Made by a program: the position numbers and the translations under genes. From Acidobacteriota bacterium (GTDB lineage Bacteria > Acidobacteriota > Terriglobia > Acidiferrales > UBA7541), in contig JAKAOH010000002.1 of the NCBI GenBank assembly GCA_021812285.1, positions 1 to 64,000 on the forward strand: a stretch of 64,000 nucleotides of DNA, written 5' to 3'. Numbering within the stretch: position 1 is the stretch's first letter; each line of letters opens with the position of its first letter. The notes beneath the pieces were generated by a model. That model saw nothing but the letters and a program-made list of their open reading frames with translations. It was not told the origin of the DNA and did not search any database. Positions 1 to 64,000 of this stretch are shown here, piece by piece.

Positions 1-708
1 TTTCGCGTCGAGGATGCGCTGCGCGTGAGGATTGAAATAATGGCCGGCTTCGAGATGCGCGCTGAGCAGCAGGATGAATCGGGCGTTCGGAAAATCGGGC
101 GAAGGGCGATCGTAGCCCTGCCAGAACGCATAGCCGGTGCGGGCGCCGGCGGAACAGACGTTGGTGTGGCTGTTATGCGCGTCGAGGCCCCAGGCGTGGA
201 GGATGCGCTGGTTGTAGAGCAGTTCGTGGCCGGGGCGGCCGACGTGATAGAGAATTTCGTCGCGGCGGTCTTCGCGAATGGCGGCGCGAATGCGGGCGGC
301 CAGATCGTCGAGTGCTTCGTCCCAGGTCACCCGTTCCCATTTGCCCTCGCCGCGTTTTCCCGCGCGGCGCATCGGGAAACGGATTCGCTCGGAATCATTG
401 ATTTGATTGATAGTCGCGGGGCCCTTGGCGCAATTGCGGCCGCGGCTGCCGGGATGCGCCGGATTGCCTTCGAATTTGCGAATCTGCATCGAATCGCGGT
501 CAATGTAGGCGAGCAAGCCGCAACTGGCTTCGCAATTGAAACAGATCGTCGGAACGAGCCAGTAGCGGCGCTCGACGCGTTCGGGCCAGCGCGCCGGATC
601 GAATTCCCGCCAGTCGTTCCAGCGGTCGGCGGGCGGAAATGTCGCGAGGCCGCCCGCCGGCGGCTCGAGATCGAGCGCGGAGGGATGAAGCGGCAGCGAA
701 TCTTTCAT
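1..708 (-). CDS. Molybdopterin oxidoreductase catalytic subunit, N-terminal part (cut by window edge)
   Basis: The minus strand reads open from an ATG at 706-708 off the left edge; the ORF track misses it because no stop is inside the window. The protein begins MKDSLPLHPS and by about residue 55 shows the cysteine pattern C-x2-C-x3-C (ICFNCEASC), then RNCAKG. This is the [4Fe-4S] site of bis-MGD molybdoenzymes. A later HTNVCSAGAR contains a cysteine that could be the molybdenum ligand, as in formate dehydrogenase or polysulfide/thiosulfate reductase types. I see no twin-arginine signal at the N-terminus, so export is not indicated by this part. The next upstream gene encodes the matching iron-sulfur plus membrane subunit, 10 bp away, so the two form a complex iron-sulfur molybdoenzyme that exchanges electrons with quinone. 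The substrate cannot be assigned. Confidence 0.88.
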   Translation of the reverse strand, partial: MKDSLPLHPSALDLEPPAGGLATFPPADRWNDWREFDPARWPERVERRYWLVPTICFNCEASCGLLAYIDRDSMQIRKFEGNPAHPGSRGRNCAKGPATINQINDSERIRFPMRRAGKRGEGKWERVTWDEALDDLAARIRAAIREDRRDEILYHVGRPGHELLYNQRILHAWGLDAHNSHTNVCSAGARTGYAFWQGYDRPSPDFPNARFILLLSAHLEAGHYFNPHAQRILDAK

Positions 709-718
709 GTATTCCTCG

Positions 719-2251
719 TCAACTGAGCGGCACGGATTGTCCGGCCTCGACCCACAGATGATCGAACCACCAGACGCCGGCCAGACCGAGCGTGGCGGCG
801 AGAATGGCGGCCCACGCGCCGGCATAGCCCGCGACGACGAGCGCGGCCAGCGCAATCGGCGCGAGCGAGCCCAGAGCGACCGCCAGCGCCCAGAAACGCC
901 GCGCGAGACGCCCGTGCAACAAATGGTGATGTGCGCGCTTGAGATCCTCGCTCGCCGGGGCGATGGCCGCTTCGAGCAGAATCATCAGCAGACTTGCTGA
1001 GGCCGATGCCACTAGGATGCCGGCGGCGGGCGCGCGCAACGCGCTCATGCCGAGCCCCGGCACGGCCGCGGCAGCCAGTGCGATGGCCGAACCGGCGACG
1101 AGCGTCTGGGCCAGCAGATGCCACAGGAAAATCGGGCTCTGCCACAGGTCGCGGCCGCGCGCCTGCGCGAAAAGAAACGCCGAATAGCAGGCGCTGGCCG
1201 CGCCCAATGCGGCGGCCAGCCACGCGAGGGGCGCGGCGATGCGCCCGAGAAACAGCCCGGATGCCAGCCACGCGGTTGCAAGCGCTCCATAGGCCATCAG
1301 AATCCACGCGCCGATTACGAGCCAAGAGCGGAAATTGGGCTTCGTAATCAGGTAGAAAAATCGCTCCGGCCGCTTCAAATCGAAAACGAGGAGCGCGGAA
1401 GTGACGGCGAGGGCCGCGAGCGCAACGCCCGGACTGACCAGGCGGAAAAACGCGCCCGGCGCGCTGCCGACCCAGGCGAGCAGAATCGCGGCGACGAGCA
1501 GCGCTCCCGCCGCCACGGATTTCGTCCACAAATACGCGCCGATCTTCCAGCCCCAACGCGTGGTATGCGGCACGTCGTAGACTTCGCGCGTGAGTGAAGA
1601 ATCGAACGCGGGCGCGCCGTCCGCTGCCGCTTCCGATGCCGCGGCGTCGTGGCGCTCGGCCCACACGTAACCCGGCTGCGGAGCCAGCCGCGTCGGCTCG
1701 AGAAGATCGCCATCCACGCCGACGTAGAAAAGTTTCGGGCGCGTGCCTTTCTGCGGTTTCCGCACGGAAACTTTTTCATTTGCGACGACGCGGCTCACGC
1801 GGCTCGCGGGATCATCCAGATCGCCTGCCAGGATGGCTTGGGTCGGGCAGACGATGACGCAAGCCGGCTCGAGGCCGGTTTCAACGCGATGGGCGCAGAA
1901 ATTGCACTTCGCCGCCGTCTGCGTGTTGGGATCGATATAGAGAGCATCGTAGGGACAGGCCTGCATGCAGCTTTTGCAGCCGACGCAGCGGCGATTATCG
2001 AAATCCACGATGCCGTCGGGACGGCGATAGAGCGCGCGCGTGGGGCAGATGGCGACGCAGGGCGCGTCTTCGCAGTGGTTGCAGCGCAAAACGGCGAAAT
2101 GGCGGCGCGTGTTCGGAAACGCTCCCTTTTCGACATATTTCACCCAGGTGCGAAAGACGCCGATGGGAACTTGATGTTCTTCCTTGCAAGCCACCGTGCA
2201 TGCGTGACAACCGATGCAGCGGTCCTGATCGATGACGAAGCCGTAGCGCAT
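719..2251 (-). CDS. Fused four-cluster ferredoxin and NrfD-type quinone-reactive membrane subunit
   Basis: About 510 residues. I chose the ATG giving MRYGFVIDQDRCIG rather than the track start five codons upstream, because the ferredoxin fold starts there. Residues 1-160 hold four [4Fe-4S] cysteine sets: CIGCHACTVAC, CNHCEDAPCVAIC, CVGCKSCMQAC and CNFC...CVIVC. This is the DmsB/NrfC/PsrB pattern. From about residue 215 the protein becomes strongly hydrophobic with around eight membrane segments and the NrfD signature region FDLKRPERFFYLITKPNFRS. In most systems these are two genes (PsrB plus PsrC, NrfC plus NrfD); here they are one polypeptide. It would pass electrons between the molybdoenzyme downstream and the membrane quinone pool. 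Direction of flow and substrate are unknown. Confidence 0.92.
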   Translation of the reverse strand: MRYGFVIDQDRCIGCHACTVACKEEHQVPIGVFRTWVKYVEKGAFPNTRRHFAVLRCNHCEDAPCVAICPTRALYRRPDGIVDFDNRRCVGCKSCMQACPYDALYIDPNTQTAAKCNFCAHRVETGLEPACVIVCPTQAILAGDLDDPASRVSRVVANEKVSVRKPQKGTRPKLFYVGVDGDLLEPTRLAPQPGYVWAERHDAAASEAAADGAPAFDSSLTREVYDVPHTTRWGWKIGAYLWTKSVAAGALLVAAILLAWVGSAPGAFFRLVSPGVALAALAVTSALLVFDLKRPERFFYLITKPNFRSWLVIGAWILMAYGALATAWLASGLFLGRIAAPLAWLAAALGAASACYSAFLFAQARGRDLWQSPIFLWHLLAQTLVAGSAIALAAAAVPGLGMSALRAPAAGILVASASASLLMILLEAAIAPASEDLKRAHHHLLHGRLARRFWALAVALGSLAPIALAALVVAGYAGAWAAILAATLGLAGVWWFDHLWVEAGQSVPLS

Positions 2252-2350
2252 GAGGTAAAGCACCACCGGGAGAAAAATGACTTTCGCAGAAGATCCACCC
2301 GGACGGCTATTGTAGCGACGAAGCGGCGAGGAGCGCCAATCGAAGGCCGC

Positions 2351-3283
2351 CTAGAGATTTCGCTCCCAGGTTTCCGCGACGAGCCTTTTTCCAAAGCTGC
2401 GGTGCGGGTGCCGGGCGACGAGTTCGAAGCCGGCGCGCTGGTAGATGCGCCGCGCGGCCAGCAATTCGCTTTGCGTCCAGAGCGCGATTCTGCGGTAGCC
2501 GGATTGGCGGGCAAACGAGACGCATTCCTCGACGAGGCGGGAACCGATGCCGAAGCCGCGCGCGGAGGGTTCGACGAGCAGGAGGCGCAGTTTGGCGACT
2601 GTTTTCGATTTTTTCACCAGAAAAACGGACCCGGCCAGCTCGCCATCCTTTTCCGCGATCCAGCAGCGCTCGCGGCGGGGATCGAAGTGCTGGACGAATT
2701 TCGCGACGATTTCGGCGACCAGCGCTTCGAAGTTCTCGTCGTAGCCGTATTCGCCGGCATAGAGGGTGCCATGGCGCTCGACGACCCAACCCAACTCGCC
2801 CGGCCGCGGAGAGCGTAAGGTGATGCGAGGTTTTCCCCCGATGGCGGAATTGCCGAGGAGAGTTTCGATCTCCCGCATTGCTTCAACGATACGCTTTTGA
2901 CCGGCGGTAGACAGCGAGTGGAGCATTGCGCCGACTTCGACGGCGGAGCGGCGGTCGAGCGGGCGAAACGCTTTAGAGCCACGCCGGGAGAGCGAAAGAA
3001 GCGATTGGCGAGCGTCGGTGCTGGAGCGCCTTCTTTCGAGCAGGCCCTTGCGCTCGAAGCCGCCGAGAATGCGGCTGAGGTAGCCGGGATCGAGGCCCAA
3101 GTCGGCGACGAGTTGCGCCGCCGTGGGCCGATCGCGATGGGCGATTTCGTAGAGGACGCGGACTTCAGTCAGGGAGAACGGGCTTCGGTAGGCGCGCTGG
3201 TGCAGCAATCCGATTTTGCGGGTGTAGAAGCGGCTGAAGCGGCGAACGTCTTCGACGCGGTTTGCGAACGGAGTGTCGGACAT
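2351..3283 (-). CDS. MarR-family regulator fused to a GNAT N-acetyltransferase
   Basis: About 310 residues from MSDTPFANRV; the longer track start adds only an upstream leader that overlaps the promoter. Residues 1-140 form a winged helix of MarR type (LTEVRVLYEIAH, then LVADLGLDPGYLSRILGGFE as the recognition helix region). Residues 155-310 form a GNAT domain with the acetyl-CoA loop RGFGIGSRL and a typical C-terminal IYQRAGFELV. Such fusions are common in bacteria but few have a known substrate. A perfect inverted repeat overlaps the predicted -35 box just upstream, so autoregulation is likely. What it acetylates and whether it controls the adjacent molybdoenzyme genes, which lie downstream on the same strand after about 100 bp, is unknown. 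Confidence 0.9.
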   Translation of the reverse strand: MSDTPFANRVEDVRRFSRFYTRKIGLLHQRAYRSPFSLTEVRVLYEIAHRDRPTAAQLVADLGLDPGYLSRILGGFERKGLLERRRSSTDARQSLLSLSRRGSKAFRPLDRRSAVEVGAMLHSLSTAGQKRIVEAMREIETLLGNSAIGGKPRITLRSPRPGELGWVVERHGTLYAGEYGYDENFEALVAEIVAKFVQHFDPRRERCWIAEKDGELAGSVFLVKKSKTVAKLRLLLVEPSARGFGIGSRLVEECVSFARQSGYRRIALWTQSELLAARRIYQRAGFELVARHPHRSFGKRLVAETWERNL

Positions 3284-3315
3284 GGCTCTTCCTCCCGGGA
3301 ACCGGGTGAAAGGCA

Positions 3316-3345
3316 ATGATCGGGCAAGTTGTTGACTAAGTCAAC
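3316..3345 (-). promoter_or_regulatory. Promoter and operator-like dyad of the MarR-GNAT gene
   Basis: GTTGAC-TAA-GTCAAC at 3331-3345 is a perfect inverted repeat with a 3-nt centre. Read on the minus strand, the repeat contains TTGACT (a -35 match, + strand 3339-3344), followed after exactly 17 nt by GATCAT (a 4/6 match to -10, + strand 3316-3321). The start codon of the MarR-GNAT gene is at 3283. A dyad over the -35 box is the usual layout for MarR autorepression, so this is probably its own operator. The dyad and spacing are seen directly; the function is inferred. Confidence 0.65.
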
Positions 3346-3371
3346 TATTGAAGGGACCGGCGCGAATGGCC

Positions 3372-4388
3372 TCAGTGTGCTGCTGCGGCGAAATCCACAG
3401 CGGTCGTGTTCCCGCCGCTGACCACGACGCCTACGCGTTCGCCCGGAGCGGGAACGTGCTGGCGGGAAAGCAGCGCCGCAAGCGCCGCGGCGCCGCCCGG
3501 CTCGGCCACCAGGCGCGCCGAAGACCACAGCGCCTGCTGAGCCTGGCGAATGGCGTCGTCGCTCACCAGCACAACGCGCGCAACGTGGGCGCGGGCGATG
3601 GGAAACATCAGCTTGCCCACCTGAAGAGGCGCCAGGGAATCGGCGGCGATGCTGCCCGCCGGAGCATCCACGGGAGCGCCGGCTTTGAGTGCGGCGGTGA
3701 GCGTGGGCGCGCCCTCCGGTTCGACGCCAATCACTTTGATCGCGCCCGCGTACCATGCGGCGATTCCGCCGATCAGCCCTCCGCCGCCGACGGCAACGAG
3801 CAGCGTATCGAGCAGCGGCACCTGCCGCGCAAGTTCAAGCGCCAGGGTGCCTTGGCCGAGCAACGTTTCCGGCTGATCGTAGGCGTGGACGGGCAGCGCG
3901 CCCGATTCGCGGGCCCACTCTTCGGAGGCGGAGAGAGCGTCGGCGTAACGATTGCCGGTGACGACGAGTTCGGCGCCATATTCGCGGATCCGATTGATCT
4001 TCGCGGGCGAGGAAACCACGGGCACGAAAATTTTCGTTTTCACGCCGAGTTTGCGCGCGGCGTAGGCAACGGCGGCGCCGTGATTACCGCCCGAGGCGGC
4101 GACGACTCCCGCAGATGAAATTTCGCGGAGCAGGAGATTGGCGAAAGCGCCGCGCGTTTTGAAAGAGCCGGCGTGCTGCAATTGCTCGAGTTTCAGAGTG
4201 AGCGGAAAAGAGGGAAGGCCGAAATCGGAGCCATCCGTTTCGAGGATGGGTGTTTGGCGGATGTGCGGCCGAATGGTTTCGTAGGTCGCTCGAATGTTTT
4301 TTTGATCGATAGTGGTCGTGATGTTCCGCTCCTCGCTGCCAATTTCGCGCCGCTCTTGCCCCCGGCCGTTATCCCGCGCTCGATTCAA
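3372..4388 (-). CDS. PLP-dependent threonine/serine dehydratase-like enzyme (fold type II)
   Basis: 338 residues in the track. The fold type II signatures are clear: SFKTRGA with the PLP lysine (about residue 78), SGGNHGAAVAYAA (phosphate and substrate loop), and a glycine loop GGGGLIGG around residue 200. This fits threonine dehydratase/serine racemase (IlvA/TdcB catalytic domain). There is no C-terminal ACT domain, so it is the short catabolic-type form. The only ATG in frame lies 20 bp inside the end of ackA, and the first about 25 residues look non-conserved, so the true start may be a few codons later. Overlap with ackA implies co-transcription. It would make 2-oxobutyrate or pyruvate plus ammonia. 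Related activities such as serine racemase cannot be excluded. Confidence 0.85.
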   Translation of the reverse strand: MNRARDNGRGQERREIGSEERNITTTIDQKNIRATYETIRPHIRQTPILETDGSDFGLPSFPLTLKLEQLQHAGSFKTRGAFANLLLREISSAGVVAASGGNHGAAVAYAARKLGVKTKIFVPVVSSPAKINRIREYGAELVVTGNRYADALSASEEWARESGALPVHAYDQPETLLGQGTLALELARQVPLLDTLLVAVGGGGLIGGIAAWYAGAIKVIGVEPEGAPTLTAALKAGAPVDAPAGSIAADSLAPLQVGKLMFPIARAHVARVVLVSDDAIRQAQQALWSSARLVAEPGGAAALAALLSRQHVPAPGERVGVVVSGGNTTAVDFAAAAH

Positions 4389-5592
4389 GCAGGCGCCTGC
4401 ACTCGCGGGCGATCGCCCAATCCTCCTGCGCCCGAATCACAAGCACGCGAATGGAAGAATCGGCCATGGCGATGTCGGCGTCGCCGGCGGGATCCGCGTT
4501 CTTCACGGGATCGAGCCGCAGACCGAGAAAAGCGAACGGTTCGCACGCCCCGGCTCGGACGTCCGACGAATTCTCGCCGATTCCGGCAGTAAAGACCAGC
4601 GCGTCTAGGCCGCCGAGCGACGCAAGCATCCAGCCGATGCCGGCGCGCAGCCGATGCAGGAAAACGTCGAAGGCGAGCTGGGCGCGGGAGTGGCCCTGGC
4701 GCGCGGCGGCGAGGACTTCGCGGAGGTCGCTCGAAACGCCGGAAAGGCCGAGCAGGCCGGATTCTCGATTCAGGATGCGATCGAGATCGTCGGGCGTGTA
4801 ACCGTGCTTGCGGGCGAGGTGAATCAGGATGCCGGGATCCACCGAACCAGAGCGGGTTCCCATCATCAGGCCTTCGAGTGGGGTGAATCCCATCGTGGTA
4901 TCCACGCTGTGGCCGCCGTGGACGGCGGCGAGCGAGCAGCCGTTGCCGAGGTGGCAGGTGACCACACGCAGGTCAGCGGAATTTTTTCCGAGCATCCGCT
5001 CGGCGCGCTCGGCGCAATAACGATGATTGATGCCGTGAAAGCCGTAGCGCTCGATTCCTTCGTCGAGCCAAGCGTAGGGGCCGGGATAAACCGTGGCCGG
5101 CCGCGGAAGAGTGCGGTGAAATGCGGTGTCGAACACGGCGACTTGCGGAACGGCGCCGATGAATTTTTCGACCAGGCGCACGCCCTCGATTTCGGAGCGG
5201 TTGTGCAGGGGAGCTATCTCGGCGTGGCGCGCGATGGCCTGAAGGACGCGCTCATCAATGAGCGCGGGCGCGCGAAATTCCGCGCCGCCGTGGACGATCC
5301 GGTGGCCGACGGCCTGGATTTCCGAGGGCGCACGAACGGCGGGTGCGGCTCCTTCCCAGAGGCCGCGCAGCATTCGCTCGACCGCCGCAGCGCGCGTTTT
5401 GGCCTCGATGCGCTCGTTGTAGCGAACGCCGCTGGCGTTTTCGATACGAAGCGAAGCGGAGGAATCCGTGGCCGCCCATTCGATTTCGGCGCGCCAGAGG
5501 GCAGGCGGAGGGTCGAGCGGGGCCCCGGGCGCGACCTGATAGAGGCGGCACTTCTGACTGCTCGAACCGGAATTGAGGACGAGGACTTTCAT
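4369..5592 (-). CDS. ackA: Acetate kinase
   Basis: 407 residues, the normal length. It begins MKVLVLNSGSSSQK, the classic AckA N-terminus with the substrate-binding asparagine, and continues with the ASKHA phosphotransferase features HRIVHGG, FDTAFHRTLP, HLGNGCS, DTTMGFTPLEGLMMGTRSG and FTAGIGENS. It converts acetyl phosphate plus ADP to acetate plus ATP. The gene starts three bases after the phosphoketolase stop, so the two are an operon: phosphoketolase makes acetyl phosphate and AckA harvests the ATP. The usual partner phosphotransacetylase is not next to it, which fits a role in phosphoketolase metabolism rather than in the Pta-AckA acetyl-CoA route. Confidence 0.96.
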   Translation of the reverse strand: MKVLVLNSGSSSQKCRLYQVAPGAPLDPPPALWRAEIEWAATDSSASLRIENASGVRYNERIEAKTRAAAVERMLRGLWEGAAPAVRAPSEIQAVGHRIVHGGAEFRAPALIDERVLQAIARHAEIAPLHNRSEIEGVRLVEKFIGAVPQVAVFDTAFHRTLPRPATVYPGPYAWLDEGIERYGFHGINHRYCAERAERMLGKNSADLRVVTCHLGNGCSLAAVHGGHSVDTTMGFTPLEGLMMGTRSGSVDPGILIHLARKHGYTPDDLDRILNRESGLLGLSGVSSDLREVLAAARQGHSRAQLAFDVFLHRLRAGIGWMLASLGGLDALVFTAGIGENSSDVRAGACEPFAFLGLRLDPVKNADPAGDADIAMADSSIRVLVIRAQEDWAIARECRRLLESSAG

Positions 5593-5595
5593 CGC

Positions 5596-7983
5596 TCAGT
5601 ACGGCCAGGTCCAATCGCGGATTTCCTGCATATCGTCGCCGTTTTCGATGATGTACTGCTTGTGCTCGATCAGGCGATCTCGAATTCGCTGCTTGAAATG
5701 GCCGGCGACGCGCGCGAGGCGAGGTACGCGATCGACGACGTCGGAAGCGAGATGAAAGCGGTCGAGATCGTTGAGGACGGTCATGTCGAAAGGCGTGGTG
5801 GTGGTGCCTTCTTCCTTGTATCCACGGACGTGGAGATTGTCGTGGTTGGTGCGACGGTAGGTGAGCCGGTGAATCAGCCAAGGGTAGCCGTGATAGGCGA
5901 AGATGATCGGGCGGTCGGTGGTGAAGATGGAATCGAAATCGCGATCGGAAAGCCCGTGCGGGTGCTCGGAGGAGGGTTGTAGAGTCATCAGATCCACGAC
6001 GTTGACGGCGCGGATTTTGATATCGGGAAAGGATTGGCGGAGCAGATCGATTGCGGCGAGGGTTTCGAGCGTGGGAATGTCGCCGGCGCAGGCCATGACG
6101 ACGTCGGGTTCGCCGCCATCGTCGTTGCTGGCCCATTCCCAGATGCCGATGCCGGCGGTGCAGTGACGGATCGCGGCGTCGCGATCGAGCCATTGGAGCG
6201 CGGGCTGCTTGCCGGCGACGATCACGTTGACGTAATTGCGGCTGCGCAGACAGTGATCAGCCACCGAGAGCAGCGTGTTGGCGTCGGGAGGGAGGTAGAC
6301 GCGAACCACGTCGGCTTTCTTGTTGATCACGTGATCGATGAAGCCGGGATCCTGATGCGAGAAGCCGTTGTGATCCTGGCGCCAGACGTGCGAGGTGAGC
6401 AGATAGTTGAGCGAAGCGACCGGCCGGCGCCAGGAAATCTGGCGCGTGACTTTCAGCCATTTCGCATGTTGATTGAACATCGAATCCACGATGTGGATGA
6501 ACGCTTCGTAACACGAAAAAAATCCGTGACGGCCGGTGAGCAAATAGCCCTCGAGCCAGCCCTGGCACATGTGCTCGCTCAGGACCTCGAGGATGCGGCC
6601 GTCGGGCGAGATGTGCTCGTCGGTTTCGAGGAAGGGGCCGGTGAACATTTTGTCGGTGACTTCGAAGAGTGCGTCGAGGCGATTGGAATTGGTTTCGTCA
6701 GGCCCGAAAACGCGGAAACTCGATGGATTTCCTTTCATCACGTCGCGCAGAAACTTTCCCAAAACGCGCGTCGCCTCGGCCCGCTCCGTTCCCGGTTTCG
6801 CTACCGGCACGGAGTAATCGCGGAAATCGGGCATCTGGAGGTCGCGCAGGAGCAGGCCGCCGTTCGCGTGGGGATTGGCGCCCATGCGGCGGTCGCCTTT
6901 CGGCGCGAGTTCGGCGAGTTCGGGCCGCAAGCGGCCCTCGGCGGTGAATAGCTTTTCGGGGTGGTAGCCGCGCATCCATTTTTCGAGCATCTTGCGATGC
7001 TCGGGATTCGTTGCTGCGGCCGAAATCGGCACCTGATGCGCGCGCCACGTGCCTTCGATCGGCAATCCATCCACTTCCTTCGGGCCGGTCCATCCCTTCG
7101 GCGTGCGGAGCACGATCATAGGCCACACGGGACGCGCGGAAAACCCCTTCGAACGTGCCTGCTTCTGGATGGCGGCGATTTCGGCGATCGCCTGCTCGAG
7201 CGCGGCGGCCATTTTCTGGTGCATCGGATCGGGATCGGAGCCTTCGATGAAATTCGGACGATAGCCGCAGCCGGAGAAAAAGGAACGGAGTTCATCGTCG
7301 GTCATTCGGCCGAGCACGGTGGGGTTATTGATCTTGTAGCCATTGAGGTGCAGCACGGGCAGCACGGCGCCGTCGCGCTCCGGATTCACGAATTTATTTC
7401 CATGCCAACTCGTGGCGAGGGGCCCGGTTTCCGATTCGCCGTCCCCGACCACGCAGCAGACGAGCAGGTCGGGATTGTCAAACGCGGCGCCGTAGGCGTG
7501 GGCAAGCGAATAGCCGAGTTCTCCGCCTTCGTGGATCGATCCAGGAGTTTCCGGCGCGACGTGGCTGGGCACGCCGCCGGGAAAAGAAAACTGTTTGAAG
7601 AGCCGCTGCATGCCGCGCTCGTTCTGCGGCACGTTCGAATAGAGTTCGCTGTAGGTGCCTTCGAGGTAGGTGTTCGCGACCAGGCCCGGGCCTCCGTGGC
7701 CGGGGCCGGTGATGAAAATTACGTTCAAATCGTGCCGGCGAATCATCCGATTCAGGTGGACGTAAATGAAATTGAGGCCGGGCGTGGTGCCCCAATGGCC
7801 GAGCAGGCGCGTCTTGATATGCTCGGGCGCAAGCGGCTGGCGCAGGAGCGGGTTTTCCTTCAGATAGATCTGGCCGACCGAAAGATAATTCGCAGCGCGC
7901 CAGTAGGCGTTCAGGAGAGCAAGTTCGTCAGTAGGAATTGCGGCCGCAGACGCGGATGAGCGTTTTGCGGAAGACTTCGCCAT
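5596..7983 (-). CDS. xfp: Xylulose-5-phosphate/fructose-6-phosphate phosphoketolase
   Basis: 795 residues, the expected size for XFP. Recognisable blocks are [33 protein letters not shown] (thiamine diphosphate region), [29 protein letters not shown], and [17 protein letters not shown]. The enzyme cleaves xylulose-5-P or fructose-6-P with phosphate to acetyl phosphate plus glyceraldehyde-3-P or erythrose-4-P. It starts at an ATG preceded by an AAAGGGG ribosome-binding site and lies directly upstream of ackA, then the dehydratase. The glycogen debranching gene is upstream on the same strand after about 150 bp. Single- or dual-substrate specificity cannot be read from sequence by eye. Confidence 0.97.
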
Positions 7984-8131
7984 GATGATTCCCCTTTCCC
8001 CGAATTTTCCCCAATCGCCGCGACCGGCCCCGCACCGTGCCAGCCGCTAACGATTTTCCGCGTCTGCCGCTGCCCGCGCTCGGCCGGATCGTGCGAACGC
8101 GAAATCCTTCCGAGCCGAAAATCAGCAGGCG

Positions 8132-10291
8132 TCACGAGGCATTTCCGCGCGCTAACAACACGGCGGCGGCGCGCGGGCCCAGGCGATAGAAGGTCGCGTT
8201 AGGAACAGGCGGCTCGGAGCCGGGCTCGCCGATATCGTTTGGCGATGCGAGCGACGTATCGGCGGCCAGATGCCAAGTGCCGGACGACGGCGCGGGCAGA
8301 GCAAACGCGGCGGGCTCCGAGCCGGCGTTGAAAAGCAGGCAAAGGTCGGGTTCGTTGCGGCCGAAAATCAGGCAGCCGAGCGCGCGCTGTTCCTTGTCCG
8401 CCCAATCGGGCGTTGCGCCTTCGGGATTGAACCAGCGCAGATCCCTGCCTCCATAGAACGCTTCGCGGCGAAGCACAGGATGGGCGCGGCGAAAGGCGAT
8501 CATGAGCCGCGTGAAGCGATGGATTTCGCGGTGCCGCTCGACGAGCGACCAGTCGTACCAGCTGGTTTCATTGTCCTGGCAATAGGCGTTGTTGTTGCCG
8601 AGTTGGGTGCGGCGGAATTCGTCGCCGCCGAGCAGCATCGGCACGCCGCGGGAAACGAACAGAGTGAGTAGGAAATTTTTGATGAGACGGCGCCGGAGAG
8701 ACTCCACGGCGGGATCGGTGCTGGGGCCTTCGACGCCGCAATTGTCGCTGTCGTTCCAATCGGAGCCGTCGCGATTCCGCTCGCCGTTGGCCTCGTTGTG
8801 CTTTTCTCGGTAGCTGACCAGGTCATTGAGCGTGAATCCGTCGTGGCAGGTGACGAAATTCACGCTGCAGGCGGGCGTTTTACCCGACGGCTGGTAAAGA
8901 TCGGAACTTCCGCAGATGCGGCTGGCGAGCGCACCGACGCCCGTGGACTCGCCGAGCCAGAAACGGCGAACGTCGTCGCGGAAACGGCCGTTCCATTCCA
9001 TCCAGCGGCGCTCGGAAAAACTGCCCACCTGATACGCGCCGCCGGCGTCCCAGGCTTCGGCGACGAGCTTGGCATCGCGGAGAATGGGGTCCTCGGCGAG
9101 CGATTCGAGGAGAGGCGGATTGGGCAGCAGACGGCCGTCGCGGCCGCGGCCAAGAACCGAGGCGAGGTCGAAGCGGAAACCATCCACGTGGGTGTCGATC
9201 ACCCAATAGCGGAGAACGTTGCGGATGAATTCGCGAACGACGGGATGATTGGCGTTGAGAGTGTTGCCGGTTCCGGTGAAGTCTTGATAACGGCGGCAAT
9301 CGCCTTCGCCGAGCAAGTAATAAATCGGATTGTCAGTGCCGCGCAGGGAAAGCGTGGGTCCGACTTCGTTGCCCTCGGCGGTGTGATTGAGGACGACGTC
9401 GAGCAGGACTTCGATGCCGGCGCGGTGGAAATCCTTCACCATCCGCTGGAATTCGACGAGGCAGGCGCCCGATCCGCTCGCGCGGGCGTAGGAGCGTTTC
9501 GGCGCGACGAAAGCGACGGGATTGTAGCCCCAATAGTTTTTCAGACGCTCGCCGGTTTGCGGATTCACTTGCGTCAATTCATTTTCGTTGAATTCGGCCA
9601 CCGGCATCAGCTCGATGGTGGTGATGCCGAGTTCGCGGAAGTAGGGAATGAGTTCGGTGAGGCCGAGATAGGTGCCGGAATGGGCTACGCCGGAGCTGGG
9701 GTGGATGGTCGCGCCGCGGACATGCGTTTCGTAGATGACGGTGTCGGAGGCGGAATGGAGCGGGGCGCTATCGCCCTGCCAATCGAAATGGTGGTGCACG
9801 TAGACGCATTTCGGCATGGAGCCGGCGTCGTCTTCGCGGGAGGGCGTATCGGGCGGAGCAGGGGGCGAATCAGCGTAACCGCGCGCGGGCCCGAAATCCC
9901 AGTGAGAGTTTCCTTCGATCGCCGAAGCGAGCGGATCGAGCAGCATTTTCTCAGAATTGAAGCGCAGCCCGTGGCACGGCTCGTAAGGGCCGGCGACGCG
10001 ATAGGCGTAGAGCTGGCCGTTCATCACGCCCCGCACCCAGACGTGCCAGACGTCGCCGGTGCGGTTCCTTACCGGATCGAGAGCGATCGAACGCGAAGGA
10101 GTGGCGTCCTCGGGATGGTCGTAGAATTCCAGCGTGACGCCGGTGGCGTGGCGGCTGAAGAGCGAGAAATTCACGCCGTCGTGGTGCGCCTGGGCGCTCC
10201 AAGGGAGCGGCCATCCGTCGCGAATCCCGGGCGCTTCGGAACGGGCTGCCGGCGGAGGAGTGGTTTGCTTTGGAGCTTTCCGTTTGGGCAT
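8132..10291 (-). CDS. glgX: Glycogen debranching enzyme GlgX (GH13, isoamylase type)
   Basis: The track ORF of 1123 residues has a spurious N-terminal extension on the complement of pgm. The real protein starts at MPKRKAPKQTT (ATG at 10289-10291) and is about 719 residues, normal for GlgX. An N-terminal carbohydrate-binding module 48 region (HHDGVNFSLFSRHATGVTLEF) is followed by the GH13 barrel. DGFRFDLAS holds the nucleophile aspartate, LVAEAWDAGG the acid/base glutamate and TCHDGFTLND the third catalytic aspartate. It hydrolyses alpha-1,6 branches of glycogen limit dextrins. It diverges from pgm across about 240 bp, so the two can be co-regulated in glycogen use. Confidence 0.95.
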   Translation of the reverse strand: MPKRKAPKQTTPPPAARSEAPGIRDGWPLPWSAQAHHDGVNFSLFSRHATGVTLEFYDHPEDATPSRSIALDPVRNRTGDVWHVWVRGVMNGQLYAYRVAGPYEPCHGLRFNSEKMLLDPLASAIEGNSHWDFGPARGYADSPPAPPDTPSREDDAGSMPKCVYVHHHFDWQGDSAPLHSASDTVIYETHVRGATIHPSSGVAHSGTYLGLTELIPYFRELGITTIELMPVAEFNENELTQVNPQTGERLKNYWGYNPVAFVAPKRSYARASGSGACLVEFQRMVKDFHRAGIEVLLDVVLNHTAEGNEVGPTLSLRGTDNPIYYLLGEGDCRRYQDFTGTGNTLNANHPVVREFIRNVLRYWVIDTHVDGFRFDLASVLGRGRDGRLLPNPPLLESLAEDPILRDAKLVAEAWDAGGAYQVGSFSERRWMEWNGRFRDDVRRFWLGESTGVGALASRICGSSDLYQPSGKTPACSVNFVTCHDGFTLNDLVSYREKHNEANGERNRDGSDWNDSDNCGVEGPSTDPAVESLRRRLIKNFLLTLFVSRGVPMLLGGDEFRRTQLGNNNAYCQDNETSWYDWSLVERHREIHRFTRLMIAFRRAHPVLRREAFYGGRDLRWFNPEGATPDWADKEQRALGCLIFGRNEPDLCLLFNAGSEPAAFALPAPSSGTWHLAADTSLASPNDIGEPGSEPPVPNATFYRLGPRAAAVLLARGNAS

Positions 10292-10528
10292 CGCTGCTCG
10301 TTTCGGCGCAAGTGTTGAAATCACGGCTCCCGCGTGCACGCAATTGCTTGTCGCGCGGGCGGGGACGCCGCCGGCGCATTCCGAGCCGTTTGGCTCAAGG
10401 ATACACGCAGTCCGCCGAATCACACAGCGGGGGCGGAAAAGGGAGCAGGCCGACTCTCGTCGACGCCGCAACCTGACGGGAGAAATAGGCGAGCGGGAGT
10501 AAAATCCAAGCGTGAGGTGAAGAACTCC

Positions 10529-12178
10529 GTGGCCATTCATCCGGGTGCAGGCAAGCCGGCAACCCCCGATCTGCTGATCGATCCCGAACGGCTGAAACAC
10601 GAATACCACGATCGGCGGCCTGAGATCGATGATCCCAGCCAGTTGGTGCATTTCGGTACAAGCGGACATCGCGGAACACCCGGCGACGGGAGTTTTACCG
10701 AAGCGCACATCCTGGCGATTTCGCAGGCGATTTGCGATTACCGTGCGGCGCAGAAAATCTCGGGGCCGCTCTTCATGGGAAAGGATACGCACGCGCTTTC
10801 GGGACCGGCGCAACGAACCGCGCTCGAAGTGCTGGCGGCCAACGGCGTCGAAACGCGGGTTCAGCCGAGCGGCGGCACGACGCCGATACCCGCCGTCTCG
10901 CGCGCGATTCTGGAACACAACCTTTCGGGCGCAGGCGCGCTGGCGGACGGCATCATCGTCAGCCCGTCGCACAATCCACCCGGAGACGGCGGCTTCAAAT
11001 ACAACCCGCCGAACGGCGGCCCGGCGGATACGGAAGTGACGCGATGGATCGAACGGCGCGCGAACGAACTGCTCCGGGACGGAAATCGCCAAGTGAAACG
11101 AATGGGTTACGAAGCAGCGCTGAAAGCGGAAACGACGCGCGAATTCGATTTCGTGACACCCTACGTGCGTGATCTGGCGCTGGCGATCGATATGGAGGCT
11201 ATTCGGTCGGCTGGCGTGCGCATTGGCGTGGATCCGCTGGGCGGGGCGTCGCTCGCGTATTGGGAGCCGATCGCGGCGGCGTACGGGCTCGCAATCGGGG
11301 TGGTGAATCGCACGCTTGATCCGGCATTCGGGTTCATGACGCTCGATCACGACGGGAAAATCCGGATGGATTGCTCGAGCCCGTACGCGATGGCGAAACT
11401 CGTTGCGTTGAAGGACCGCTACGACGTGGCGTTCGGCACCGATCCCGATGCCGATCGGCACGGGATCGTGACGCCATCTTCTGGTTTGCTGAACCCGAAT
11501 CATTTTCTTGCCGTTGCCGTCGCATACCTTCTTGATCGGCGGTCGGGCTGGCCGCGGCAGGCGGCGGTGGGAAAAACGCTGGTGACGAGCGCGATGATCG
11601 ACCGCGTGGTGGAAAGCCGCGGTCGGCGCCTGTGCGAGGTGCCGGTGGGGTTCAAATGGTTTGCCGCCGGGCTCTACGATGCGAGTATTTGCTTTGGCGG
11701 CGAGGAGAGCGCCGGCGCTTCGTTTTTGCGGAAAGACGGGCGCGTGTGGACCACCGACAAGGACGGACTATTGCTGGGATTGCTGGCGGCGGAAATCACC
11801 GCGTGCACGGGAGGCGATCCCGGTTTGCGCTATCGTGATTTGACGGCCGAGTTCGGCGCGCCCAGCTACCAGCGGACCGATCTGCCAGCTACACCCGAGG
11901 AGAAACAGGCGCTTGAGCGGCTGGAACCGGAATCCATTGAAGCGAAGGAACTGGCCGGCGAGCCGATCCTCGAAAAGCTGACGCGAGCGCCGGGTAACGG
12001 AGCGAGCATCGGCGGACTGAAGGTGACGGCGAAAAGCGGATGGTTCGCGGTGCGGCCTTCGGGGACGGAAAACATTTGCAAGATATACGCCGAAAGTTTT
12101 CGCGGCGAACAGCACCTCGAAGAATTGCAAGCAGCTGCTCGGCGGATTGTTTCGCGTGCGATGGGACGGCACGAATAG
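10529..12178 (+). CDS. pgm: Phosphoglucomutase (alpha-D-glucose phosphate-specific)
   Basis: I place the start at the GTG giving [10 protein letters not shown], because E. coli Pgm begins MAIHNRAGQP and aligns directly; the track start 65 codons upstream is inside the divergent region. The length is then 549 residues against about 546 in E. coli. Motifs: [10 protein letters not shown] (N-terminal), [11 protein letters not shown] with the phosphoserine, [11 protein letters not shown] for magnesium, [11 protein letters not shown] for sugar binding, and RPSGTEN for phosphate binding at the C-terminus. It interconverts glucose-1-P and glucose-6-P. Next to glgX it links glycogen breakdown to the phosphoketolase route. 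A GAGG sequence lies 11 nt before the GTG. Confidence 0.95.
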
Positions 12179-12248
12179 CGCGGGCCTTGGCGGCGACGCC
12201 GCGGAAACGAGCGTTCGGTGCTGGAAACGAGAGGGAAGTGAGAGTGCG

Positions 12249-13247
12249 ATGAAAGCGTGTGTGTTGCGCGCGCCGGCGCCCGTCGAAACGAGTCCGCTCG
12301 AATACGCGGACGCGCCCGATCCCAACCCGGCGCGAGGCGAAGTGCTCGTGCGCGTTTCCTGCTGCGGCGTTTGCCGAACGGATTTGCACGTGGTGGAAGG
12401 CGAACTCCCGCCGCGAAAATCGCCGGTGATTCCCGGCCACCAGGTGGTGGGAGTGGTCGAACGGAACGGCGAGGGCGCGAAGCGATTCGCCACGGGTGCG
12501 CGCGTAGGAATCGCGTGGCTTCATCATACCGACGGCGCGTGCCGCTATTGCCGCGCGGGAATGGAAAACCTGTGCGACGATCCGTCGTTCACCGGATACA
12601 ACGTGGATGGCGGCTACGCGGAATGGATCGTTGCGCCGGAGGATTTCGTCTATCCGATTCCGGCGGCTTTCCCCGACGAGCAGGCCGCGCCGCTTTTGTG
12701 CGCGGGAATTATCGGATTCCGCTCGCTGCGGCTTTCGGGAATCGAAGCGGGTGGGCGGCTGGGCTTTTACGGATTTGGCGCGGCAGCGCACGTGGCGATT
12801 CAGGTCGCGCGGCACTGGGGCGCCGAAGTCTATGCGATGACGCGTGACGTTCGCCATCAGCGCCTGGCCCTCGAACTGGGCGCGGTGTGGGCCGGAGGAA
12901 CGCTGGACGCTCCGCCGGCGCCGCTCGACGCGGCGATTGTGTTCGCGCCGGCGGGCGAAATCGTTCCGGCGGGTCTTGCGGCGCTGCGCAAGGGCGGGAC
13001 GCTGGTGCTCGGTGGCATCCATATGAGTCCGATTCCGTCTTTCTCCTACGATCTGCTGTATGGGGAACGTGTGATTCGCAGCGTGGCGAATAATACGCGC
13101 AAGGATGGCGAGGATTTCCTGCGCGTGGCCGCGGAAATCCCGATCGAAACGCACGTGGAAGCGTTTTCGCTGGCGGACGCGAATCGCGCTTTGAATGCGC
13201 TGAAAAATGATGCGATTCGCGGCGCGGCGGTGCTGCGCATCCGCTGA
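12249..13247 (+). CDS. Zinc-dependent alcohol dehydrogenase (medium-chain family)
   Basis: 332 residues from [11 protein letters not shown]; the longer track ORF begins inside pgm. The catalytic zinc region reads [10 protein letters not shown] and GHQVVGVV, and the Rossmann loop is [11 protein letters not shown]. In the structural zinc lobe the usual first cysteine of the CG-x-C-x2-C-x7-C pattern is an aspartate here ([16 protein letters not shown]), so one ligand is carboxylate or the lobe binds zinc differently. The family oxidises primary alcohols or reduces aldehydes with NAD(P). It sits 70 bp after pgm on the same strand, so it may be co-transcribed and serve redox balancing in the fermentative block. 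Substrate is not predictable. Confidence 0.9.
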
Positions 13248-13501
13248 GGGCGGCACGCGAGGCCAACTCGCCGCGGACACAATGTAATTATTTTGCACCC
13301 TGCCGCGTATCGGCGGCATCGAAAAAGAGAATCGGTCAGCGCAACTATGCGTCGGGCCTGCGCTCCATCTGCCCGGCAGCGCACCAATTCCGCTACCCAG
13401 GCCAGCCGTTCGGCCGCGCGCGATGGTTCGCTGCGCGGGAGATCTCTCGGGAACGGCATTCGGCCACGGCTCTGAGCTACGCGCACGCCGGGAGGTTCGC
13501 C

Positions 13502-14833
13502 ATGCCAGCAGCGGCAACCAGTGCTTCCATCGAAAACTCACTCGCCTGGCTCGCCGACGCTCGCGCGCGCACCGATCGGTTGTTTGGCGTGGTGCGCGAC
13601 GCGCATCTGTACGACCGGCCGATTCCGGAGCGGCATCGGATCGTTTTTTACGTCGGACACCTCGAAGCATTCGATTGGAATCTGCTCCGCGAGGCGGTAC
13701 ATGTGCGCGCGCCATGGCGGCCGGATTTCGACCGGCTGTTCGCGTTCGGGATCGATCCGGTCGGCGGAGGATTGCCGACCGACGGACCGGAAGATTGGCC
13801 GGCGATCGAAGAAGTGAGGCGGTACGACGCGGAGATTCGTGAGGCGCTTGACGCGGGGCTCGGATCAGCGATGCGCGCGGCAAGCGCGGCGGAGCGGCAA
13901 TCGCTCGATCGGCGGCTGAACGTGGCGATCGAGCACAGGCTGATGCACGAGGAAACGCTTTGCTATATGTTCCATCGATTGCCATACGAACGGAAAAATC
14001 GGTGGGAACAGGCTGCGACGCCGATTCCGCTGCGGGCGATGCGACCGGAAATGCTGGAAATTCCCGCCGGGGTCGCGCGAATGGGACTGCGGCGCGACGG
14101 CGGCGCGCGCTTCGGCTGGGACAACGAGTTCGAGGCGCATGAAGTGAACGTGCCTGCGTTCCGCATGGACCGTTTCATGGTGACGAACGGGGAATTTCTG
14201 GGATTCGTCGAAACGGGCGGATACGCGCGGCCGGAATTCTGGACGGAAGAGGATTGGCGCTGGATTTCCGCCGCGGGTGTACGGCATCCGGCGTTTTGGA
14301 ATCACAAGCAGGGCGAATGGCACTGGCGAGGGATGTTCGAGGAGATTTCTTTGCCGCTCGACTGGCCGGTGTACGTGAGCCATGCCGAAGCCGCGGCGTA
14401 TGCGCGGTGGGTCCGGAAATCGCTTCCCAGCGAAGCGCAATGGCAGCGTGCGGCGTATGGCGAAAGCGCCGCGGACGAGCGGGCATTTCCGTGGGGCAAC
14501 GGCCCGGCGTCGGCGCAGCGGGGAAATTTCGATTTCGGGCGGTTCGATCCGGCGCCGGTGCACGCGTGGCCGGAAAGTCGAGGCGCGTTTGGCGTTGAAG
14601 GCATGATCGGCAACGGTTGGGAGTGGACGTCGAGCCGCTTCGCGCCGTTTCCCGGATTCGAGCCGTTTTCCTTCTATCCCGGCTATTCCGCGAATTTCTT
14701 CGATGGGAAGCATTTCACGATGAAGGGAGGGTCGCCGCGCACCGCGCTTTCGATGCTGCGGCCGAGTTTCCGGAACTGGTTTCAGGCGTATTATCCGTAC
14801 GTTTACGCCGGATTCCGCTGCGTTTCCGCCTGA
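13502..14833 (+). CDS. egtB: Ergothioneine biosynthesis sulfoxide synthase EgtB-like
   Basis: 443 residues from an ATG. An N-terminal DinB-like helical domain carries the non-heme iron ligands: His in VGHLEAFDW (about residue 53) and the H-x3-H-x-E motif HRLMHEE (about residues 146-152). A C-terminal FGE-sulfatase domain ends with NGWEWTSSRF and a GGSPRTA...RPSFRNW...GFRCVS tail. EgtB couples trimethylhistidine (hercynine) with a thiol and oxygen. No gamma-glutamylcysteine gene (egtA) or amidase (egtC) is nearby. EgtB of another acidobacterial-phylum organism, Chloracidobacterium, uses free cysteine, so the same is plausible here. egtD follows after 30 bp, making a two-gene operon. A selenoneine-type synthase (SenA) is a less likely alternative because egtD is adjacent and no selenosugar genes are seen. 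Confidence 0.88.
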   Translation: MPAAATSASIENSLAWLADARARTDRLFGVVRDAHLYDRPIPERHRIVFYVGHLEAFDWNLLREAVHVRAPWRPDFDRLFAFGIDPVGGGLPTDGPEDWPAIEEVRRYDAEIREALDAGLGSAMRAASAAERQSLDRRLNVAIEHRLMHEETLCYMFHRLPYERKNRWEQAATPIPLRAMRPEMLEIPAGVARMGLRRDGGARFGWDNEFEAHEVNVPAFRMDRFMVTNGEFLGFVETGGYARPEFWTEEDWRWISAAGVRHPAFWNHKQGEWHWRGMFEEISLPLDWPVYVSHAEAAAYARWVRKSLPSEAQWQRAAYGESAADERAFPWGNGPASAQRGNFDFGRFDPAPVHAWPESRGAFGVEGMIGNGWEWTSSRFAPFPGFEPFSFYPGYSANFFDGKHFTMKGGSPRTALSMLRPSFRNWFQAYYPYVYAGFRCVSA

Positions 14834-14863
14834 GACGCGGGCGGACGCGGCAGGGAGGGAGAA

Positions 14864-15835
14864 TTGACGCCAGCGCGGATTTCCGCAATGGATCCAGTCG
14901 CCGATTTTGCCACGGACGTGCGCGCGGGTCTGGGCCGCGCCGGGCAAAAGGAGCTTCCGGCGAAGTATTTTTACGACGCGGTTGGCTCAGCGCTTTTCGA
15001 TGCGATCAGCCATTTGCCCGAGTACGGGCTGACGCGTGCCGACGAGCGGCTGCTGCGGCGAAACGCTGGCCGAATCGTCGAGCGGTTGCCGCTTCCGTTG
15101 GATGTGGCGGAACTCGGGCCGGGAAGCGGACGAAAGACGCGCTGGCTGCTGCGCGCGCTCGTCGAGCGGCAACCGACCGCCTATTTCCCCATTGAAATCT
15201 CGCGCGCTGCTCTTGCCGCGTGCCGGCGACGCTTCCGACGGATGCGATCGCTTGAAGTGGTCGGCTATCAGCGGGAATTTCTGGACGGTGTGAGGAAAGT
15301 AGCTGCGTCGCGGCGCGGGGGACGCCGCCTGTTGGTACTCTTCCTGGGAAGCACGATCGGGAATTTCGATCGAAGTGAGGCAAACGAATTCCTGCGGGAA
15401 ATTCGGGCGTGCCTCGCGCCGGGCGACGCGCTGCTGCTGGGAACCGATCTGGAAAAGCCGGTGGAGCGGCTGCTGGCGGCGTACGACGATCCGCAGGGCG
15501 TGACCGCGGCGTTCAACCGCAATGTGCTGGCGCGGGCGAATCGCGAATTGGGCGCCGATTTCGACGTGGCGGCATTCGAGCACATGGCGCGCTACAACGA
15601 AGCCGAACGCCGGATCGAAATGCACCTGCGGGCGAGCCGCACGATGACGGTGCGCATCCCCGCGGCCGGGCTCAGCATCCGGCTGCGCGAAGGCGAAACG
15701 ATCTGGACCGAAAGCAGCTACAAATACGCTCCGGATGAGCCTTGCCGGATGGCTTTGGACGCCGGCTTTCGCTCCGTCGGCCGATGGATCGACGAAGAGT
15801 GGGGATTTTCGGAGAACCTGTGGCTAGCTGCCTGA
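14864..15835 (+). CDS. egtD: L-histidine N-alpha-methyltransferase
   Basis: 323 residues, the normal EgtD length of about 320. I keep the TTG at 14864 because GGGAGGGAG ends three bases before it; an in-frame ATG follows eight codons later. Family signatures are KYFYDAVGSALFDAI, HLPEYGLTRAD, the SAM-binding ELGPGSGRKT, FLGSTIGNF and a C-terminal IWTESSYKY. The enzyme trimethylates histidine to hercynine using SAM, the step before EgtB. Together with egtB this is enough for ergothioneine synthesis if a C-S lyase (EgtE) is supplied from elsewhere. Confidence 0.94.
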   Translation: MTPARISAMDPVADFATDVRAGLGRAGQKELPAKYFYDAVGSALFDAISHLPEYGLTRADERLLRRNAGRIVERLPLPLDVAELGPGSGRKTRWLLRALVERQPTAYFPIEISRAALAACRRRFRRMRSLEVVGYQREFLDGVRKVAASRRGGRRLLVLFLGSTIGNFDRSEANEFLREIRACLAPGDALLLGTDLEKPVERLLAAYDDPQGVTAAFNRNVLARANRELGADFDVAAFEHMARYNEAERRIEMHLRASRTMTVRIPAAGLSIRLREGETIWTESSYKYAPDEPCRMALDAGFRSVGRWIDEEWGFSENLWLAA

Positions 15836-15941
15836 CGCCAAGTGGGGCTGGACGCTCCAGAGTGAACTGGTGACAAATGGTCCCTTTCGGGAGCACAATA
15901 GGTAAGCGGAACCCTAGCGTGGTCGAGGAGAGATTACAACG

Positions 15942-16508
15942 ATGTTCAAGCGTGCGCTGATTTATTCGTGCGCGGCTGTGCTGTTTCTGCTGGGTATGCG
16001 GCTGGGAACCATGGCCCAGGAGAGGCAGAAGAAAATCGTCTCGGTTTCCCTGGTTCCCGCGTACCATGCCGCGCCTCCGCGCGGCCGGCTGGCGCCCACT
16101 TTGCCGCCGCGTGATTTTCCGAAAAATCCGGTGGCGGAGCATGCCTACGCCGTGGCTTCGCGCATCAAGCCGCTGCTGTATCAATTGCCCTGCTATTGCA
16201 ATTGCGATCATGAACTGGGCCACACCAGCCTGCTGAGCTGCTACCAGACGCGTCACGCGGCTGAGTGCGCGGTTTGCCAGAGGGAAGCGTATTACGCCTA
16301 CGAGCAGAGCCGGAAGGGAAAGACGGCGAAAGAGATTCGCGTTGGAATCGTTCGCGGCGACTGGCAGCACGTGAACCTGGGGCCGTGGCAAAAGCCGTTC
16401 CACGCCCGCAGCGCGAACGCCAGTGTGCGTCCGCTTCCCGCACTGCCGAGCGGCGCAGCGGCGTCAGGCGACGTGAGAAGCGCAAGCGCCCAGGCCGGCG
16501 CGCGCTAA
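15942..16508 (+). CDS. Secreted PCYCxC-motif protein of unknown function
   Basis: 188 residues. The N-terminus MFKRALIYSCAAVLFLLGMRLG is a signal peptide or membrane anchor. The centre has PCYCNCDHELGHTSLLSCYQTRHAAECAVC, the hallmark of the CYCXC ((seleno)protein) family, which conserves closely spaced cysteines plus a GH-x-SL element and a CxxC. The cysteine and histidine pattern suggests metal or redox chemistry outside the cytoplasm, but no member has a role I can name with confidence. The C-terminal 40 residues are low-complexity Ala/Ser/Arg. It follows egtD by 106 bp on the same strand; whether it shares a promoter is unclear. Confidence 0.75.
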   Translation: MFKRALIYSCAAVLFLLGMRLGTMAQERQKKIVSVSLVPAYHAAPPRGRLAPTLPPRDFPKNPVAEHAYAVASRIKPLLYQLPCYCNCDHELGHTSLLSCYQTRHAAECAVCQREAYYAYEQSRKGKTAKEIRVGIVRGDWQHVNLGPWQKPFHARSANASVRPLPALPSGAAASGDVRSASAQAGAR

Positions 16509-16606
16509 ACGGCTGCGGTACCACGCCGCCGCGCGATTTTCGCCAGCCATGCGCCAGCAGCTACGATTCTTTATCTATCAACTCTCTTTCTTGCGTCGCG
16601 CTCGCG

Positions 16607-19600
16607 TCAATCTTGCGGGCGCGTGGGCGCGACGCCCGAAATATTCTCCTTGGCCATCAGGCGGTTGAACGCCGGCAGGTCGCTTGTCAGCACGGCGTGC
16701 CAGCGGGCGCTGATTTCCGTCATCTGCCTCTCGTAAATCCCGTACATGACGAGTTCCTGCACCGTGGGCGCGTCGTCGGATGACGAAACGGCGTATTCGA
16801 GATAGGCGAGTTTGCCGCTGAGCTTGGTTGGGTAATTGATCAGGTCTTCGCTCGCGGTTCCCTTCGATTGATAGAGATCGTCCTCAATCGCGTCGAGTTT
16901 TGTTTGAAGAGCCTTGGATGCGGCGACCACATTTGCGGCCCGAGCGTTCGCGGCCAGTCGTTCGTCGAGAGCCTTGAGTTGGGCGCGCAGGCTTTCGATT
17001 TCGAGCACGATCGTGTGGTCCTGGCCGCTCAGATCGCGCAGCTTCAGCATCAGGGCGAACTGCTTTTGCATATCGGCCATGGTCGCTTTTTCGCGAGGAT
17101 CGGCGAGCACTTCGATGGGCTGCGTATAGGTCTGGCCGCCGACGGTCAATCGGGCTTCGTAATGGCCGGGCAGCGCAATCGGATCGGCGGGACCCGGTTC
17201 GGAATAGACCTCGCAGGCGATTTTCACCGGATGCTCGTAGCGGAGATTCCAGACGAAGCGGTTGAGCCCCGCCTTGGCGGGCAGTATGGTCACGCGGCGC
17301 GGCGGAAAGACGCGTGGAACGGGACAAACCGGCGGCTTGCGTTTTTTGCTGGAAAACTCTCGGACCACGTTGCCGCGGCTATCGAGGATTTCGAGCGTGA
17401 TCAGCGTTTTCGGCTTCGATTGCAATTCGTAATCCAGAATTACCCCCACGGGAGGACTCATACCGACTTGCGCGTTGTGCATGAGGAACGATCCGCCGCC
17501 GTGCAGGCGATACGCGGCCGCGGGATGGAAGAAATGAACGGGTTGCGCGAGGGTTTGCGCGGTCATTTGGCGCAGGGGCGAAATGTCGTCGAGGATCCAG
17601 AACGACCGGCCGTGCGTGGCGATCACCAGATCGTTGCGTTTCACCACCAGATCACGGACGGGAACGACGGGCAGATTCAGATGCAAAGGCTGCCACAAGG
17701 CGCCGTCGTTGAAGGAGACGTAGACGCCGCGCTCGGTTCCGGCGAAGAGAAGGCCGGGCCGCTTGGGATCTTCTCGAACCACGTGGATGAACGCGCCATT
17801 CGGAATGCCGTTGGTGATGGAAGTCCACGTTTTGCCGTAGTCGGTGGTTTTCCAGATGTAGGGTTTCAGGTCGCCGAGTTTGTACCGATTCACGGCGGCG
17901 TAGGCGGTACCCGGCGCTTCGGGCGATGCATCGATCAGGCTCACTTTGCTCCACGCGGGCAAATCCTTGGGCGTGACGTTTTGCCAGTGCGCGCCGCCAT
18001 CGCGCGTGATCCAGATGAGGCCGTCGTCCGTGCCGACCCAGATGAGCCCCTTCGCGAGCGGCGAGGGCGCAATCGTGTAGATCACGTCGTAATATTCGGC
18101 GCTGGTCTGGTCCCAGGTAATTGGGCCACCGGAAATGCCCTGTTTGGACTTGTCGTTCCGCGTGAGATCGGGGCTGATCACTTTCCAGTTGGAGCCGCCG
18201 TTGGTCGTTTCGAAAAGGACCTGGCTCGCGTAATAGAGCACGTTCGGATTTTGTGGGGAAAAGGCCAGCGGCATCGTCCACGTGAAGCGGTATTTCCAGG
18301 CGGAGGCGGGCAAGCCATCAACGCCCATGGGCCAGGGCGAGATTTCCCTCCCGATTCCAGTCTTCTTATTGAAGCGGGAAAGCATGCCCAGATAGCCGCC
18401 GGCGTAAACGATATCGGGATTTGTGGGATCGGGAACAACGTAGCCGCTCTCGCCGCCGCCGACGCTGTACCAATCCTTGTCGGTAATCGCGCCGTGCGCG
18501 GTCTGGCTGGGAATCGAAACGGTGGAATTATCCTGCTGCGCGCCGTAGAGGCAGAAGAAAAAGCGATTGTCCACCGAGACGTGGTAGAACTGCGCAGTGG
18601 GCTGATTATCGAGCGTGCTCCACGTCTTGCCGCCATCCTCGGAAATCGTCGCGCCGCCGTCGTTGCCCAGAATCATTCGCCGGGGATCGGTGGGGTCGAT
18701 CCAGAGCCTGTGATTATCGGCATGAGGCGCGCGAACGAGCTCCCAGCGATGACCGCCGTCAATCGAGCGCCAGACGCGAACGTTTAGGACGTAGATCGTA
18801 TCGGTATTTTTCGGATCGGCATAGATGCGCATGAAATACCACGGCCGCTGGAGCAGGCGGTGATCGCCGGTGACGAACGTCCAGTGCTCGCCCGCGTCGC
18901 GGGAAACGTAGATGCCGGCCTTTTTCGCTTCGATCAGTGCGTAGACGGTGTTGCCGTCGGCGCCGACGGCAAGACCGATGCGGCCCAGAATTCCCGTGGG
19001 CAAGCCGTGGCCTTTCAGCTGCGTCCAGGTGCGGCCTTCATTGGTGGATTTGTAGATGCCGCTGCCGGGACCGCCGCTCGTGAAGCTCCAGGGCGTGCGG
19101 AGTTCCTGATAAAGCGCGGCGTAGACGATGCGCGGATTTTGCGGATCGAAGGCCAAATCCACGGCGCCGGTTTTGTCGTCTTTGTAGAGTACTTTCGTCC
19201 ACGTTTTTCCGCCGTCGCTCGTACGGAATACGCCGCGCTCGGCGTTCGGGCCGAAAGCGTGACCGATCGCGGCGACGAGAACGAGATCGGGATTGCGCGG
19301 ATCCACAAGGATGCGGGCGATGTGGCGCGTATCCTCCAGTCCGGTGTGCTTCCACGTTTTTCCGCCGTCGGTGGATTTCCACATGCCGTCGCCGTAGCTG
19401 ATGTCGCTGCGCAGATCGCCTTCGCCCGTTCCCACGTAGATGACGTTGGGATCGGACGGCGCGACGGCGAGCGCGCCGATCTCCTCAAGATGGGCTTTAT
19501 CGGAAATGGGCGTCCAGGTGAGGCCCGCGTTTTCCGTTTTCCAAACGCCGCCGGCCACCGCGCCCATGTAGAAAACGCGCGAATTGCCGGGAATGCCGGA

Positions 19601-19771
19601 AACGGCTTCCACGCGGCCGCCGCGGAATGGGCCAACGAGGCGCCATTTCATCCCGGCCAGAGAATCCTTGGCGAGCGTTTGCGCGCGGACCGAACCACCA
19701 AGCGCGAATGCCGAAGCAAAGAGCGCGAGGGCGAACACCAGATTTGCATGACGCGAAAAAATATTACGCAT
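16607..19771 (-). CDS. Secreted BNR/VPS10 (sortilin-like) beta-propeller protein
   Basis: 1054 residues with a clear signal peptide (LVFALALFASAFALGGSVRAQ). Repeated Asp-box/BNR elements of the form S-x-D-G-G-x-x-W occur throughout the first 700 residues (STDGGKTWKH, TSDGGKTW, SEDGGKTW, TRDGGAHW), typical of VPS10/sortilin N-terminal propellers and glycosidase-like propellers. Residues 750-1000 contain beta-rich and coiled segments. These proteins are abundant in Acidobacteria and other soil bacteria and are usually annotated as glycosyl hydrolase, but I see no sialidase catalytic arginine triad, so an enzymatic role is not supported. It is monocistronic, with 225 bp before the next minus-strand gene upstream. 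Confidence 0.88.
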   Translation of the reverse strand: MRNIFSRHANLVFALALFASAFALGGSVRAQTLAKDSLAGMKWRLVGPFRGGRVEAVSGIPGNSRVFYMGAVAGGVWKTENAGLTWTPISDKAHLEEIGALAVAPSDPNVIYVGTGEGDLRSDISYGDGMWKSTDGGKTWKHTGLEDTRHIARILVDPRNPDLVLVAAIGHAFGPNAERGVFRTSDGGKTWTKVLYKDDKTGAVDLAFDPQNPRIVYAALYQELRTPWSFTSGGPGSGIYKSTNEGRTWTQLKGHGLPTGILGRIGLAVGADGNTVYALIEAKKAGIYVSRDAGEHWTFVTGDHRLLQRPWYFMRIYADPKNTDTIYVLNVRVWRSIDGGHRWELVRAPHADNHRLWIDPTDPRRMILGNDGGATISEDGGKTWSTLDNQPTAQFYHVSVDNRFFFCLYGAQQDNSTVSIPSQTAHGAITDKDWYSVGGGESGYVVPDPTNPDIVYAGGYLGMLSRFNKKTGIGREISPWPMGVDGLPASAWKYRFTWTMPLAFSPQNPNVLYYASQVLFETTNGGSNWKVISPDLTRNDKSKQGISGGPITWDQTSAEYYDVIYTIAPSPLAKGLIWVGTDDGLIWITRDGGAHWQNVTPKDLPAWSKVSLIDASPEAPGTAYAAVNRYKLGDLKPYIWKTTDYGKTWTSITNGIPNGAFIHVVREDPKRPGLLFAGTERGVYVSFNDGALWQPLHLNLPVVPVRDLVVKRNDLVIATHGRSFWILDDISPLRQMTAQTLAQPVHFFHPAAAYRLHGGGSFLMHNAQVGMSPPVGVILDYELQSKPKTLITLEILDSRGNVVREFSSKKRKPPVCPVPRVFPPRRVTILPAKAGLNRFVWNLRYEHPVKIACEVYSEPGPADPIALPGHYEARLTVGGQTYTQPIEVLADPREKATMADMQKQFALMLKLRDLSGQDHTIVLEIESLRAQLKALDERLAANARAANVVAASKALQTKLDAIEDDLYQSKGTASEDLINYPTKLSGKLAYLEYAVSSSDDAPTVQELVMYGIYERQMTEISARWHAVLTSDLPAFNRLMAKENISGVAPTRPQD

Positions 19772-19995
19772 AAGTCCTCCCGGAAATCGCGCATACGAAA
19801 GCGAAAGACAGCGGCGACGCCGCCCTTGTTAACAGAAATAGTCAGGGAACCGCAAGTGGAGAAACGCCAAGCGATGGTGAGAGTGTCCGCCTTCGCCTAG
19901 GCTTCAGCGGGCATGAGGCACGGGAACTGGAATTTCAAACCCGCAAGAGAGAAACTCGGCAGACGGAATTCCGGCGCCGGGAAAATGCGAGAAGC

Positions 19996-20409
19996 CTATT
20001 GCAGCGGGATGCGGGGATCGGTGGGATCGTCGGTGGAGGTTTCGCGGCGACGGGCATCACCGGGACCGTCGGAGTCGGCGCGGATCAGGATGATGTCGCG
20101 AATGCGCGTGGTGACCACGCGATTGCCGAATTCGAGGAACAGGCCGCGAGCGGCGACGATATCCTGCTTGATCGCGGTGCCACCCCAGGTGCAGCCGTTG
20201 ATAGTGATTTCCTCGCCGGAGATGCCGTTGCGCTCGAACCAGCCGCCGGAAACCGCATAGCGGCCGTCGCCGAGCGAGCGAATGGCGTAGATGGAATTTT
20301 TGGTTTCGACGAGCAGGGAATCGCCGCGGAAGAGTTCGTTCTTGCGAACCGATTCCAGTTGGTCGGCGGCTAAGGTCCTGTCGTCAAGCGTCGCGAGCTG
20401 ATCGAGCAT
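19996..20409 (-). CDS. Conserved-looking hypothetical protein
   Basis: About 137 residues from MLDQLATLDDRTL; the track start is 11 codons earlier. It looks like a real soluble protein: an acidic helical N-terminus, then alternating beta segments (IYAIRSLGDGRYAVSGGWFERNG, ITINGCTWGGTAIKQDIVAARGLFLEFGN) and a charged, probably disordered tail rich in Asp, Arg and Pro. No family recognised. Neighbours are the VPS10-like gene downstream and the M61 peptidase upstream, both minus strand, but gaps of about 220 bp on each side argue against tight coupling. The 188 bp between it and the M61 gene contain no feature I can name. Confidence 0.6.
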   Translation of the reverse strand: MLDQLATLDDRTLAADQLESVRKNELFRGDSLLVETKNSIYAIRSLGDGRYAVSGGWFERNGISGEEITINGCTWGGTAIKQDIVAARGLFLEFGNRVVTTRIRDIILIRADSDGPGDARRRETSTDDPTDPRIPLQ

Positions 20410-20630
20410 GCTCTCACCACGAGGCAGGATGGCCCATAGCATACCTCAAAATGGCCTTTTCCGCCCCCACAGGAAATATCTGTTTACTTAGACGCGCCTG
20501 AGGCCCTCCAGGTCGCTTCACGGGGTTCCACAAAACCGTGGTGTTGCCCCTTCCGCCCGGTTGCCTGGAAAAGGTCCGCACGCCCGGCTAATGCGCGTCT
20601 TTCGGGCCGACTCCTATCGGCGGCGCGTGG

Positions 20631-22526
20631 CTATTCGTGCCGGGCGCGCGGGCGCAGGATGTGCGCGTCCAGGTAATCGGACACGTTCGGTTCACGCACC
20701 AGATGCGGGTAGCGCGGACCGCCGTGGTAATCCACTTCGCAATTCTTCAAATAGTTGTCGTTTTCCACCAGCAGATCGATGGGTTTCGTGCTGGTGGAGC
20801 TTTCCTTGATCGCCTGGTTCAGAACCTCGGGCGAAAAGGCGCGGCCGTTGACGGCGATGATTTTCATGCCGGGGCTGACGCCAGCCTTGAACGCGGGGCC
20901 GTTCCAGATGGAATCGAAGACGCTGCCATCGCCGGAAACCGTCAGGCCGATCGAATAGGCGGCATCGGCCATGCCGCGGAAGAATCCGCGACCACCCCCG
21001 GACGGCGTGCTGGTGTAGACGACTTTCCAGCCGCTCGCCTCGATGCCGCCCACGGGAGCGTTGGGCGAAACAGAATCGAGGCGCTCGTGGAAGAAATGAG
21101 CCCAATCGTAGGGAACAATTTCGTTGAGCGCGGCGACGAGTTGATCGAAGGAATAGGGCTTGAGCTGCGGACCTTCGTTCGGGCCGCCGTAGAAGAGGTG
21201 GCAGAAATCATCGAAATTCTTTTTGCCGTGGCTTTCGCGGGCGATGATCGTGGCGACTTCGAGCCACAGCAGATCGCCTTCCTGATAGTAATCGGAGCCG
21301 CGGCGCCAGTTCATCCAGCCGCCGAAGCCGAACATGCCGGGCACCGCACTGGCGGTATCTTGCAGCGGGCGCCAGGTGCGGCCGGGACGGCCGGGGCCGA
21401 GCGAAGCGGCGATGGAAGCGAAATACTGATGGAATTCTTTCTTGGTCCATAAACCGCTGCGCGCGGCGAGAACGTGGCCGAGGTAATCGGTGAGGCCCTC
21501 GTAGACCCAGAGAAGATTGGTTTCTTCAGGAACTTCGTAGTAGGGCGTGCTGAGCGTATTGGGACGGCGGAATTTGCCGTTCCAGGAATGAACGAATTCG
21601 TGCGGGAGGATGCTGCCGACGACGTAAGCGGCGTTGGGGGAAAGCAGGGTGTTCAAGGGTAGGCGGCTGTCGTCGCATTCATGATGTTCGAGGCCGAAAT
21701 GAGCGACGTAGTCGCTGAGCGTGAGCAGGAAGTGGTAATCGCGATAATGGCGCGCGCCGAAGAGCTTTCCCGATTCGGCGACCAGATCTGTCATTTCCTT
21801 CTGCACCTGCGGGCTCATGTCGAGCGCTTCGGGCGTATCGGCGACGATGTCGATTTCGTGGTGAATCGGCTCGCCGGGAGGGGTGAGGTTGATGGCGCGG
21901 TAATACTGACCGGCGATCACCGGAGAATCCACCAGACGATTGAGCACGACGGGCTTGAAGGCGATCGAATCGCCCTGGTCGCTTTCAACGGGAAGCGGCG
22001 TGCCGTACTTCCAGCCCTGGGGAAGGACGAGCTTTGCATGGAAAATCTGGTCCTGGGCGCGAACGCCGGCGAGATAGAGCAGGTTCTGGTTCCAGCTGAC
22101 GACGACCAGTTTGTCGGTGGCGGAAACGCCGGCGGTGTAATGGCCGCCGAAACCGCTCGGCTCGAGGTAATCGAAATGGACGTGAAGCTCGCTGACGCCC
22201 TCAGGGACGGTCAGATGGAACGTGTAAACGTCGAGCAGATCGCGCACCCACGGAATGCGTTTGCCATTCCCGTAGAATTGCAGGCCGGCGACGTTGGCGA
22301 TGGGCCCGTCGGGCTGGTGCTCGCCGGGAATCCATTTCGGGTAATAGAGGGTCAGCGGGCCGGCCTTTACCGGGATCACCATATTCGTGCGAATGACTCG
22401 ATCGGGCGCGTGCGTGGCGTCCACGGTGAGTTGAATTGTGGGACCCGTCTGCGCGAGCAGCGGCGTCGCCGCCAGCAGGAGCAGAGCCACCAAAAATAAA
22501 GACACGCGATTGCGCAATCGCAGCAT
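20631..22526 (-). CDS. M61 family metallopeptidase (glycyl aminopeptidase type) with PDZ domain
   Basis: About 631 residues from MLRLRNRVSLFLVALLLLAA, a signal peptide ending AQ; GAGGAGG sits upstream of this ATG, so the longer track start is rejected. The N-terminal beta domain (residues 30-190) precedes the zinc motif HEFVH near residue 309, and WVYEGLTDY gives the third zinc ligand glutamate. From about residue 520 a PDZ-like domain is visible (GLTVSGDGSVFDSIWNGPAFKAGVSPGMKIIAVNGRAF). M61 enzymes cleave N-terminal glycine or alanine from peptides in the periplasm or outside. It lies upstream of the small hypothetical gene and downstream of the kinase genes on the same strand. Confidence 0.93.
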   Translation of the reverse strand: MLRLRNRVSLFLVALLLLAATPLLAQTGPTIQLTVDATHAPDRVIRTNMVIPVKAGPLTLYYPKWIPGEHQPDGPIANVAGLQFYGNGKRIPWVRDLLDVYTFHLTVPEGVSELHVHFDYLEPSGFGGHYTAGVSATDKLVVVSWNQNLLYLAGVRAQDQIFHAKLVLPQGWKYGTPLPVESDQGDSIAFKPVVLNRLVDSPVIAGQYYRAINLTPPGEPIHHEIDIVADTPEALDMSPQVQKEMTDLVAESGKLFGARHYRDYHFLLTLSDYVAHFGLEHHECDDSRLPLNTLLSPNAAYVVGSILPHEFVHSWNGKFRRPNTLSTPYYEVPEETNLLWVYEGLTDYLGHVLAARSGLWTKKEFHQYFASIAASLGPGRPGRTWRPLQDTASAVPGMFGFGGWMNWRRGSDYYQEGDLLWLEVATIIARESHGKKNFDDFCHLFYGGPNEGPQLKPYSFDQLVAALNEIVPYDWAHFFHERLDSVSPNAPVGGIEASGWKVVYTSTPSGGGRGFFRGMADAAYSIGLTVSGDGSVFDSIWNGPAFKAGVSPGMKIIAVNGRAFSPEVLNQAIKESSTSTKPIDLLVENDNYLKNCEVDYHGGPRYPHLVREPNVSDYLDAHILRPRARHE

Positions 22527-22670
22527 TCCGTCCTCCTCGTTCTCGTTTGTCCCGCGCGTGGGCGCGGAGACCGGCTGTAAAATTGCCCTTTGCCCGCCCG
22601 ATGTTAGACTTCGGGAAAAGCACAAGTCAACGGTTCGATGGCGCCAGGCGGAGCATGAGGCCCACGAGAT

Positions 22671-25421
22671 CTATGGGGTTGAGCGAATGCGGGCGGCCAA
22701 ATCCTTCGTCCAGTTCAGAACCACGCGAAGCTCGGTGGGTGCGGAAGCTTCCGTCAGGCTCTTGATGAAGAAGAAATGTTTGCCGTCGCGCGTGGCATCG
22801 TAGTCGTGACCGGAACTGAAATAATTGTCCGGGAAAAGCTCATGGGGAGTGCCGGCAGAAAATGTGGGGCTGGTTTGAACCGGTACGGCCATCAGTTTGC
22901 CCGCGTTGCGATAAAAAATTTCCGGGTCTTTTCGCGGCCAAACGGGGCGCATTCCTCCTCCGCTGGATATCTGCCATTTCCCGCCGGCTGCCGCGGCCGG
23001 CTGAACGTAGACTTCCGTACGGCCGGATTCGTTCGATTCGTAGGCGATCCAACGGCTGTCGGGCGAGAACTGAGGGAACCACTCAGCGGCGGGCGTGCGG
23101 AGGAAAACGCGAGGCTTGCCGAGCGGATCGAGCGGGAGGAGGAAAATATCGGGGCCGGTGGCCGGGTCTTCCTGAAAAAAAGCCATAGTGCGACCATCCG
23201 GCGAAAACGAAGACGCGACCGACCAGACGGACGAGCGGGAAAGCAGGCGTTCCTGGCCGCTGCCGTCGGCCGCTTTTTCGTAGATTCCCCAGCGGCCATT
23301 ACGGAGCGAGGTGTAGACGACGTTCTTACCATCGGCGGTCCAGAAGGGGTCGCGATTGTCGTCCTGGAAAGTGAGCCGGGCCAGCGTTTTGCTGGCTATG
23401 TCGAAAGTCCAGACGTTCCAAAGCGAGCCTTCGATGGTGAGGGCGAGGCGGTTGCCGTCGGGAGAGAGCGACAGGTCTTCGTAGGGACGCGGCGACGTGG
23501 AAATCACCTGCGCGTTGCCGCTGCGATCGGTTTCCACAATCTCGCGCTCGGGACGTGTCTCGCCTCCCGGCGCGTAGACGAGCATGCCGCTTTCCGAGAC
23601 GGCGAACTGATCGAACGTGCCGCCTTCGTTATCGACAACGCCGCTGACGAGCGGAACGGCAGGGCCGGCGAGCCGGAGGCTTTTCGCGTCGAACGGAGCG
23701 CCCCAGAGCGTGCCCGCGCGGCCAAAAACCAGATAGCCGGGCGCGACGTAGCCGGGATTGGTGCCGTCCTGGAGGAGCATTTTCAACTTTCGCGTTTTGA
23801 GCGAAAGGACGGCGACACTCGATTGCTGGCCGCCGAATCCGTTCTCAACCGCGACGAGAAGCGATTTGCCATCGGGCAAGACACTGGGCTGGCCAATGGC
23901 AACGGCTCCGGTGCTTTCGTTCGGCGAAATGATGCGCTGGCAATCGCCGCCGTCACCCGAGACGCTCAATAAGGCGCCGAAACCCCCCGAAAAATAGATC
24001 GTGCCGCCGGGAGCCCAGGTGGCGCTGCCGTTTCCGGGAGCGCCGGAGCACAGCACCTGCGGAACGCCGCCAGCAATTGGAATTTTTTCGAGTCTGCCGT
24101 TGGCGAAATAGCCGAGCCATTGGCCGTCGGGCGAAAAAAACGGTGACTGAGCGCTCTCGGTGCCGGGAACCAGCCGAGCGGTGAAATCGCCGAGATCGCG
24201 GATCCAAATATGCGACGAGCCATCCGCGCTGCCGGTGACGTAAGCAATCTGGCGGCCGCTGGGAGCGATGGCGATGCTCGACAGATCGTTGAGGAAAGGA
24301 TGGTCTTGTGGAATCTGGATGCTGAGGGCGAGGGACGTGGTGGGAGCCGTGGGTTTCTGCGTGGCAAACCAGAAGGCGGCGACGATCGCAGCTCCCGCAA
24401 CCAGCCCGACAATGCCCCAAACCAGCGCGCCACGGCGGCGCGCGACGAGCGTGGGAACAGCTTGCATTGCCGATGCGGAGGGTTCGGGCTCGGAGCGACC
24501 GGCGATCGCCTCATCAATGGCGATGCGGGCTTCGCCGATGTCGCGCAGGCGCTGCTTGGGATCTTTTTTCAGGCAGCGGGAGAGAAGATTGCGAATCGAG
24601 CGCGGCGTGGTTTCCGGCAGCGCCGACCAATCCGGCTCCTTCATCACCACGGCGGCGAGAATGTCGGTGACCGTTTCGCCGTCGAAGGCGTGCTTGCCGG
24701 TGAGCATCTCGTACAGCACGCAGCCGAACGCCCAGATATCGGCGCGACGATCGACCGGCTTGCCCTTGGCCTGTTCCGGGGCCATATACGCTGCGGTGCC
24801 GAGGATGATGCCGGCTTGCGTAGCCAGATGGCTGAGCGTGGGCGAAGTGGAGGGATCGGCCGCCGCGGTTTCACCAGCGAGGGCTTTGGCAAGGCCGAAA
24901 TCGAGGATTTTCACCACGCCATCTGGCGTGATTTTGACGTTCGCGGGTTTCAGATCGCGATGAACGATCCCGCGTTCGTGCGCGTATTCCAGGCCTTCGG
25001 AGATTTGTTTGGCAATCGGCAGAGCGTCTTCGAGCGGGATTCCGTTTCCCATCGTAGGGGCAGGTTGGAAACGCACTCCTTGTGTCCCGGACGGGCTTAT
25101 GGAACCTGCCCCTACAAATCCCGCAATTTTCTCCGCTAGGGTCTGGCCTTCGACCAGCTCCATGATGAGCGCATGGACACCGGCGGAATCCTCGAAGCCG
25201 TGAATAGCGGCGATATTCGGATGGTTGAGCGAAGCGAGCAGCTTGGCTTCGCGCTCGAAGCGCGCGAGGCGCTCGGCGTCCGAGGCGAACGCTTCGGGCA
25301 AAACCTTCAGCGCGACTTCGCGCCCGAGCTTCGTATCGCGGGCGCGATACACTTCGCCCATCCCGCCCGCGCCAATCGCGCCAACGATTTCGTAGGAGCC
25401 GATCCTGGTTCCGGGGATCAA
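22671..25421 (-). CDS. Serine/threonine protein kinase with TolB/WD40-type propeller, carrying an in-frame repeat insertion
   Basis: I start it at a TTG giving (M)IPGTRIGSYEIVGAIG, since homologous kinases begin right before this GTR-x-G-x-YE motif; 916 residues. The track start 59 codons upstream adds a basic low-complexity leader. The kinase domain has GAGGMGEVY, VALKVL, HRDLKPANVKI, DFGLAKA and MAPEQAKGKPVDRRADIWAFG. One transmembrane helix follows (GIVGLVAGAAIVAAFWFA), then an extracytoplasmic six-bladed propeller with repeated FSPDGQWLG / SPDGRTMAFF motifs. Within the kinase, between LAEKIAG and GIPLEDALPIA, about 24 extra residues are encoded by a palindromic element (separate entry). 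All catalytic motifs remain, so it is probably active. The gene is tandem with a paralogue upstream, likely by duplication. Confidence 0.9.
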   Translation of the reverse strand: MIPGTRIGSYEIVGAIGAGGMGEVYRARDTKLGREVALKVLPEAFASDAERLARFEREAKLLASLNHPNIAAIHGFEDSAGVHALIMELVEGQTLAEKIAGFVGAGSISPSGTQGVRFQPAPTMGNGIPLEDALPIAKQISEGLEYAHERGIVHRDLKPANVKITPDGVVKILDFGLAKALAGETAAADPSTSPTLSHLATQAGIILGTAAYMAPEQAKGKPVDRRADIWAFGCVLYEMLTGKHAFDGETVTDILAAVVMKEPDWSALPETTPRSIRNLLSRCLKKDPKQRLRDIGEARIAIDEAIAGRSEPEPSASAMQAVPTLVARRRGALVWGIVGLVAGAAIVAAFWFATQKPTAPTTSLALSIQIPQDHPFLNDLSSIAIAPSGRQIAYVTGSADGSSHIWIRDLGDFTARLVPGTESAQSPFFSPDGQWLGYFANGRLEKIPIAGGVPQVLCSGAPGNGSATWAPGGTIYFSGGFGALLSVSGDGGDCQRIISPNESTGAVAIGQPSVLPDGKSLLVAVENGFGGQQSSVAVLSLKTRKLKMLLQDGTNPGYVAPGYLVFGRAGTLWGAPFDAKSLRLAGPAVPLVSGVVDNEGGTFDQFAVSESGMLVYAPGGETRPEREIVETDRSGNAQVISTSPRPYEDLSLSPDGNRLALTIEGSLWNVWTFDIASKTLARLTFQDDNRDPFWTADGKNVVYTSLRNGRWGIYEKAADGSGQERLLSRSSVWSVASSFSPDGRTMAFFQEDPATGPDIFLLPLDPLGKPRVFLRTPAAEWFPQFSPDSRWIAYESNESGRTEVYVQPAAAAGGKWQISSGGGMRPVWPRKDPEIFYRNAGKLMAVPVQTSPTFSAGTPHELFPDNYFSSGHDYDATRDGKHFFFIKSLTEASAPTELRVVLNWTKDLAARIRSTP
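25054..25115. repeat. 62-bp REP-like inverted repeat inserted in the kinase gene
   Basis: Perfect 13-bp arms GTAGGGGCAGGTT (25054-25066) and AACCTGCCCCTAC (25103-25115) enclose 36 bp. The element falls inside the kinase coding region at the loop between the hinge and the next helix and is read through in frame, adding roughly FVGAGSISPSGTQGVRFQ plus a few residues. The tandem paralogue lacks these residues (LRERLSEGPLPLRKACDIA at the same place). The palindrome and the frame are seen directly; calling it a mobilised REP-type element is inference. Confidence 0.8.
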
Positions 25422-25515
25422 GATTCGCCTCTGGCTTCGGCCGCCATGCGCCTCGGGACTCCGCCGGCGCCAGTCGCCGCTGCGACTCCGTGGGGATGCG
25501 CGTGAATACGCGTCT

Positions 25516-28104
25516 TCATCGTCGCACTCCGCGGATAAGACTGAGCTGGGACAAGTTTTGTGCGTAGGCGTATGCGTACGCCGACGCTTGGCTCGCAAGA
25601 GAAACGTCGATGATTTGAGTTACCCCGGTGCGGTCCGCTGGCGCAAGATGGAGCACAGGGGTGCGGCGGCCGGTAGAGAGATCGACTCGTTCGATTTCCG
25701 CCGGCACCTGGGAAGAACGAAAGACGAGCACGGAGCGCCCGTCTCCGCTAAAGCGAATTACTGTGTCATCCAGACCCAGGCCGGCTACTACGCGGCCCGG
25801 GCCGCCGCCGACGGGATAAATCCAGTATTTTTCCCCAGCGCCTCGAACCAAAATAGTTTTTGCGTCAGGCGAAACGAAACCGCCGTTCGTACCCGGCGGC
25901 GTGACGGGAGTCGGCGGGCCGCCGCTGGTCGACTGGACGTAACAGCGCTGGGGTTGCCCAGTTTCGTGTCCGCAGGCCAGCACACGCTTGCCGTCGGGAA
26001 AAAACGCGGCGGATTGGTAATCCACAAGGCGCCCCGCGTCGAGAACGCGTTTCTCACCGGCACCCGTGGGATAGAGAACGAGTTGTGCGGGAGGGCCGGG
26101 AACGATCGAGAGCGCCCAGGCGCCATCCGGGGAAAGTCCCTCGGCAATTCCTTCACCCAAACGTACAGCGGGTGACCCGTCCGTTTTGCGGAAGAGGAGG
26201 GCGTAATTATGGCCGGCGGCTTCGCTGGTGTCGCTGAAGAGCAGCCACTGGCCGTCGGCGGAGATATGCGGGTGATAAGAAGAATCCAGCCAGGAAAGAT
26301 CGCGTTCCGTGCTCGCTCCGGGGGCTATGGCCATCACGCGGTACTCGAAGGCGTTCTCGGTGGCGAGCAGGTTGCCCTGGCTGTTGGCGTCGAGCACGAA
26401 CAGGCTTCCCGCTGCGGTGACCAGTTCCTGCGTCTTTCCGGAGAGCGAGGCAAAGTCAATGCCGTTGTTGGCTCCAGCCACGCAGCAGGAGGAGAAGTAC
26501 AGCCCATTGCTGCTTTTGGCCCAAGCCAATCCCTCGAGAGACTGATAGTTCGAGGACGAGAACTGGGTGCGCCCGTCAAGATCCACTGTAACGAGTTTTC
26601 CGCGGTCGTCGTAGCGCAAGGGGTGGTCGAAAAACGCGAGCAGCTTCCCGCTCGGGGAGAACCGGAGATCGCTCAGATAGCCGGCTGTCCGATAGAGAAC
26701 CTTGCCGATCGGGTACTCGAGCCGGCTTTCGCCATTTACATCGCGGAGGATCGCGAGCTGTGAACCGTCGGGAGACCAATCGGCGTCCTGAACATTCCGC
26801 AAAATTTCCCGCGGCGCTCCTCCGCCCAGATTCATGGTCGCCAGCGTTCCCGTGAAGATCCGGTTGGCGACGAATCTGGCACCGGTCAGCACGGCGAGCT
26901 GTCCTTGGGAAGAGATCGAAAGCAGCGCGGTATCGGGAGGGCCGAACGGCTGCGGCGCGGGATAATCCGGCTGACGGAGGAAAAGCTGAGGGCTGTTTCC
27001 TTCCGCTGCGTCGCTGAAAACGACGGTCTTTCCATCCGGCGCGAATCGCGCGTTGAAGATTGCTCCGGCCTGAAAACTGATGGGAAGAAAAGCGGGCGGA
27101 TGGCTGGCGACGGGACCCGCGAAGCGTCGCCCGGCGAGAAAGGCGGCTACGGCGATGGCCAGCGCGGCTGCCGCTACCGGAAGAGGCCATTTACGGCGGG
27201 GCGAACGGATGGCGGCCATGGCGGGCCCGCTCGTTGCGGAAGAGCCCGAGAGCGATTCCAGATGGAAAGCCAGATCGCGAGCCGATTGGAAACGCTCGGC
27301 GGGATTTTTTTCCAGGCAATGGCGCACGATGCGTTCGACGCCGGGTGGGATGTTCCTGCCTTCGCCTGAAAGCTCGGGCGGGTCCTCCTTCAGAATCGCC
27401 GACATCGTTTCCGCGGAAGTCTCCCGCTCGAACGGCCGCCGGCCGGAAAGCATTTCATACAAGACCGAGCCGAGCGAGAAGATGTCCGACCGCGCATCGG
27501 CCGGTTTGCCGCGCACCTGCTCGGGCGACATATAGCCGACCGTACCCAGCACCACGCCCGGCTCGGTCGCGCCGGCGGCCGTCAGCGTGGCGCCCTGCGT
27601 TTCGCCGGGCGTCGAAGCCTGCCTTTCCGTCAGCTTGGCGAGCCCGAAGTCGAGAATTTTTACTCGCCCGTCCCTCGTCAGGAAAATGTTTGCCGGCTTC
27701 AGGTCCCGATGAACGATGTCTTTCTCGTGAGCCGCGGCGACACCGTGCGCCGCCTGTACGGCGATATCGCACGCTTTGCGGAGCGGCAGCGGACCTTCGC
27801 TAAGGCGTTCGCGCAGCGTTTCGCCTTCGAGGAGTTCGGTAACCAGAAACGGCGCGCCGTCGTGGGAGCCAATGTCGTAGACGGCCAGAATGTTCGGATG
27901 GTTCAGCGCGGCGACGGCGCGAGCTTCCTGTTCGAAGCGGCGAAGACGTTCGGGATCGGAAGCAAAAGACGCCGGCAGGATTTTGACGGCGACTTCGCGC
28001 CCCAGGCGCGTGTCGCGCGCGCGATAGACCTCGCCCATCCCTCCCGCGCCGATGGGCGCAACGACCTCATATGGTCCGAGCTTCGTCCCCGACGCCAGCG
28101 CCAT
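25516..28104 (-). CDS. Serine/threonine protein kinase with TolB/WD40-type propeller
   Basis: 862 residues from MALASGTKLGPYEVV; the track start lies 24 codons upstream. The kinase domain is complete: GAGGMGEVYRARD, VAVKIL, HRDLKPANIFL, DFGLAKL and MSPEQVRGKPADARSDIFSLG. A transmembrane helix (WPLPVAAAALAIAVAAFLAG) separates it from a C-terminal propeller with FAPDGKTVVFSD, WSPDGSQLAIL and FSPSGKLLAFF repeats. This architecture would sense something outside the membrane and phosphorylate cytoplasmic targets, but ligands and targets are unknown. It lies 94 bp upstream of the second kinase on the same strand; the pair probably arose by duplication. Divergent from the channel gene at 28218. Confidence 0.93.
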   Translation of the reverse strand: MALASGTKLGPYEVVAPIGAGGMGEVYRARDTRLGREVAVKILPASFASDPERLRRFEQEARAVAALNHPNILAVYDIGSHDGAPFLVTELLEGETLRERLSEGPLPLRKACDIAVQAAHGVAAAHEKDIVHRDLKPANIFLTRDGRVKILDFGLAKLTERQASTPGETQGATLTAAGATEPGVVLGTVGYMSPEQVRGKPADARSDIFSLGSVLYEMLSGRRPFERETSAETMSAILKEDPPELSGEGRNIPPGVERIVRHCLEKNPAERFQSARDLAFHLESLSGSSATSGPAMAAIRSPRRKWPLPVAAAALAIAVAAFLAGRRFAGPVASHPPAFLPISFQAGAIFNARFAPDGKTVVFSDAAEGNSPQLFLRQPDYPAPQPFGPPDTALLSISSQGQLAVLTGARFVANRIFTGTLATMNLGGGAPREILRNVQDADWSPDGSQLAILRDVNGESRLEYPIGKVLYRTAGYLSDLRFSPSGKLLAFFDHPLRYDDRGKLVTVDLDGRTQFSSSNYQSLEGLAWAKSSNGLYFSSCCVAGANNGIDFASLSGKTQELVTAAGSLFVLDANSQGNLLATENAFEYRVMAIAPGASTERDLSWLDSSYHPHISADGQWLLFSDTSEAAGHNYALLFRKTDGSPAVRLGEGIAEGLSPDGAWALSIVPGPPAQLVLYPTGAGEKRVLDAGRLVDYQSAAFFPDGKRVLACGHETGQPQRCYVQSTSGGPPTPVTPPGTNGGFVSPDAKTILVRGAGEKYWIYPVGGGPGRVVAGLGLDDTVIRFSGDGRSVLVFRSSQVPAEIERVDLSTGRRTPVLHLAPADRTGVTQIIDVSLASQASAYAYAYAQNLSQLSLIRGVRR

Positions 28105-28217
28105 TGTGCCGCGCATTATACAACTGTTGGCGCCAGCCTTTTGAGAGGGTGGAGGGTCGAGCGGCGCGGTAGTCATTTGGCCGGCGATGTGGTATCACCT
28201 GCCGAACGGGATCCACG

Positions 28218-28868
28218 ATGCGCAGCGAATACGACCGGATCGCGGGACAGAACGTGGAACGCCTGGCGGCGTTGAGCGACGGAATCTTCGCCGTCGCGAT
28301 GACGCTGCTTGTGCTGGGTCTGCGGCTGCCGGCAGCGCGTGCGGTTTCGAGCGAAGGGGAATTGTGGCACGCACTGCTTGGTCTGCGACCGGAATTGCTG
28401 ATCTATTTCATGAGCTTTCTGACCCTCGGCATTTTCTGGGTCGGGCAGCAGACGCAGCTCAATCACCTGGAGCGGTCGGATCGCGACCTGACGTGGATTC
28501 ATCTGGGGTTTCTGTTTGCCGTCACGCTGACGCCAGTCTCGACGGCGCTGCTGGCTGATTTTTTCCGTTACCGGCTGGCGCTTGTCATCTACTGGATGAA
28601 TTTGCTGCTGCTCGGCGTGCTGCTGTACGCGAGTTGGGGCCACGCGATCCGGGGAAAGCTGGTGCGCGACGATATGCCGGCTGGCACGCCTGCGGCCGTG
28701 TGCCGGCGCATCCAGATCGCGCAGGGGCTTTACGCGTTGGGCGTGCTGCTATGCATTTTCGCCATGCTCTGGAGCATCGGCTTCATTGTGCTCGTGCAGC
28801 TGAATTACGTCCTGGCGCCGCGGCTGCCACGGCGGCACAAGACCGAGAGCGAGGGCGAAGCGAAGTAG
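28218..28868 (+). CDS. TMEM175-family potassium channel-like membrane protein (DUF1211)
   Basis: 216 residues with six hydrophobic segments. The first carries the family hallmark LSDGIFAVAMTLLVLGLRLP, matching the FSDGVFAIAxTLL filter-lining helix of bacterial TMEM175 potassium channels. Bacterial members form tetramers of a six-helix subunit. The first residue of the motif is Leu-Ser rather than Phe-Ser, still within family variation. It starts at an ATG 113 bp from the divergent kinase gene. No accessory gene is adjacent. Confidence in family is high, in transport activity moderate. Confidence 0.88.
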   Translation: MRSEYDRIAGQNVERLAALSDGIFAVAMTLLVLGLRLPAARAVSSEGELWHALLGLRPELLIYFMSFLTLGIFWVGQQTQLNHLERSDRDLTWIHLGFLFAVTLTPVSTALLADFFRYRLALVIYWMNLLLLGVLLYASWGHAIRGKLVRDDMPAGTPAAVCRRIQIAQGLYALGVLLCIFAMLWSIGFIVLVQLNYVLAPRLPRRHKTESEGEAK

Positions 28869-28951
28869 ACGCTTCTACCCTACAAGCATTTCGCGCGGGC
28901 TTCCAAAGCGAGAGTCGCAGGTGCATTCTCGTCCGCTGTCGACCAAGGGGT

Positions 28952-30124
28952 TCAGTGCGACCAGCGGATGCGGTCGCCGGCAACCAGAGCCAATTGTGGA
29001 ACCGAGGGGCTTCCCAGGCGGAATTCCACGGGATAGAGGCGGCCGCGGAAACGGCGCTCGATGCGGAGGGTTCTAAGCGCCTTCGAACGCTCGTCTGGCG
29101 TGAGGGTATTGAGCAGGGTCTGAATGGTCGTTCCGATGGGGAAATATTGGCGCTTGCCGTTCACGCGGACGTTGAGTTCGGCGCTGGCGGACACCATGCC
29201 GGCAAACATGGCGCAGCGGACGACGCTGGTTGCGAGTTGGCGGCAGGGAATTTCGAGATTTTTTTCGACTGCATGCGTGACGCCGGCCATTTCGCCCGGG
29301 TCGCGCGTGGCCACGAGAAGCGCTTTGCGGCGCACGTTGGGCGGAACGTAGAGCGTAAGGACGAAAAGATCGAGCGCGCGCATACCGTGGAAGTGGCCTG
29401 CGAGCGACGTGTCTGGAAATTCGGCGCCGGCGCGCGAGGGAAGACCCTTACTGCGCCAGACGCGGCGCAGATCGAGCGAGAGCAGGCCACCGCGGCCGCG
29501 GACCACCCGATAGTAGGTTTTGCGCTCGCCCCAATAATTGGCGACGGTTTCCGGACCAAGGGAATTGTGAAAAATCGAGCGCTCGATGAAAAGGCGCATG
29601 CCCGGCCGCAGCGCCACGAAGCCGCGATTACCGAGCAAATAGCGGAAAAAGGTGGCCAAGAGGACGGGAGTTGGGATGCTTTCGGCCGTCCAATCGGCGG
29701 CTTTCAGATAGGCCTTGGGCGTGAGGCAGCCACGGGCCTGAAGCCGATAGAGCCGGTCGAGGAACGCGCTCCAATCCGACTGCGCGTGGACCGCGGCGCC
29801 GCGGTACCAGGCCGCCGGAGTGGGGACTTCGGCGACCCAGTCGGCGGATTTTCCCTGGCGGTGGTGTTCGAGCGAAAATAAGCGACCCTCGATGGAGCAA
29901 CTCGAGGCGGCCGCGCGGGCACGGCCGCCCCCCAAATTGCCGAGAGAAATGCGGGAACTCAGTGCGCCGTTGGGCGGTGCGGAAAAATCGGGCGGCAGCA
30001 GGAAACTTCGAGCCAGACGATAGCTGCCGACGGGACGGCGCGCGGCGCAGCCGAGCGACAGTGAAACCGCCGCGAACAGAAAGGACAAGAACGCACGGCG
30101 TGAAAAGGCAAGGCTGAATCGCAT
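28952..30124 (-). CDS. Putative lipoprotein with C-terminal SLBB/beta-grasp-like region
   Basis: The 660-residue track ORF is an artefact upstream; the protein starts at MRFSLAFSRRAFLSFLFAAV (ATG 30122-30124), about 390 residues. The signal ends in a lipobox LSLGC, so it is probably a membrane-anchored lipoprotein. The middle is alpha-helical with many aromatics (SDWSAFLDRLYRLQARGCL, LRPGMRLFIERSIFHN). The last 70 residues (NVRVNGKRQYFPIGTTIQTLLNTL ... LALVAGDRIRWSH) look like a beta-grasp domain of the SLBB kind found in polysaccharide export proteins. No overall family recognised. The GH2 gene lies 71 bp upstream on the same strand. Confidence 0.65.
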   Translation of the reverse strand: MRFSLAFSRRAFLSFLFAAVSLSLGCAARRPVGSYRLARSFLLPPDFSAPPNGALSSRISLGNLGGGRARAAASSCSIEGRLFSLEHHRQGKSADWVAEVPTPAAWYRGAAVHAQSDWSAFLDRLYRLQARGCLTPKAYLKAADWTAESIPTPVLLATFFRYLLGNRGFVALRPGMRLFIERSIFHNSLGPETVANYWGERKTYYRVVRGRGGLLSLDLRRVWRSKGLPSRAGAEFPDTSLAGHFHGMRALDLFVLTLYVPPNVRRKALLVATRDPGEMAGVTHAVEKNLEIPCRQLATSVVRCAMFAGMVSASAELNVRVNGKRQYFPIGTTIQTLLNTLTPDERSKALRTLRIERRFRGRLYPVEFRLGSPSVPQLALVAGDRIRWSH

Positions 30125-30195
30125 GTCCACCACGCGACGTGAGTGTACACCTGGATGGAGCTGGGGTGTTTGTGGCGCCATGCGATCCGGCACGG

Positions 30196-33036
30196 CTATT
30201 CGACGTGGACGGGAATTTCGAACCGCCGAACGTTGAAGCCGCCGACGTAAAGCAGAAATCCGCGGCGAGTCCCCGTACCGAACTGGCTGGCGGGAACGCG
30301 GGCGGTCAGCGTGCGGCGCTCCCCGGGCAGGAGCGTGACGTAGTTGCCGCTCCAGAGAACGGGAACGGCGTCGAGGCCGTCGCTCGCACGGGCGAGCCGC
30401 AAACGAATGAAAAAGGCGAGATGCGAAGTGGGATTGTGGAGCGTGACGCGGACGACGCGACCTGAGCCTGCGCGGCGTTCGCTCGCATACGCGTACAGCT
30501 TCGCCGCGGGCAGGGTTTCGAGGCCGGTGAGATCGGCGTAGGCGGTCGCGGGAGTCAGGTAATAGTGGGCTTTGGCGGTATTCCAGGCGTCGGGCTGCGT
30601 GGAAAGCCAGTAGAAATTGCGGCTGACGATGCGACCGAACCGATTGCGCAAAACGAGATCGAGGAAATAGGTGCGCGAAAGATTCGCCGGCGCGGGTACG
30701 GTGAGAACGCGGCGAACGGCGTCGGGAGCGAGCGCCAAGGCGGCGTGCCGGCGCCAGAGGATTTTGAGGTCGAGATTGTAAAGCGTGGCTTCGGCTTCCA
30801 GTCGCCCTGACGGATGGCGCAAGCGGCTGGATGCATAGATTCCTGCGTCCGCGTAGTCGTACAGAATATGAAGCGGCTCGTTGGCTTTTTTTACGCCGTA
30901 ATAGCCGCCGCCGGGAACCAGATAGTAATCCCACAAATGCCAGTAGTTGGAGGGCCAGGCGTTATTGAGCATCCATTGAATGACGCCGGTGGCCTTGTAG
31001 CGATTGGTGGAATACGCCTCGTACATGGCGCGTTCGCCTTCGTAGGCCATGAGTTGCGCCTTGCGCAGGTAATCGCCGAGGGATGTCGCGTTGCCGTAGC
31101 GTGCGTCGAGCGCCTGATTGAAGGCGTCGAGCGTGGTGAATTTGCCGCTGGCGTTGTGGAAATTCCAGGTGTCGTTGATCGGCCAGAGGTCGCGCCGCGG
31201 CAGGGTGCGTTCGAGGCTTTCCCGCTCCATCGGCGCGGGACCGGGACCGGTTTCCGTATTGAATCCCCAGGCGCCGCCGTGCGTTTTGTCTTTCCACCAA
31301 TAGGCCGGCGCGACCCAGTTGTAGGGGCCGGTCATCTTCACGCCGGTCGGTCCGCTGACCGACGTTGTGCGCGCGGACGCGGAAGAAAGAATCGGGTTCG
31401 GCCAATCGAGCAAATCAAGGATCCCGAGGTACATCTGTTCTATCGCGGCGGGCGGAGGGTTGTCGCTGCCATTGAGCCAGACGAGCAGGCTGGGGTGGTT
31501 TCGCAGGCGGCGAATCTGGCTGGTGAGCGATTGCGCGGCGATCTGTTGCGTAGCCTGCGTCCACGAGCTCCACTCTTCCCATTCGCTGCAGCAGCACCAG
31601 CCGGCGAAGACGAGAATCCCTTCGCGGTCGGCGAGGCGGAAGAACGCGTTGTCTATGAGTTTTCCTTCCAAGCGAATCGTGTTGAGGCCGAGATTGTGGA
31701 CGTAACGCATCTCGGCGAGCGTGCGCGCGGGATCGAAGCGGAGCAGCATGTCCGGCGCCCAGCCGCCGCCGCGAATGAAAATTGGCTCGCCATTCACGAA
31801 AAATTCACGCGCGCCGTAGGAATTCAGCTTCGACGTGATTTGGCGAATGCCGAACTGGAGCGTTTGCCTATCGGAGACGGAGCCGGCGACGCGGAAATCG
31901 AGCGTGAGGCGATAGAGATTTGGCTTCCCGAGTTCCCACGGCCACCAGAGGCGGGGACGGGCGAAGCGAAGCTGCGGGAAATCTTTCGGGGTGAAACCGA
32001 GGCGCTCGGTTCCGGAGGCGGCGAGCGTCACTTTGCGTTGGAATTTCACCGTTCCGATCGTACCTTCGATCACTCCGGAAACCGGTTGGGCCGTTGCATT
32101 GCGGAGCGTCGCGGTGACGGTGAGTGCGGCGCTGGGATGCGCGCCGAGCGTGAGCGCGGAAACGATGTGCGGATAGCGGATTTCGACCGAACCCGTCGCT
32201 GTGATGTACACGCTGCGCCAGATGCCCATATCTTTGTCCGGCGGCGTGGGATTCCAATCCACCCAGTTCAGCGCGAGATCCCGGGGTGTGGGCGGGAAAA
32301 TTTCCACGGCAAGGATGTTTTTTGCGCCGGGACGGGCGGCCTGGGTGATATCGAACGCGAAGGTGCGAAACGCTCCGGCCATCTCCTGGGAGCCCACGAT
32401 CTTTTGACCGTTGAGCCAGACGCTGGCGCGGTAGTTGACGCCGTTGAAATTGAGCGCGAGTTGGCGACCGCGGTCGGAAGCGGGCAGTGAAAACTCGGTG
32501 CGATACCACCAGGGCACGCGAAACGGGCTGTCCTTTGGCATATCGAGATGCGTGAAGATTGCGCCGATGGGATATTCGGTACCGGGAATCAGGCGGAGAT
32601 TTTTGGCGTAGTAGGGATCGGGAAAAACTTTGTCGCGGACCAGCGCGGCGAGCACGGTGGTGGGAACGGAAGCGGGATACCAGCCCTTTGGCGTGAGTTC
32701 GCCGGTGGAAATGGCCCCGCCATCCGCTTCCACTTTTGCGGACGACTGGATTTGCCAGCCATCGGAGAGGAGGAGTTCTTGCGCCGCGGTTTCGTCGGCC
32801 GTGGCGGGAATGGGAATCGGAGCCGTAGCGGCGGGAGGCGTGACGGCTGTTTGCGGCGCCGCGGAGGTGGCTGGCTTCTGCGCTTGCGCGGCGGCCTGGC
32901 TGGCCGCAGTCCCCGTCTGGCGCTTTCGCGCGGCGCTCGCTGCGCCGGCAATCATCGCCACGGCGATCGCGGCGACGACGATCGAACTGGCGGAGCGAGG
33001 TCTGTTTCGTTTTGAGCGGGCTGCGATTTTCTTCAT
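30196..33036 (-). CDS. Secreted glycoside hydrolase family 2, exo-beta-glucosaminidase/mannosidase-like
   Basis: About 946 residues from MKKIAARSKRN; a signal anchor (ASSIVVAAIAVAMIAGAASA) is followed by an Ala/Pro/Thr-rich linker. GH2 jelly-roll (DGWQIQSSA ... WWYRTEFSLP ... LNFNGVNYRASVWLNG), immunoglobulin-like and TIM-barrel domains follow. DWNPTPPDKDMGIWR is characteristic of the CsxA exo-beta-D-glucosaminidase subgroup. At the acid/base position I read VWLNGSDNPPP (about residue 520) where most GH2 enzymes have N-E; aspartate there is a trait I recall for the exo-glucosaminidase subgroup. The nucleophile candidate is Glu in GFNTETGPGP (about residue 594). It would release terminal sugars from chitosan- or mannoside-type chains outside the cytoplasm. 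Confidence 0.87.
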   Translation of the reverse strand: MKKIAARSKRNRPRSASSIVVAAIAVAMIAGAASAARKRQTGTAASQAAAQAQKPATSAAPQTAVTPPAATAPIPIPATADETAAQELLLSDGWQIQSSAKVEADGGAISTGELTPKGWYPASVPTTVLAALVRDKVFPDPYYAKNLRLIPGTEYPIGAIFTHLDMPKDSPFRVPWWYRTEFSLPASDRGRQLALNFNGVNYRASVWLNGQKIVGSQEMAGAFRTFAFDITQAARPGAKNILAVEIFPPTPRDLALNWVDWNPTPPDKDMGIWRSVYITATGSVEIRYPHIVSALTLGAHPSAALTVTATLRNATAQPVSGVIEGTIGTVKFQRKVTLAASGTERLGFTPKDFPQLRFARPRLWWPWELGKPNLYRLTLDFRVAGSVSDRQTLQFGIRQITSKLNSYGAREFFVNGEPIFIRGGGWAPDMLLRFDPARTLAEMRYVHNLGLNTIRLEGKLIDNAFFRLADREGILVFAGWCCCSEWEEWSSWTQATQQIAAQSLTSQIRRLRNHPSLLVWLNGSDNPPPAAIEQMYLGILDLLDWPNPILSSASARTTSVSGPTGVKMTGPYNWVAPAYWWKDKTHGGAWGFNTETGPGPAPMERESLERTLPRRDLWPINDTWNFHNASGKFTTLDAFNQALDARYGNATSLGDYLRKAQLMAYEGERAMYEAYSTNRYKATGVIQWMLNNAWPSNYWHLWDYYLVPGGGYYGVKKANEPLHILYDYADAGIYASSRLRHPSGRLEAEATLYNLDLKILWRRHAALALAPDAVRRVLTVPAPANLSRTYFLDLVLRNRFGRIVSRNFYWLSTQPDAWNTAKAHYYLTPATAYADLTGLETLPAAKLYAYASERRAGSGRVVRVTLHNPTSHLAFFIRLRLARASDGLDAVPVLWSGNYVTLLPGERRTLTARVPASQFGTGTRRGFLLYVGGFNVRRFEIPVHVE

Positions 33037-33170
33037 GACGTCCTTTGCCTTGCGATCGCGACGGTCCGGGCGACCTAGCCGCGTATTGTAATGCGGTCGA
33101 GGCGCGCGCAAACTGGGAATCGGCTCGCGCGGCGCTTGCCAGCGGGCCGGCGAGCGGGGAGAATTTTCGC

Positions 33171-33719
33171 ATGGCACACCGATTCGAGACGTCTTGCCTG
33201 AAGGATTCGATCGATCTGTTCCGCTATTACAAGAAACTGGGTGAGCGGGCGATGGCGCAAACGCCGGATGAGGGGCTGTTCGCTTCGCTCGATCCGGAAT
33301 CGAATTCCATCGCGATCATCGTGAAGCATCTGGCGGGAAACATGAAGTCGCGCTGGACGGATTTTCTTACAAGTGACGGTGAGAAAGCGGACCGGAACCG
33401 CGACACCGAATTCGAGAATCCGCCGGCGACGCGCGAGGAGGTGATGGCGCTGTGGGAAAAGGGGTGGGCGTTGGTTTTCGCGGCGCTCGAGCCGCTGACC
33501 GACGCCGATCTTGCGCGGAGCGTGCCGATTCGCGGTGAACCGCATTCGGTGACGCAGGCAATTCACCGGCAAATGGCGCATTACGCCTATCACGTGGGGC
33601 AGATCGTTTATATAGCGCGGCATTACGCGGGCGAACATTGGCAATCGCTTTCCGTGCCGCGCGGGAAATCGGAGCAGTTTACCGCTGACGTGCATGCGGG
33701 ACGCACGTCGCAACGCTGA
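33171..33719 (+). CDS. DinB-fold protein (DUF1572-like)
   Basis: 182 residues from MAHRFETSCLKDSID. The four-helix DinB/YfiT fold is suggested by three conserved histidine positions typical of the metal site: IVKHLAGNM, then HRQMAHYAYHVGQIVYIARHYAG. Family members bind divalent metals and some are thiol-dependent transferases (bacillithiol, mycothiol or others); no substrate can be named. A second DinB-like gene begins 11 bp after its stop, so the two are one transcription unit. Divergent from the GH2 gene across 134 bp. Confidence 0.8.
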   Translation: MAHRFETSCLKDSIDLFRYYKKLGERAMAQTPDEGLFASLDPESNSIAIIVKHLAGNMKSRWTDFLTSDGEKADRNRDTEFENPPATREEVMALWEKGWALVFAALEPLTDADLARSVPIRGEPHSVTQAIHRQMAHYAYHVGQIVYIARHYAGEHWQSLSVPRGKSEQFTADVHAGRTSQR

Positions 33720-33729
33720 CGGGAAACGC

Positions 33730-34329
33730 GTGGCGCAAGCGAAGCGACAGAACGGCAGGATGGCCGTGGGCAAGCGGGTGACGGACGGTAAGGCGGAATT
33801 CCTGAAGGACGCGAGACGGCGGCTGAACAATCAGTTGCTGCCGCAGATCGTGCGCTGCCTGGCGCTGCTTTCCGACGAGGATATCTGGTGGCGGCCGAAC
33901 GACGCTTCGAACAGCGTGGGAAATCTGGTGCTCCACCTATCGGGGAACGTGCGGCAGTGGATTATTTCCGGGGTGGGCGGCGCTGCGGACGTGCGGCATC
34001 GGGACAAGGAATTTTCCGAGCGCGGTCCGCTCCCCAAGCGCGGCTTGGCCGCGCTGCTGCGCGCGACAGTGCGCGAAGCAGGAAGCGTGCTGGTTCGCGT
34101 GCCGCCGGATTCGCTCGGCGAGCCGTTCAGCCGGCAGGGATTCGAGATGACGCGGATCGAGGCGATCGCGCGCGTGGTGGAGCATTTTGCCTATCACACC
34201 GGCCAGATCGTCTATTTCACGAAATCGCGCCTTGGGCGCGACCTCCAGTTCACGCACCTGCCGCCGGCGCGGAAGGTGCGGAAGGCCGGCAAAGCGCGGC
34301 GAACGGCAAAGCCGAAACGCAAACGCTGA
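33730..34329 (+). CDS. DinB-fold protein, second of tandem pair
   Basis: About 199 residues if the GTG 11 bp after the previous stop is used; an ATG ten codons later is possible. It has the same histidine arrangement as its neighbour: NLVLHLSGNVRQW and VVEHFAYHTGQIVYFTKSRLG. Overall identity with the neighbour looks modest, so this is an old duplication or a recruited pair rather than a recent copy. The C-terminal tail is highly basic (KVRKAGKARRTAKPKRKR), which the neighbour lacks and which could bind nucleic acid or simply be disordered. Convergent with pyrG, 30 bp away. Confidence 0.78.
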   Translation: MAQAKRQNGRMAVGKRVTDGKAEFLKDARRRLNNQLLPQIVRCLALLSDEDIWWRPNDASNSVGNLVLHLSGNVRQWIISGVGGAADVRHRDKEFSERGPLPKRGLAALLRATVREAGSVLVRVPPDSLGEPFSRQGFEMTRIEAIARVVEHFAYHTGQIVYFTKSRLGRDLQFTHLPPARKVRKAGKARRTAKPKRKR

Positions 34330-34359
34330 TTCACTCGAACAAATTGGGATAGTAGCCGG

Positions 34360-37289
<2,930 letters not shown>

Positions 37290-37742
37290 TCATTTCCTCC
37301 TGGCCTGGGACTCCGGGGGTGTCGCGGCCGGTTTGTCAGCGCGCCCGGTCGTTCGTCCCCGGCAGATGTCGAGGGTGAGGTAGTGGGCTCTGGGGCTCCC
37401 CTTGGGTGCTGCGTGCAACTTGACGCCCGGCGGCAGGAGCGGCCCCAGGGCAAGGCCTGCGAAAAAATGGGCCGGGAGCAGAAGTACAAGGGCGGCGATG
37501 GCTGCGGCGAGGGCGAAAGCGGTTCCCCGGAACCCCGCGGCCCATGCCGCGAGCGCGGAGCAAAGAAGCCAAAGCGCATGCGGGATCCACGCGTGGGGGA
37601 CGTGGGCTTCCAGGGCAGCGTGGCATGCGGGGCAGAGGAAGCCGCGCAGGTCTCTGGGACTTAGCTGGTCCAGGTCGAGGGTCCCGCCGCACTGCGGGCA
37701 CCTTAGGGGCCTCCCCCGCTGGACGCGGGTTAGCCGGTTCAT
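37290..37742 (-). CDS. Small zinc-ribbon membrane protein, unknown function
   Basis: About 150 residues from MNRLTRVQRGRPLR; upstream methionines exist but belong to an implausible extension. Two CxxC pairs (CPQCGG and CPACHA) 22 residues apart form a zinc ribbon. Two or three hydrophobic helices follow (ALWLLCSALAAWAAGF, FALAAAIAALVLLLPAHFFAGLALG), then a basic, proline-rich tail. This layout is common in acidobacterial genomes, but I know no function. It lies in the accessory stretch between pyrG and kdsB, same strand as both. Confidence 0.6.
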   Translation of the reverse strand: MNRLTRVQRGRPLRCPQCGGTLDLDQLSPRDLRGFLCPACHAALEAHVPHAWIPHALWLLCSALAAWAAGFRGTAFALAAAIAALVLLLPAHFFAGLALGPLLPPGVKLHAAPKGSPRAHYLTLDICRGRTTGRADKPAATPPESQARRK

Positions 37743-38038
37743 TTTCTCGCGGCGCATGCGTGTTGGGATCATACCTCGGAGCGAGCGATTGCGTAATGAC
37801 TCTCGCGTTTGAGTGGGCCTCGAAAAGGCGGCAGCCCGGCCAGAATCCGCACCCTTTGCGGACGGCGCAAAGATTGCGGCACCCACAGATGCAAAGTCAA
37901 CGGCGAACGGCTGGCCGAGTCCGCTTTGGGGTGTCGGAAAGAGAGCGCTCGTCACACGAGTTGCAGATGGCGCGGGGTGCGGCGCCCGAAGGGCCCCACG
38001 TTTGGCTAGCGCCGAGCATGTGGCGCCCGGCTCATCCT

Positions 38039-38071
38039 CAACAGCAGGGCCGCCTGACAGGCGGCCTGTTG
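38039..38071. repeat. Large imperfect hairpin downstream of the Imm33-like gene
   Basis: CAACAG...GCCGCCTG-A-CAGGCGGC...CTGTTG forms 14-bp arms around a single base, with a 4-nt bulge (CAGG) in the left arm. It starts about 20 bp past the stop of the minus-strand gene at 38092. There is no U-tract, so a classical terminator is not supported. It may be another REP-type sequence or a stem that blocks exonuclease. The rest of 37743-38091 shows nothing I can identify. Confidence 0.5.
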
Positions 38072-38091
38072 AACCATTCCGGGAAGCTTGG

Positions 38092-38739
38092 CTAGGTTGC
38101 CGGTTCCAGCGCCTTCTCGTCGAACCACACCTTCTCGGCAACGGAGAAGTTGAACCTGAAGCCATCCGGCAGGGCCAGATACCTGGCTAGATCAGGGCGC
38201 GCCGCTGTGACGTGATAAGTGTGCTCGTGACGCAGCGACTTGATATTCCCGTCGTAGAGGTCGGTGGTGATCCACCAGCCCGACATGTGATCTGGCGACG
38301 GATAGCGGATGCCTTGTGCCGGAAGCCCTTTCAGCACACCCGCCGAGACAACGGTCAGCTCGTCTGGCCTCGGGGGGCTAAAGGCCGCCTTGTGCTGGTG
38401 GCAGACGAAGTGCTGATCCCTCCAGTAGCCGAGCGTCAGGTCTCCCCCCTTAACGAACGTGGAAGCGTCGGCACTGTATTCCCAGGTTTCCAGACAGTCC
38501 CCCTGCTCCGCTTCCTGGAACTTCACAAGCCAGTAGCCATAGGCCATCGTTTCGCCTGGCTTGATTTGCTTTCCAGAACTCAACAGGTAATTCGAGGCGA
38601 ACTCCAAAAACCTCTCGGCTTCCTCTATCAAGCGCGCCTCAAAATCGATGGAAATCTCCGAGTGCCCCGACGCTTTTAGACCTTCGGTGCAAACCGTGAA
38701 ACGGTGATCTGATTGCTGTACTTTGACGAAATCGACCAT
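38092..38739 (-). CDS. Hypothetical protein with possible Imm33 (DUF2185)-like C-terminus
   Basis: 215 residues from MVDFVKVQQSDHRF. The first 100 residues are mixed alpha/beta with no recognised family. The C-terminal part has the order VVSAGVLKG ... SGWWITTDL ... HVTAARPDLARYLALPDGFRF. This resembles the DUF2185/Imm33 pattern (a start V-S-x-x-V, central SGW, final P-x-x-x-x-L-x-x-P-x-G-x-x-F). Imm33 domains are predicted immunity proteins of polymorphic toxin systems, but no toxin gene is seen here, so it may be an orphan or solitary copy. Composition is less extreme in GC and codon use than its neighbours, consistent with transfer. The family call is tentative. Confidence 0.55.
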   Translation of the reverse strand: MVDFVKVQQSDHRFTVCTEGLKASGHSEISIDFEARLIEEAERFLEFASNYLLSSGKQIKPGETMAYGYWLVKFQEAEQGDCLETWEYSADASTFVKGGDLTLGYWRDQHFVCHQHKAAFSPPRPDELTVVSAGVLKGLPAQGIRYPSPDHMSGWWITTDLYDGNIKSLRHEHTYHVTAARPDLARYLALPDGFRFNFSVAEKVWFDEKALEPAT

Positions 38740-38872
38740 GCCTAAATCCTACTGTGGTGGTTGCGGTTTTGGAGGCGGGCGGCCCGTGCTGTCCGGGATT
38801 TCGCACCAGGGCCCATCTCGCCCGGCATGATAGCACCGGGGCGCCCGGCGGCGGAACATGTGCGGCGAGTGT

Positions 38873-38895
38873 GCCGGGCTTAAGCCCGGCGCTAC
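38873..38895. repeat. REP-like perfect palindrome beside transposase remnant
   Basis: GCCGGGCTTAAGCCCGGC at 38873-38890 is a perfect 18-bp palindrome followed by GCTAC. It lies 20 bp before the decayed REP-associated transposase. REP palindromes flanking their RAYT gene are the normal arrangement for these elements. Confidence 0.72.
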
Positions 38896-38909
38896 ACATC
38901 CGAAGCCGC

Positions 38910-39071
38910 CGCGTGGCGCGTTCGTACAGGTTCGGTCTGGTCGGATACGTGGTCGTACCGGGGCACGTTCACCTGCTCATCTCTGAACCGGCACGCGCCA
39001 CGCCTTCAGCCGTGCTGAAGATGCCGAAGCAGCGCGTCTCACGCCGGCTTAGGCGATCGGACTCGACCTGA
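38910..39071 (+). pseudogene. Remnant of a REP-associated tyrosine (Y1, IS200-like) transposase
   Basis: The frame reads YRFGLVGYVVVPGHVHLLIS, then EPARATPSAVLKMPKQRVSRRLRR before a stop. This is the central part of RAYT proteins: VGYVVMPEHVHLL with the metal-binding HxH (HUH) motif, then a segment ending KQRVSRRLR. The N-terminal third is missing (REP-like DNA and unrelated sequence instead). The C-terminal part containing the catalytic tyrosine and the FWQ-x-R-x-YD-x-N motif is also missing. The gene is therefore dead. Short basic residues further on (about 39080-39190) may be its eroded tail. It marks the pyrG-kdsB interval as a past landing site. Confidence 0.8.
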
Positions 39072-39197
39072 TCGATTGGAAAAAGCAGGGGCCACACAGG
39101 ATCACCGAAAAAGGGCCTCACGCTCACAGGCCGGGCCTGGGGCACCCGTAAAAGCGCAAGAGCAAAGTCGCGAGCCTGGGCCGCGCGCCGGATGCGG

Positions 39198-39950
39198 TTA
39201 CTTCGCCAGGCGATTGAGGACGCGCTGGACGTCTTCGGGGACGTCGATCGAGAGCGAATCGTATTCGGATTGCGCGATACGAATCGGGACGCCGTTTTCG
39301 AGCCAGCGCAGCTGCTCGAGCTGCTCGGCGCGTTCGAGTTCGCCCGGCGGAAGAGTGGGAAATTCGAGCAGGGCGTCGCGGCGGAACGCGTAGAGCCCGA
39401 TGTGCTTGAAATAACGCGGAACGAAATCCTCCTCGGCGTCGCGCAACCAGGGGATGGGCGCGCGAGAGAAATAGAGCGCATTGCCGTCGAAATCCATCAC
39501 CACTTTCACGACGTTGGAATCGCCGAGCGGGCCGGGCTCGCGAATCGGCGTCGCAATCGTCGCCACGCGCACGTCGGAATCTTCAGCGAGCGCCGCGACG
39601 GCGAGGTCAATGGACTGGGGATCGAGCAGCGGCTCATCGCCCTGAACGTTGACGAAAATGTCCGCGTCCACGTGGGAGGCGATTTCGGCCAGGCGCTCGG
39701 TGCCCGAGCGATGCGTGGAGCGGGTCATCATCGCTTCGCCGCCGAAACCGCGCACGGCACGGGCGATCCGTTCGTCGTCAGTCGCCACGATGACGCGGGA
39801 AACCGTTTGCGCGGCGCGGGCGCTCTCGACTACGCGCTCGATCATCGTTTTGCCGGCGAGATCCACGAGCGGTTTGCCGGGAAAGCGCGTGGAGGCGTAG
39901 CGCGCGGGAATGACGGCGACGGCTTTGGGCTGGGGCGAGGAATTGGTCAT
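39198..39950 (-). CDS. kdsB: 3-deoxy-manno-octulosonate cytidylyltransferase (CMP-KDO synthetase)
   Basis: 250 residues, the normal length. Motifs: IPARYASTRFPGKPL (CTP-binding N-terminus), DTxR-type ATDDERIA, NVQGDEPLLDP, FSRAPIPW, HIGLYAFRRDAL and LEQLRWLENG. It activates KDO with CTP for lipopolysaccharide core synthesis, so the host has a Gram-negative outer membrane with KDO-type LPS. pyrG, which supplies CTP and commonly follows kdsB, lies 3.2 kb downstream on the same strand beyond the REP/RAYT interval. Confidence 0.96.
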   Translation of the reverse strand: MTNSSPQPKAVAVIPARYASTRFPGKPLVDLAGKTMIERVVESARAAQTVSRVIVATDDERIARAVRGFGGEAMMTRSTHRSGTERLAEIASHVDADIFVNVQGDEPLLDPQSIDLAVAALAEDSDVRVATIATPIREPGPLGDSNVVKVVMDFDGNALYFSRAPIPWLRDAEEDFVPRYFKHIGLYAFRRDALLEFPTLPPGELERAEQLEQLRWLENGVPIRIAQSEYDSLSIDVPEDVQRVLNRLAK

Positions 39951-40028
39951 CGGTTCGAGCGTTCAGGCTCCGCGCGTTGATGGTAGCACGGCGCGCCAAA
40001 GGAGCGGGTGGGAGGGCCTGCCGATCGG

Positions 40029-41156
40029 TCAGTGATTGGACCGAGGAGTGGGCCAGCCGGGGAGGACGAAAACCACGCCGCGGGCGTAGTTCATCTTGCC
40101 GGTTGCGTTCAAATTCAATTCATCGAGAGGAATTGCGCCGCGCTGGCCGGTGACGCTGATGTAATGGAGCATCCAGTCGCGGCCGAGCCAATAGCGCGTG
40201 GCGAGCACCGTGGCGCCGGACATGGCGACGAGGGCGACGGGTGGGCCGGCGGGCGTGGCGGCGGGAAAAGGAGGTGGTTGCAGCGGCGCGGCTTCCACGC
40301 GAAAAGACGAAGGATTCGTCAAGAGGCCGGGAAGGCCGCCGGCGGTCAATCGCTTCCAGCGATCGAACGGAGATTCGGGCGGAAAAAGACCGGCGTTCCA
40401 CTTCATCCACTCCGGCGTGAATTGGACGAGCAGGCCGGGAACGAATTCGGGAACGAAGCTGGGCTCGTTGACGAATGGCGGAGGGGCGTACAGGCCCCAG
40501 GGATAAAAAGCCGGGTTGATCGTTTCGTTGTTGGGATCGAAGCAGATCGAGCCGGTATTGAACAGTACGCTGTCAGGCGAGCAGTAGAGATGCGGAATGA
40601 CGATGGGCTGCGAGGCGAGCGGGGCCGATTCAATAGATGAGGCGCCAAGCGAGAGCGGCGGAATTGGCGTGGCAAGCGGACTCACCAGCAGCGGTGAAGT
40701 TCCAAGAGGCGCGACGTGCGGCGGTCGCATGAGCAAGCGCGGCGATTCCGGCGGCGGACGAAACAGATCCGGATGAGATGGAGCAACAGGTGCGGATAAG
40801 CCAAATGGCGGAGGGCCGGCTGACGTGAGATTACCCGTTGGCGCCGGGGAGATGATGATGGGCTGAACGGCGCGAATGGCCGGCGCGACGGGGCGAATCG
40901 TCAAAACGCCCGGCGAAACCGGCGGATGCAAAACCGGCGCGCGCAGAACCGGCGGCGGAGTGACCCCAGGAATGCGAACGGGAGTGACGGGAACGGGCGG
41001 CGGGGGCGCGACAGGGCGAATGACGGTGCCGCGCGGAGCGCCTTGCACAGCGGTTTGCGCGAGGAGCGGCGCGGCGCAGAAAGGCGCGCAAGAAAGCACG
41101 GCCATCGCGGCCATGGCGGAGCGGAAGGAAATTCGGAGACGAGAGCCGCGTGCCAT
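40029..41156 (-). CDS. Secreted proline-rich protein with C-terminal YW module
   Basis: 375 residues with a signal peptide (MAAMAVLSCAPFCAAPLLAQ). Residues 35-190 are dominated by Pro, Val and Ala (PVAPPPPVPVTPVRIPGV), probably extended and cell-wall or envelope spanning. A middle section has few cysteines (YCSPDSVLFNTGSICFDP). The last 75 residues (TRYWLGRDWMLHYISVTGQRGAIPLDELNLNATGKMNYARG) match the C-terminus of the neighbouring gene in pattern: YW-L-x(5)-LH-(F/Y)-x(4)-GQ-x-x-x-IP-x-x-x-LN. The two genes are tandem, 29 bp apart. Function unknown; surface or envelope location inferred. Confidence 0.75.
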   Translation of the reverse strand: MARGSRLRISFRSAMAAMAVLSCAPFCAAPLLAQTAVQGAPRGTVIRPVAPPPPVPVTPVRIPGVTPPPVLRAPVLHPPVSPGVLTIRPVAPAIRAVQPIIISPAPTGNLTSAGPPPFGLSAPVAPSHPDLFRPPPESPRLLMRPPHVAPLGTSPLLVSPLATPIPPLSLGASSIESAPLASQPIVIPHLYCSPDSVLFNTGSICFDPNNETINPAFYPWGLYAPPPFVNEPSFVPEFVPGLLVQFTPEWMKWNAGLFPPESPFDRWKRLTAGGLPGLLTNPSSFRVEAAPLQPPPFPAATPAGPPVALVAMSGATVLATRYWLGRDWMLHYISVTGQRGAIPLDELNLNATGKMNYARGVVFVLPGWPTPRSNH

Positions 41157-41185
41157 TCAAATCCCCGCAGGGTGGTATCCGGCGC

Positions 41186-42520
41186 TCAGCGCTCGTGAGG
41201 TTGTGGCTTGGGCGCGGGAGACGAGAGCAGTTCGATTCCTTTGCCCGGATTCGCTTTTATCGTCGCCTTCATATTGAGCTGGGACGCCGGGATGGTTTCG
41301 CTTTGCCCCTGGGCGTTGACGAAATGCAATTGGTCTTGCGAATCGAGCCAATAGCCGGTTGCTTGCATTTTTTTGCCGCTGGAAAAGACGAGCGTCAAGG
41401 GCTCGCGCGCGGAATTGGGCGAGAGATCAGCGTCGTGGAATGCGGGCTGCGGGCCTCCGTTCGGCGAGACGACGGCTGAAAACCCTTCGGCGGAGGAAAG
41501 CGGAGCGGAGCCGGCGACGTAGAGGTTCGCATTTCCGGACGAAGATGCCGCGCGCGATGCGCTCGCTCCCGTATACGGAGAAAACAGAAGCGGACTCGAC
41601 AGGAACATACCGTTCAGCCCGAAAGCGAACGGACCGAAGCCGGTTGGTCCGCAGAGGGTATCGTTCCAGTTGAGATCGAGCGGCGAGAACGGGTAGCTGG
41701 AGAGGAAAATATCGGGCGAATTGAAATAGCAGGGCGAATAGGAAGACGTGAAATCCGAAGGACCGTAGCCGAAAAAGGAGAACGGTCCGCCAACGGAATA
41801 CGGATAGAGCGAAAAATCGAGAGCGTACCCGTAATTGGCCAGGCAGGCGGGATCGGGGAATTGCCAGAAGAGATTAAACGGATCGCACCACATGTCGTAA
41901 GACATGAGGAAGGGAGACCAGAGAAAGCCGGATCCCCAGAAGCCGGAATATCCGTAAGGATAGTAGCCGTATCCGTAGCCGTAATTCGTGTTGTAGTAAT
42001 AGTTCGAGTTGTTATACCGGCTTTCGATGACGCGGGCCGCCATCACGCGTTGATAGTAGGTGTTGGCCGTCTGGTGTGTGTAGACGGGTCTGCGTGCTCC
42101 CTCGGAACCGGAAGGTAAGAAGATCGTGGGCACGCTGTTTCCGTTGGAAGTTTCAATGCCGCCGGAGTTCGGGTGGCCGCCGGTGTTGCGGATGGGCGGA
42201 GCGCCGAAACGGTGCCAACCGCCATCCGTATTTGCTTTGAACGGATGGGATGGCGCGGGCCGCATGCCGGGTTCGGATCGCGGCATGGAACGCGGCATTG
42301 GCTGTCCCATGGGCATGGACGGCGGTGGCGCCATGCGCGGGGCCGGCATCGGCATCGCGCTGGGCATCTGCATCGGCGCCGGTGCTGCCGGGGCCGATGG
42401 CCGGCCGCCAGGTCTACCTTGAGCCCAGGCGGGAGCGGCGAATGCGGCGGCGAGAAGCGCGGCCGCGGCAACGCCCGTCCATGCGCGGAAAAGAATCGCT
42501 GGAGCTGACCTCTTGCTCAT
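41186..42520 (-). CDS. Secreted low-complexity Tyr/Pro/Met-rich protein, paralogous C-terminus
   Basis: The 993-residue track ORF runs far upstream on the complement of the AAA+ gene; the real start is MSKRSAPAILFRAW with AGGGAGGGG upstream, giving 444 residues. Signal peptide ends PAWAQ. Regions: Pro/Met-rich (PMQMPSAMPMPAPRMAPPPS), Tyr/Gly/Asn-rich (NYYYNTNYGYGYGYYPYGYS), an aromatic-rich segment, and the C-terminal module GYWLDSQDQLHFVNAQGQ ... IPASQLNMKAT shared with the downstream neighbour. Such compositions occur in envelope or matrix proteins. The two genes probably form one operon transcribed away from the AAA+ gene. Function unknown. Confidence 0.75.
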   Translation of the reverse strand: MSKRSAPAILFRAWTGVAAAALLAAAFAAPAWAQGRPGGRPSAPAAPAPMQMPSAMPMPAPRMAPPPSMPMGQPMPRSMPRSEPGMRPAPSHPFKANTDGGWHRFGAPPIRNTGGHPNSGGIETSNGNSVPTIFLPSGSEGARRPVYTHQTANTYYQRVMAARVIESRYNNSNYYYNTNYGYGYGYYPYGYSGFWGSGFLWSPFLMSYDMWCDPFNLFWQFPDPACLANYGYALDFSLYPYSVGGPFSFFGYGPSDFTSSYSPCYFNSPDIFLSSYPFSPLDLNWNDTLCGPTGFGPFAFGLNGMFLSSPLLFSPYTGASASRAASSSGNANLYVAGSAPLSSAEGFSAVVSPNGGPQPAFHDADLSPNSAREPLTLVFSSGKKMQATGYWLDSQDQLHFVNAQGQSETIPASQLNMKATIKANPGKGIELLSSPAPKPQPHER

Positions 42521-42832
42521 GGCCCCTCCCTTTGGCTGCCAAATCCGAACGTTCAACTGTTTGGATGCAGGCAGCAATGAAGCCGTTTCTTCCCCCGGAG
42601 GGCCCGGTAATGGGTTGAGCGCCGGGCTGCGATCTGGTGTTGGCAACCGAGCCTTCTGTTGACTATCATCCTCCAATAAGAACCTTGGCGCAATCCAAAA
42701 GGAACGCGCGCCCGCCAGTGGGAACGACGTGAGAGCGGGCACGGCGGCTCGATCCGGACGGTACAATATTGCGGGATGCGTGTTTGGCGCGACGAGCCGG
42801 ACGCAGCCGAGCCAAGGCAAAGGGGAAGGAAC
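42521..42832. other. Divergent intergenic region between secreted-protein operon and AAA+ gene
   Basis: 312 bp that must hold promoters for both directions. On the plus strand TACAAT at about 42763 is a fair -10, but I see no convincing -35 at the right distance; TTGACT at about 42659 has no clear -10. No sigma-54 match with good -24 and -12 boxes was found. No small ORF is convincing. Confidence 0.4.
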
Positions 42833-44149
42833 ATGGCGCAGATGACACCGACGCTGGTGGAAGCGCAGGCACTGCCGGCTCCGCACACCGTGACGGATAC
42901 GGGAATTCGGCGGAGCCTGCTCGAAGACCTGGCATTGAAGACCTTGTTCGTTTCCGGCGAGTTGACGCTGCGGGAACTCGGCGAGCACATGCAACTGAGC
43001 CTGCACGTTGTGGATGAGCTGTTCCAGTCGCTCAGGCGCGAGCAGCTGTGCGAGGTGAAAGGGATGATCGCCGGAATCCACCGGGTGACGGCGACGCAGG
43101 GAGGCAAGCGGCGCGCCATCGAACTGCTCGAACTCAATCAATACGTCGGGCCGGCGCCGGTTTCCCTGGAGTCGTATCTGAAGAATGTGCGCTCGCAGAC
43201 GGTGCAGGGGGCCGACATCCACGACGCTGATATTCGGCGCGTGTTCGATCACCTGGTGCTGGGCGATGAAGTGCTCGAACGGGTGGGCACGGCAATCGTT
43301 TCCGGGACTTCGATTTTCGTCTACGGGCCGACCGGCGGCGGAAAAACGTCCATCGCCGAAACGCTGCCGAACATCTATCCGGATTCGGTTTGGATCCCGT
43401 ACGCGGTGGAAGTGGACAGCCAGTTCATCGTGGTTTACGACGCGACGACGCACCGGCCGGTGGAGCAGCCGTCGTGGGGCGAGGCGGACACGCGTTGGGT
43501 GCGTTGCCGCAGGCCGCGCGTTTTCGTCGGCGGCGAATTGACGCCGGAGATGCTGGATTTGCAGATGAACCCGATCAGCAAATTCTATTCGGCGCCTTTG
43601 CAGATGAAGGCGAACAACGGCGTGCTGATCATCGACGACTTCGGGCGGCAGCGCATCCGGCCCGAAGACCTGCTGAACCGCTGGATCGTTCCGCTGGACC
43701 GGCGCGTGGACTTCCTGACGCTGCGCGGCGGAAAGAAATTCGAGGTTCCCTTCGATCTGTTCGTGGTGTTCGCGACGAACCTGAACCCGATGGAACTGGC
43801 CGACGAGGCGTTCATGCGCCGCATCCAGAACAAGATCCGGCTGGGCTATCCGCCGCCGCCGCAATTCAAGCAGATTTTCCGGCGGTGTTGCGACGGCCTC
43901 TCGCTCAACTACACCGACGACATGGTGAGTTACTTCATCCAAGTGCTCGAAAACCGCTACCACCAGCCGCTGCGGCCCTGCTATCCGAAGGACATCGTCA
44001 ACCAGATCGTCTGGACGGCGAAATACGAGGGCCATTCGGCATCGCTCGACCGGGAAACGATCGATCGGGCGTGCCGGAATTATTTCGTCAATCCCGAGGA
44101 TATGGAAAAGGAAAAGGAGTCGTCGGCGAAGGGCATCCGCTCGTTCTGA
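42833..44149 (+). CDS. AAA+ ATPase with N-terminal winged-helix-like region
   Basis: 438 residues from MAQMTPTLVEAQ with AGGGGAAGGA before the ATG. Residues 20-110 look helical and winged-helix-like (LEDLALKTLFVSGELTLRELGEHMQLS, LRREQLCEVKGMI). The AAA+ core has Walker A GPTGGGKTS (about residue 177), Walker B VLIIDDFG, sensor FATNLNP and an arginine-finger candidate FMRRIQNKI. The family resembles MoxR-like or cargo-remodelling ATPases often annotated only as ATPase. It precedes the PEGA/TonB-like pair and the Tad locus. A role in assembling or regulating that envelope machinery is conceivable but unproven. Confidence 0.8.
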   Translation: MAQMTPTLVEAQALPAPHTVTDTGIRRSLLEDLALKTLFVSGELTLRELGEHMQLSLHVVDELFQSLRREQLCEVKGMIAGIHRVTATQGGKRRAIELLELNQYVGPAPVSLESYLKNVRSQTVQGADIHDADIRRVFDHLVLGDEVLERVGTAIVSGTSIFVYGPTGGGKTSIAETLPNIYPDSVWIPYAVEVDSQFIVVYDATTHRPVEQPSWGEADTRWVRCRRPRVFVGGELTPEMLDLQMNPISKFYSAPLQMKANNGVLIIDDFGRQRIRPEDLLNRWIVPLDRRVDFLTLRGGKKFEVPFDLFVVFATNLNPMELADEAFMRRIQNKIRLGYPPPPQFKQIFRRCCDGLSLNYTDDMVSYFIQVLENRYHQPLRPCYPKDIVNQIVWTAKYEGHSASLDRETIDRACRNYFVNPEDMEKEKESSAKGIRSF

Positions 44150-44220
44150 CGGCGGACCCTTTGCCACGCGAAGGATGAACGGCCCGCGTGGGCGGCGATG
44201 GCCCGGGGAAACGGCCGGCT

Positions 44221-44772
44221 TTAGCGGTGCGAATTCCCGAAGACGCGAATCGAAACCGCGGTCGGGTAGGTTTCCTCGAGACGATAGGCGTAGCGCCGGC
44301 TTTTTCCCTTGACGACGTTGATTTGGTGGTCGGCGTGTTCCTGGCGCGGCCCGAGCAGGCTGACGTGGTGCTTGCCGGCAGGCAGCGTCACCTTGACCGG
44401 AGCGCGGCCTACGAATTTTCCGTCAATCCAGACGCCGGAGGGAGCGGGAGTGGCGTCGATGGTTATGAGGGCACCGTCCTTCCCAGCTTCCTTGGCGAAC
44501 CATTCGCGATTCACCTGCTCGGGCGGCGGGCCAGAGGACTTGGCGAGCGTGAGCGAGGAATTGGGCTGGCCATTTCCGCCCGGCGTAAAAACTTGGGGCC
44601 GGGAGGCGGCTACACTTCCGCTGACGTTGGCCGCACCGCCGTATTCGGCCGCGGCTTGCGCGTGGGCCCGAGGCGCAGACGCGAGCCAGAGGCCAAGGAA
44701 CACGGCGAGAAGTCCCCAGACGGGACGAGTGACTGCCGCGTGCGAACGATGAGAAAATCTTTGCAGCATCAT
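44221..44772 (-). CDS. Secreted PEGA-domain protein
   Basis: 183 residues from MMLQRFSHRSHAAV, with GGAGGAGGAAC just upstream; the 564-residue track ORF is spurious upstream. Signal peptide: WGLLAVFLGLWLASAPRAHAQ. A Ser/Gly-rich linker is followed by a PEGA domain at residues 100-165 (APSGVWIDGKFVGRAPVKVTL, then PAGKHHVSLL). PEGA domains are surface-layer-like beta modules linked to envelope proteins. A strong sigma-54 type promoter lies 72 bp upstream of the ATG on the minus strand. Divergent from the TonB-like gene at 45088. Confidence 0.85.
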   Translation of the reverse strand: MMLQRFSHRSHAAVTRPVWGLLAVFLGLWLASAPRAHAQAAAEYGGAANVSGSVAASRPQVFTPGGNGQPNSSLTLAKSSGPPPEQVNREWFAKEAGKDGALITIDATPAPSGVWIDGKFVGRAPVKVTLPAGKHHVSLLGPRQEHADHQINVVKGKSRRYAYRLEETYPTAVSIRVFGNSHR

Positions 44773-44843
44773 CGGTGTTCCTCCTCCGCTTCGGGCGGTG
44801 CATCCGGACCGGCAAACCGCGTCAGGGCGGTGCGGCAATGCGT

Positions 44844-44859
44844 GGCAATCAGTTTGCCA
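44844..44859 (-). promoter_or_regulatory. Sigma-54 (-24/-12) promoter of the PEGA gene
   Basis: On the minus strand the sequence reads TGGCAAACTGATTGCC: TGGCA at -24 and TTGC at -12, with exactly 12 nt between the GG and GC doublets as sigma-54 requires. The predicted start of transcription is near 44833, giving a leader of about 60 nt before the ATG at 44772. A sigma-54 activator gene is 2.2 kb away at 47048. Confidence 0.72.
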
Positions 44860-44893
44860 GAATATAAAGATGCCAGGAAAAGTTTGTTGGAGA

Positions 44894-44909
44894 CGGGCCA
44901 AAAGTTGCA
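44894..44909 (+). promoter_or_regulatory. Possible weak sigma-54 promoter toward the TonB-like gene
   Basis: CGGGCCAAAAGTTGCA has a perfect -12 half (TTGCA) and correct 12-nt GG-to-GC spacing, but the -24 half (CGGGCC) is poor. It points to the TonB-like gene, whose start is about 180 bp downstream. It lies 35 bp from the strong opposite-facing site. Chance occurrence is quite possible. Confidence 0.3.
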
Positions 44910-45087
44910 AAGGGAAAGGTAGCGGATAGTAACTTGAGAGGCACGGGGTCGCCGAAAGTGTTTCCAAATTCGGCCGCGCAGTGGTGTCAATAGTGAACGA
45001 AGGGAGACGGGGCGGAATTTTTGCGGCTGCTCCGGCGGACCAGGCAGCGGCTGCGCCGGGTGAGTCATCGAACGGGGAGAGCTGAAC

Positions 45088-46758
45088 GTGAAACGCGCAG
45101 GCCTCATCGGCGACGATTTCCATTTTGAGATTCGCCACCCGTCCCGGCTGGGCAGTTGGGGCGCCGAGATTCGCATGCTGCTGGGCATGCGCACGCCGCG
45201 GATTTCGGGCTGGGTGCGTTTCTTCGATCCGCATCCGATGCGGATGTGGCGTCCGCGGCGCATGCGGACGATCTTTTCCTCCACCTTTTTTCACTTCGCC
45301 GTCTTTTTCCTGCTGATCACGGTTCCGTGGGCCGAGTTGCTGCCGCCGAACCCGCATGTGGCGCTGCCGATCATCACCGCCGATTATCAGCTGGTTTATC
45401 CGCTGCCGCCGCACAAGGTGGAAATCCATTCGCAGCCGAAGGCGGCGGCGAAGGGCGAGCACAAGGCGGTGAAGCCGGCTCCCAGCGAGGGAGCGAAACG
45501 AGCGTCGGGCGCGGGCGTAAAAACGCCGCAGCCGATGCCGAAATTCACGCTGGTCCTCAAACCGCCGCACGCGGACAATCACAACCAGACGATCGTTCAG
45601 GCCGGCACCCCGCCGAATGTGATCATCCATCACTACGTTCCCCTGCCAAACGTTCTGCTGGCGGGACTGGTGGCGAAGAATGATCCGAGAATGCCGACAT
45701 CGGGCGCCGCGCCAAAAGCCGTGGTCCATCCAACGGCCGGCGCGCCGGCGATGAACGTGCCGGCGCCGGTGATCCCCGATATGGCTCTGGCGGTCCAGGT
45801 CCCATCGGAAAAACAGCCGCTGCTGGCCAGCCCCGAGGTTGCGCTGCCGATTCCCGCACCCGAGCAGTCGCTCGGCTCGATTTACGCCTCGCGCGCCCAG
45901 AACAACGCGTCGCAAAGCGCGCGCGGGTTGCTGGTTTTAGGCGCGAATCCCGCCCCGCCCTCGACGCTGATGAGCGTGCCCATGGGCAATCGCTACGGCC
46001 AATTTTCCGTTTCGCTGCTCGGCGGAAAAACCGGCCTGCCGAGCGGACCGGGCGGGCCGATGATGGGCGGAGGGGGATTCGCGAAGATGGGCGCGGCAAA
46101 AGGTTCCGGAAACGGTTCGGGCAACGCCGCCGCGGGCGTCAGCGGTGATATTGGCAGCGCGGAAAATGGCGCCGCGGCCATGGCCGCCTTCGGGCCGGAA
46201 AGCAATGGTTCGGGAAATGAAGAGGGAATTCTGCCGCCGTGGATGGCGGCGAACCTGGTCTATCCCGTCAGCAAGGCGATGAAGATTCCGGCCATAAACC
46301 TGATCGTCACCGCAGGACCTGTCGGCGGCGGCGGGTTGGGAATGTTCGGCGTGCTGAGCTGCTCGACCATCTATACGATCTACCTCACGATGCCGGGCAA
46401 ACCCTGGGTGCTGCAATATTGCGAGCAAAACTCCCGGCCGTCCGCCGCTCCGGCGCCCGATGGCGGGGTGGTCCGGCTGGGATCGGGCATCACGCCTCCG
46501 TTTCCGCTCGCGCAATACGATTTTCATCGGCCACCGATCGATCCTTACAAGCGCGACCGCATGATCGTTTTGAAAGGCGTCATCACGCGCGAAGGCAAAA
46601 TAACGGGATTGAAGCTGTATCAGGGAATCGGCTCGATCGCGGACGCGGCCGCCATCACCGCATTCAGCCGCTGGAAATTCCACCCGGCGCAGAATGCGAA
46701 GGGAAAGCCCGTGCCGGTGGAAATGCTCGTGGGGATTCCGGCGCTGCGCACGCAATAA
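45088..46758 (+). CDS. TonB-family protein with C-terminal TonB domain
   Basis: 556 residues from a GTG preceded by GGGGAGAG. A cytoplasmic N-terminal part of about 60 basic and aromatic residues precedes one membrane helix (FFHFAVFFLLITVPW). A long Pro/Ala/Lys- and Gly-rich periplasmic region follows (MMGGGGFAKMGAAKGSGNGS). The last 60 residues match a TonB C-terminal domain (VLKGVITREGKITGLKLYQG, then AITAFSRWKFHPA and VPVEMLVGIP). The N-terminal extension before the membrane helix is longer than in classical TonB. It could energise an outer-membrane receptor or act in envelope assembly; no ExbB/ExbD is nearby. Confidence 0.85.
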   Translation: MKRAGLIGDDFHFEIRHPSRLGSWGAEIRMLLGMRTPRISGWVRFFDPHPMRMWRPRRMRTIFSSTFFHFAVFFLLITVPWAELLPPNPHVALPIITADYQLVYPLPPHKVEIHSQPKAAAKGEHKAVKPAPSEGAKRASGAGVKTPQPMPKFTLVLKPPHADNHNQTIVQAGTPPNVIIHHYVPLPNVLLAGLVAKNDPRMPTSGAAPKAVVHPTAGAPAMNVPAPVIPDMALAVQVPSEKQPLLASPEVALPIPAPEQSLGSIYASRAQNNASQSARGLLVLGANPAPPSTLMSVPMGNRYGQFSVSLLGGKTGLPSGPGGPMMGGGGFAKMGAAKGSGNGSGNAAAGVSGDIGSAENGAAAMAAFGPESNGSGNEEGILPPWMAANLVYPVSKAMKIPAINLIVTAGPVGGGGLGMFGVLSCSTIYTIYLTMPGKPWVLQYCEQNSRPSAAPAPDGGVVRLGSGITPPFPLAQYDFHRPPIDPYKRDRMIVLKGVITREGKITGLKLYQGIGSIADAAAITAFSRWKFHPAQNAKGKPVPVEMLVGIPALRTQ

Positions 46759-46937
46759 TAAGGCCGAACCAGAGACGAAACGCGGGGCCAGCAGAGAATA
46801 CGGGCGACGGACAAGCAGTTAATTCCTTATATTACAATTAGATACAGATCAGGCGACTTAGGGATTGATTCATTTGGCGCAGTCTGTTATTTTTTCGCTA
46901 CACGACAGGTGGTCCGGCGTATTTTGTGAAAATGGTA

Positions 46938-46966
46938 TTGACGCATTAGATAATGCATGGTACCGT
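46938..46966 (+). promoter_or_regulatory. Candidate promoter with dyad upstream of the sigma-54 activator gene
   Basis: TTGACG (46938-46943) is followed after 17 nt by TACCGT (a 3/6 match to -10). Between them GCATTA-GA-TAATGC (46943-46956) is a perfect dyad. The site lies about 80 bp before the GTG of the activator gene. A similar arrangement (TTGACT, near-dyad CCATTGTATAACATGG, then TACC) precedes the tadE operon at 50420. This may be an operator in the promoter spacer. Confidence 0.4.
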
Positions 46967-47047
46967 GCGGCGTGTCCTTGCCGCGCGGGCGAGACGAGAA
47001 CGGGGAACGATTGACGGCTCCCAGCGGCGGAAAGGGGAAACGACGTC

Positions 47048-48475
47048 GTGGCTGAAAACGTCCGCGTCTTCTTTTTCGGATTCGATTCCAACCTGGCCAA
47101 GACCATAGGCCGCGAACTCGGCCCCGAGTTTGAATTCCGCCAATCGAACAAGATCGAACTGCCGCAGGACCTGCGCGAAGTATCCGCCTGGTGGGATGTG
47201 GTGATGGTGGATCTGACCGAAATCGGCTGCGACGGCGACGTGGAAGCGGCGTTTGCGCTGATGGACCAGGTGAACCGGCTCACCCAGGCCCCGCCGATCA
47301 TTGCGATTTTGGGTGGAGAAGAACGGCGAACGGTGGCCAAGGTGATCGAACACGGCGCGTTCGACACGATCTCGAGCCCTCCGGACCTGCACGAATTGCG
47401 GGTGGTGCTGCGGCGAGCGCAGAAATTCCTGCACGCCGAGCGCGAGTTGGCTCGGCTGCGGAGCGAGCAGGCGGCGCCGCGGCAGGTGTGCGACCTGATC
47501 GGCGCATCGCAGCCGATGCAGGAAGTTTTCTCGATGGCCGAAAAAGTGGCCGGCTACGACATCAACGTGCTGATCACCGGCGAGACGGGCACGGGCAAGG
47601 AATTGCTGGCGCGGGCGATCCATCGGATGAGTCCGCGGCAGAATTCGGCATTCGTGGCGTTCAGCTGCGTGAATTTGCCGGAAACGCTGATCGAGGATGA
47701 ACTCTTCGGCCACGAGCGCGGCGCCTTTACCGGCGCGGTGGCCGCGCGGCGCGGCCGCGTGGAAGCGGCCGACGGCGGCACGCTGTTTCTCGACGAAATC
47801 GGAGACCTTGGCATCGGCTTGCAGCCGAAATTGCTTCGCGTGCTGCAGGAACGGAATTTCGAGCGGTTGGGCAGCAATCATTCGCAATCGGTGAATATTC
47901 GCGTTCTGAGCGCGACGAATCAGGACCTGGAATCGCTCGTGAGGCAGAACCGATTCCGCGAAGATCTTTACTACCGGTTGAACGTGGTGGAAATCCATCT
48001 GCCCCCGCTGCGGGAACGCAAGGACGATATCCAGTACCTGGCGCAGTATTTTCTCGATCGTTGCGCCAAGCAATTCAACAAGGAAGTTCACCGATTTTCG
48101 CCCTGGGCGTTGCACGCGCTGGAGGAATACGACTGGCCAGGCAACGTGCGCGAACTTTCCAACACCATCGAGCGCGCGGTTGCCCTGGCGCAGACCGGCA
48201 CGATCGACGTCTGGCATCTGACGCGTTCGGCGCGCGATGTTTCGAAGGCGGCGGTGCTGGCGCGGACCTACGAAGGCGAAGTGCGCGAATTCAAGCGGCG
48301 GCTGATTATCCGCACGCTGCGCGAATGCGGTTGGCGCAAGGCGGAAAGCGCGCGCATGCTTGGTGTCGCCCGCACCTACCTGCACCGGCTGATCAACCAG
48401 CTCGACATTCATGAAGAAGAAGTCGCGGAAGCAGTCGCGCCGGAAGCTCCGACTCCGCCGCAGCGGCTGATTTGA
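47048..48475 (+). CDS. Sigma-54-dependent transcriptional activator (NtrC/PilR class)
   Basis: 475 residues from a GTG. Residues 1-130 form a receiver-like domain; DVVMVDLTE keeps an aspartate at the phosphorylation position, but the lysine expected near the end of the domain is not evident (FDTISSPPDLHEL), so it may be a pseudo-receiver. The AAA+ domain has GETGTGKE (Walker A), the sigma-54 contact loop GAFTGA, FLDEIGD (Walker B) and REDLYYRLNV. The C-terminus carries a Fis-type helix-turn-helix (RLIIRTLRECGWRKAESARML). It opens sigma-54 promoters and is the natural candidate to control the -24/-12 sites before flp, the 53.4-kb membrane gene and the PEGA gene. No sensor kinase is adjacent. 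Confidence 0.94.
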   Translation: MAENVRVFFFGFDSNLAKTIGRELGPEFEFRQSNKIELPQDLREVSAWWDVVMVDLTEIGCDGDVEAAFALMDQVNRLTQAPPIIAILGGEERRTVAKVIEHGAFDTISSPPDLHELRVVLRRAQKFLHAERELARLRSEQAAPRQVCDLIGASQPMQEVFSMAEKVAGYDINVLITGETGTGKELLARAIHRMSPRQNSAFVAFSCVNLPETLIEDELFGHERGAFTGAVAARRGRVEAADGGTLFLDEIGDLGIGLQPKLLRVLQERNFERLGSNHSQSVNIRVLSATNQDLESLVRQNRFREDLYYRLNVVEIHLPPLRERKDDIQYLAQYFLDRCAKQFNKEVHRFSPWALHALEEYDWPGNVRELSNTIERAVALAQTGTIDVWHLTRSARDVSKAAVLARTYEGEVREFKRRLIIRTLRECGWRKAESARMLGVARTYLHRLINQLDIHEEEVAEAVAPEAPTPPQRLI

Positions 48476-48506
48476 CGCCGGCACCGGCATAGGGCATCCT
48501 GCCGTC

Positions 48507-49466
48507 TTGGCGGCTTCCTTGAATTCGGCGGCGCATTCCGCGGGTGGTTTCGCGGCGGACGTGTGCCGGCCCTTTCTGCTGCAATCCCAAAATGCCGATG
48601 GAGGATGGGGGTATCACCCGGGCGCGACGAGCGCGGCCGAACCGACGGCGTGGGCCGTGCTCGCGCTCGCCAAGCGGGATCCACAAAGTCCCGAGCTTGC
48701 CCGAGCGGCGGCTTGGATTCTCGGCTGCCAGAATCAAGATGGTTCCTGGCCCGCGCGTCCCGAGACCGCCGAAGCGAGCTGGATTACTCCGTTCGCGGGC
48801 CTAGCGCTTCTCGCGCGGAAGGCGCCGGCTGCGGAAGCCGCGATTCAGAGCGCGGCGAAATGGACTTGCCAAAGTCACACCGGACAGCGCCATTGGAAAA
48901 TGCTGGTGGCCCGATTGGTGTCCCGGCGCCGGGTGGTTGGGCAGGATCTTTCGCTCGAGGGCTGGAGCTGGACGCCGGGTACGGCCAGTTGGATCGAGCC
49001 GACCGCCGTGGCGCTGATTTTTCTGCGTCAATTGCCGGCAATGAAGAATTCGCCGGATGCAATCGCCCGGCTCCAAATGGGGGAATCGTTTCTGTACGAC
49101 CGGATGTGCCCGAGCGGCGGATGGAGCATGGGCAATCCGAAAATCTACGGTATTGAAGGAATCGCACAGGCCGGAGTCACGGCATGGGCGCTGCTGGCGT
49201 TGCAGAAAAACCGTCAGAGGGAAGAAAACCGGCGAAGCATCGAATGGCTCGAAACAAATTTCGATTCGATCCGTGGCGCCAGTTCGCTTGCGCTGGCGCG
49301 GATCGCGCTCGAGGCGAACGGCCGCTCGCCGGTTTCTATCGAATCGAAATTGGCGACTCAATTCGTGGCGGGGCGGTTTCTGGACAGCGTGCTCGCCGTT
49401 TCGCAAGCGGCTTTTGCTTTGGAATGCGGCCCGGACGTGCTGCGCTGGACCGCGGCGGAACGCTGA
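48507..49466 (+). CDS. Prenyltransferase/squalene-cyclase-type alpha-barrel repeat protein
   Basis: About 319 residues; the track uses a TTG start without a clear ribosome-binding site, so the N-terminus is uncertain. The repeats Q-x3-GGW / Q-x3-GSW (LQSQNADGGWGY, CQNQDGSWPA, CPSGGWSMG) alternate with TAWAVLALAK-like helices, as in squalene cyclases and protein prenyltransferase beta subunits. It is half the size of a squalene cyclase and I see no DxDD motif, so a full cyclase activity is doubtful. Followed after 9 bp by a DUF362 gene and then the tad genes. Together with the latter it may belong to a pilus-associated operon, but its role is unknown. Confidence 0.75.
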   Translation: MAASLNSAAHSAGGFAADVCRPFLLQSQNADGGWGYHPGATSAAEPTAWAVLALAKRDPQSPELARAAAWILGCQNQDGSWPARPETAEASWITPFAGLALLARKAPAAEAAIQSAAKWTCQSHTGQRHWKMLVARLVSRRRVVGQDLSLEGWSWTPGTASWIEPTAVALIFLRQLPAMKNSPDAIARLQMGESFLYDRMCPSGGWSMGNPKIYGIEGIAQAGVTAWALLALQKNRQREENRRSIEWLETNFDSIRGASSLALARIALEANGRSPVSIESKLATQFVAGRFLDSVLAVSQAAFALECGPDVLRWTAAER

Positions 49467-49475
49467 AAATTTCCG

Positions 49476-50405
49476 ATGGCCATTTCGCAACATCCCTTGA
49501 TGCCGCCTTCAAATCGCCCGATCTCCAGAGTGGCGATCAGAAGGGTGGAAGACTACAGCGGGGATCTTTGCGGCATCGTCGAGGAGACGCTTCGCGAATT
49601 CCACCTTTGCGTCGCGGGCAAGAGCGTTCTGCTGAAACCCAATCTGGTGCTGGGCGATCCGCAGGGCGTGATGAATACGCATCCGGCGGTGATTCGCGCG
49701 GCGCGCGATACATTTCTGCGCCTGGGAGCAAGCCGCGTCTGGATCGGCGAAGGACCCGCGCACGAACGGGATACCGAGGCGATTCTAGACGAGATTCGGC
49801 TGCGGGATTGGCTGGGGCCGCTGGAGGGTTCGTTTGTGGATCTGAACCTGGACGACGTGCGGAAGGTTGCGCTGCGGACGCGAGCTTCGAAATTGCGTTC
49901 GCTCTTCCTGCCCGCGGCGGTTCTCGACGCCGATCTGGTGGTTTCGATGCCCAAGATGAAGACGCACCACTTGGCGGGCGTCACGTTGTCGCTGAAGAAT
50001 CTGTTTGGAATCGTTCCCGGAAGTTGTTACGGCTGGCCGAAAAACGTGCTGCACTGGGCCGGCATCGAGAACTCCATCCTTGATCTTGCGACGACCATCC
50101 GGCCGGATTTCGCGATCGTGGATGGAGTGGTTGCCATGGAAGGCAATGGTCCCATTCAGGGATCTCCGAAACATTCAGGGGTTTTAATTTTTGGGGATGA
50201 CCCGGTTGCCGTGGATGCCACGGCGACCAGGGTGATGGGGCTTGTTCCGGAGCGGGTCAGCTATCTACGAAAGGCTGGCTATGTGCTTGGCCATGTGCAA
50301 CTTGCAAAAATAGAGCAAATTGGCGAATCGATCTCCGCAGTCAGAAGTTCCTTCATGGTACTAGAACAATTCCGTGAACTCATTGAGCAACAGGACAACC
50401 AGTAA
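49476..50405 (+). CDS. DUF362 domain protein
   Basis: 309 residues from MAISQHPLMPP. The DUF362 pattern is clear: VLLKPNLVLGDPQGVMNTHP, then LVVSMPKMKTHHLAGVTLSLKNLFG, AIVDGVVAMEGNGP and DDPVAVDATATRVMG. Many DUF362 proteins also carry a ferredoxin domain; this one has no cysteine cluster. Proposed links of the family to iron-sulfur or secondary-metabolite chemistry are not settled. It is probably co-transcribed with the preceding cyclase-repeat gene (gap 9 bp), and the tadE operon begins 78 bp after it with its own candidate promoter. Confidence 0.85.
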   Translation: MAISQHPLMPPSNRPISRVAIRRVEDYSGDLCGIVEETLREFHLCVAGKSVLLKPNLVLGDPQGVMNTHPAVIRAARDTFLRLGASRVWIGEGPAHERDTEAILDEIRLRDWLGPLEGSFVDLNLDDVRKVALRTRASKLRSLFLPAAVLDADLVVSMPKMKTHHLAGVTLSLKNLFGIVPGSCYGWPKNVLHWAGIENSILDLATTIRPDFAIVDGVVAMEGNGPIQGSPKHSGVLIFGDDPVAVDATATRVMGLVPERVSYLRKAGYVLGHVQLAKIEQIGESISAVRSSFMVLEQFRELIEQQDNQ

Positions 50406-50419
50406 GACGTCTAGTATCG

Positions 50420-50450
50420 TTGACTCCATTGTATAACATGGCAATACCTA
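50420..50450 (+). promoter_or_regulatory. Candidate promoter of the tadE-tadE-tadG genes
   Basis: TTGACT (50420-50425) is followed by the near-palindrome CCATTGTATAACATGG and then AATACCTA about 17-19 nt downstream. The -10 match is weak. The arrangement resembles the one at 46938-46966 in front of the activator gene. The tadE ATG is at 50484. Confidence 0.35.
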
Positions 50451-50483
50451 ATGGGTGACAGAACGGCCCGGAGGCGAAACGAT

Positions 50484-50957
50484 ATGATTTTCTCCAATCC
50501 TCGCTCGGAACGTGGCGCCGACATCCTGGAAGCGGCCCTGGTCCTGCCGCTATTGCTGGCGCTGATGTTTGGCGTCTATACGTTCGGCCGCGGCTGGGAC
50601 CTGTACCAGACGATGACGCGGGCGGCTCGCGAAGGCGTGCGGCAAGCGGTGACGACGAACTGCGCCATGTGCGGGGACACAACGCAGTCGTCCTCGTACA
50701 TTCAGTCGAACGTGGTTTTTCCCGCTTTGCAGGCGACTGGTTTCGACACGAGCAACAGTCTTTTTCAATCCACCTACCAGCAGGGCGAAACGTACATTGA
50801 TTCGGCCAATACGGTTTGCGGGGTGTACATCACCTACAGTTATCCCTTCCAGGTGATCCTCCCGTTCCTGCCGATTTCCGTGAGCACGATCGATTTGACG
50901 ACCAAAGTGCAGATGCGCATGGAGAACCAGCCAGTACCTCCTGCGACCTGTGGCTGA
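50484..50957 (+). CDS. tadE: TadE-like pseudopilin
   Basis: 157 residues from MIFSNPRSERGADILEA; GGAGG lies 9 bp before the ATG. The N-terminus has the TadE signature: a charged leader, RGADILEAALVLPLLLALMFGVYTF with a Glu five residues after the glycine, then a helix DLYQTMTRAAREGVRQAV. The C-terminal part is beta-rich with two cysteine pairs (CAMC, VCG/TCG) that may form disulfides outside the membrane. TadE/TadF pseudopilins are processed by TadV and needed for Flp pilus assembly. First of three genes with 9-bp gaps. Confidence 0.9.
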   Translation: MIFSNPRSERGADILEAALVLPLLLALMFGVYTFGRGWDLYQTMTRAAREGVRQAVTTNCAMCGDTTQSSSYIQSNVVFPALQATGFDTSNSLFQSTYQQGETYIDSANTVCGVYITYSYPFQVILPFLPISVSTIDLTTKVQMRMENQPVPPATCG

Positions 50958-50966
50958 GAGGCGAAC

Positions 50967-51593
50967 ATGAGAAGACCGGGAACAGCACGTACGCGCGCCA
51001 GCGAACGAGGCGTGGAGCTTTTTGAGCTGGCTATTCTGTTGCCGTTTCTTTTGGTGCTCGTGGCCGGAGCGGCGGATTTTGCGCAAGCCTGGAGTGCGCG
51101 GCAGATTCTGGCCAACGCCGCTCGAGAGGGCGCTCGTATCGGCTCGAATGGCGTCTACAATGATTTGGGCACCACCGATCCCTCTTCCATCCAGACGATT
51201 TGCCAGGATGTGGCGAATTATCTGATCCAGGCGAATCTGAGCCCTTCGTTCATGGGCGTGAATGGCACGACGGCGAGCGCAGTGACGAGCGCGTGCTCAT
51301 CGCCCGGGACGGTCCTCGATCCGACAACGGGTGCGACGGTCTCCTATACGTATTATTCGACGGGGTCCTATGGGCTGAAAATCACGCCGCTGTACCAAAT
51401 TACGACCACCGGACCGGAATGCCCGCCACTCGCGTCAAGCTGCATGATTTTCGCGACGCGCGTTTCCCTGACCTATCCCTACAATTGGTCATTCGGCTTC
51501 AACAACGCCATCAATCTGATCACCAGTTCCAGCTACTCGCCAACAATCACCATCAAGGTCTATGCGACCATGAATAACCTGAATACTTATTGA
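50967..51593 (+). CDS. TadE/TadF-like pseudopilin, second copy
   Basis: 208 residues from MRRPGTARTRASERGVELFE. It has the same N-terminal design, ERGVELFELAILLPFLLVLVAGAADF followed by ILANAAREGARIG. The periplasmic part is longer than in the first TadE and rich in Thr, Ser and Tyr, with cysteines that could pair (TICQDV, SACSSP, PECPP, SSCMI). It starts 9 bp after the first tadE and ends 9 bp before the tadG-like gene, so the three form a minor-pilin operon. Confidence 0.88.
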   Translation: MRRPGTARTRASERGVELFELAILLPFLLVLVAGAADFAQAWSARQILANAAREGARIGSNGVYNDLGTTDPSSIQTICQDVANYLIQANLSPSFMGVNGTTASAVTSACSSPGTVLDPTTGATVSYTYYSTGSYGLKITPLYQITTTGPECPPLASSCMIFATRVSLTYPYNWSFGFNNAINLITSSSYSPTITIKVYATMNNLNTY

Positions 51594-51602
51594 GGTGAGG
51601 GA

Positions 51603-53078
51603 ATGAATCGGCAGACGCAGGCGCGAAATGCTCGATCGGAACGCGGTTTGAGCCTGATCCTGGTGGCGTTTGGGCTCATCTTTCTGCTGGCGTTGGCCGG
51701 ACTCGCGGTGGATCTGGCGACGCTCTACGTGGCGCGAAATGAGGAGCAGCGCTCGGCCGACGCCGCGGCTCTGGCCGGAGCGTCGCAATTCGTCACCAGT
51801 TCGGTGACGAGCGGATTGATCACGGTGCAAGCCGCCGGACCGATGGCCGAGGCGCAAGCGGTGACGGTGGGAAATCAGAACCTGATCCTGGGGCGGAGCC
51901 CCAATCTGAGCACGAATAATTTCAACAGCACCTGCCCGGCGCCGAGCAATGTGTCCGGCGGCTGCCTGGATTTTTCCTACGCCAACGATCCGCAAATCAC
52001 CGTGGCGGTGGTGCAGAACGTTCCGACCTTTTTTATGAAGATTTTCGGGATTCAATCGGTGCCGGTATCGGTCACGGCGACGGCCGAGGCGTATACTCCC
52101 TCGGGTTCGGGTCCGGATACGGCGGTGAATTGCGTGAAGCCGTGGTTGCTGCCGAACTGCGACGAAAATTACATTGACACGACCGCAAGCTCCTCGACTC
52201 CCATCAGCGGGATCGATAATCCCAATTGTCCGGTGACCGACAGCAAGGGCAACCCCGTTTTGAACAGCGCCGGCGGCCAGGAATATTACGAATATTTCGT
52301 CGTTCCCAACCCGTCCGGATACGCCAACACGATTCTCCATCCCGGCTTGACAACCAGCGGGGCGATTGGCGAACTGCTGACGGTGAAACCCGGCACGCCC
52401 GGAGACGCCGAAACGCCCAGCAAATTCTGGCCGGTTTTCTTGCCTACGAACGGCAGTTTCATCTGCCCTGCTTGCGCCGCGAACGACCAAGCCACCAGCG
52501 GCACGAATTCAGCCGCGCTCTATCGTGAAAATATCGAATGCTGCAGCCAGCAAATCATCACCTGCGGAAACAACACGCTTGTAACTCCCATCAACGGCGA
52601 CAAAGTTGGCGCTACGGGCGCGGGCGTGGAATGCTTGATCAACGAAACGAACGCGGGCGTCGGTCAGGACTGCATCAGCATCGATCCGAGCAACTCCACG
52701 GTATGCCCGTATACAGGCGTAACGTACAGCCAGACAACCCCCTTCACGATATGGGCGGGCACCGACAATACCTATAACGTCTCTCCCGGCACGGTGATCC
52801 AGAACAGCAATTCCACCGTCACGATCCCGATCTACGACGGACAGGCGCTTTGCCCCGGCGGTTCGAGCGCGGCCACTTGCGCGCCGCAGTATGTGAACGT
52901 CGTCGGCTGGTTGCAGCTCTTCATTCAAAGAGTCAGCAAGAGCAACCAGGAGACGGTGTACGCGTTCGTCATGAACATCAGCGGCTGCGGCAATAGCGGC
53001 AGCAACGAATCCGGTCCGGGCACGGTCATTCCGGTCAACACCGGCAGCCCCATTCCCGTGCGGCTGATCCATAACTGA
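51603..53078 (+). CDS. tadG: TadG-like protein with TadE/G N-terminal domain
   Basis: 491 residues from MNRQTQARNARSERGLSLIL. The N-terminus is the putative Flp pilus-assembly TadE/G domain (FGLIFLLALAGLAVDLATLYV, then RNEEQRSADAAALAGASQFV). The remaining 420 residues are extracytoplasmic, Ser/Thr/Asn-rich and contain about 16 cysteines (CPAPSNVSGGC, CPACAANDQ, ECCSQQIITCGN), suggesting several disulfides. I do not see a clear MIDAS of a von Willebrand A domain, which many TadG have, so it may be a shorter variant with an adhesive function. A GTGAGG ribosome-binding site precedes the ATG. Confidence 0.88.
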   Translation: MNRQTQARNARSERGLSLILVAFGLIFLLALAGLAVDLATLYVARNEEQRSADAAALAGASQFVTSSVTSGLITVQAAGPMAEAQAVTVGNQNLILGRSPNLSTNNFNSTCPAPSNVSGGCLDFSYANDPQITVAVVQNVPTFFMKIFGIQSVPVSVTATAEAYTPSGSGPDTAVNCVKPWLLPNCDENYIDTTASSSTPISGIDNPNCPVTDSKGNPVLNSAGGQEYYEYFVVPNPSGYANTILHPGLTTSGAIGELLTVKPGTPGDAETPSKFWPVFLPTNGSFICPACAANDQATSGTNSAALYRENIECCSQQIITCGNNTLVTPINGDKVGATGAGVECLINETNAGVGQDCISIDPSNSTVCPYTGVTYSQTTPFTIWAGTDNTYNVSPGTVIQNSNSTVTIPIYDGQALCPGGSSAATCAPQYVNVVGWLQLFIQRVSKSNQETVYAFVMNISGCGNSGSNESGPGTVIPVNTGSPIPVRLIHN

Positions 53079-53090
53079 AATCGCCAGGCG

Positions 53091-53145
53091 GTAGCGGAGC
53101 AGTCTCGGCGAGACGGGTGCGCTCGCGGCAGTTTGCGGGCACCCG
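53091..53145. repeat. Paired hairpins downstream of tadG (REP-like or terminator)
   Basis: GTCTCG-G-CGAGAC (53102-53114) is followed by CGGGTGC (53114-53120) and its complement GCACCCG (53139-53145). The first hairpin is preceded by GTAGCGGAGCA, again a GTAGC-type flank. No U-tract follows. It could stop or stabilise the tadE-tadG transcript or be another REP family. The rest of 53079-53345 has no gene. Confidence 0.45.
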
Positions 53146-53345
53146 ACATTGGTGGTCTTGCCGGCGGCGCATAGGGGCCTGGCATAGGCGCAAATCCCAG
53201 ATTCCATCCGGTGGTTGGGAAGAGGAGCGGGCGGAGGGTGTTGCCGGTTTTTTGGAAATGGGCCTGCCCAGGAGGCTTGGGCCGGATGGGCAAAACCCTC
53301 GCGACTGCTCGCAAAGGAAACAGAATGTATGACTTGGTTGCGTTA

Positions 53346-53361
53346 TGGTACCCCGATTGCT
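53346..53361 (+). promoter_or_regulatory. Sigma-54 (-24/-12) promoter of the membrane-protein gene
   Basis: TGGTACCCCGATTGCT matches the sigma-54 consensus at TGG-Y-AC and TTGCT, with exactly 12 nt from GG to GC. Transcription would start near 53371, 16 nt before the GTG at 53387 or about 60 nt before the ATG at 53432. Confidence 0.7.
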
Positions 53362-53386
53362 GGCGATATAGAGGATAAAGACGGTC

Positions 53387-54976
53387 GTGTCTTCGCCCGG
53401 ACGGGGAGACGCGCGGAAAGCGCAATCATCTATGGTGAGCTCAAGCAACGTCATCAACGAGGAAGTGACCGTGGAAGAGTTTTGGCTGGTGGGTCTGGTA
53501 AAAAAGGCGATTTCGTTTCCCGTATTTCTCGGTGTTCTGCTAGCGGTTGCGGCAGGCGTGGTGGCGATGTCGCATCTGGCCGATCCGGATACGTGGTGGC
53601 ATACGAAGGTCGGGCAATGGATTCTGGCGACCGGCCGTTTCCCCACGCACGACATCTATTCCTACACCGTGCATGGGCATCCGTGGATTGCCTACGAATG
53701 GCTTGGGGAAGTATTGATGGGCCTGGCGGGCCGGGCGGGCGTGGGCGGGTTGATGTGGCTGCTGTGCGGTATTTCGGCCGCGTTGCTCACGCTGATGTAC
53801 ATCTACGCCTACGTCTATACGCGGAGCGTAAAGGCGGGGGTAACTGCTGCCGCCCTGCTGTTGCCGCTGGAAGGTGTTTTCTTCACGCTGCGCCCCCAGT
53901 TGATCGGGTATTGCTTCCTGGTGGTGTTGCTGATCCTGATGGAGTTGTATCGACAGGGAAACGAGAAGGCGCTGTGGTTCATTCCGCCGTTGTTCCTGGT
54001 TTGGGTCAATACGCATGGAACCTTTTTCATCGGGCTCGGCATTTTCGGCGTGTATTGGCTGTGCGGGCAGTTTGAATTCGAATGGGGAACCGTGGAAGCG
54101 AAGAAGTGGACGCCGCGGCAGAGCCGGCATCTGCTTCTGACCATTCTGGCTTCGACAATTCTGCTTCCGCTGACGCCGTACGGGACTCAGCTTGCCGCTT
54201 ATCCCTTCGAGATGGCGTTCATGCAGCCGCTCAATATTCAGAGCATTCAGGAGTGGCAACCGCTGAGTTTCGGGCCGCCGTGGGGAAAAGCGTTTCTCAT
54301 TCTGGTGGTCGCGCTCCTGTTTTTGCAGTTGAGGTGGAAGCCGCGGTATCGCTTCTTCGATCTGGTCTTGTTGACTGTCACGATTTTTGCCGCTGCGCAG
54401 CATCAGCGTTTCATCGCCGTCCTCGTATTCGCCTTTTTGCCGATCGTGGCCGCTTTTGTCGGCCGCTGGATGACTCCCTACGCTCCGAGCAAGGACAAAT
54501 ATCTGTTGAACGTGGCGCTGATCGCCTTGATCGTCTTTGGCGTCTTCCACTTTTTCCCCAACGATCGCCAGATCGATAAGCGTTTGGGAAAGACGTATCC
54601 AATGAAGGCGATCGCCTACATTCAGGAGCATGGCATTCCCGAGCCGTTGTACAACGACTACGGTTGGGGCGGGTACCTGATCTGGAAGTTCGGCAATCTG
54701 CACGGCAGCTCGCTGCCGGTGTTTATTGACGGCCGCGCGGACATCTACGATTACGCCGGAGTTTTGCGGGACGATCTGGATATCGCGGACCTGAAACCGG
54801 ACACGCCTTTCTTGTTCGATAAATATCAACTCCGGACGGTCTTCACCAATTCCGATTCCGCCCTGGCGACGTATTTGAGGGCTTCGCCCGAGTGGTCGAT
54901 CGCGTATCAGGACAAACTGTCCACGATTTTCCTGTATCACGGGAAGTATCCAAAGGCGGCTTCCTATGGGTTCTGA
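53387..54976 (+). CDS. Polytopic membrane protein, unknown function, in the Tad locus
   Basis: 529 residues from a GTG, or 514 from the ATG at 53432 (MVSSSNVINEEV), which I find about equally likely. About ten membrane helices, with periplasmic loop motifs SHLADPDTWWHTKVGQWIL and HPWIAYEWLGEVLM near the N-terminus. Acidic residues in the first loop and the general architecture recall GT-C type glycosyltransferases or O-antigen polymerase-like proteins. The C-terminal 120 residues are soluble (IPEPLYNDYGWGGYLIWKFG, DGRADIYDYAG). It has its own sigma-54 type promoter and lies between the minor pilin genes and flp, so pilin glycosylation or envelope function is a reasonable guess only. Confidence 0.75.
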   Translation: MSSPGRGDARKAQSSMVSSSNVINEEVTVEEFWLVGLVKKAISFPVFLGVLLAVAAGVVAMSHLADPDTWWHTKVGQWILATGRFPTHDIYSYTVHGHPWIAYEWLGEVLMGLAGRAGVGGLMWLLCGISAALLTLMYIYAYVYTRSVKAGVTAAALLLPLEGVFFTLRPQLIGYCFLVVLLILMELYRQGNEKALWFIPPLFLVWVNTHGTFFIGLGIFGVYWLCGQFEFEWGTVEAKKWTPRQSRHLLLTILASTILLPLTPYGTQLAAYPFEMAFMQPLNIQSIQEWQPLSFGPPWGKAFLILVVALLFLQLRWKPRYRFFDLVLLTVTIFAAAQHQRFIAVLVFAFLPIVAAFVGRWMTPYAPSKDKYLLNVALIALIVFGVFHFFPNDRQIDKRLGKTYPMKAIAYIQEHGIPEPLYNDYGWGGYLIWKFGNLHGSSLPVFIDGRADIYDYAGVLRDDLDIADLKPDTPFLFDKYQLRTVFTNSDSALATYLRASPEWSIAYQDKLSTIFLYHGKYPKAASYGF

Positions 54977-55091
54977 TGCGTTTACAAGTTAGTTCATTAC
55001 AAAGGGTTTGTGTCAGCAAAACCTGACGTTTTTCGGGTTCCGGGCCGTGGGAAAGAAGCTGGAAACGGGGGGTAATAAGCGTAAGTGTTTA

Positions 55092-55105
55092 TAGTTCTAG
55101 AACTA
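55092..55105. promoter_or_regulatory. 14-bp perfect palindrome upstream of flp, possible activator site
   Basis: TAGTTCTAGAACTA is a perfect palindrome about 190 bp upstream of the flp -24/-12 promoter. That distance suits an upstream activator sequence for a sigma-54 enhancer-binding protein. I do not find the same palindrome before the other two sigma-54 sites, so the assignment is weak. The 54977-55294 stretch otherwise has no gene. Confidence 0.35.
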
Positions 55106-55294
55106 ATGGACTCTCTGATTTCACCTCGCGGGAGGGTAGGCTGCGTGCAAGGTAATCGCGGCCATGAGTTCCTCCTTGTGTATGTTGAAGATGCCGGCAA
55201 GGGCGGCCTCGGGACCTCGATGGTTGAGTCGAGGGAAGGAAGGGCATTGGCGATTGCGAAACCGAAGGCAGGGCTAAGGGAGTTCTTAGAATTT

Positions 55295-55310
55295 TGGCAG
55301 CAGAAGTGCA
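55295..55310 (+). promoter_or_regulatory. Sigma-54 (-24/-12) promoter of flp
   Basis: TGGCAGCAGAAGTGCA: TGGCA at -24, TGCA at -12, and exactly 12 nt between GG and GC. Transcription would start near 55321, leaving a leader of about 53 nt that contains a small hairpin (55327-55345) and a strong AAGGAGGG ribosome-binding site. Confidence 0.75.
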
Positions 55311-55373
55311 TCATGCAAAAGGGAACGGCGCAGCGCCGCTGTGCCGATGACCGCTCTCCAAGGAGGGAAGGAA

Positions 55374-55547
55374 ATGAAGAACCTGTTGCGTCGTTTGTGG
55401 AAGGAAGAAGAAGGCCAGGACCTGATCGAGTACGCCCTGCTGGTCGTGCTCATCTCGTTGATCGCCGTGGCCTCGCTCCGCGTGGCTGGCGATGCCGTCA
55501 GCGATGCTTTCTCGAACGCGGCTGCGAACCTCACCAGCAACACGTAA
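55374..55547 (+). CDS. flp: Flp-type major pilin
   Basis: 57 residues from MKNLLRRLWKEEEGQDLIEY, with AAGGAGGG before the ATG; the track start is 11 codons upstream. The prepilin leader ends in a glycine, and the mature part starts QDLIEYALLVVLISLIAVASL, the Flp motif with Glu-Tyr at mature positions 5-6 counting from the Q. TadV would cleave after the glycine. The C-terminus is short and Asn/Ser/Thr-rich (SNAAANLTSNT), a potential target for modification. It sits alone between a sigma-54 promoter and a strong hairpin, as expected for a gene expressed at much higher level than the assembly genes. Confidence 0.95.
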   Translation: MKNLLRRLWKEEEGQDLIEYALLVVLISLIAVASLRVAGDAVSDAFSNAAANLTSNT

Positions 55548-55571
55548 TTGACCGGCACAGCGCGCTCGGAT

Positions 55572-55599
55572 CACTGGAGGGGGAAATTCCCCTCCAGTG
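55572..55599 (+). terminator. Strong hairpin after flp
   Basis: CACTGGAGGGG and CCCCTCCAGTG pair perfectly (11 bp) around the 6-nt loop GAAATT, 24 bp after the flp stop. No U-tract follows, so it may be a partial terminator or a 3' stabiliser that raises pilin mRNA over the downstream assembly genes. Confidence 0.6.
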
Positions 55600-55964
55600 C
55601 ACGAGCCGAAATCAGGGAAGACAATTCAGGCCGCGCATATCCCCCGGCAGGACGCAAGACGGGGCGGGAGAGCGCGGCCGGTTTTGTTTTCAGTCTCGGA
55701 TCGCCGATGGGGGGGAAACCAGGGCGCGCGGTGGGTGTTTCTCGCACCGCGTAGCGTTCACGGCGCCGAATCCGGGGAACCTAGATTATCCGCGTCGTGG
55801 AGACTTCCGAGACGATTGTATTCATTGTGCGGCGCCCGCTGGCGGGACGGAAGATCCGGGGAAATCCAACCGTTGTCAGAATGTAACCTTGCTTATCAGG
55901 AAAAGGCGCGGCGGTACAGGACTGCTGGTAAGATTGCACGGTCGGGGTGGTGACCGTTGGATGC
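55600..55964. other. Intergenic region between flp and tadV
   Basis: 365 bp without a convincing gene; the plus-strand frame at 55597-55953 has no start signal or motif. It must carry a promoter if the assembly genes are expressed independently of flp. I found no -24/-12 site with both halves good (CCTTGCTT near 55886 lacks a GG at -24). Confidence 0.5.
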
Positions 55965-56516
55965 ATGGTAATGATGGCAATCCTTTCTAATCTGCATTTG
56001 CCGTGGATTTTGGCCGTAATCCTGACACTTGTCGCCGGGCTGGGCGACCTGCGCACGCGACGCATCCCGAACCGGTTGACGGTTCCGGCGCTCCTGGCGG
56101 GCTTGGGCGTCAACGGGCTTCTGGGCGGGTGGCACGGATTGCTTTTCAGTTTGGAAGGCGCGGGATTGGGTTTGGGACTTCTGCTCCCGCTGGTTCTCTT
56201 GCGCGGGCTTGGCGCGGGGGACTGGAAGCTGATGGGAGCGCTGGGGGCCTTCGTGGGTCCAGCGATGACATTCACGATTTTGTTTGTTTCGATGTGCCTG
56301 GCCGCGGCCTGGGGAGTGGTGGAGATGATCCGGCAGCGGCGGGTGAAGACAACGCTGTGGAATTTGTGGGAACTGGTGCACGGATTTGTGTTATTCGGGT
56401 TGCAGCCGAATCCCAACATTTCGATTGATACTCAGCCATTGATCAAGCTGCCGTTCGGCGTGGTGACGGCCGTGGCCACAGCCGCGGCCCTCTCGGCGGC
56501 TTGGCTAAGGTTGTAG
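55965..56516 (+). CDS. tadV: Prepilin peptidase of the Tad system (TadV/CpaA, A24)
   Basis: About 183 residues from MVMMAILSNLHLPW; the exact start among clustered methionines, or the track GTG, is uncertain. Both A24 aspartates are visible: GLGDLRTRRIPN and the GxGD motif GAGDWKLMGALG. About five hydrophobic segments. It lacks the cytoplasmic cysteine methylase domain of PilD, as is normal for TadV/CpaA. It would cleave Flp and the TadE-type pseudopilins after glycine. First of the assembly genes; cpaB follows after 19 bp. Confidence 0.92.
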   Translation: MVMMAILSNLHLPWILAVILTLVAGLGDLRTRRIPNRLTVPALLAGLGVNGLLGGWHGLLFSLEGAGLGLGLLLPLVLLRGLGAGDWKLMGALGAFVGPAMTFTILFVSMCLAAAWGVVEMIRQRRVKTTLWNLWELVHGFVLFGLQPNPNISIDTQPLIKLPFGVVTAVATAAALSAAWLRL

Positions 56517-56535
56517 CGGAAAGGGGAACGGGGAG

Positions 56536-57390
56536 ATGAACCGCAGGCGGTTACTGATCGGTTTGGCCACGGCAGTGGTGTTGGCCGTGCTTGCGAGCAC
56601 GTTCGTATACCGGCAGGTTCGCCAGACCCCGGTGGTCCAACAACAGAAGGCGCCATCGACGCAGATCGTTGTTGCGTCTGCGCCCTTGCCGCTGGGCACG
56701 CGTCTGGACGCGCACGATTTGCGCTTGGTTCCCTGGCCCGGCAACGAGCCGGTGCCCGGGATGTTCACTCGGTTGCAGGACGCCGAGGGACGGGCGCTGA
56801 TCACGAACGTCGTGCAAAACGAGCCGATTCTCGAGTCGGAATTGGCTCCCCGAGAAGCTGGAGCGGGCTTGCCGGCGACGATTCCCGAGGGCATGCGCGC
56901 GGAGTCGGTTGCGGTGAACCAGGTGGTGGGCGTATCCGGATTCGTGCAGGCGGGAAATATGGTGGATGTGATCGCCGTTGGCAACCCAGGCAACGGCGAG
57001 GGTGGCGGTCAGACGTTGGCCAAGACGGTGCTGGAAAACGTGAAGGTGCTGGCGGCGGGGGAGCAGGTGACGCAGGACGCCCAGGGCAAGCCGCATGTTG
57101 TCCCGGTGGTGACGCTGCTGGTTTCTCCGGAAGATGCCGACAAGCTGGCGCTGGCCGCGGCGCAGGCGCGCATACAGTTGGCATTGCGGAACACGATTGA
57201 CACCAAGGTTGTCCATCCGCCGAGCATCTTTCAGGCGCAGTTGCTCAGTCCGACGGGCGGACCGGCGCCGACGGGTCCGCGGCGGATCATTCGGCGGCCC
57301 CGGCGCGTGGTGCCACAAGCACCGCCGCCCTACGTGGTGGAAGTGATCAGCGGAAACAAACGGGAAACGAAGACGTTCCCGAATCACTAA
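56536..57390 (+). CDS. cpaB: Flp pilus assembly protein CpaB (RcpC)
   Basis: 284 residues from MNRRRLLIGLATAVVLAVLAS, one N-terminal membrane helix. A SAF domain (residues 45-115: IVVASAPLPLGTRLDAHDLR) precedes the RcpC/CpaB domain (ESVAVNQVVGVSGFVQAGNMVDVIA, VTLLVSPEDADKLALAAAQ). The C-terminal 45 residues are basic and proline-rich. CpaB is periplasmic and thought to gate or stabilise the secretin. The gene follows tadV by 19 bp and precedes cpaC by 14 bp. AAAGGGGAACGGGGAG precedes the ATG. Confidence 0.93.
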   Translation: MNRRRLLIGLATAVVLAVLASTFVYRQVRQTPVVQQQKAPSTQIVVASAPLPLGTRLDAHDLRLVPWPGNEPVPGMFTRLQDAEGRALITNVVQNEPILESELAPREAGAGLPATIPEGMRAESVAVNQVVGVSGFVQAGNMVDVIAVGNPGNGEGGGQTLAKTVLENVKVLAAGEQVTQDAQGKPHVVPVVTLLVSPEDADKLALAAAQARIQLALRNTIDTKVVHPPSIFQAQLLSPTGGPAPTGPRRIIRRPRRVVPQAPPPYVVEVISGNKRETKTFPNH

Positions 57391-57404
57391 GGCCGGTGAG
57401 GGAC

Positions 57405-58772
57405 ATGGCGAAGACGAAGCGGAATATTTGGCTGGGCCTGGCGTTCGCATTGGCTTTTGCGCTGAATCTGGGCGCACGACAGCAGCCCGCGGGAGCGTCG
57501 CTTCCGCAGACGCTGCACCTTCTCGTCAACCGATCGCTTGTGATCACGTCGCCGGTGCGGATCACCCGGGTTTCAATCGCAAACCCGGACATCGCGCAAT
57601 TGACCGTGATCAGCCCCTACCAGGTGCTGGTGGATGGGAAAACGCCTGGGGCGGTGACGATGATTTTGTGGGGCGCCAACGGTGAAACCGAGACGTTCGA
57701 TCTTTACGTGGACGTCGACGTGATGGCGCTGAGCCAGAAGATCCACGACGTATTTCCTTCCGAGCACGTCCGGATCGAGGCGTCGCAGAATATCGTCATG
57801 CTGACCGGCCAGGCATCGTCGGCTGGCGTCGCGGACCGGATCTACCAACTGGTTTCGGCGGAAGTGCCGAAGGTGATCAGCCTGATTCAGGTGCCCACCG
57901 CGCCCACCGAAGGCCAGATTTTGCTTGCCGTCAAGTTCGCCGAGCTGGACCTGACGAAGGAACAGGATTGGGGCTTCAACTTCTTCAGCCTGCCCGGTTC
58001 GACCACGCGGACCTTGGGCGTCGCGCAGACGCAGCAGTTTGGTCCGCTGAGCACGCCAAACATCTCGAGCCAATCGACCTCGACGAGCACAACCTTGACC
58101 GCGGGCGACATCATGAATCTGTTTATTTTCCGCCCGGACATCAATATGGGCATCACGATCAAGGCGCTGATCAACAGCAGCATCCTGCAGATTCTCGCTC
58201 AGCCGAATCTATTGACCGAAACCGGGAAGCAGGCCAGTTTCCTGGCCGGCGGCGAATTCCCGTTCCCGGTGATTCAGGGCGGAGCGGCCGGGTCCGTGCC
58301 GACGGTTACGGTCCAGTTCAAGCAGTTTGGCGTGATGCTGCACTTTACGCCGACGCTGACGGCGGACGGAAAGATCGATCTGAAGGTCGAGCCGGAAGTG
58401 AGCACGTTGGACTACACCAACGCTTTGCAACTGCAAGGCTTCCTGATTCCGGCGATTTCGACTCGACAGGTGAAGAGCGAAATGCTGCTCAAGGACGGTC
58501 AGACGTTCGCCATCGCGGGCTTGCTCGATAACCGGGTGACGAAGGTGATGGACAATATCCCGTGGCTGAGCAGCGTGCCGATTTTGGGCAAACTTTTCAG
58601 GAGCTGGCAAATCCAGAAATCCCATTCCGAGTTGCTGGTGCTCGTCACTCCGCATATAGTGGAGCCATATGGCCCCGGCCAAGCCCCTTCGGGACCGAAA
58701 TTTCCGATTCCGTTCATGACCTGGCCGCCCCCGGCCGCCAAATCCGGCCAAACAGGGCAGTCGGGCAAATAA
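57405..58772 (+). CDS. cpaC: Outer-membrane secretin CpaC (RcpA)
   Basis: 455 residues from MAKTKRNIWLGLAFALAFAL, a signal peptide; the track GTG is three codons earlier. The N-terminal pilus-assembly domain (RSLVITSPVRITRVSIANPDIAQL) is followed by a BON-like segment (VRIEASQNIVMLTGQASSAG) and the secretin core (VKFAELDLTKEQDWGFNFF, ILQILAQPNLLTETGKQASFLAGGEFPFPV, VQFKQFGVMLHFTPTL, LKDGQTFAIAGLLDN). It forms the outer-membrane pore for Flp pili. The C-terminal tail is Pro/Gly-rich. Confidence 0.95.
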   Translation: MAKTKRNIWLGLAFALAFALNLGARQQPAGASLPQTLHLLVNRSLVITSPVRITRVSIANPDIAQLTVISPYQVLVDGKTPGAVTMILWGANGETETFDLYVDVDVMALSQKIHDVFPSEHVRIEASQNIVMLTGQASSAGVADRIYQLVSAEVPKVISLIQVPTAPTEGQILLAVKFAELDLTKEQDWGFNFFSLPGSTTRTLGVAQTQQFGPLSTPNISSQSTSTSTTLTAGDIMNLFIFRPDINMGITIKALINSSILQILAQPNLLTETGKQASFLAGGEFPFPVIQGGAAGSVPTVTVQFKQFGVMLHFTPTLTADGKIDLKVEPEVSTLDYTNALQLQGFLIPAISTRQVKSEMLLKDGQTFAIAGLLDNRVTKVMDNIPWLSSVPILGKLFRSWQIQKSHSELLVLVTPHIVEPYGPGQAPSGPKFPIPFMTWPPPAAKSGQTGQSGK

Positions 58773-58824
58773 GGGTTTTGCGACGTGAACGGGATCGGGG
58801 GACGGTGAGAAGACAGAACGATCC

Positions 58825-60012
58825 ATGCTAAGGGTTTTGATTGCGAGCGCTGATCTGCACAGCAGTCAGCAACTCCGGGCTTCGCTCGAGCAGACGGGCT
58901 TGGTAGGAGACGTCGTCGAGTGGAAAATGACGGGGGACGAACTCCCGCAGCCGGGAGAGGCCTCCGCTGATGTTGTGCTGCTCGACCTCGGGCGTGACCC
59001 GGAGCCCTATTTCGCCCTGGCGAAGCACGTCCGAACGCTTCAGCCGGCGGTGCGCGTCATCGCCTGCTCGACGCATTCCGATCTCGATCCCCAGCTCCTG
59101 CTCGAGGCGATGCGCAGCGGGGTTCAGGAGTTCCTCTCGAAGCCGGTGTCTCCGGACGCTTTCCGTGACACTCTCGATCGCTTTGAAGCCGAAGTGAACG
59201 CTCCGGAAAAGCGCGCCACCGATCGCTTGATCGTGGTGATGGGAGCCAAGGGCGGTGTGGGAACAACGACGGTCGCGGTGAACCTTGCCGTGCAACTGGC
59301 GCACAAAGTGAAGCGCCGCACCGTGCTGGTCGACTTCGGGCGCCCGCTCGGCCAAACGCATCTGATGCTCAACCTCACCCCGCGGTTCAACGTGCGCGAT
59401 GCGGTCGAGAATTTGAACCGTTTGGACAGCCACTTTTTCACCGGTTTGCTCACCGAGCACCGGAGCGGACTCGAACTGCTCGGCGGCGTGACGCAACCCG
59501 AGGAGTGGGAGCGGATTCCGCTGGCGTCCACCGCCCGGGTGATCAACGTGGCGCAAAGCAACTTCGAATCGGTGGTCGTGGACTACGGAACGCAGTTTTC
59601 GACGGAGTGGGCTCCGGTGCTGCGCACCGCGCGGGCGGTCGTCATGGTGGCGGAAACGAACGTGCCGGCGCTGTGGGCGCTGGAACGCCACCTGCTGGCG
59701 CTGCTGGGCATGGGGATCGAAGCGAGCCGCCTGCAGATCGTCGTCAACCGCTGGCGGCGGGCGGACCAGGACGCCCTGAAGACGGTGGAAAAAAACATCA
59801 AGCATCCGATCTTTTCCGTGATCCCGAACGACTACAAACAGGTGAGCGACGCGATCAACATGGGAACCCCGCTCATGGGAAACCACAACAACCCGTTGGT
59901 GTCGAAGTTCGCCCAACTGGCGGCCCAGCTGAGCGGAGCGGAGTCTTCGCCGCAAGAGACGAAATCGGGCGGGTTCAACCTGTTTCTGTTTTCGTCGAAG
60001 AAAGGCGGATAA
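58825..60012 (+). CDS. cpaE: Pilus localisation ATPase CpaE/TadZ
   Basis: 395 residues from MLRVLIASADLHSSQ. Residues 1-125 are a receiver-like domain (ADVVLLDLGRDP, SGVQEFLSKPVSPDAF), which appears to keep Asp and Lys. Residues 130-370 form a MinD/ParA-like ATPase with the deviant Walker A KGGVGTTT and a conserved NRWRRADQD region. TadZ places the pilus machinery at the pole and recruits the other Tad proteins. cpaF follows after 3 bp. The C-terminal lysine-rich tail may contact membrane or DNA. Confidence 0.93.
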   Translation: MLRVLIASADLHSSQQLRASLEQTGLVGDVVEWKMTGDELPQPGEASADVVLLDLGRDPEPYFALAKHVRTLQPAVRVIACSTHSDLDPQLLLEAMRSGVQEFLSKPVSPDAFRDTLDRFEAEVNAPEKRATDRLIVVMGAKGGVGTTTVAVNLAVQLAHKVKRRTVLVDFGRPLGQTHLMLNLTPRFNVRDAVENLNRLDSHFFTGLLTEHRSGLELLGGVTQPEEWERIPLASTARVINVAQSNFESVVVDYGTQFSTEWAPVLRTARAVVMVAETNVPALWALERHLLALLGMGIEASRLQIVVNRWRRADQDALKTVEKNIKHPIFSVIPNDYKQVSDAINMGTPLMGNHNNPLVSKFAQLAAQLSGAESSPQETKSGGFNLFLFSSKKGG

Positions 60013-60015
60013 ACC

Positions 60016-61305
60016 GTGCCTGGGACACGCATGGATTTTTCGGCCGTCAAGGCGGCCATTCACCGCAAGCTCATTCAGAAGCTCGATCTCGAGCGACTGA
60101 CCGAATCGGACCGCGAGCAGGTGCGCCGGGAAGTTTCGCAGATCCTCGAAAACCTGGTCATGGGCGAATCGACGCCGATGACCCTGCAGGAACGCGAGCG
60201 GCTTTCGCAGGAAGTGCTCAACGAGGTATTCGGTCTGGGCCCGCTCGAGCCGCTGCTGAACGATTCAACGATTTCCGATATCCTGGTGAACTCGCACCGG
60301 CAGGTCTACATCGAACGGAACGGCATCCTGGAACCCACGCCGATTCAATTTCGCGACGACCAGCACCTGATGACGATCATCGACCGGATCGTTTCGGCCG
60401 TGGGCCGGCGCGTGGATGAATCGTCGCCGATGGTGGATGCGCGCTTGCCCGACGGCTCGCGCGTGAACGCGATCATTCCTCCGCTGGCGATCGACGGGCC
60501 GGCGCTTTCCATCCGGCGATTCGGCCGCGGCCGCTTGCAGGCGGACGACCTGGTGCGCAACCGGACCTTGATGCCGCCCATGCTGGAGCTGCTCAAGGGT
60601 TGCATTCAGGCCCGGCTCAACATGCTGATCTCGGGCGGTACGGGTGCCGGCAAGACGACTCTGCTGAACATGCTTTCCCAGTTCATCTCCGACCGCGAGC
60701 GGATCATCACTATCGAGGACGCGGCGGAACTCCAGCTCCACCAGCGGCACGTGGTGCGCCTGGAGACGCGGCCGCCCAACATCGAAGGGCAGGGAGCCAT
60801 CCGTCAGCGGCAATTGGTGATCAACGCCCTGCGAATGCGGCCAGACCGGATTCTGGTGGGCGAGGTGCGCGGCGAGGAAGCGCTCGACATGCTCCAGGCC
60901 ATGAACACCGGTCACGAAGGGTCACTGACCACGATTCACGCAAACACGCCGCGCGACGCCCTCAGCCGGCTCGATACGATGGTGGCGATGGCGAACCTGA
61001 ACCTGCCGGAATCGGCGATCCGCCACCAGATCGCTTCCGCCATCGACGTCATCGTCCAGGTCAGCCGGCAAAGCGACGGCACGCGTAAAGTGACCAGCAT
61101 CGCCGAAGTCACCGGGATGGAAGGCGAAGTCATCACGATGCAGGATATTTTCCTTTTCCAGAAGAAGGGAATCGGCCCGAATGGGCAAGTGCTGGGGGAA
61201 TTCGGCGCGACGGGTATTCGGCCGAAATTCGCGGAGCGCTTGCTGGTTGCCGGCTTCCGTTTGCCGATGGATATGTTCGAGCGGAAGAAGGCGGAAACGG
61301 CCTAA
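60016..61305 (+). CDS. cpaF: Flp pilus assembly ATPase CpaF/TadA
   Basis: 429 residues from a GTG three bases after cpaE (an ATG is five codons later, [14 protein letters not shown]). This is a type II/IV secretion ATPase: N-terminal helical bundle, [17 protein letters not shown], Walker [15 protein letters not shown], Asp box [10 protein letters not shown], Walker [20 protein letters not shown] and His box [13 protein letters not shown]. As a single TadA-type enzyme it powers pilus extension and probably retraction. Confidence 0.96.
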
Positions 61306-61314
61306 AGGACACCC

Positions 61315-62283
61315 ATGGCGCTGCTGGTTGCATTCTTCACGTTTTTGGCGGTGATGGCGATCATCCTGCTGTTTTTCACGGTGGGGGGCGGCGCGCCGCA
61401 AGAGGACATCATCCGGAAGCGGTTCGAGGCGGTGCAGCGCGCCGAACGCCGCGGCGATTTGAGCCTGGGCCTGCAACTGGTTCGCGACGAACTGCTGAGC
61501 GACGTTCCCGCGCTCAACAAGTTGCTCGTTCGCTGGACCTGGGCGGAGCGGCTCCGGGAGTACATCGAGCAGTCCGGCGTCCGCAGCAAGCCGGGCAAAA
61601 TCCTGCTTCTCAGTTTCGTGCTGGCAATCGGCAGCTATCTGGTGGTTGCCGCCATTGTGGGTATAGTGCTGATCGCGCTGGCCGCGGGCATCGTTGCCGG
61701 CATGATCCCGTTGGCGGTGATCGCCTTCAAACGCAATCGCCGATTCCACCTCTTCGAGAAACACTTTCCCGAAGCTCTCGACCTGCTCGCGCGGGCCGTT
61801 CGCGCCGGCCACGCCGTCACCACGGGATTCGAGATGGTCGCCAAGGAGCTTCCCGAGCCGGTTTCCGGCGAATTCCGCACCACGTTCGAGGAACAGAATT
61901 TCGGGCTCCCTCTGCGCGACGCTCTCTTGAACCTCACCGAGCGGGTTCCTCTGCTCGACGTACGGTTTTTCGTGACGGCGCTGCTGATTCAGAAGGAGAC
62001 GGGAGGCAACCTGGCGGAAATTCTCGATAACCTTTCCCGGGTCATTCGAGAACGGTTCCGGATTCGCGGCGAGGTGAGAATTCGCACGGCGCAGGGCCGC
62101 ATGACGGCGGGAATTTTGATTGCCCTGCCTCCACTCATGCTTTTCATGCTCAACATGCTGAACCCGAGTTACATGAAACCCATGTTCACCCAGTCGATCG
62201 GCCATTGGATGCTGATCGGCGCCGCGGTCTTGCAAGTGGTCGGCTCGATCCTCCTCTGGAAGATCGTTCACATCGAGGTGTGA
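61315..62283 (+). CDS. tadB: Tad platform protein TadB
   Basis: 322 residues. An N-terminal membrane helix (MALLVAFFTFLAVMAIILLFF), a cytoplasmic segment, two central helices, then the T2SSF domain: FEKHFPEALDLLARAVRAGHAVTTGFEMVA and ALLIQKETGGNLAEILDNLSRVIRER. Two C-terminal membrane helices end the protein. It is the inner-membrane platform that works with TadC and the CpaF ATPase. Starts 9 bp after cpaF. Confidence 0.94.
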   Translation: MALLVAFFTFLAVMAIILLFFTVGGGAPQEDIIRKRFEAVQRAERRGDLSLGLQLVRDELLSDVPALNKLLVRWTWAERLREYIEQSGVRSKPGKILLLSFVLAIGSYLVVAAIVGIVLIALAAGIVAGMIPLAVIAFKRNRRFHLFEKHFPEALDLLARAVRAGHAVTTGFEMVAKELPEPVSGEFRTTFEEQNFGLPLRDALLNLTERVPLLDVRFFVTALLIQKETGGNLAEILDNLSRVIRERFRIRGEVRIRTAQGRMTAGILIALPPLMLFMLNMLNPSYMKPMFTQSIGHWMLIGAAVLQVVGSILLWKIVHIEV

Positions 62284-62296
62284 GGCGGAGGTCGGA

Positions 62297-63220
62297 ATGC
62301 CCTGGATTGTCATTTTCACGTTCGTCGCGACGTTAGCGATTTGCGGCATCGTCGTCTTCGTTTTGGTGCAAGGCGGCAGCGGCGAGATCGCGGAGCGGCT
62401 TTCCCACCTCTGGCATTTCGGAGCAAAAAGGCAGGAGCCGTCCTTCCCGGACAAGCAGAGAGCGCGGGCGGAAAAAGCGCTGGTCAAGGTCGCCACGCTG
62501 ATTCCTCCGTCGCAGAAGACGGTTTCGCGTTCACAGCAGATGTTGATTCGGGCCGGGTACCGCAACCCGCAGGCGGTTCTGGTGGTGCGCGGGTTGCGGA
62601 TCTTGCTGCCGATCGTTCTGGTAGCGATTGTCTACTTCACCGGTTTTTACGAGGAAAATCCGGTGGTGATTATCGCGCTGGCCGCGATCATCGGCTACAT
62701 GGGCCCGGAATTCTACGTAACCCAGAAGGTTCGGTCGAGGCAGCACCGGCTGCAACTCTCGTTGCCCGACGCGCTGGACCTGATGGTGATCAGCATGGAA
62801 GCGGGGCTTGGCCTGGACCAGGCGATTCTGCGCGTGTCCCAGGAGCTACGCTTCGCGCATCCGGAGTTGAGCGAAGAACTTCAGATGGTGAACATGGAAA
62901 CGCAATTGGGCAAGAACCGGCTGGAAGCGCTTCGGGAGCTTGCGACGCGCACCGGCGTGGAGGATATCAAGGCTCTTGTGGCCATGCTGATCCAAACCGA
63001 CCGGTTCGGCACGAGCGTCGCCCAATCGCTGCGCGTGTTTTCAGACGACCTGCGCGTCAGGCGCCGTCAGCGGGCCGAGGAGCAGGCGGCGAAGACCACG
63101 GTTAAAATGGTGCCGCCGCTGGTGTTCTTCATTTTTCCCGCCCTGATGGTGGTCATCCTCGGGCCGGGCGTGATCGCGATCATGCAGCAGCTTTTGCCCG
63201 TCGTTTCCGGCGCGCATTAA
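62297..63220 (+). CDS. tadC: Tad platform protein TadC
   Basis: 307 residues with GGAGGT before the ATG. Similar layout to TadB: N-terminal helix, a basic cytoplasmic segment, two helices, the T2SSF domain (LQLSLPDALDLMVISMEAGLGLDQAIL, LIQTDRFGTSVAQSLRVFSDDLRVRR) and two C-terminal helices (VFFIFPALMVVILGPGVIAIM). TadB and TadC are ancient paralogues forming the platform heterodimer. A TadD-type TPR gene, often next, is not found in the window. Confidence 0.94.
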   Translation: MPWIVIFTFVATLAICGIVVFVLVQGGSGEIAERLSHLWHFGAKRQEPSFPDKQRARAEKALVKVATLIPPSQKTVSRSQQMLIRAGYRNPQAVLVVRGLRILLPIVLVAIVYFTGFYEENPVVIIALAAIIGYMGPEFYVTQKVRSRQHRLQLSLPDALDLMVISMEAGLGLDQAILRVSQELRFAHPELSEELQMVNMETQLGKNRLEALRELATRTGVEDIKALVAMLIQTDRFGTSVAQSLRVFSDDLRVRRRQRAEEQAAKTTVKMVPPLVFFIFPALMVVILGPGVIAIMQQLLPVVSGAH

Positions 63221-63313
63221 GCCGTTCGGCAAAGGGACGGGCGGTAACGGGTGTGCAAGGGAAGATCGAACGTTAGTTGGAACGAAAAGAACCAAGGAGC
63301 TCAGGAGCCGACG

Positions 63314-63439
63314 ATGAACTTTTTGCAACTGACGGCCGATTTCTTGGGAATGAACAACATCCAGATCGTTGCTGCGATCCTGGCTGTGATTGTTCTCTTC
63401 ATCATCATTGCCCGCCGACGGAAGAAGGCTTCCCAGTAA
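63314..63439 (+). CDS. 41-residue single-span membrane peptide
   Basis: MNFLQLTADFLGMNNIQ is followed by a helix IVAAILAVIVLFIIIARRR and a lysine tail (KKASQ). AGGAG is 7-13 bp before the ATG; the longer track ORF has an implausible polar leader. Length, single span and positive end resemble small membrane regulators or a chaperone-like subunit, but no family is recognised. It lies 93 bp after tadC and 56 bp before the DUF192 gene, same strand, so it may be part of the tad operon. It could also be a short hydrophobic peptide of no known function. Confidence 0.65.
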   Translation: MNFLQLTADFLGMNNIQIVAAILAVIVLFIIIARRRKKASQ

Positions 63440-63495
63440 GGCAGGACGGACCAAGGGCGGGCTTTCAGAGGTAGGGCGGAGAGGGTACATGCACC

Positions 63496-63870
63496 GTGCA
63501 TGACCGTGATGGTGTATACGTTTACAACCGGACCCGGCAGACTTTCGTGGCTACCGAAGTCCGAATTGCCGATACATACCTGCGGCGTTTGATTGGCTTG
63601 CTCGGAAAGACGTCTCGCTGGGCCAAGCCGGGCCGCGGGCTATGGATCACACCGTCGTGCGGGGTCCACACGATCGGGATGCTGTTTCCGATCGATTTGG
63701 TTTTCATCGATCGGGACTGCCGGGTCGTGGGGATTCAGGAATACGTCCGCCCGTTCCGCGTTTCTCGGGTATGTTTGAAGGCCACCAGCGTGCTCGAATT
63801 TCCCGCCTATACGATCCACCGGTCCGGTACGGAACTGGGTGACAACCTGGAAATTGCCCCGGTCCACTGA
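63496..63870 (+). CDS. DUF192 family protein
   Basis: 124 residues from a GTG. The DUF192 core is clear: VRIADTYLRRLIGLLGKTS, WITPSCGVHTIGMLFPIDLVFID and SVLEFPAYTIHRSGTELGD. The family has a small beta-barrel fold and no established activity; members are often found near Tad pilus genes. No signal peptide is visible with this start. It is the last complete gene in the window; 63871-64000 contains no supported feature. Confidence 0.87.
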   Translation: MHDRDGVYVYNRTRQTFVATEVRIADTYLRRLIGLLGKTSRWAKPGRGLWITPSCGVHTIGMLFPIDLVFIDRDCRVVGIQEYVRPFRVSRVCLKATSVLEFPAYTIHRSGTELGDNLEIAPVH

Positions 63871-64000
63871 TTCCTGGCGCGGATCTCGGTAAGATTCCTC
63901 CAAGCCTGTGAGCGGGAACCAAGCACGGTAGGGGTGTGGGCGGCCCGTTTCCATTTTCCATGCGCGCGGCTTTCCGCACCCGCCGCCAGGAAACACGGGC

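Follow-up and report, generated by a model that had tools for sequence, protein, structure and literature searches.

The minus-strand sequence TGGCAAACTGATTGCC (44859 to 44844), located upstream of a gene for a secreted PEGA-domain protein, is predicted with high confidence to be the sigma-54 promoter of that gene. Based on sequence comparison across related genomes, we consider it likely that this promoter belongs to a cluster-specific sigma-54 regulon that comprises a Tad/Flp pilus and the PEGA protein, joined in relatives by a TonB-like protein, and that is driven by an activator encoded in the same cluster. It is quite likely that the PEGA gene shares its regulon with the pilin gene flp, and the PEGA gene and the pilus would very probably be switched on together. 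The least certain step is the assignment of the regulator to the activator encoded at 47048–48475, which we regard as probable. The analysis covers the window, i.e., the whole 64-kb stretch of DNA under study, together with orthologous loci from genomes that appear to be metagenome bins.

A predicted sigma-54 promoter upstream of the PEGA gene

The predicted promoter spans 44844–44860 on the minus strand and reads CTGGCAAACTGATTGCC, with GG at −24 and GC at −12. Its −12 GC lies 73 bp from the PEGA start codon (ATG at 44772), which is preceded by the ribosome-binding site GGAGGAGG, and the transcript start is predicted at about 44833, some 12 bp downstream of this GC (44845–44846). The gene (44221–44772, minus strand) encodes a protein of 183 aa with a PEGA domain (PF08308, E = 1.2e-9) and a signal-peptide-like N terminus. 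Scores come from an approximate matrix for sigma-54 sites; its weights were set from the general consensus YTGGCACGrNNNTTGCW, and its maximum is 20.3. On this scale the PEGA site reaches 12.4, the second-best value in the window behind the flp site (13.2). The initial annotation had read the sequence exactly, and its high rank and its position ahead of a secreted PEGA protein are both borne out. The host genome carries a single rpoN (E = 9.5e-53), and no sigma-70 match was found in the PEGA upstream interval.

Conservation of the site and comparison to background

A GG-N10-GC site is present upstream of the PEGA gene in 9/9 orthologues examined, which cover the genus, the family and a sister family, in addition to the site in the window itself. 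Scores within the genus are 12.4 (own genome), 12.4 (G002), 10.7 (G003) and 9.2 (G004); outside the genus they are 9.6 (G093), 17.6 (G007, TTGGCACGACTCCTGCT), 11.0 (G109), 11.0 (G034), 13.3 (G012) and 16.8 (G049, a member of another family, TTGGCACGGCTCCTGCT). In an alignment of the four congeners, 8/8 bases of the −24/−12 core are invariant, compared to 2/7 in the spacer and 97/318 in the remaining and flanking positions (Fisher P = 1e-4). Orthologous loci share descent, and the loci within the genus are not independent of each other.

The bare pattern is not enriched: TGGCAN6TTGC has 33 exact matches genome-wide (3.73 Mb) versus 36 for the reversed control, and 18 one-mismatch matches occur in the window versus 16.7 expected. 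Raw density was therefore not used as evidence. As a separate observation, four TGGCAN6TTGC matches lie on one strand within 1.9 kb at G000:C187:13166-15046, a clustering seen nowhere else in the genome. For positional statistics we used a 400-kb sample of the own genome, with crude gene calls, as background. Of 181 genes preceded by a gap of 80 bp or more in this sample, 4 carry a sense-oriented score of at least 11.5 at 30–130 bp, whereas 3 of about 7 gene starts in the cluster do so (binomial P ~4e-4). Intergenic matches of at least 11.5 occur at 1.43 per kb in the cluster versus 0.20 per kb in 70.7 kb of background (Poisson P ~0.009). The comparison of match densities inside and outside the locus that the initial annotation had proposed is thus moderately favourable for upstream and intergenic DNA, but not for the bare pattern. 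Conservation among orthologues is far stronger evidence than these positional or density statistics.

Two other explanations of the site itself have to be weighed against these data. A chance match without function would be in line with a pattern that occurs every ~0.1 Mb and with the genome-wide count equal to the reversed control, but it is extremely improbable given the conservation in nine orthologues, the positional enrichment and the constant spacing to a shared palindrome described below. The site is also a dyad, TGGCAA-N5-TTGCCA, a feature overlooked in the initial annotation, so that the sigma-54 pattern can be read on both strands. Such a dyad could be the operator of a dimeric repressor that merely resembles a sigma-54 site, and the own and G002 sites are indeed perfect 6-bp dyads; however, G003 has lost the symmetry (TGGCAATCTGATTGCGG) and other genera lack the dyad, as in the G007 site given above, while the PEGA-direction sigma-54 bases are kept in every genome. 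Since the dyad is lost in G003 and outside the genus, the conserved item is the PEGA-facing promoter and not the palindromy of the site. We therefore rejected the operator, which is very improbable, and retain the reading as a sigma-54 promoter.

A shared palindrome upstream of the predicted promoters

By palindromic motif discovery on promoter-upstream DNA we found an 18-bp palindrome, TGTCnCCnnTTGGnnACA, which is probably an activator-binding site. The enhancer sites of NtrC and NifA are dyads with TGT/ACA ends. The palindrome resembles such NtrC-family sites in being an 18-bp dyad with TGT...ACA ends located 50–270 bp upstream of sigma-54 promoters, and it differs in its specific sequence. 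A search within one genome for 12-mers (up to two mismatches) shared between the regions upstream of PEGA and flp gave nothing convincing; only the multi-genome palindromic model found a shared word.

The training set of the retrained model consisted solely of seven PEGA/TonB regions, drawn from six genomes outside the genus; the log-likelihood reached 84 compared to 33–39 in shuffles. In held-out regions it scores 15.8 (G004 flp), 12.5 (G002 flp), 10.8 (G007 flp), 15.5 (G013 membrane gene) and 12.3 (PEGA/TonB region of the own genome), and in loci added later 10.5, 16.7 and 17.2 (G003 flp, activator and membrane gene, respectively), 11.8 (G026 flp), 11.5 (G030 flp) and 23.7 (G118 TonB region). 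Palindromes scoring at least 9 lie upstream of flp in 8/12 genomes, some of which are congeners and thus not fully independent, versus 0.8% of 400-bp background blocks; the control with nine within-operon genes gave 2/77 upstream regions. Counting pairs of palindrome and sigma-54 site (both at least 9) gave 26 in the 318 kb of cluster loci, part of which served for training, and 12 in 130 kb of later-added loci, compared to none in the 400 kb of own-genome background. Further such pairs lie outside the mapped genes at L094:3481 (G034) and L084:6065 (G093) and possibly mark additional regulon members. The strict palindrome GTCNCCN4GGNNAC shows no genome-wide excess, and we therefore do not claim extra members of the regulon.

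The candidate enhancer of the PEGA gene lies at 44992–45009, reads CGTCTCCCTTCGTTCACT on the minus strand and precedes the −24 element by 131 bp, a distance within the 80–300 bp expected for an activator site of a sigma-54 promoter. Although its score is weak here (7.1), it is retained by all four congeners, and its distance to the promoter agrees with that in relatives (122–139 bp across nine genomes). A second candidate at 45063–45080 (AGTCATCGAACGGGGAGA) has the best palindrome score in the window (12.3), is kept only in the own genome and G002 and overlaps the leader of the TonB-like gene. For flp, the candidate enhancer at 55011–55028 (TGTCAGCAAAACCTGACG) is located 265 bp upstream of the −24 element and scores only 5.2; at the equivalent place the congeners reach 12.5 (G002), 10.5 (G003, spaced 267 bp) and 15.8 (G004), and the spacing is 265–267 bp across the four congeners. 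The PEGA and flp palindromes are thus weaker in the own genome than in relatives.

The presence of a palindrome and a sigma-54 promoter ahead of both the PEGA gene and flp argues for one regulon. The co-regulation of envelope proteins with the pilus suggested by the initial annotation is therefore supported for the PEGA protein, since the palindrome occurs upstream of both genes across the family, including loci outside the training set.

The TonB-like gene and its promoter in relatives

Divergent from the PEGA gene, a protein with a TonB-like C-terminal domain is encoded at 45088–46758 on the plus strand (PF03544, E = 8.6e-7). In five non-congener genomes, a good TonB-facing sigma-54 promoter lies 52–62 bp beyond the palindrome on its other side, such that the PEGA and TonB promoters form a divergent pair with a shared candidate enhancer. 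G118 repeats this divergent geometry, but the divergent gene there is not PEGA. A TonB promoter of this type is missing in the genus of the window. The weaker opposite-facing match reported in the initial annotation, about 35 bp away toward the TonB-like gene, is present as a GG-N10-GC site at 44893–44909 on the plus strand (ACGGGCCAAAAGTTGCA, score 7.4; 6.1, 6.6 and 4.3 in congeners), but its role as a promoter finds no support in this genus. Because of its weak scores and its location between the palindrome and the PEGA promoter, i.e., on the wrong side of the palindrome, it is probably not the TonB promoter. We likewise rejected the TonB-sense reading of the dyad at the PEGA site, which has poor scores in congeners and is also on the wrong side of the palindrome.

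Further sites in the Tad/Flp cluster

The predicted flp promoter at 55294–55310 on the plus strand (TTGGCAGCAGAAGTGCA) has the top score in the window and reaches 13.2 in G002, 17.7 in G003, 12.4 in G004 and 14.0 in G013. It precedes the gene for a Flp-type pilin of 57 aa (55374–55547, plus strand). Ahead of a large membrane protein of no named family, encoded inside the tad cluster (53432–54976, plus strand), a predicted promoter at 53345–53361 on the plus strand (ATGGTACCCCGATTGCT) ranks fifth in the window with 11.7 and scores 11.7, 13.5 and 13.4 in G002, G004 and G013. The three sites that had been placed in the activator-encoding region are thus confirmed, and those of flp and the membrane-protein gene are conserved in congeners and G013. 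At the latter promoter the palindrome is absent in the own genome, G002 and G004. In the upstream regions of the within-operon genes CpaA, CpaB, TadE1, DUF362 and SHC, counted where the upstream region is valid, no sigma-54 score reaches 9; values from matches running off a locus end were left out.

Several palindromes occur at other places in the cluster. Enhancer-like palindromes lie ahead of tadE1 at 50408–50425 (CGTCTAGTATCGTTGACT) and, as a second candidate, at 50443–50460 (7.0 and 8.7, respectively), with relatives reaching 10.6 (G002), 16.8 (G026), 22.9 (G093) and 16.4 (G030). In several genomes this palindrome is located ~35–57 bp ahead of tadE1 (50408–50460 in the window; L131:7026, L132:15541 and L137:13357), and the tadE1 upstream regions carrying it contain no recognisable sigma-54 promoter in several genomes; the palindrome may be repressive or exert its effect from a distance. 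Another palindrome, TAGTTCTAGAACTA at 55092–55105, is perfect and precedes the flp promoter by ~190 bp. G002 and G004 share its 12-bp core without change, and the whole genome contains this core a single time. We rejected this palindrome as a common enhancer, since it has no second copy in the genome and the PEGA region lacks it; it is possibly the site of a second regulator of flp.

The locus contains the components expected for a Tad/Flp pilus: tadE (two copies), tadG, flp, cpaA, cpaB, cpaC, cpaE, cpaF, tadB and tadC are encoded at 50451–63220 on the plus strand. The genes are arranged as AAA ATPase – PEGA (opposite strand) – TonB-like – activator – SHC-like – DUF362 – tadE, tadE, tadG – membrane protein – flp – cpaA to tadC; congeners keep this order, and other genera of the family keep it in part. 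The orphan AAA ATPase (42776–44149, plus strand), convergent with the PEGA gene, serves as a marker of the cluster. It scores above no family cut-off, occurs in only 11/95 genomes of the order and is also found in records from Nitrosomonadales, Deltaproteobacteria and Myxococcota; a strong sigma-54 match precedes it in relatives such as G007 (16.9) and none does in the window. Beyond it on the minus strand, two adjoining genes (40029–41156 and ~41186–42500) encode secreted Pro/Tyr-rich proteins whose C-terminal modules resemble each other (..YWL..LH.....GQ...IP...LN..AT..) and may represent a duplicated envelope domain.

The cluster-encoded activator

The activator gene (47048–48475, plus strand) is located 2.2 kb from the PEGA promoter in the same cluster. 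Its product has the hallmarks of a bacterial enhancer-binding protein (bEBP), namely an AAA+ domain (PF00158, E = 5e-70) with the GAFTGA motif, which is kept in 13 orthologues, and a C-terminal Fis-type HTH (HTH_8, PF02954). The receiver-like N-terminus is degenerate: among the 13 orthologues the Asp is kept, the Lys position is occupied by S, N or G and the Thr/Ser is lost, and there is no Pfam receiver match. The protein thus lacks the full set of acidic pair, Asp, Thr/Ser and Lys that defines a two-component response regulator, and due to the loss of Lys and Thr/Ser its switch may differ from ordinary phosphorylation.

The promoters of PEGA and flp could be real and yet respond to an activator encoded elsewhere, with the cluster activator controlling something else. 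The genome contains about 15 clear bEBP genes, plus fragments and weaker matches, and no palindrome is evident upstream of the activator gene in the own genome or G002. For this reason, the pairing of palindrome and activator draws on gene neighbourhood and on the activator upstream regions of relatives, not on the own genome. Against control from elsewhere, most genomes with a recovered locus, across the family, keep the activator clustered with the TonB and tad genes, and the palindrome lies ahead of the activator gene in G003 (16.7), G012 (13.2), G034 (9.6) and G007 (9.0), which fits autoregulation. We consider an activator encoded elsewhere unlikely and retain the cluster activator as the probable regulator.

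Discussion

Comparison of genomes establishes a conserved promoter, palindrome and spacing, and a conserved gene cluster that includes the activator. From these elements we infer binding of the palindrome, looping and co-expression as follows. The NtrC-type cluster activator would bind TGTCnCCnnTTGGnnACA between the PEGA and TonB-like genes, loop to sigma-54 polymerase at the −24/−12 elements about 130 bp away and start transcription of the PEGA gene. The flp pilin gene, preceded by an equivalent palindrome and sigma-54 promoter, would be activated likewise. Some relatives have this combination also ahead of the membrane-protein gene and of the activator gene itself, which may come under the same control.

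Sigma-54 control of pili is well established. The unusual feature here is the PEGA protein as a partner, joined in relatives by a TonB-like protein. A limited search found no paper joining sigma-54, pili and Acidobacteria, which says little. The closest likeness is DVU2114 of Desulfovibrio vulgaris, described as a sigma-54-dependent response regulator that targets Flp-type pilin genes beside cpa/tad genes; ahead of the pilins, its binding motif is conserved in a few relatives (PMC3333781, PMC4641369). By this published description, it shares with the present cluster the combination of sigma-54 activator, Flp pilin and cpa/tad genes; it belongs to another phylum, extracts of these reports mention no PEGA or TonB-like partner, and the activator described here differs in its degenerate receiver. 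Pili and envelope proteins under sigma-54 also fit the general rule of sigma-54 as controller of the bacterial exterior (Francke 2011, PMC3162934), an account that leaves Acidobacteria, Flp and Tad unmentioned. The best NCBIfam profile of the activator is the PrsR/PEP-CTERM-box response regulator (TIGR02915), which likewise stands for sigma-54-dependent control of exported proteins; with 373 bits compared to a cut-off of 503, the activator is not a member.

A broader reading, on which we hold the balance to be even, is a previously undescribed, family-wide Acidobacteriota regulon: the activator, with its degenerate receiver, would act through the 18-bp palindrome on the Tad/Flp pilus, PEGA and TonB-like genes. 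The PEGA and TonB-like proteins would then be novel accessory components of the pilus in the envelope, and the switch of the activator would not be ordinary phosphorylation.

The analysis turns one motif match into a testable regulon with a single activator, a single palindrome and at least two promoters. It gives the PEGA and TonB-like genes, otherwise without a role, a probable pilus-linked function in the envelope, in a phylum with few genetic tools, and the palindrome can be used to search uncultivated Acidobacteriota for additional genes of the regulon.

Follow-up and report, generated by a model that had tools for sequence, protein, structure and literature searches.

A conserved, predicted sigma-54 promoter before the Tad pilin gene flp of an Acidobacteriota bacterium, and its probable activator

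The best explanation we can offer for the control of the Tad pilin gene flp in this Acidobacteriota bacterium is a sigma-54 promoter that is served by an activator encoded in the same locus (the 47048 protein), together with co-induction of a gene for a predicted GT-C glycosyltransferase and a hairpin that keeps the pilin mRNA at a high level. We put the probability of this reading at roughly 0.8. The comparison of genomes bears out the sites, their conservation, and the architecture and synteny of the activator. The window, by which we mean the whole stretch of 64,000 nt that was analysed, holds the locus in the order activator gene, two TadE-like genes, a TadG-like gene, the membrane protein gene, flp, and then tadV, rcpC, rcpA, tadZ, tadA, tadB and tadC (Table 1). 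A first-pass annotation, made from the letters of the window, had proposed that the organism uses sigma-54 for its Tad pilus. A conserved site, one rpoN and activator orthologues that travel with the Tad loci now lend this good support, and we regard the proposal as right on the sequence and probably right on the biology.

Table 1. Features of the Tad locus and their positions in the window
Feature	Position	Strand	Evidence
Sigma-54 activator (bEBP) with a receiver-like domain, a GAFTGA-containing AAA+ domain and a Fis-type HTH	47048..48475	+	Domain match; Tad-locus synteny in the family
Two TadE-like minor pilin genes and one TadG-like gene	50451..53078	+	
Second predicted sigma-54 site, TGGTACCCCGATTGCT, before the GT-C gene	53346..53361	+	Conserved in 4 congeneric genomes
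Multi-spanning membrane protein, predicted GT-C glycosyltransferase	53387..54976	+	AlphaFold, Foldseek; probable start 53432
Perfect palindrome of 14 bp, TAGTTCTAGAACTA; the activator's candidate enhancer (UAS)	55092..55105	.	Conserved in each of the 4 genus members
Second conserved GG-N10-GC element, GGGTAGGCTGCGTGCA, at -240	55134..55149	+	GG and TGCA invariant in 4 genomes, at identical distance from ATG
Predicted -24/-12 sigma-54 promoter of flp, TGGCAGCAGAAGTGCA	55295..55310	+	Core unchanged at -79 in 4 species; family-wide excess at the canonical spacing
Pilin gene flp (Tad, type IVb/IVc); product of 57 aa with the processing motif G|QDLIEY (Glu+5, Tyr+6)	55374..55547	+	Pfam PF04964, translation
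Strong hairpin behind flp with a stem of 12 bp and without a T-run	55572..55599	+	Each of the four species has a strong hairpin here
Tad assembly genes downstream of flp: tadV, rcpC, rcpA, tadZ, tadA, tadB, tadC	55947..63220	+	

The predicted flp promoter and its conservation

The reading frame of flp translates as MKNLLRRLWKEEEG|QDLIEYALL..., which contains the G|xxxxEY motif of Flp/Tad pilins, and the product matches Pfam Flp_Fap (PF04964) at E 2.4e-7 with 30.9 bits, slightly below the curated cut-off of 32.2 bits. The gene is located with the full row of tadV, rcpC, rcpA and tadZ to tadC. The first-pass annotation had placed a sigma-54 site 64 bp before the ATG of flp and had given the distance from GG to GC as exact, and both statements hold on the plus strand: the final base of the site lies 64 nt ahead of the ATG at 55374, the core reads TGGC...TGC, and ten bases separate GG and GC in TGGCAGCAGAAGTGCA (GG-N10-GC, or 12 counted from G to G). 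From this, transcription is predicted to start at about 55320-55322. The genome has a single copy of rpoN, on another contig (E 9.5e-53). Taken singly, the flp site is at chance level and not significant; the pattern TGGCAN7TGCA has one match in the window against 0.52 expected, and genome-wide there are 28 copies against 25 for a reversed-pattern control. The site is significant because of its position and its conservation, and not because of the single match.

In four congeneric species, which are those members of the genus that have this Tad locus, the site starts at exactly -79, and all of its nine core bases are invariant, compared with 22% of the columns in the adjoining stretch from -224 to -84. 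Over the family, TGGC-N8-TGC at the canonical spacing has 14 matches between -160 and -20 across 34 distinct flp genes, whereas thirteen wrong spacings tried on the same genes gave 0-4 matches each (mean 1.2), i.e. no excess. If just the leading flp of each family Tad locus is taken, the pattern is present in 12 of 14, where the background would give 0.025 per 140 bp for each gene (binomial p about 6e-18, with lineages treated as independent), and when the genus is counted once it is present in 9 of 11 (p 2e-13, on the same assumption of independent lineages). When 17 gene types of the locus were put through the same kind of test for a sigma-54 excess, a clear excess was limited to flp (22 vs 3.5) and to the GT-C gene (8 vs 0.8, three of those eight coming from one locus). 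The Tad assembly genes showed no clear excess of their own in this per-gene-type test, and the genome's two remaining flp paralogues are without a sigma-54 site.

The flp site recurs outside of the family. In family f50, which belongs to another class of the phylum, four genomes have near-perfect flp sites at -65 to -71, e.g. TGGCACGCCGATTGC, with the pattern TGGCACG-N4-TTGC, and an activator gene is found about 1.5 kb upstream of flp in all three loci where that stretch was covered. The f50 activator (L093, L094, L095) has no receiver domain, and its gene follows tmk and holB-like genes and precedes flp; it is therefore a different activator from the 47048 protein. Two genera of a sister family also have flp sites. 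Judged from these genomes, the site recurs independently in another class, beside a different activator. Position and spacing are thus conserved in relatives, and the check that the first-pass annotation had named for its reading, conservation of the site in related genomes, came out strongly in favour of it: the position is the same in four congeners, the site is found family-wide, and it appears again in another class. We also considered whether the site is universal in the phylum and rejected this, as 20 genomes in our phylum sample of 129 bear flp and about 5-6 of these 20 have a site.

The activator gene and the elements upstream of flp

The GAFTGA-containing activator gene that had been pointed out at 47048 encodes a full sigma-54 activator. 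Its product matches Sigma54_activat at E 5e-70, with Walker motifs and an intact GAFTGA in the AAA+ domain and a Fis-type HTH (PF02954) at the C-terminus. The N-terminal 139 residues have a predicted (beta-alpha)5 receiver fold, and the predicted structure is in its overall architecture like NtrX, NtrC1 and FleQ, the AAA+ part of the model being of low confidence. The arrangement of a receiver-like domain, AAA+ and Fis-HTH is common to the FleQ and NtrX/NtrC1 structures (8p53, 5m7p, 4l4u) and the 47048 protein, but the receiver signature of the latter is its own. Among the orthologues, which are 47-95% identical and have a well conserved HTH, the phospho-Asp is usually kept, but nearly all have S, A, G or N in the position of the receiver Lys, and a single Asp is left of the acidic pair, so that the protein lacks the complete set (acidic pair, phospho-Asp, Lys) of a phosphorylated NtrC-type response regulator. 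Because of the replaced Lys and the reduced acidic pair, ordinary phosphorylation of this receiver appears doubtful. Among the locus neighbours examined we recognised no kinase gene, and none that is PilS-like. The c-di-GMP linker motif of FleQ is FRS (in LFRSLVG). At the same place the 47048 protein has VCD (VCDLIG), and FleQ-like binding of c-di-GMP, which we considered as well, is not indicated as the linker motif is not conserved.

Orthologues of the 47048 gene lie near the Tad locus in most genomes of the family that have this locus, usually with the order of neighbours kept. The genome encodes about 15 full-length sigma-54 activators, and it is for this reason on synteny that we base the pairing of the 47048 protein with the flp promoter; the protein is probably the activator of flp. 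The stretch 48507-50405 of the window encodes a squalene-hopene-cyclase-like repeat protein and a DUF362 protein, which are syntenic with the Tad locus across much of the family.

The palindrome TAGTTCTAGAACTA, about 200 bp before the flp promoter, is well placed as a candidate enhancer. It stands at -282/-284 in four of four genus members, with flanks that are merely 16-52% identical. Upstream of flp it was not found outside the genus, so it is confined to the genus whereas the HTH of the activator is conserved across the family, and it was not seen near the GT-C promoter. As a genome-wide marker of a regulon the palindrome was tried and rejected, since it has few other copies, mostly without a good sigma-54 site nearby. 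Elsewhere in two genomes, the core GTTCTAGRAC is found about 190 bp before a TGGCACTC-GCGTGC sigma-54 site, which precedes the second gene of a tandem pair of sigma-54 activators (L084 and L085; G000:C188 near 4288 and G031:C91 near 12375), and we note this as a lead.

With about 15 activators to choose from, another bEBP could act on flp from a true sigma-54 promoter, and the 47048 protein would then have other targets, in the cluster or elsewhere. The tandem activator pair of the two genomes fits with this, as GTTCTAGRAC precedes the sigma-54 site there too and another activator may bind it. We find it rather unlikely nevertheless, since the 47048-type activator keeps its synteny with Tad loci over the family, and since a different activator takes the same place beside flp in another class. 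The element at -240 has to be weighed as well. Its invariant GG and TGCA, at an unchanged distance in four species, would suit a main sigma-54 promoter with a long regulated flp leader, the -79 site then being secondary. Its match to the consensus is however poorer (the first base is G, or there is no C after GG in some species). Beyond the genus its only possible instance is in L009, while the proximal site does occur beyond the genus, at about -65 to -120. A search of the flp leader against Rfam gave no credible match to a leader RNA, and we consider a main promoter at -240 very improbable. Hardly any weight at all can be given to the idea that the -24/-12 match is fortuitous and that transcription of flp relies on a housekeeping or ECF sigma factor: the chance-level frequency of the site over the genome speaks for it, but the site's position and spacing and the conservation of its bases in family and phylum speak against it, and no sigma-70-like promoter was found in the upstream region of flp.

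The GT-C gene and the proposed mechanism

The 53387 product gave no match when searched against Pfam. Its AlphaFold model has a pTM of 0.80, and Foldseek with this model gave matches to STT3/OST, DPY19, ArnT and PglB at a TM of about 0.5, which is a likeness at the level of the fold only. A DPDxWWH motif is invariant in the first loop, and the predicted structure thus combines, at fold level, the two marks of GT-C enzymes, i.e. the fold and an acidic motif in the first loop. Of the site TGGTACCCCGATTGCT before this gene, TGG, ATTGC and the approximate position are kept in the genus, and the remainder diverges. The simplest reading, which we regard as possible, is that the GT-C enzyme modifies the pilin and is switched on with flp; that it would glycosylate the pilin is suggested by the neighbourhood and by the common kind of promoter.

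In the mechanism that we propose, sigma-54 RNA polymerase would transcribe flp from the -24/-12 site, and the 47048 AAA+ activator would bind upstream, the palindrome being the candidate site. The bound activator would loop to the closed complex and remodel it with ATP via the GAFTGA loop. The GT-C gene, having its own sigma-54 site, would probably be switched on along with the pilin. The hairpin after flp likely protects or processes the 3' end, by which the pilin mRNA would be kept abundant and the pilin be made in excess over the machinery, and the assembly genes would get read-through or be served by another promoter. The pilin gene and the GT-C gene were the only ones for which we found a conserved sigma-54 site; if sigma-54 controls the machinery, it would have to do so by read-through that starts at flp. 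Of the steps named here, we infer the binding, the activation, the co-expression and the role of the enhancer.

Known systems and the place of Tad control in Acidobacteriota

It had been stated in the first-pass annotation that Tad/Flp pilins usually are under other control than sigma-54. This stands for P. aeruginosa and Pectobacterium, which have other regulators, but not for Desulfovibrio vulgaris, where the sigma-54-dependent regulator DVU2114 targets Flp-type pilin genes (PMC3333781, PMC4641369) and is a precedent. The DVU2114/DORF39640-DVU2116 genes of D. vulgaris Hildenborough have, like here, a GAFTGA activator, a Flp-type pilin and then Caulobacter-like cpa/tad genes. DVU2114 is however described as a two-component response regulator and has been reported in just a few sulfate reducers (PMC3333781, PMC4641369), while here the receiver is degenerate and the phylum another one, and unlike in the DVU2114 system the GT-C gene has the same kind of promoter. 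PprA-PprB for flp/tad in Pseudomonas aeruginosa and the two-component system in Pectobacterium are examples of a dedicated Flp/Tad regulator, as here (PMC10418997, PMC3767616), but those papers do not describe PprB or the response regulator of Pectobacterium as sigma-54 activators. In a P. fluorescens rpoN mutant, flp/tad are not listed as changed (PMC9207406).

A link of sigma-54 with pili or flagella in general is established (PMC3162934). The PilS-PilR system of type IVa pilA in Pseudomonas, Myxococcus and Geobacter is, as cited in two papers (PMC3333781, PMC2725144), similar in its NtrC-family activator and in the -24/-12 promoter before the major pilin, but it belongs to the type IVa pilus and not to Tad, and the Acidobacteriota locus is without a recognised PilS-like kinase. 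Our literature search, mostly without subscription journals, found no paper on sigma-54 control of Tad in Acidobacteriota, and in the literature that it covered a sulfate-reducing bacterium was the sole other case of such control of Tad pili. The type of mechanism is known. New are the phylum, the conserved dedicated activator with its degenerate receiver, the return of the feature beside another activator in a second class, and the type of control that a GT-C gene has in common with the pilin. As a tentative hypothesis, which we think could well be wrong, sigma-54 may be a recurrent Tad switch in Acidobacteriota, recruited with activators that differ between classes, which in this family would co-induce the pilin and the GT-C enzyme that glycosylates it, by way of a non-phosphorylatable receiver that senses another signal.

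Tad pili serve surface attachment and are widespread, but there are few organisms in which the control of their transcription is understood. For the abundant but poorly cultured Acidobacteriota, a conserved sigma-54 switch and its dedicated activator offer a regulatory model that can be tested, and they connect Tad pili with type IVa pili, whose control by sigma-54 is better known. The GT-C finding, for its part, points to a possible enzyme of pilin glycosylation.
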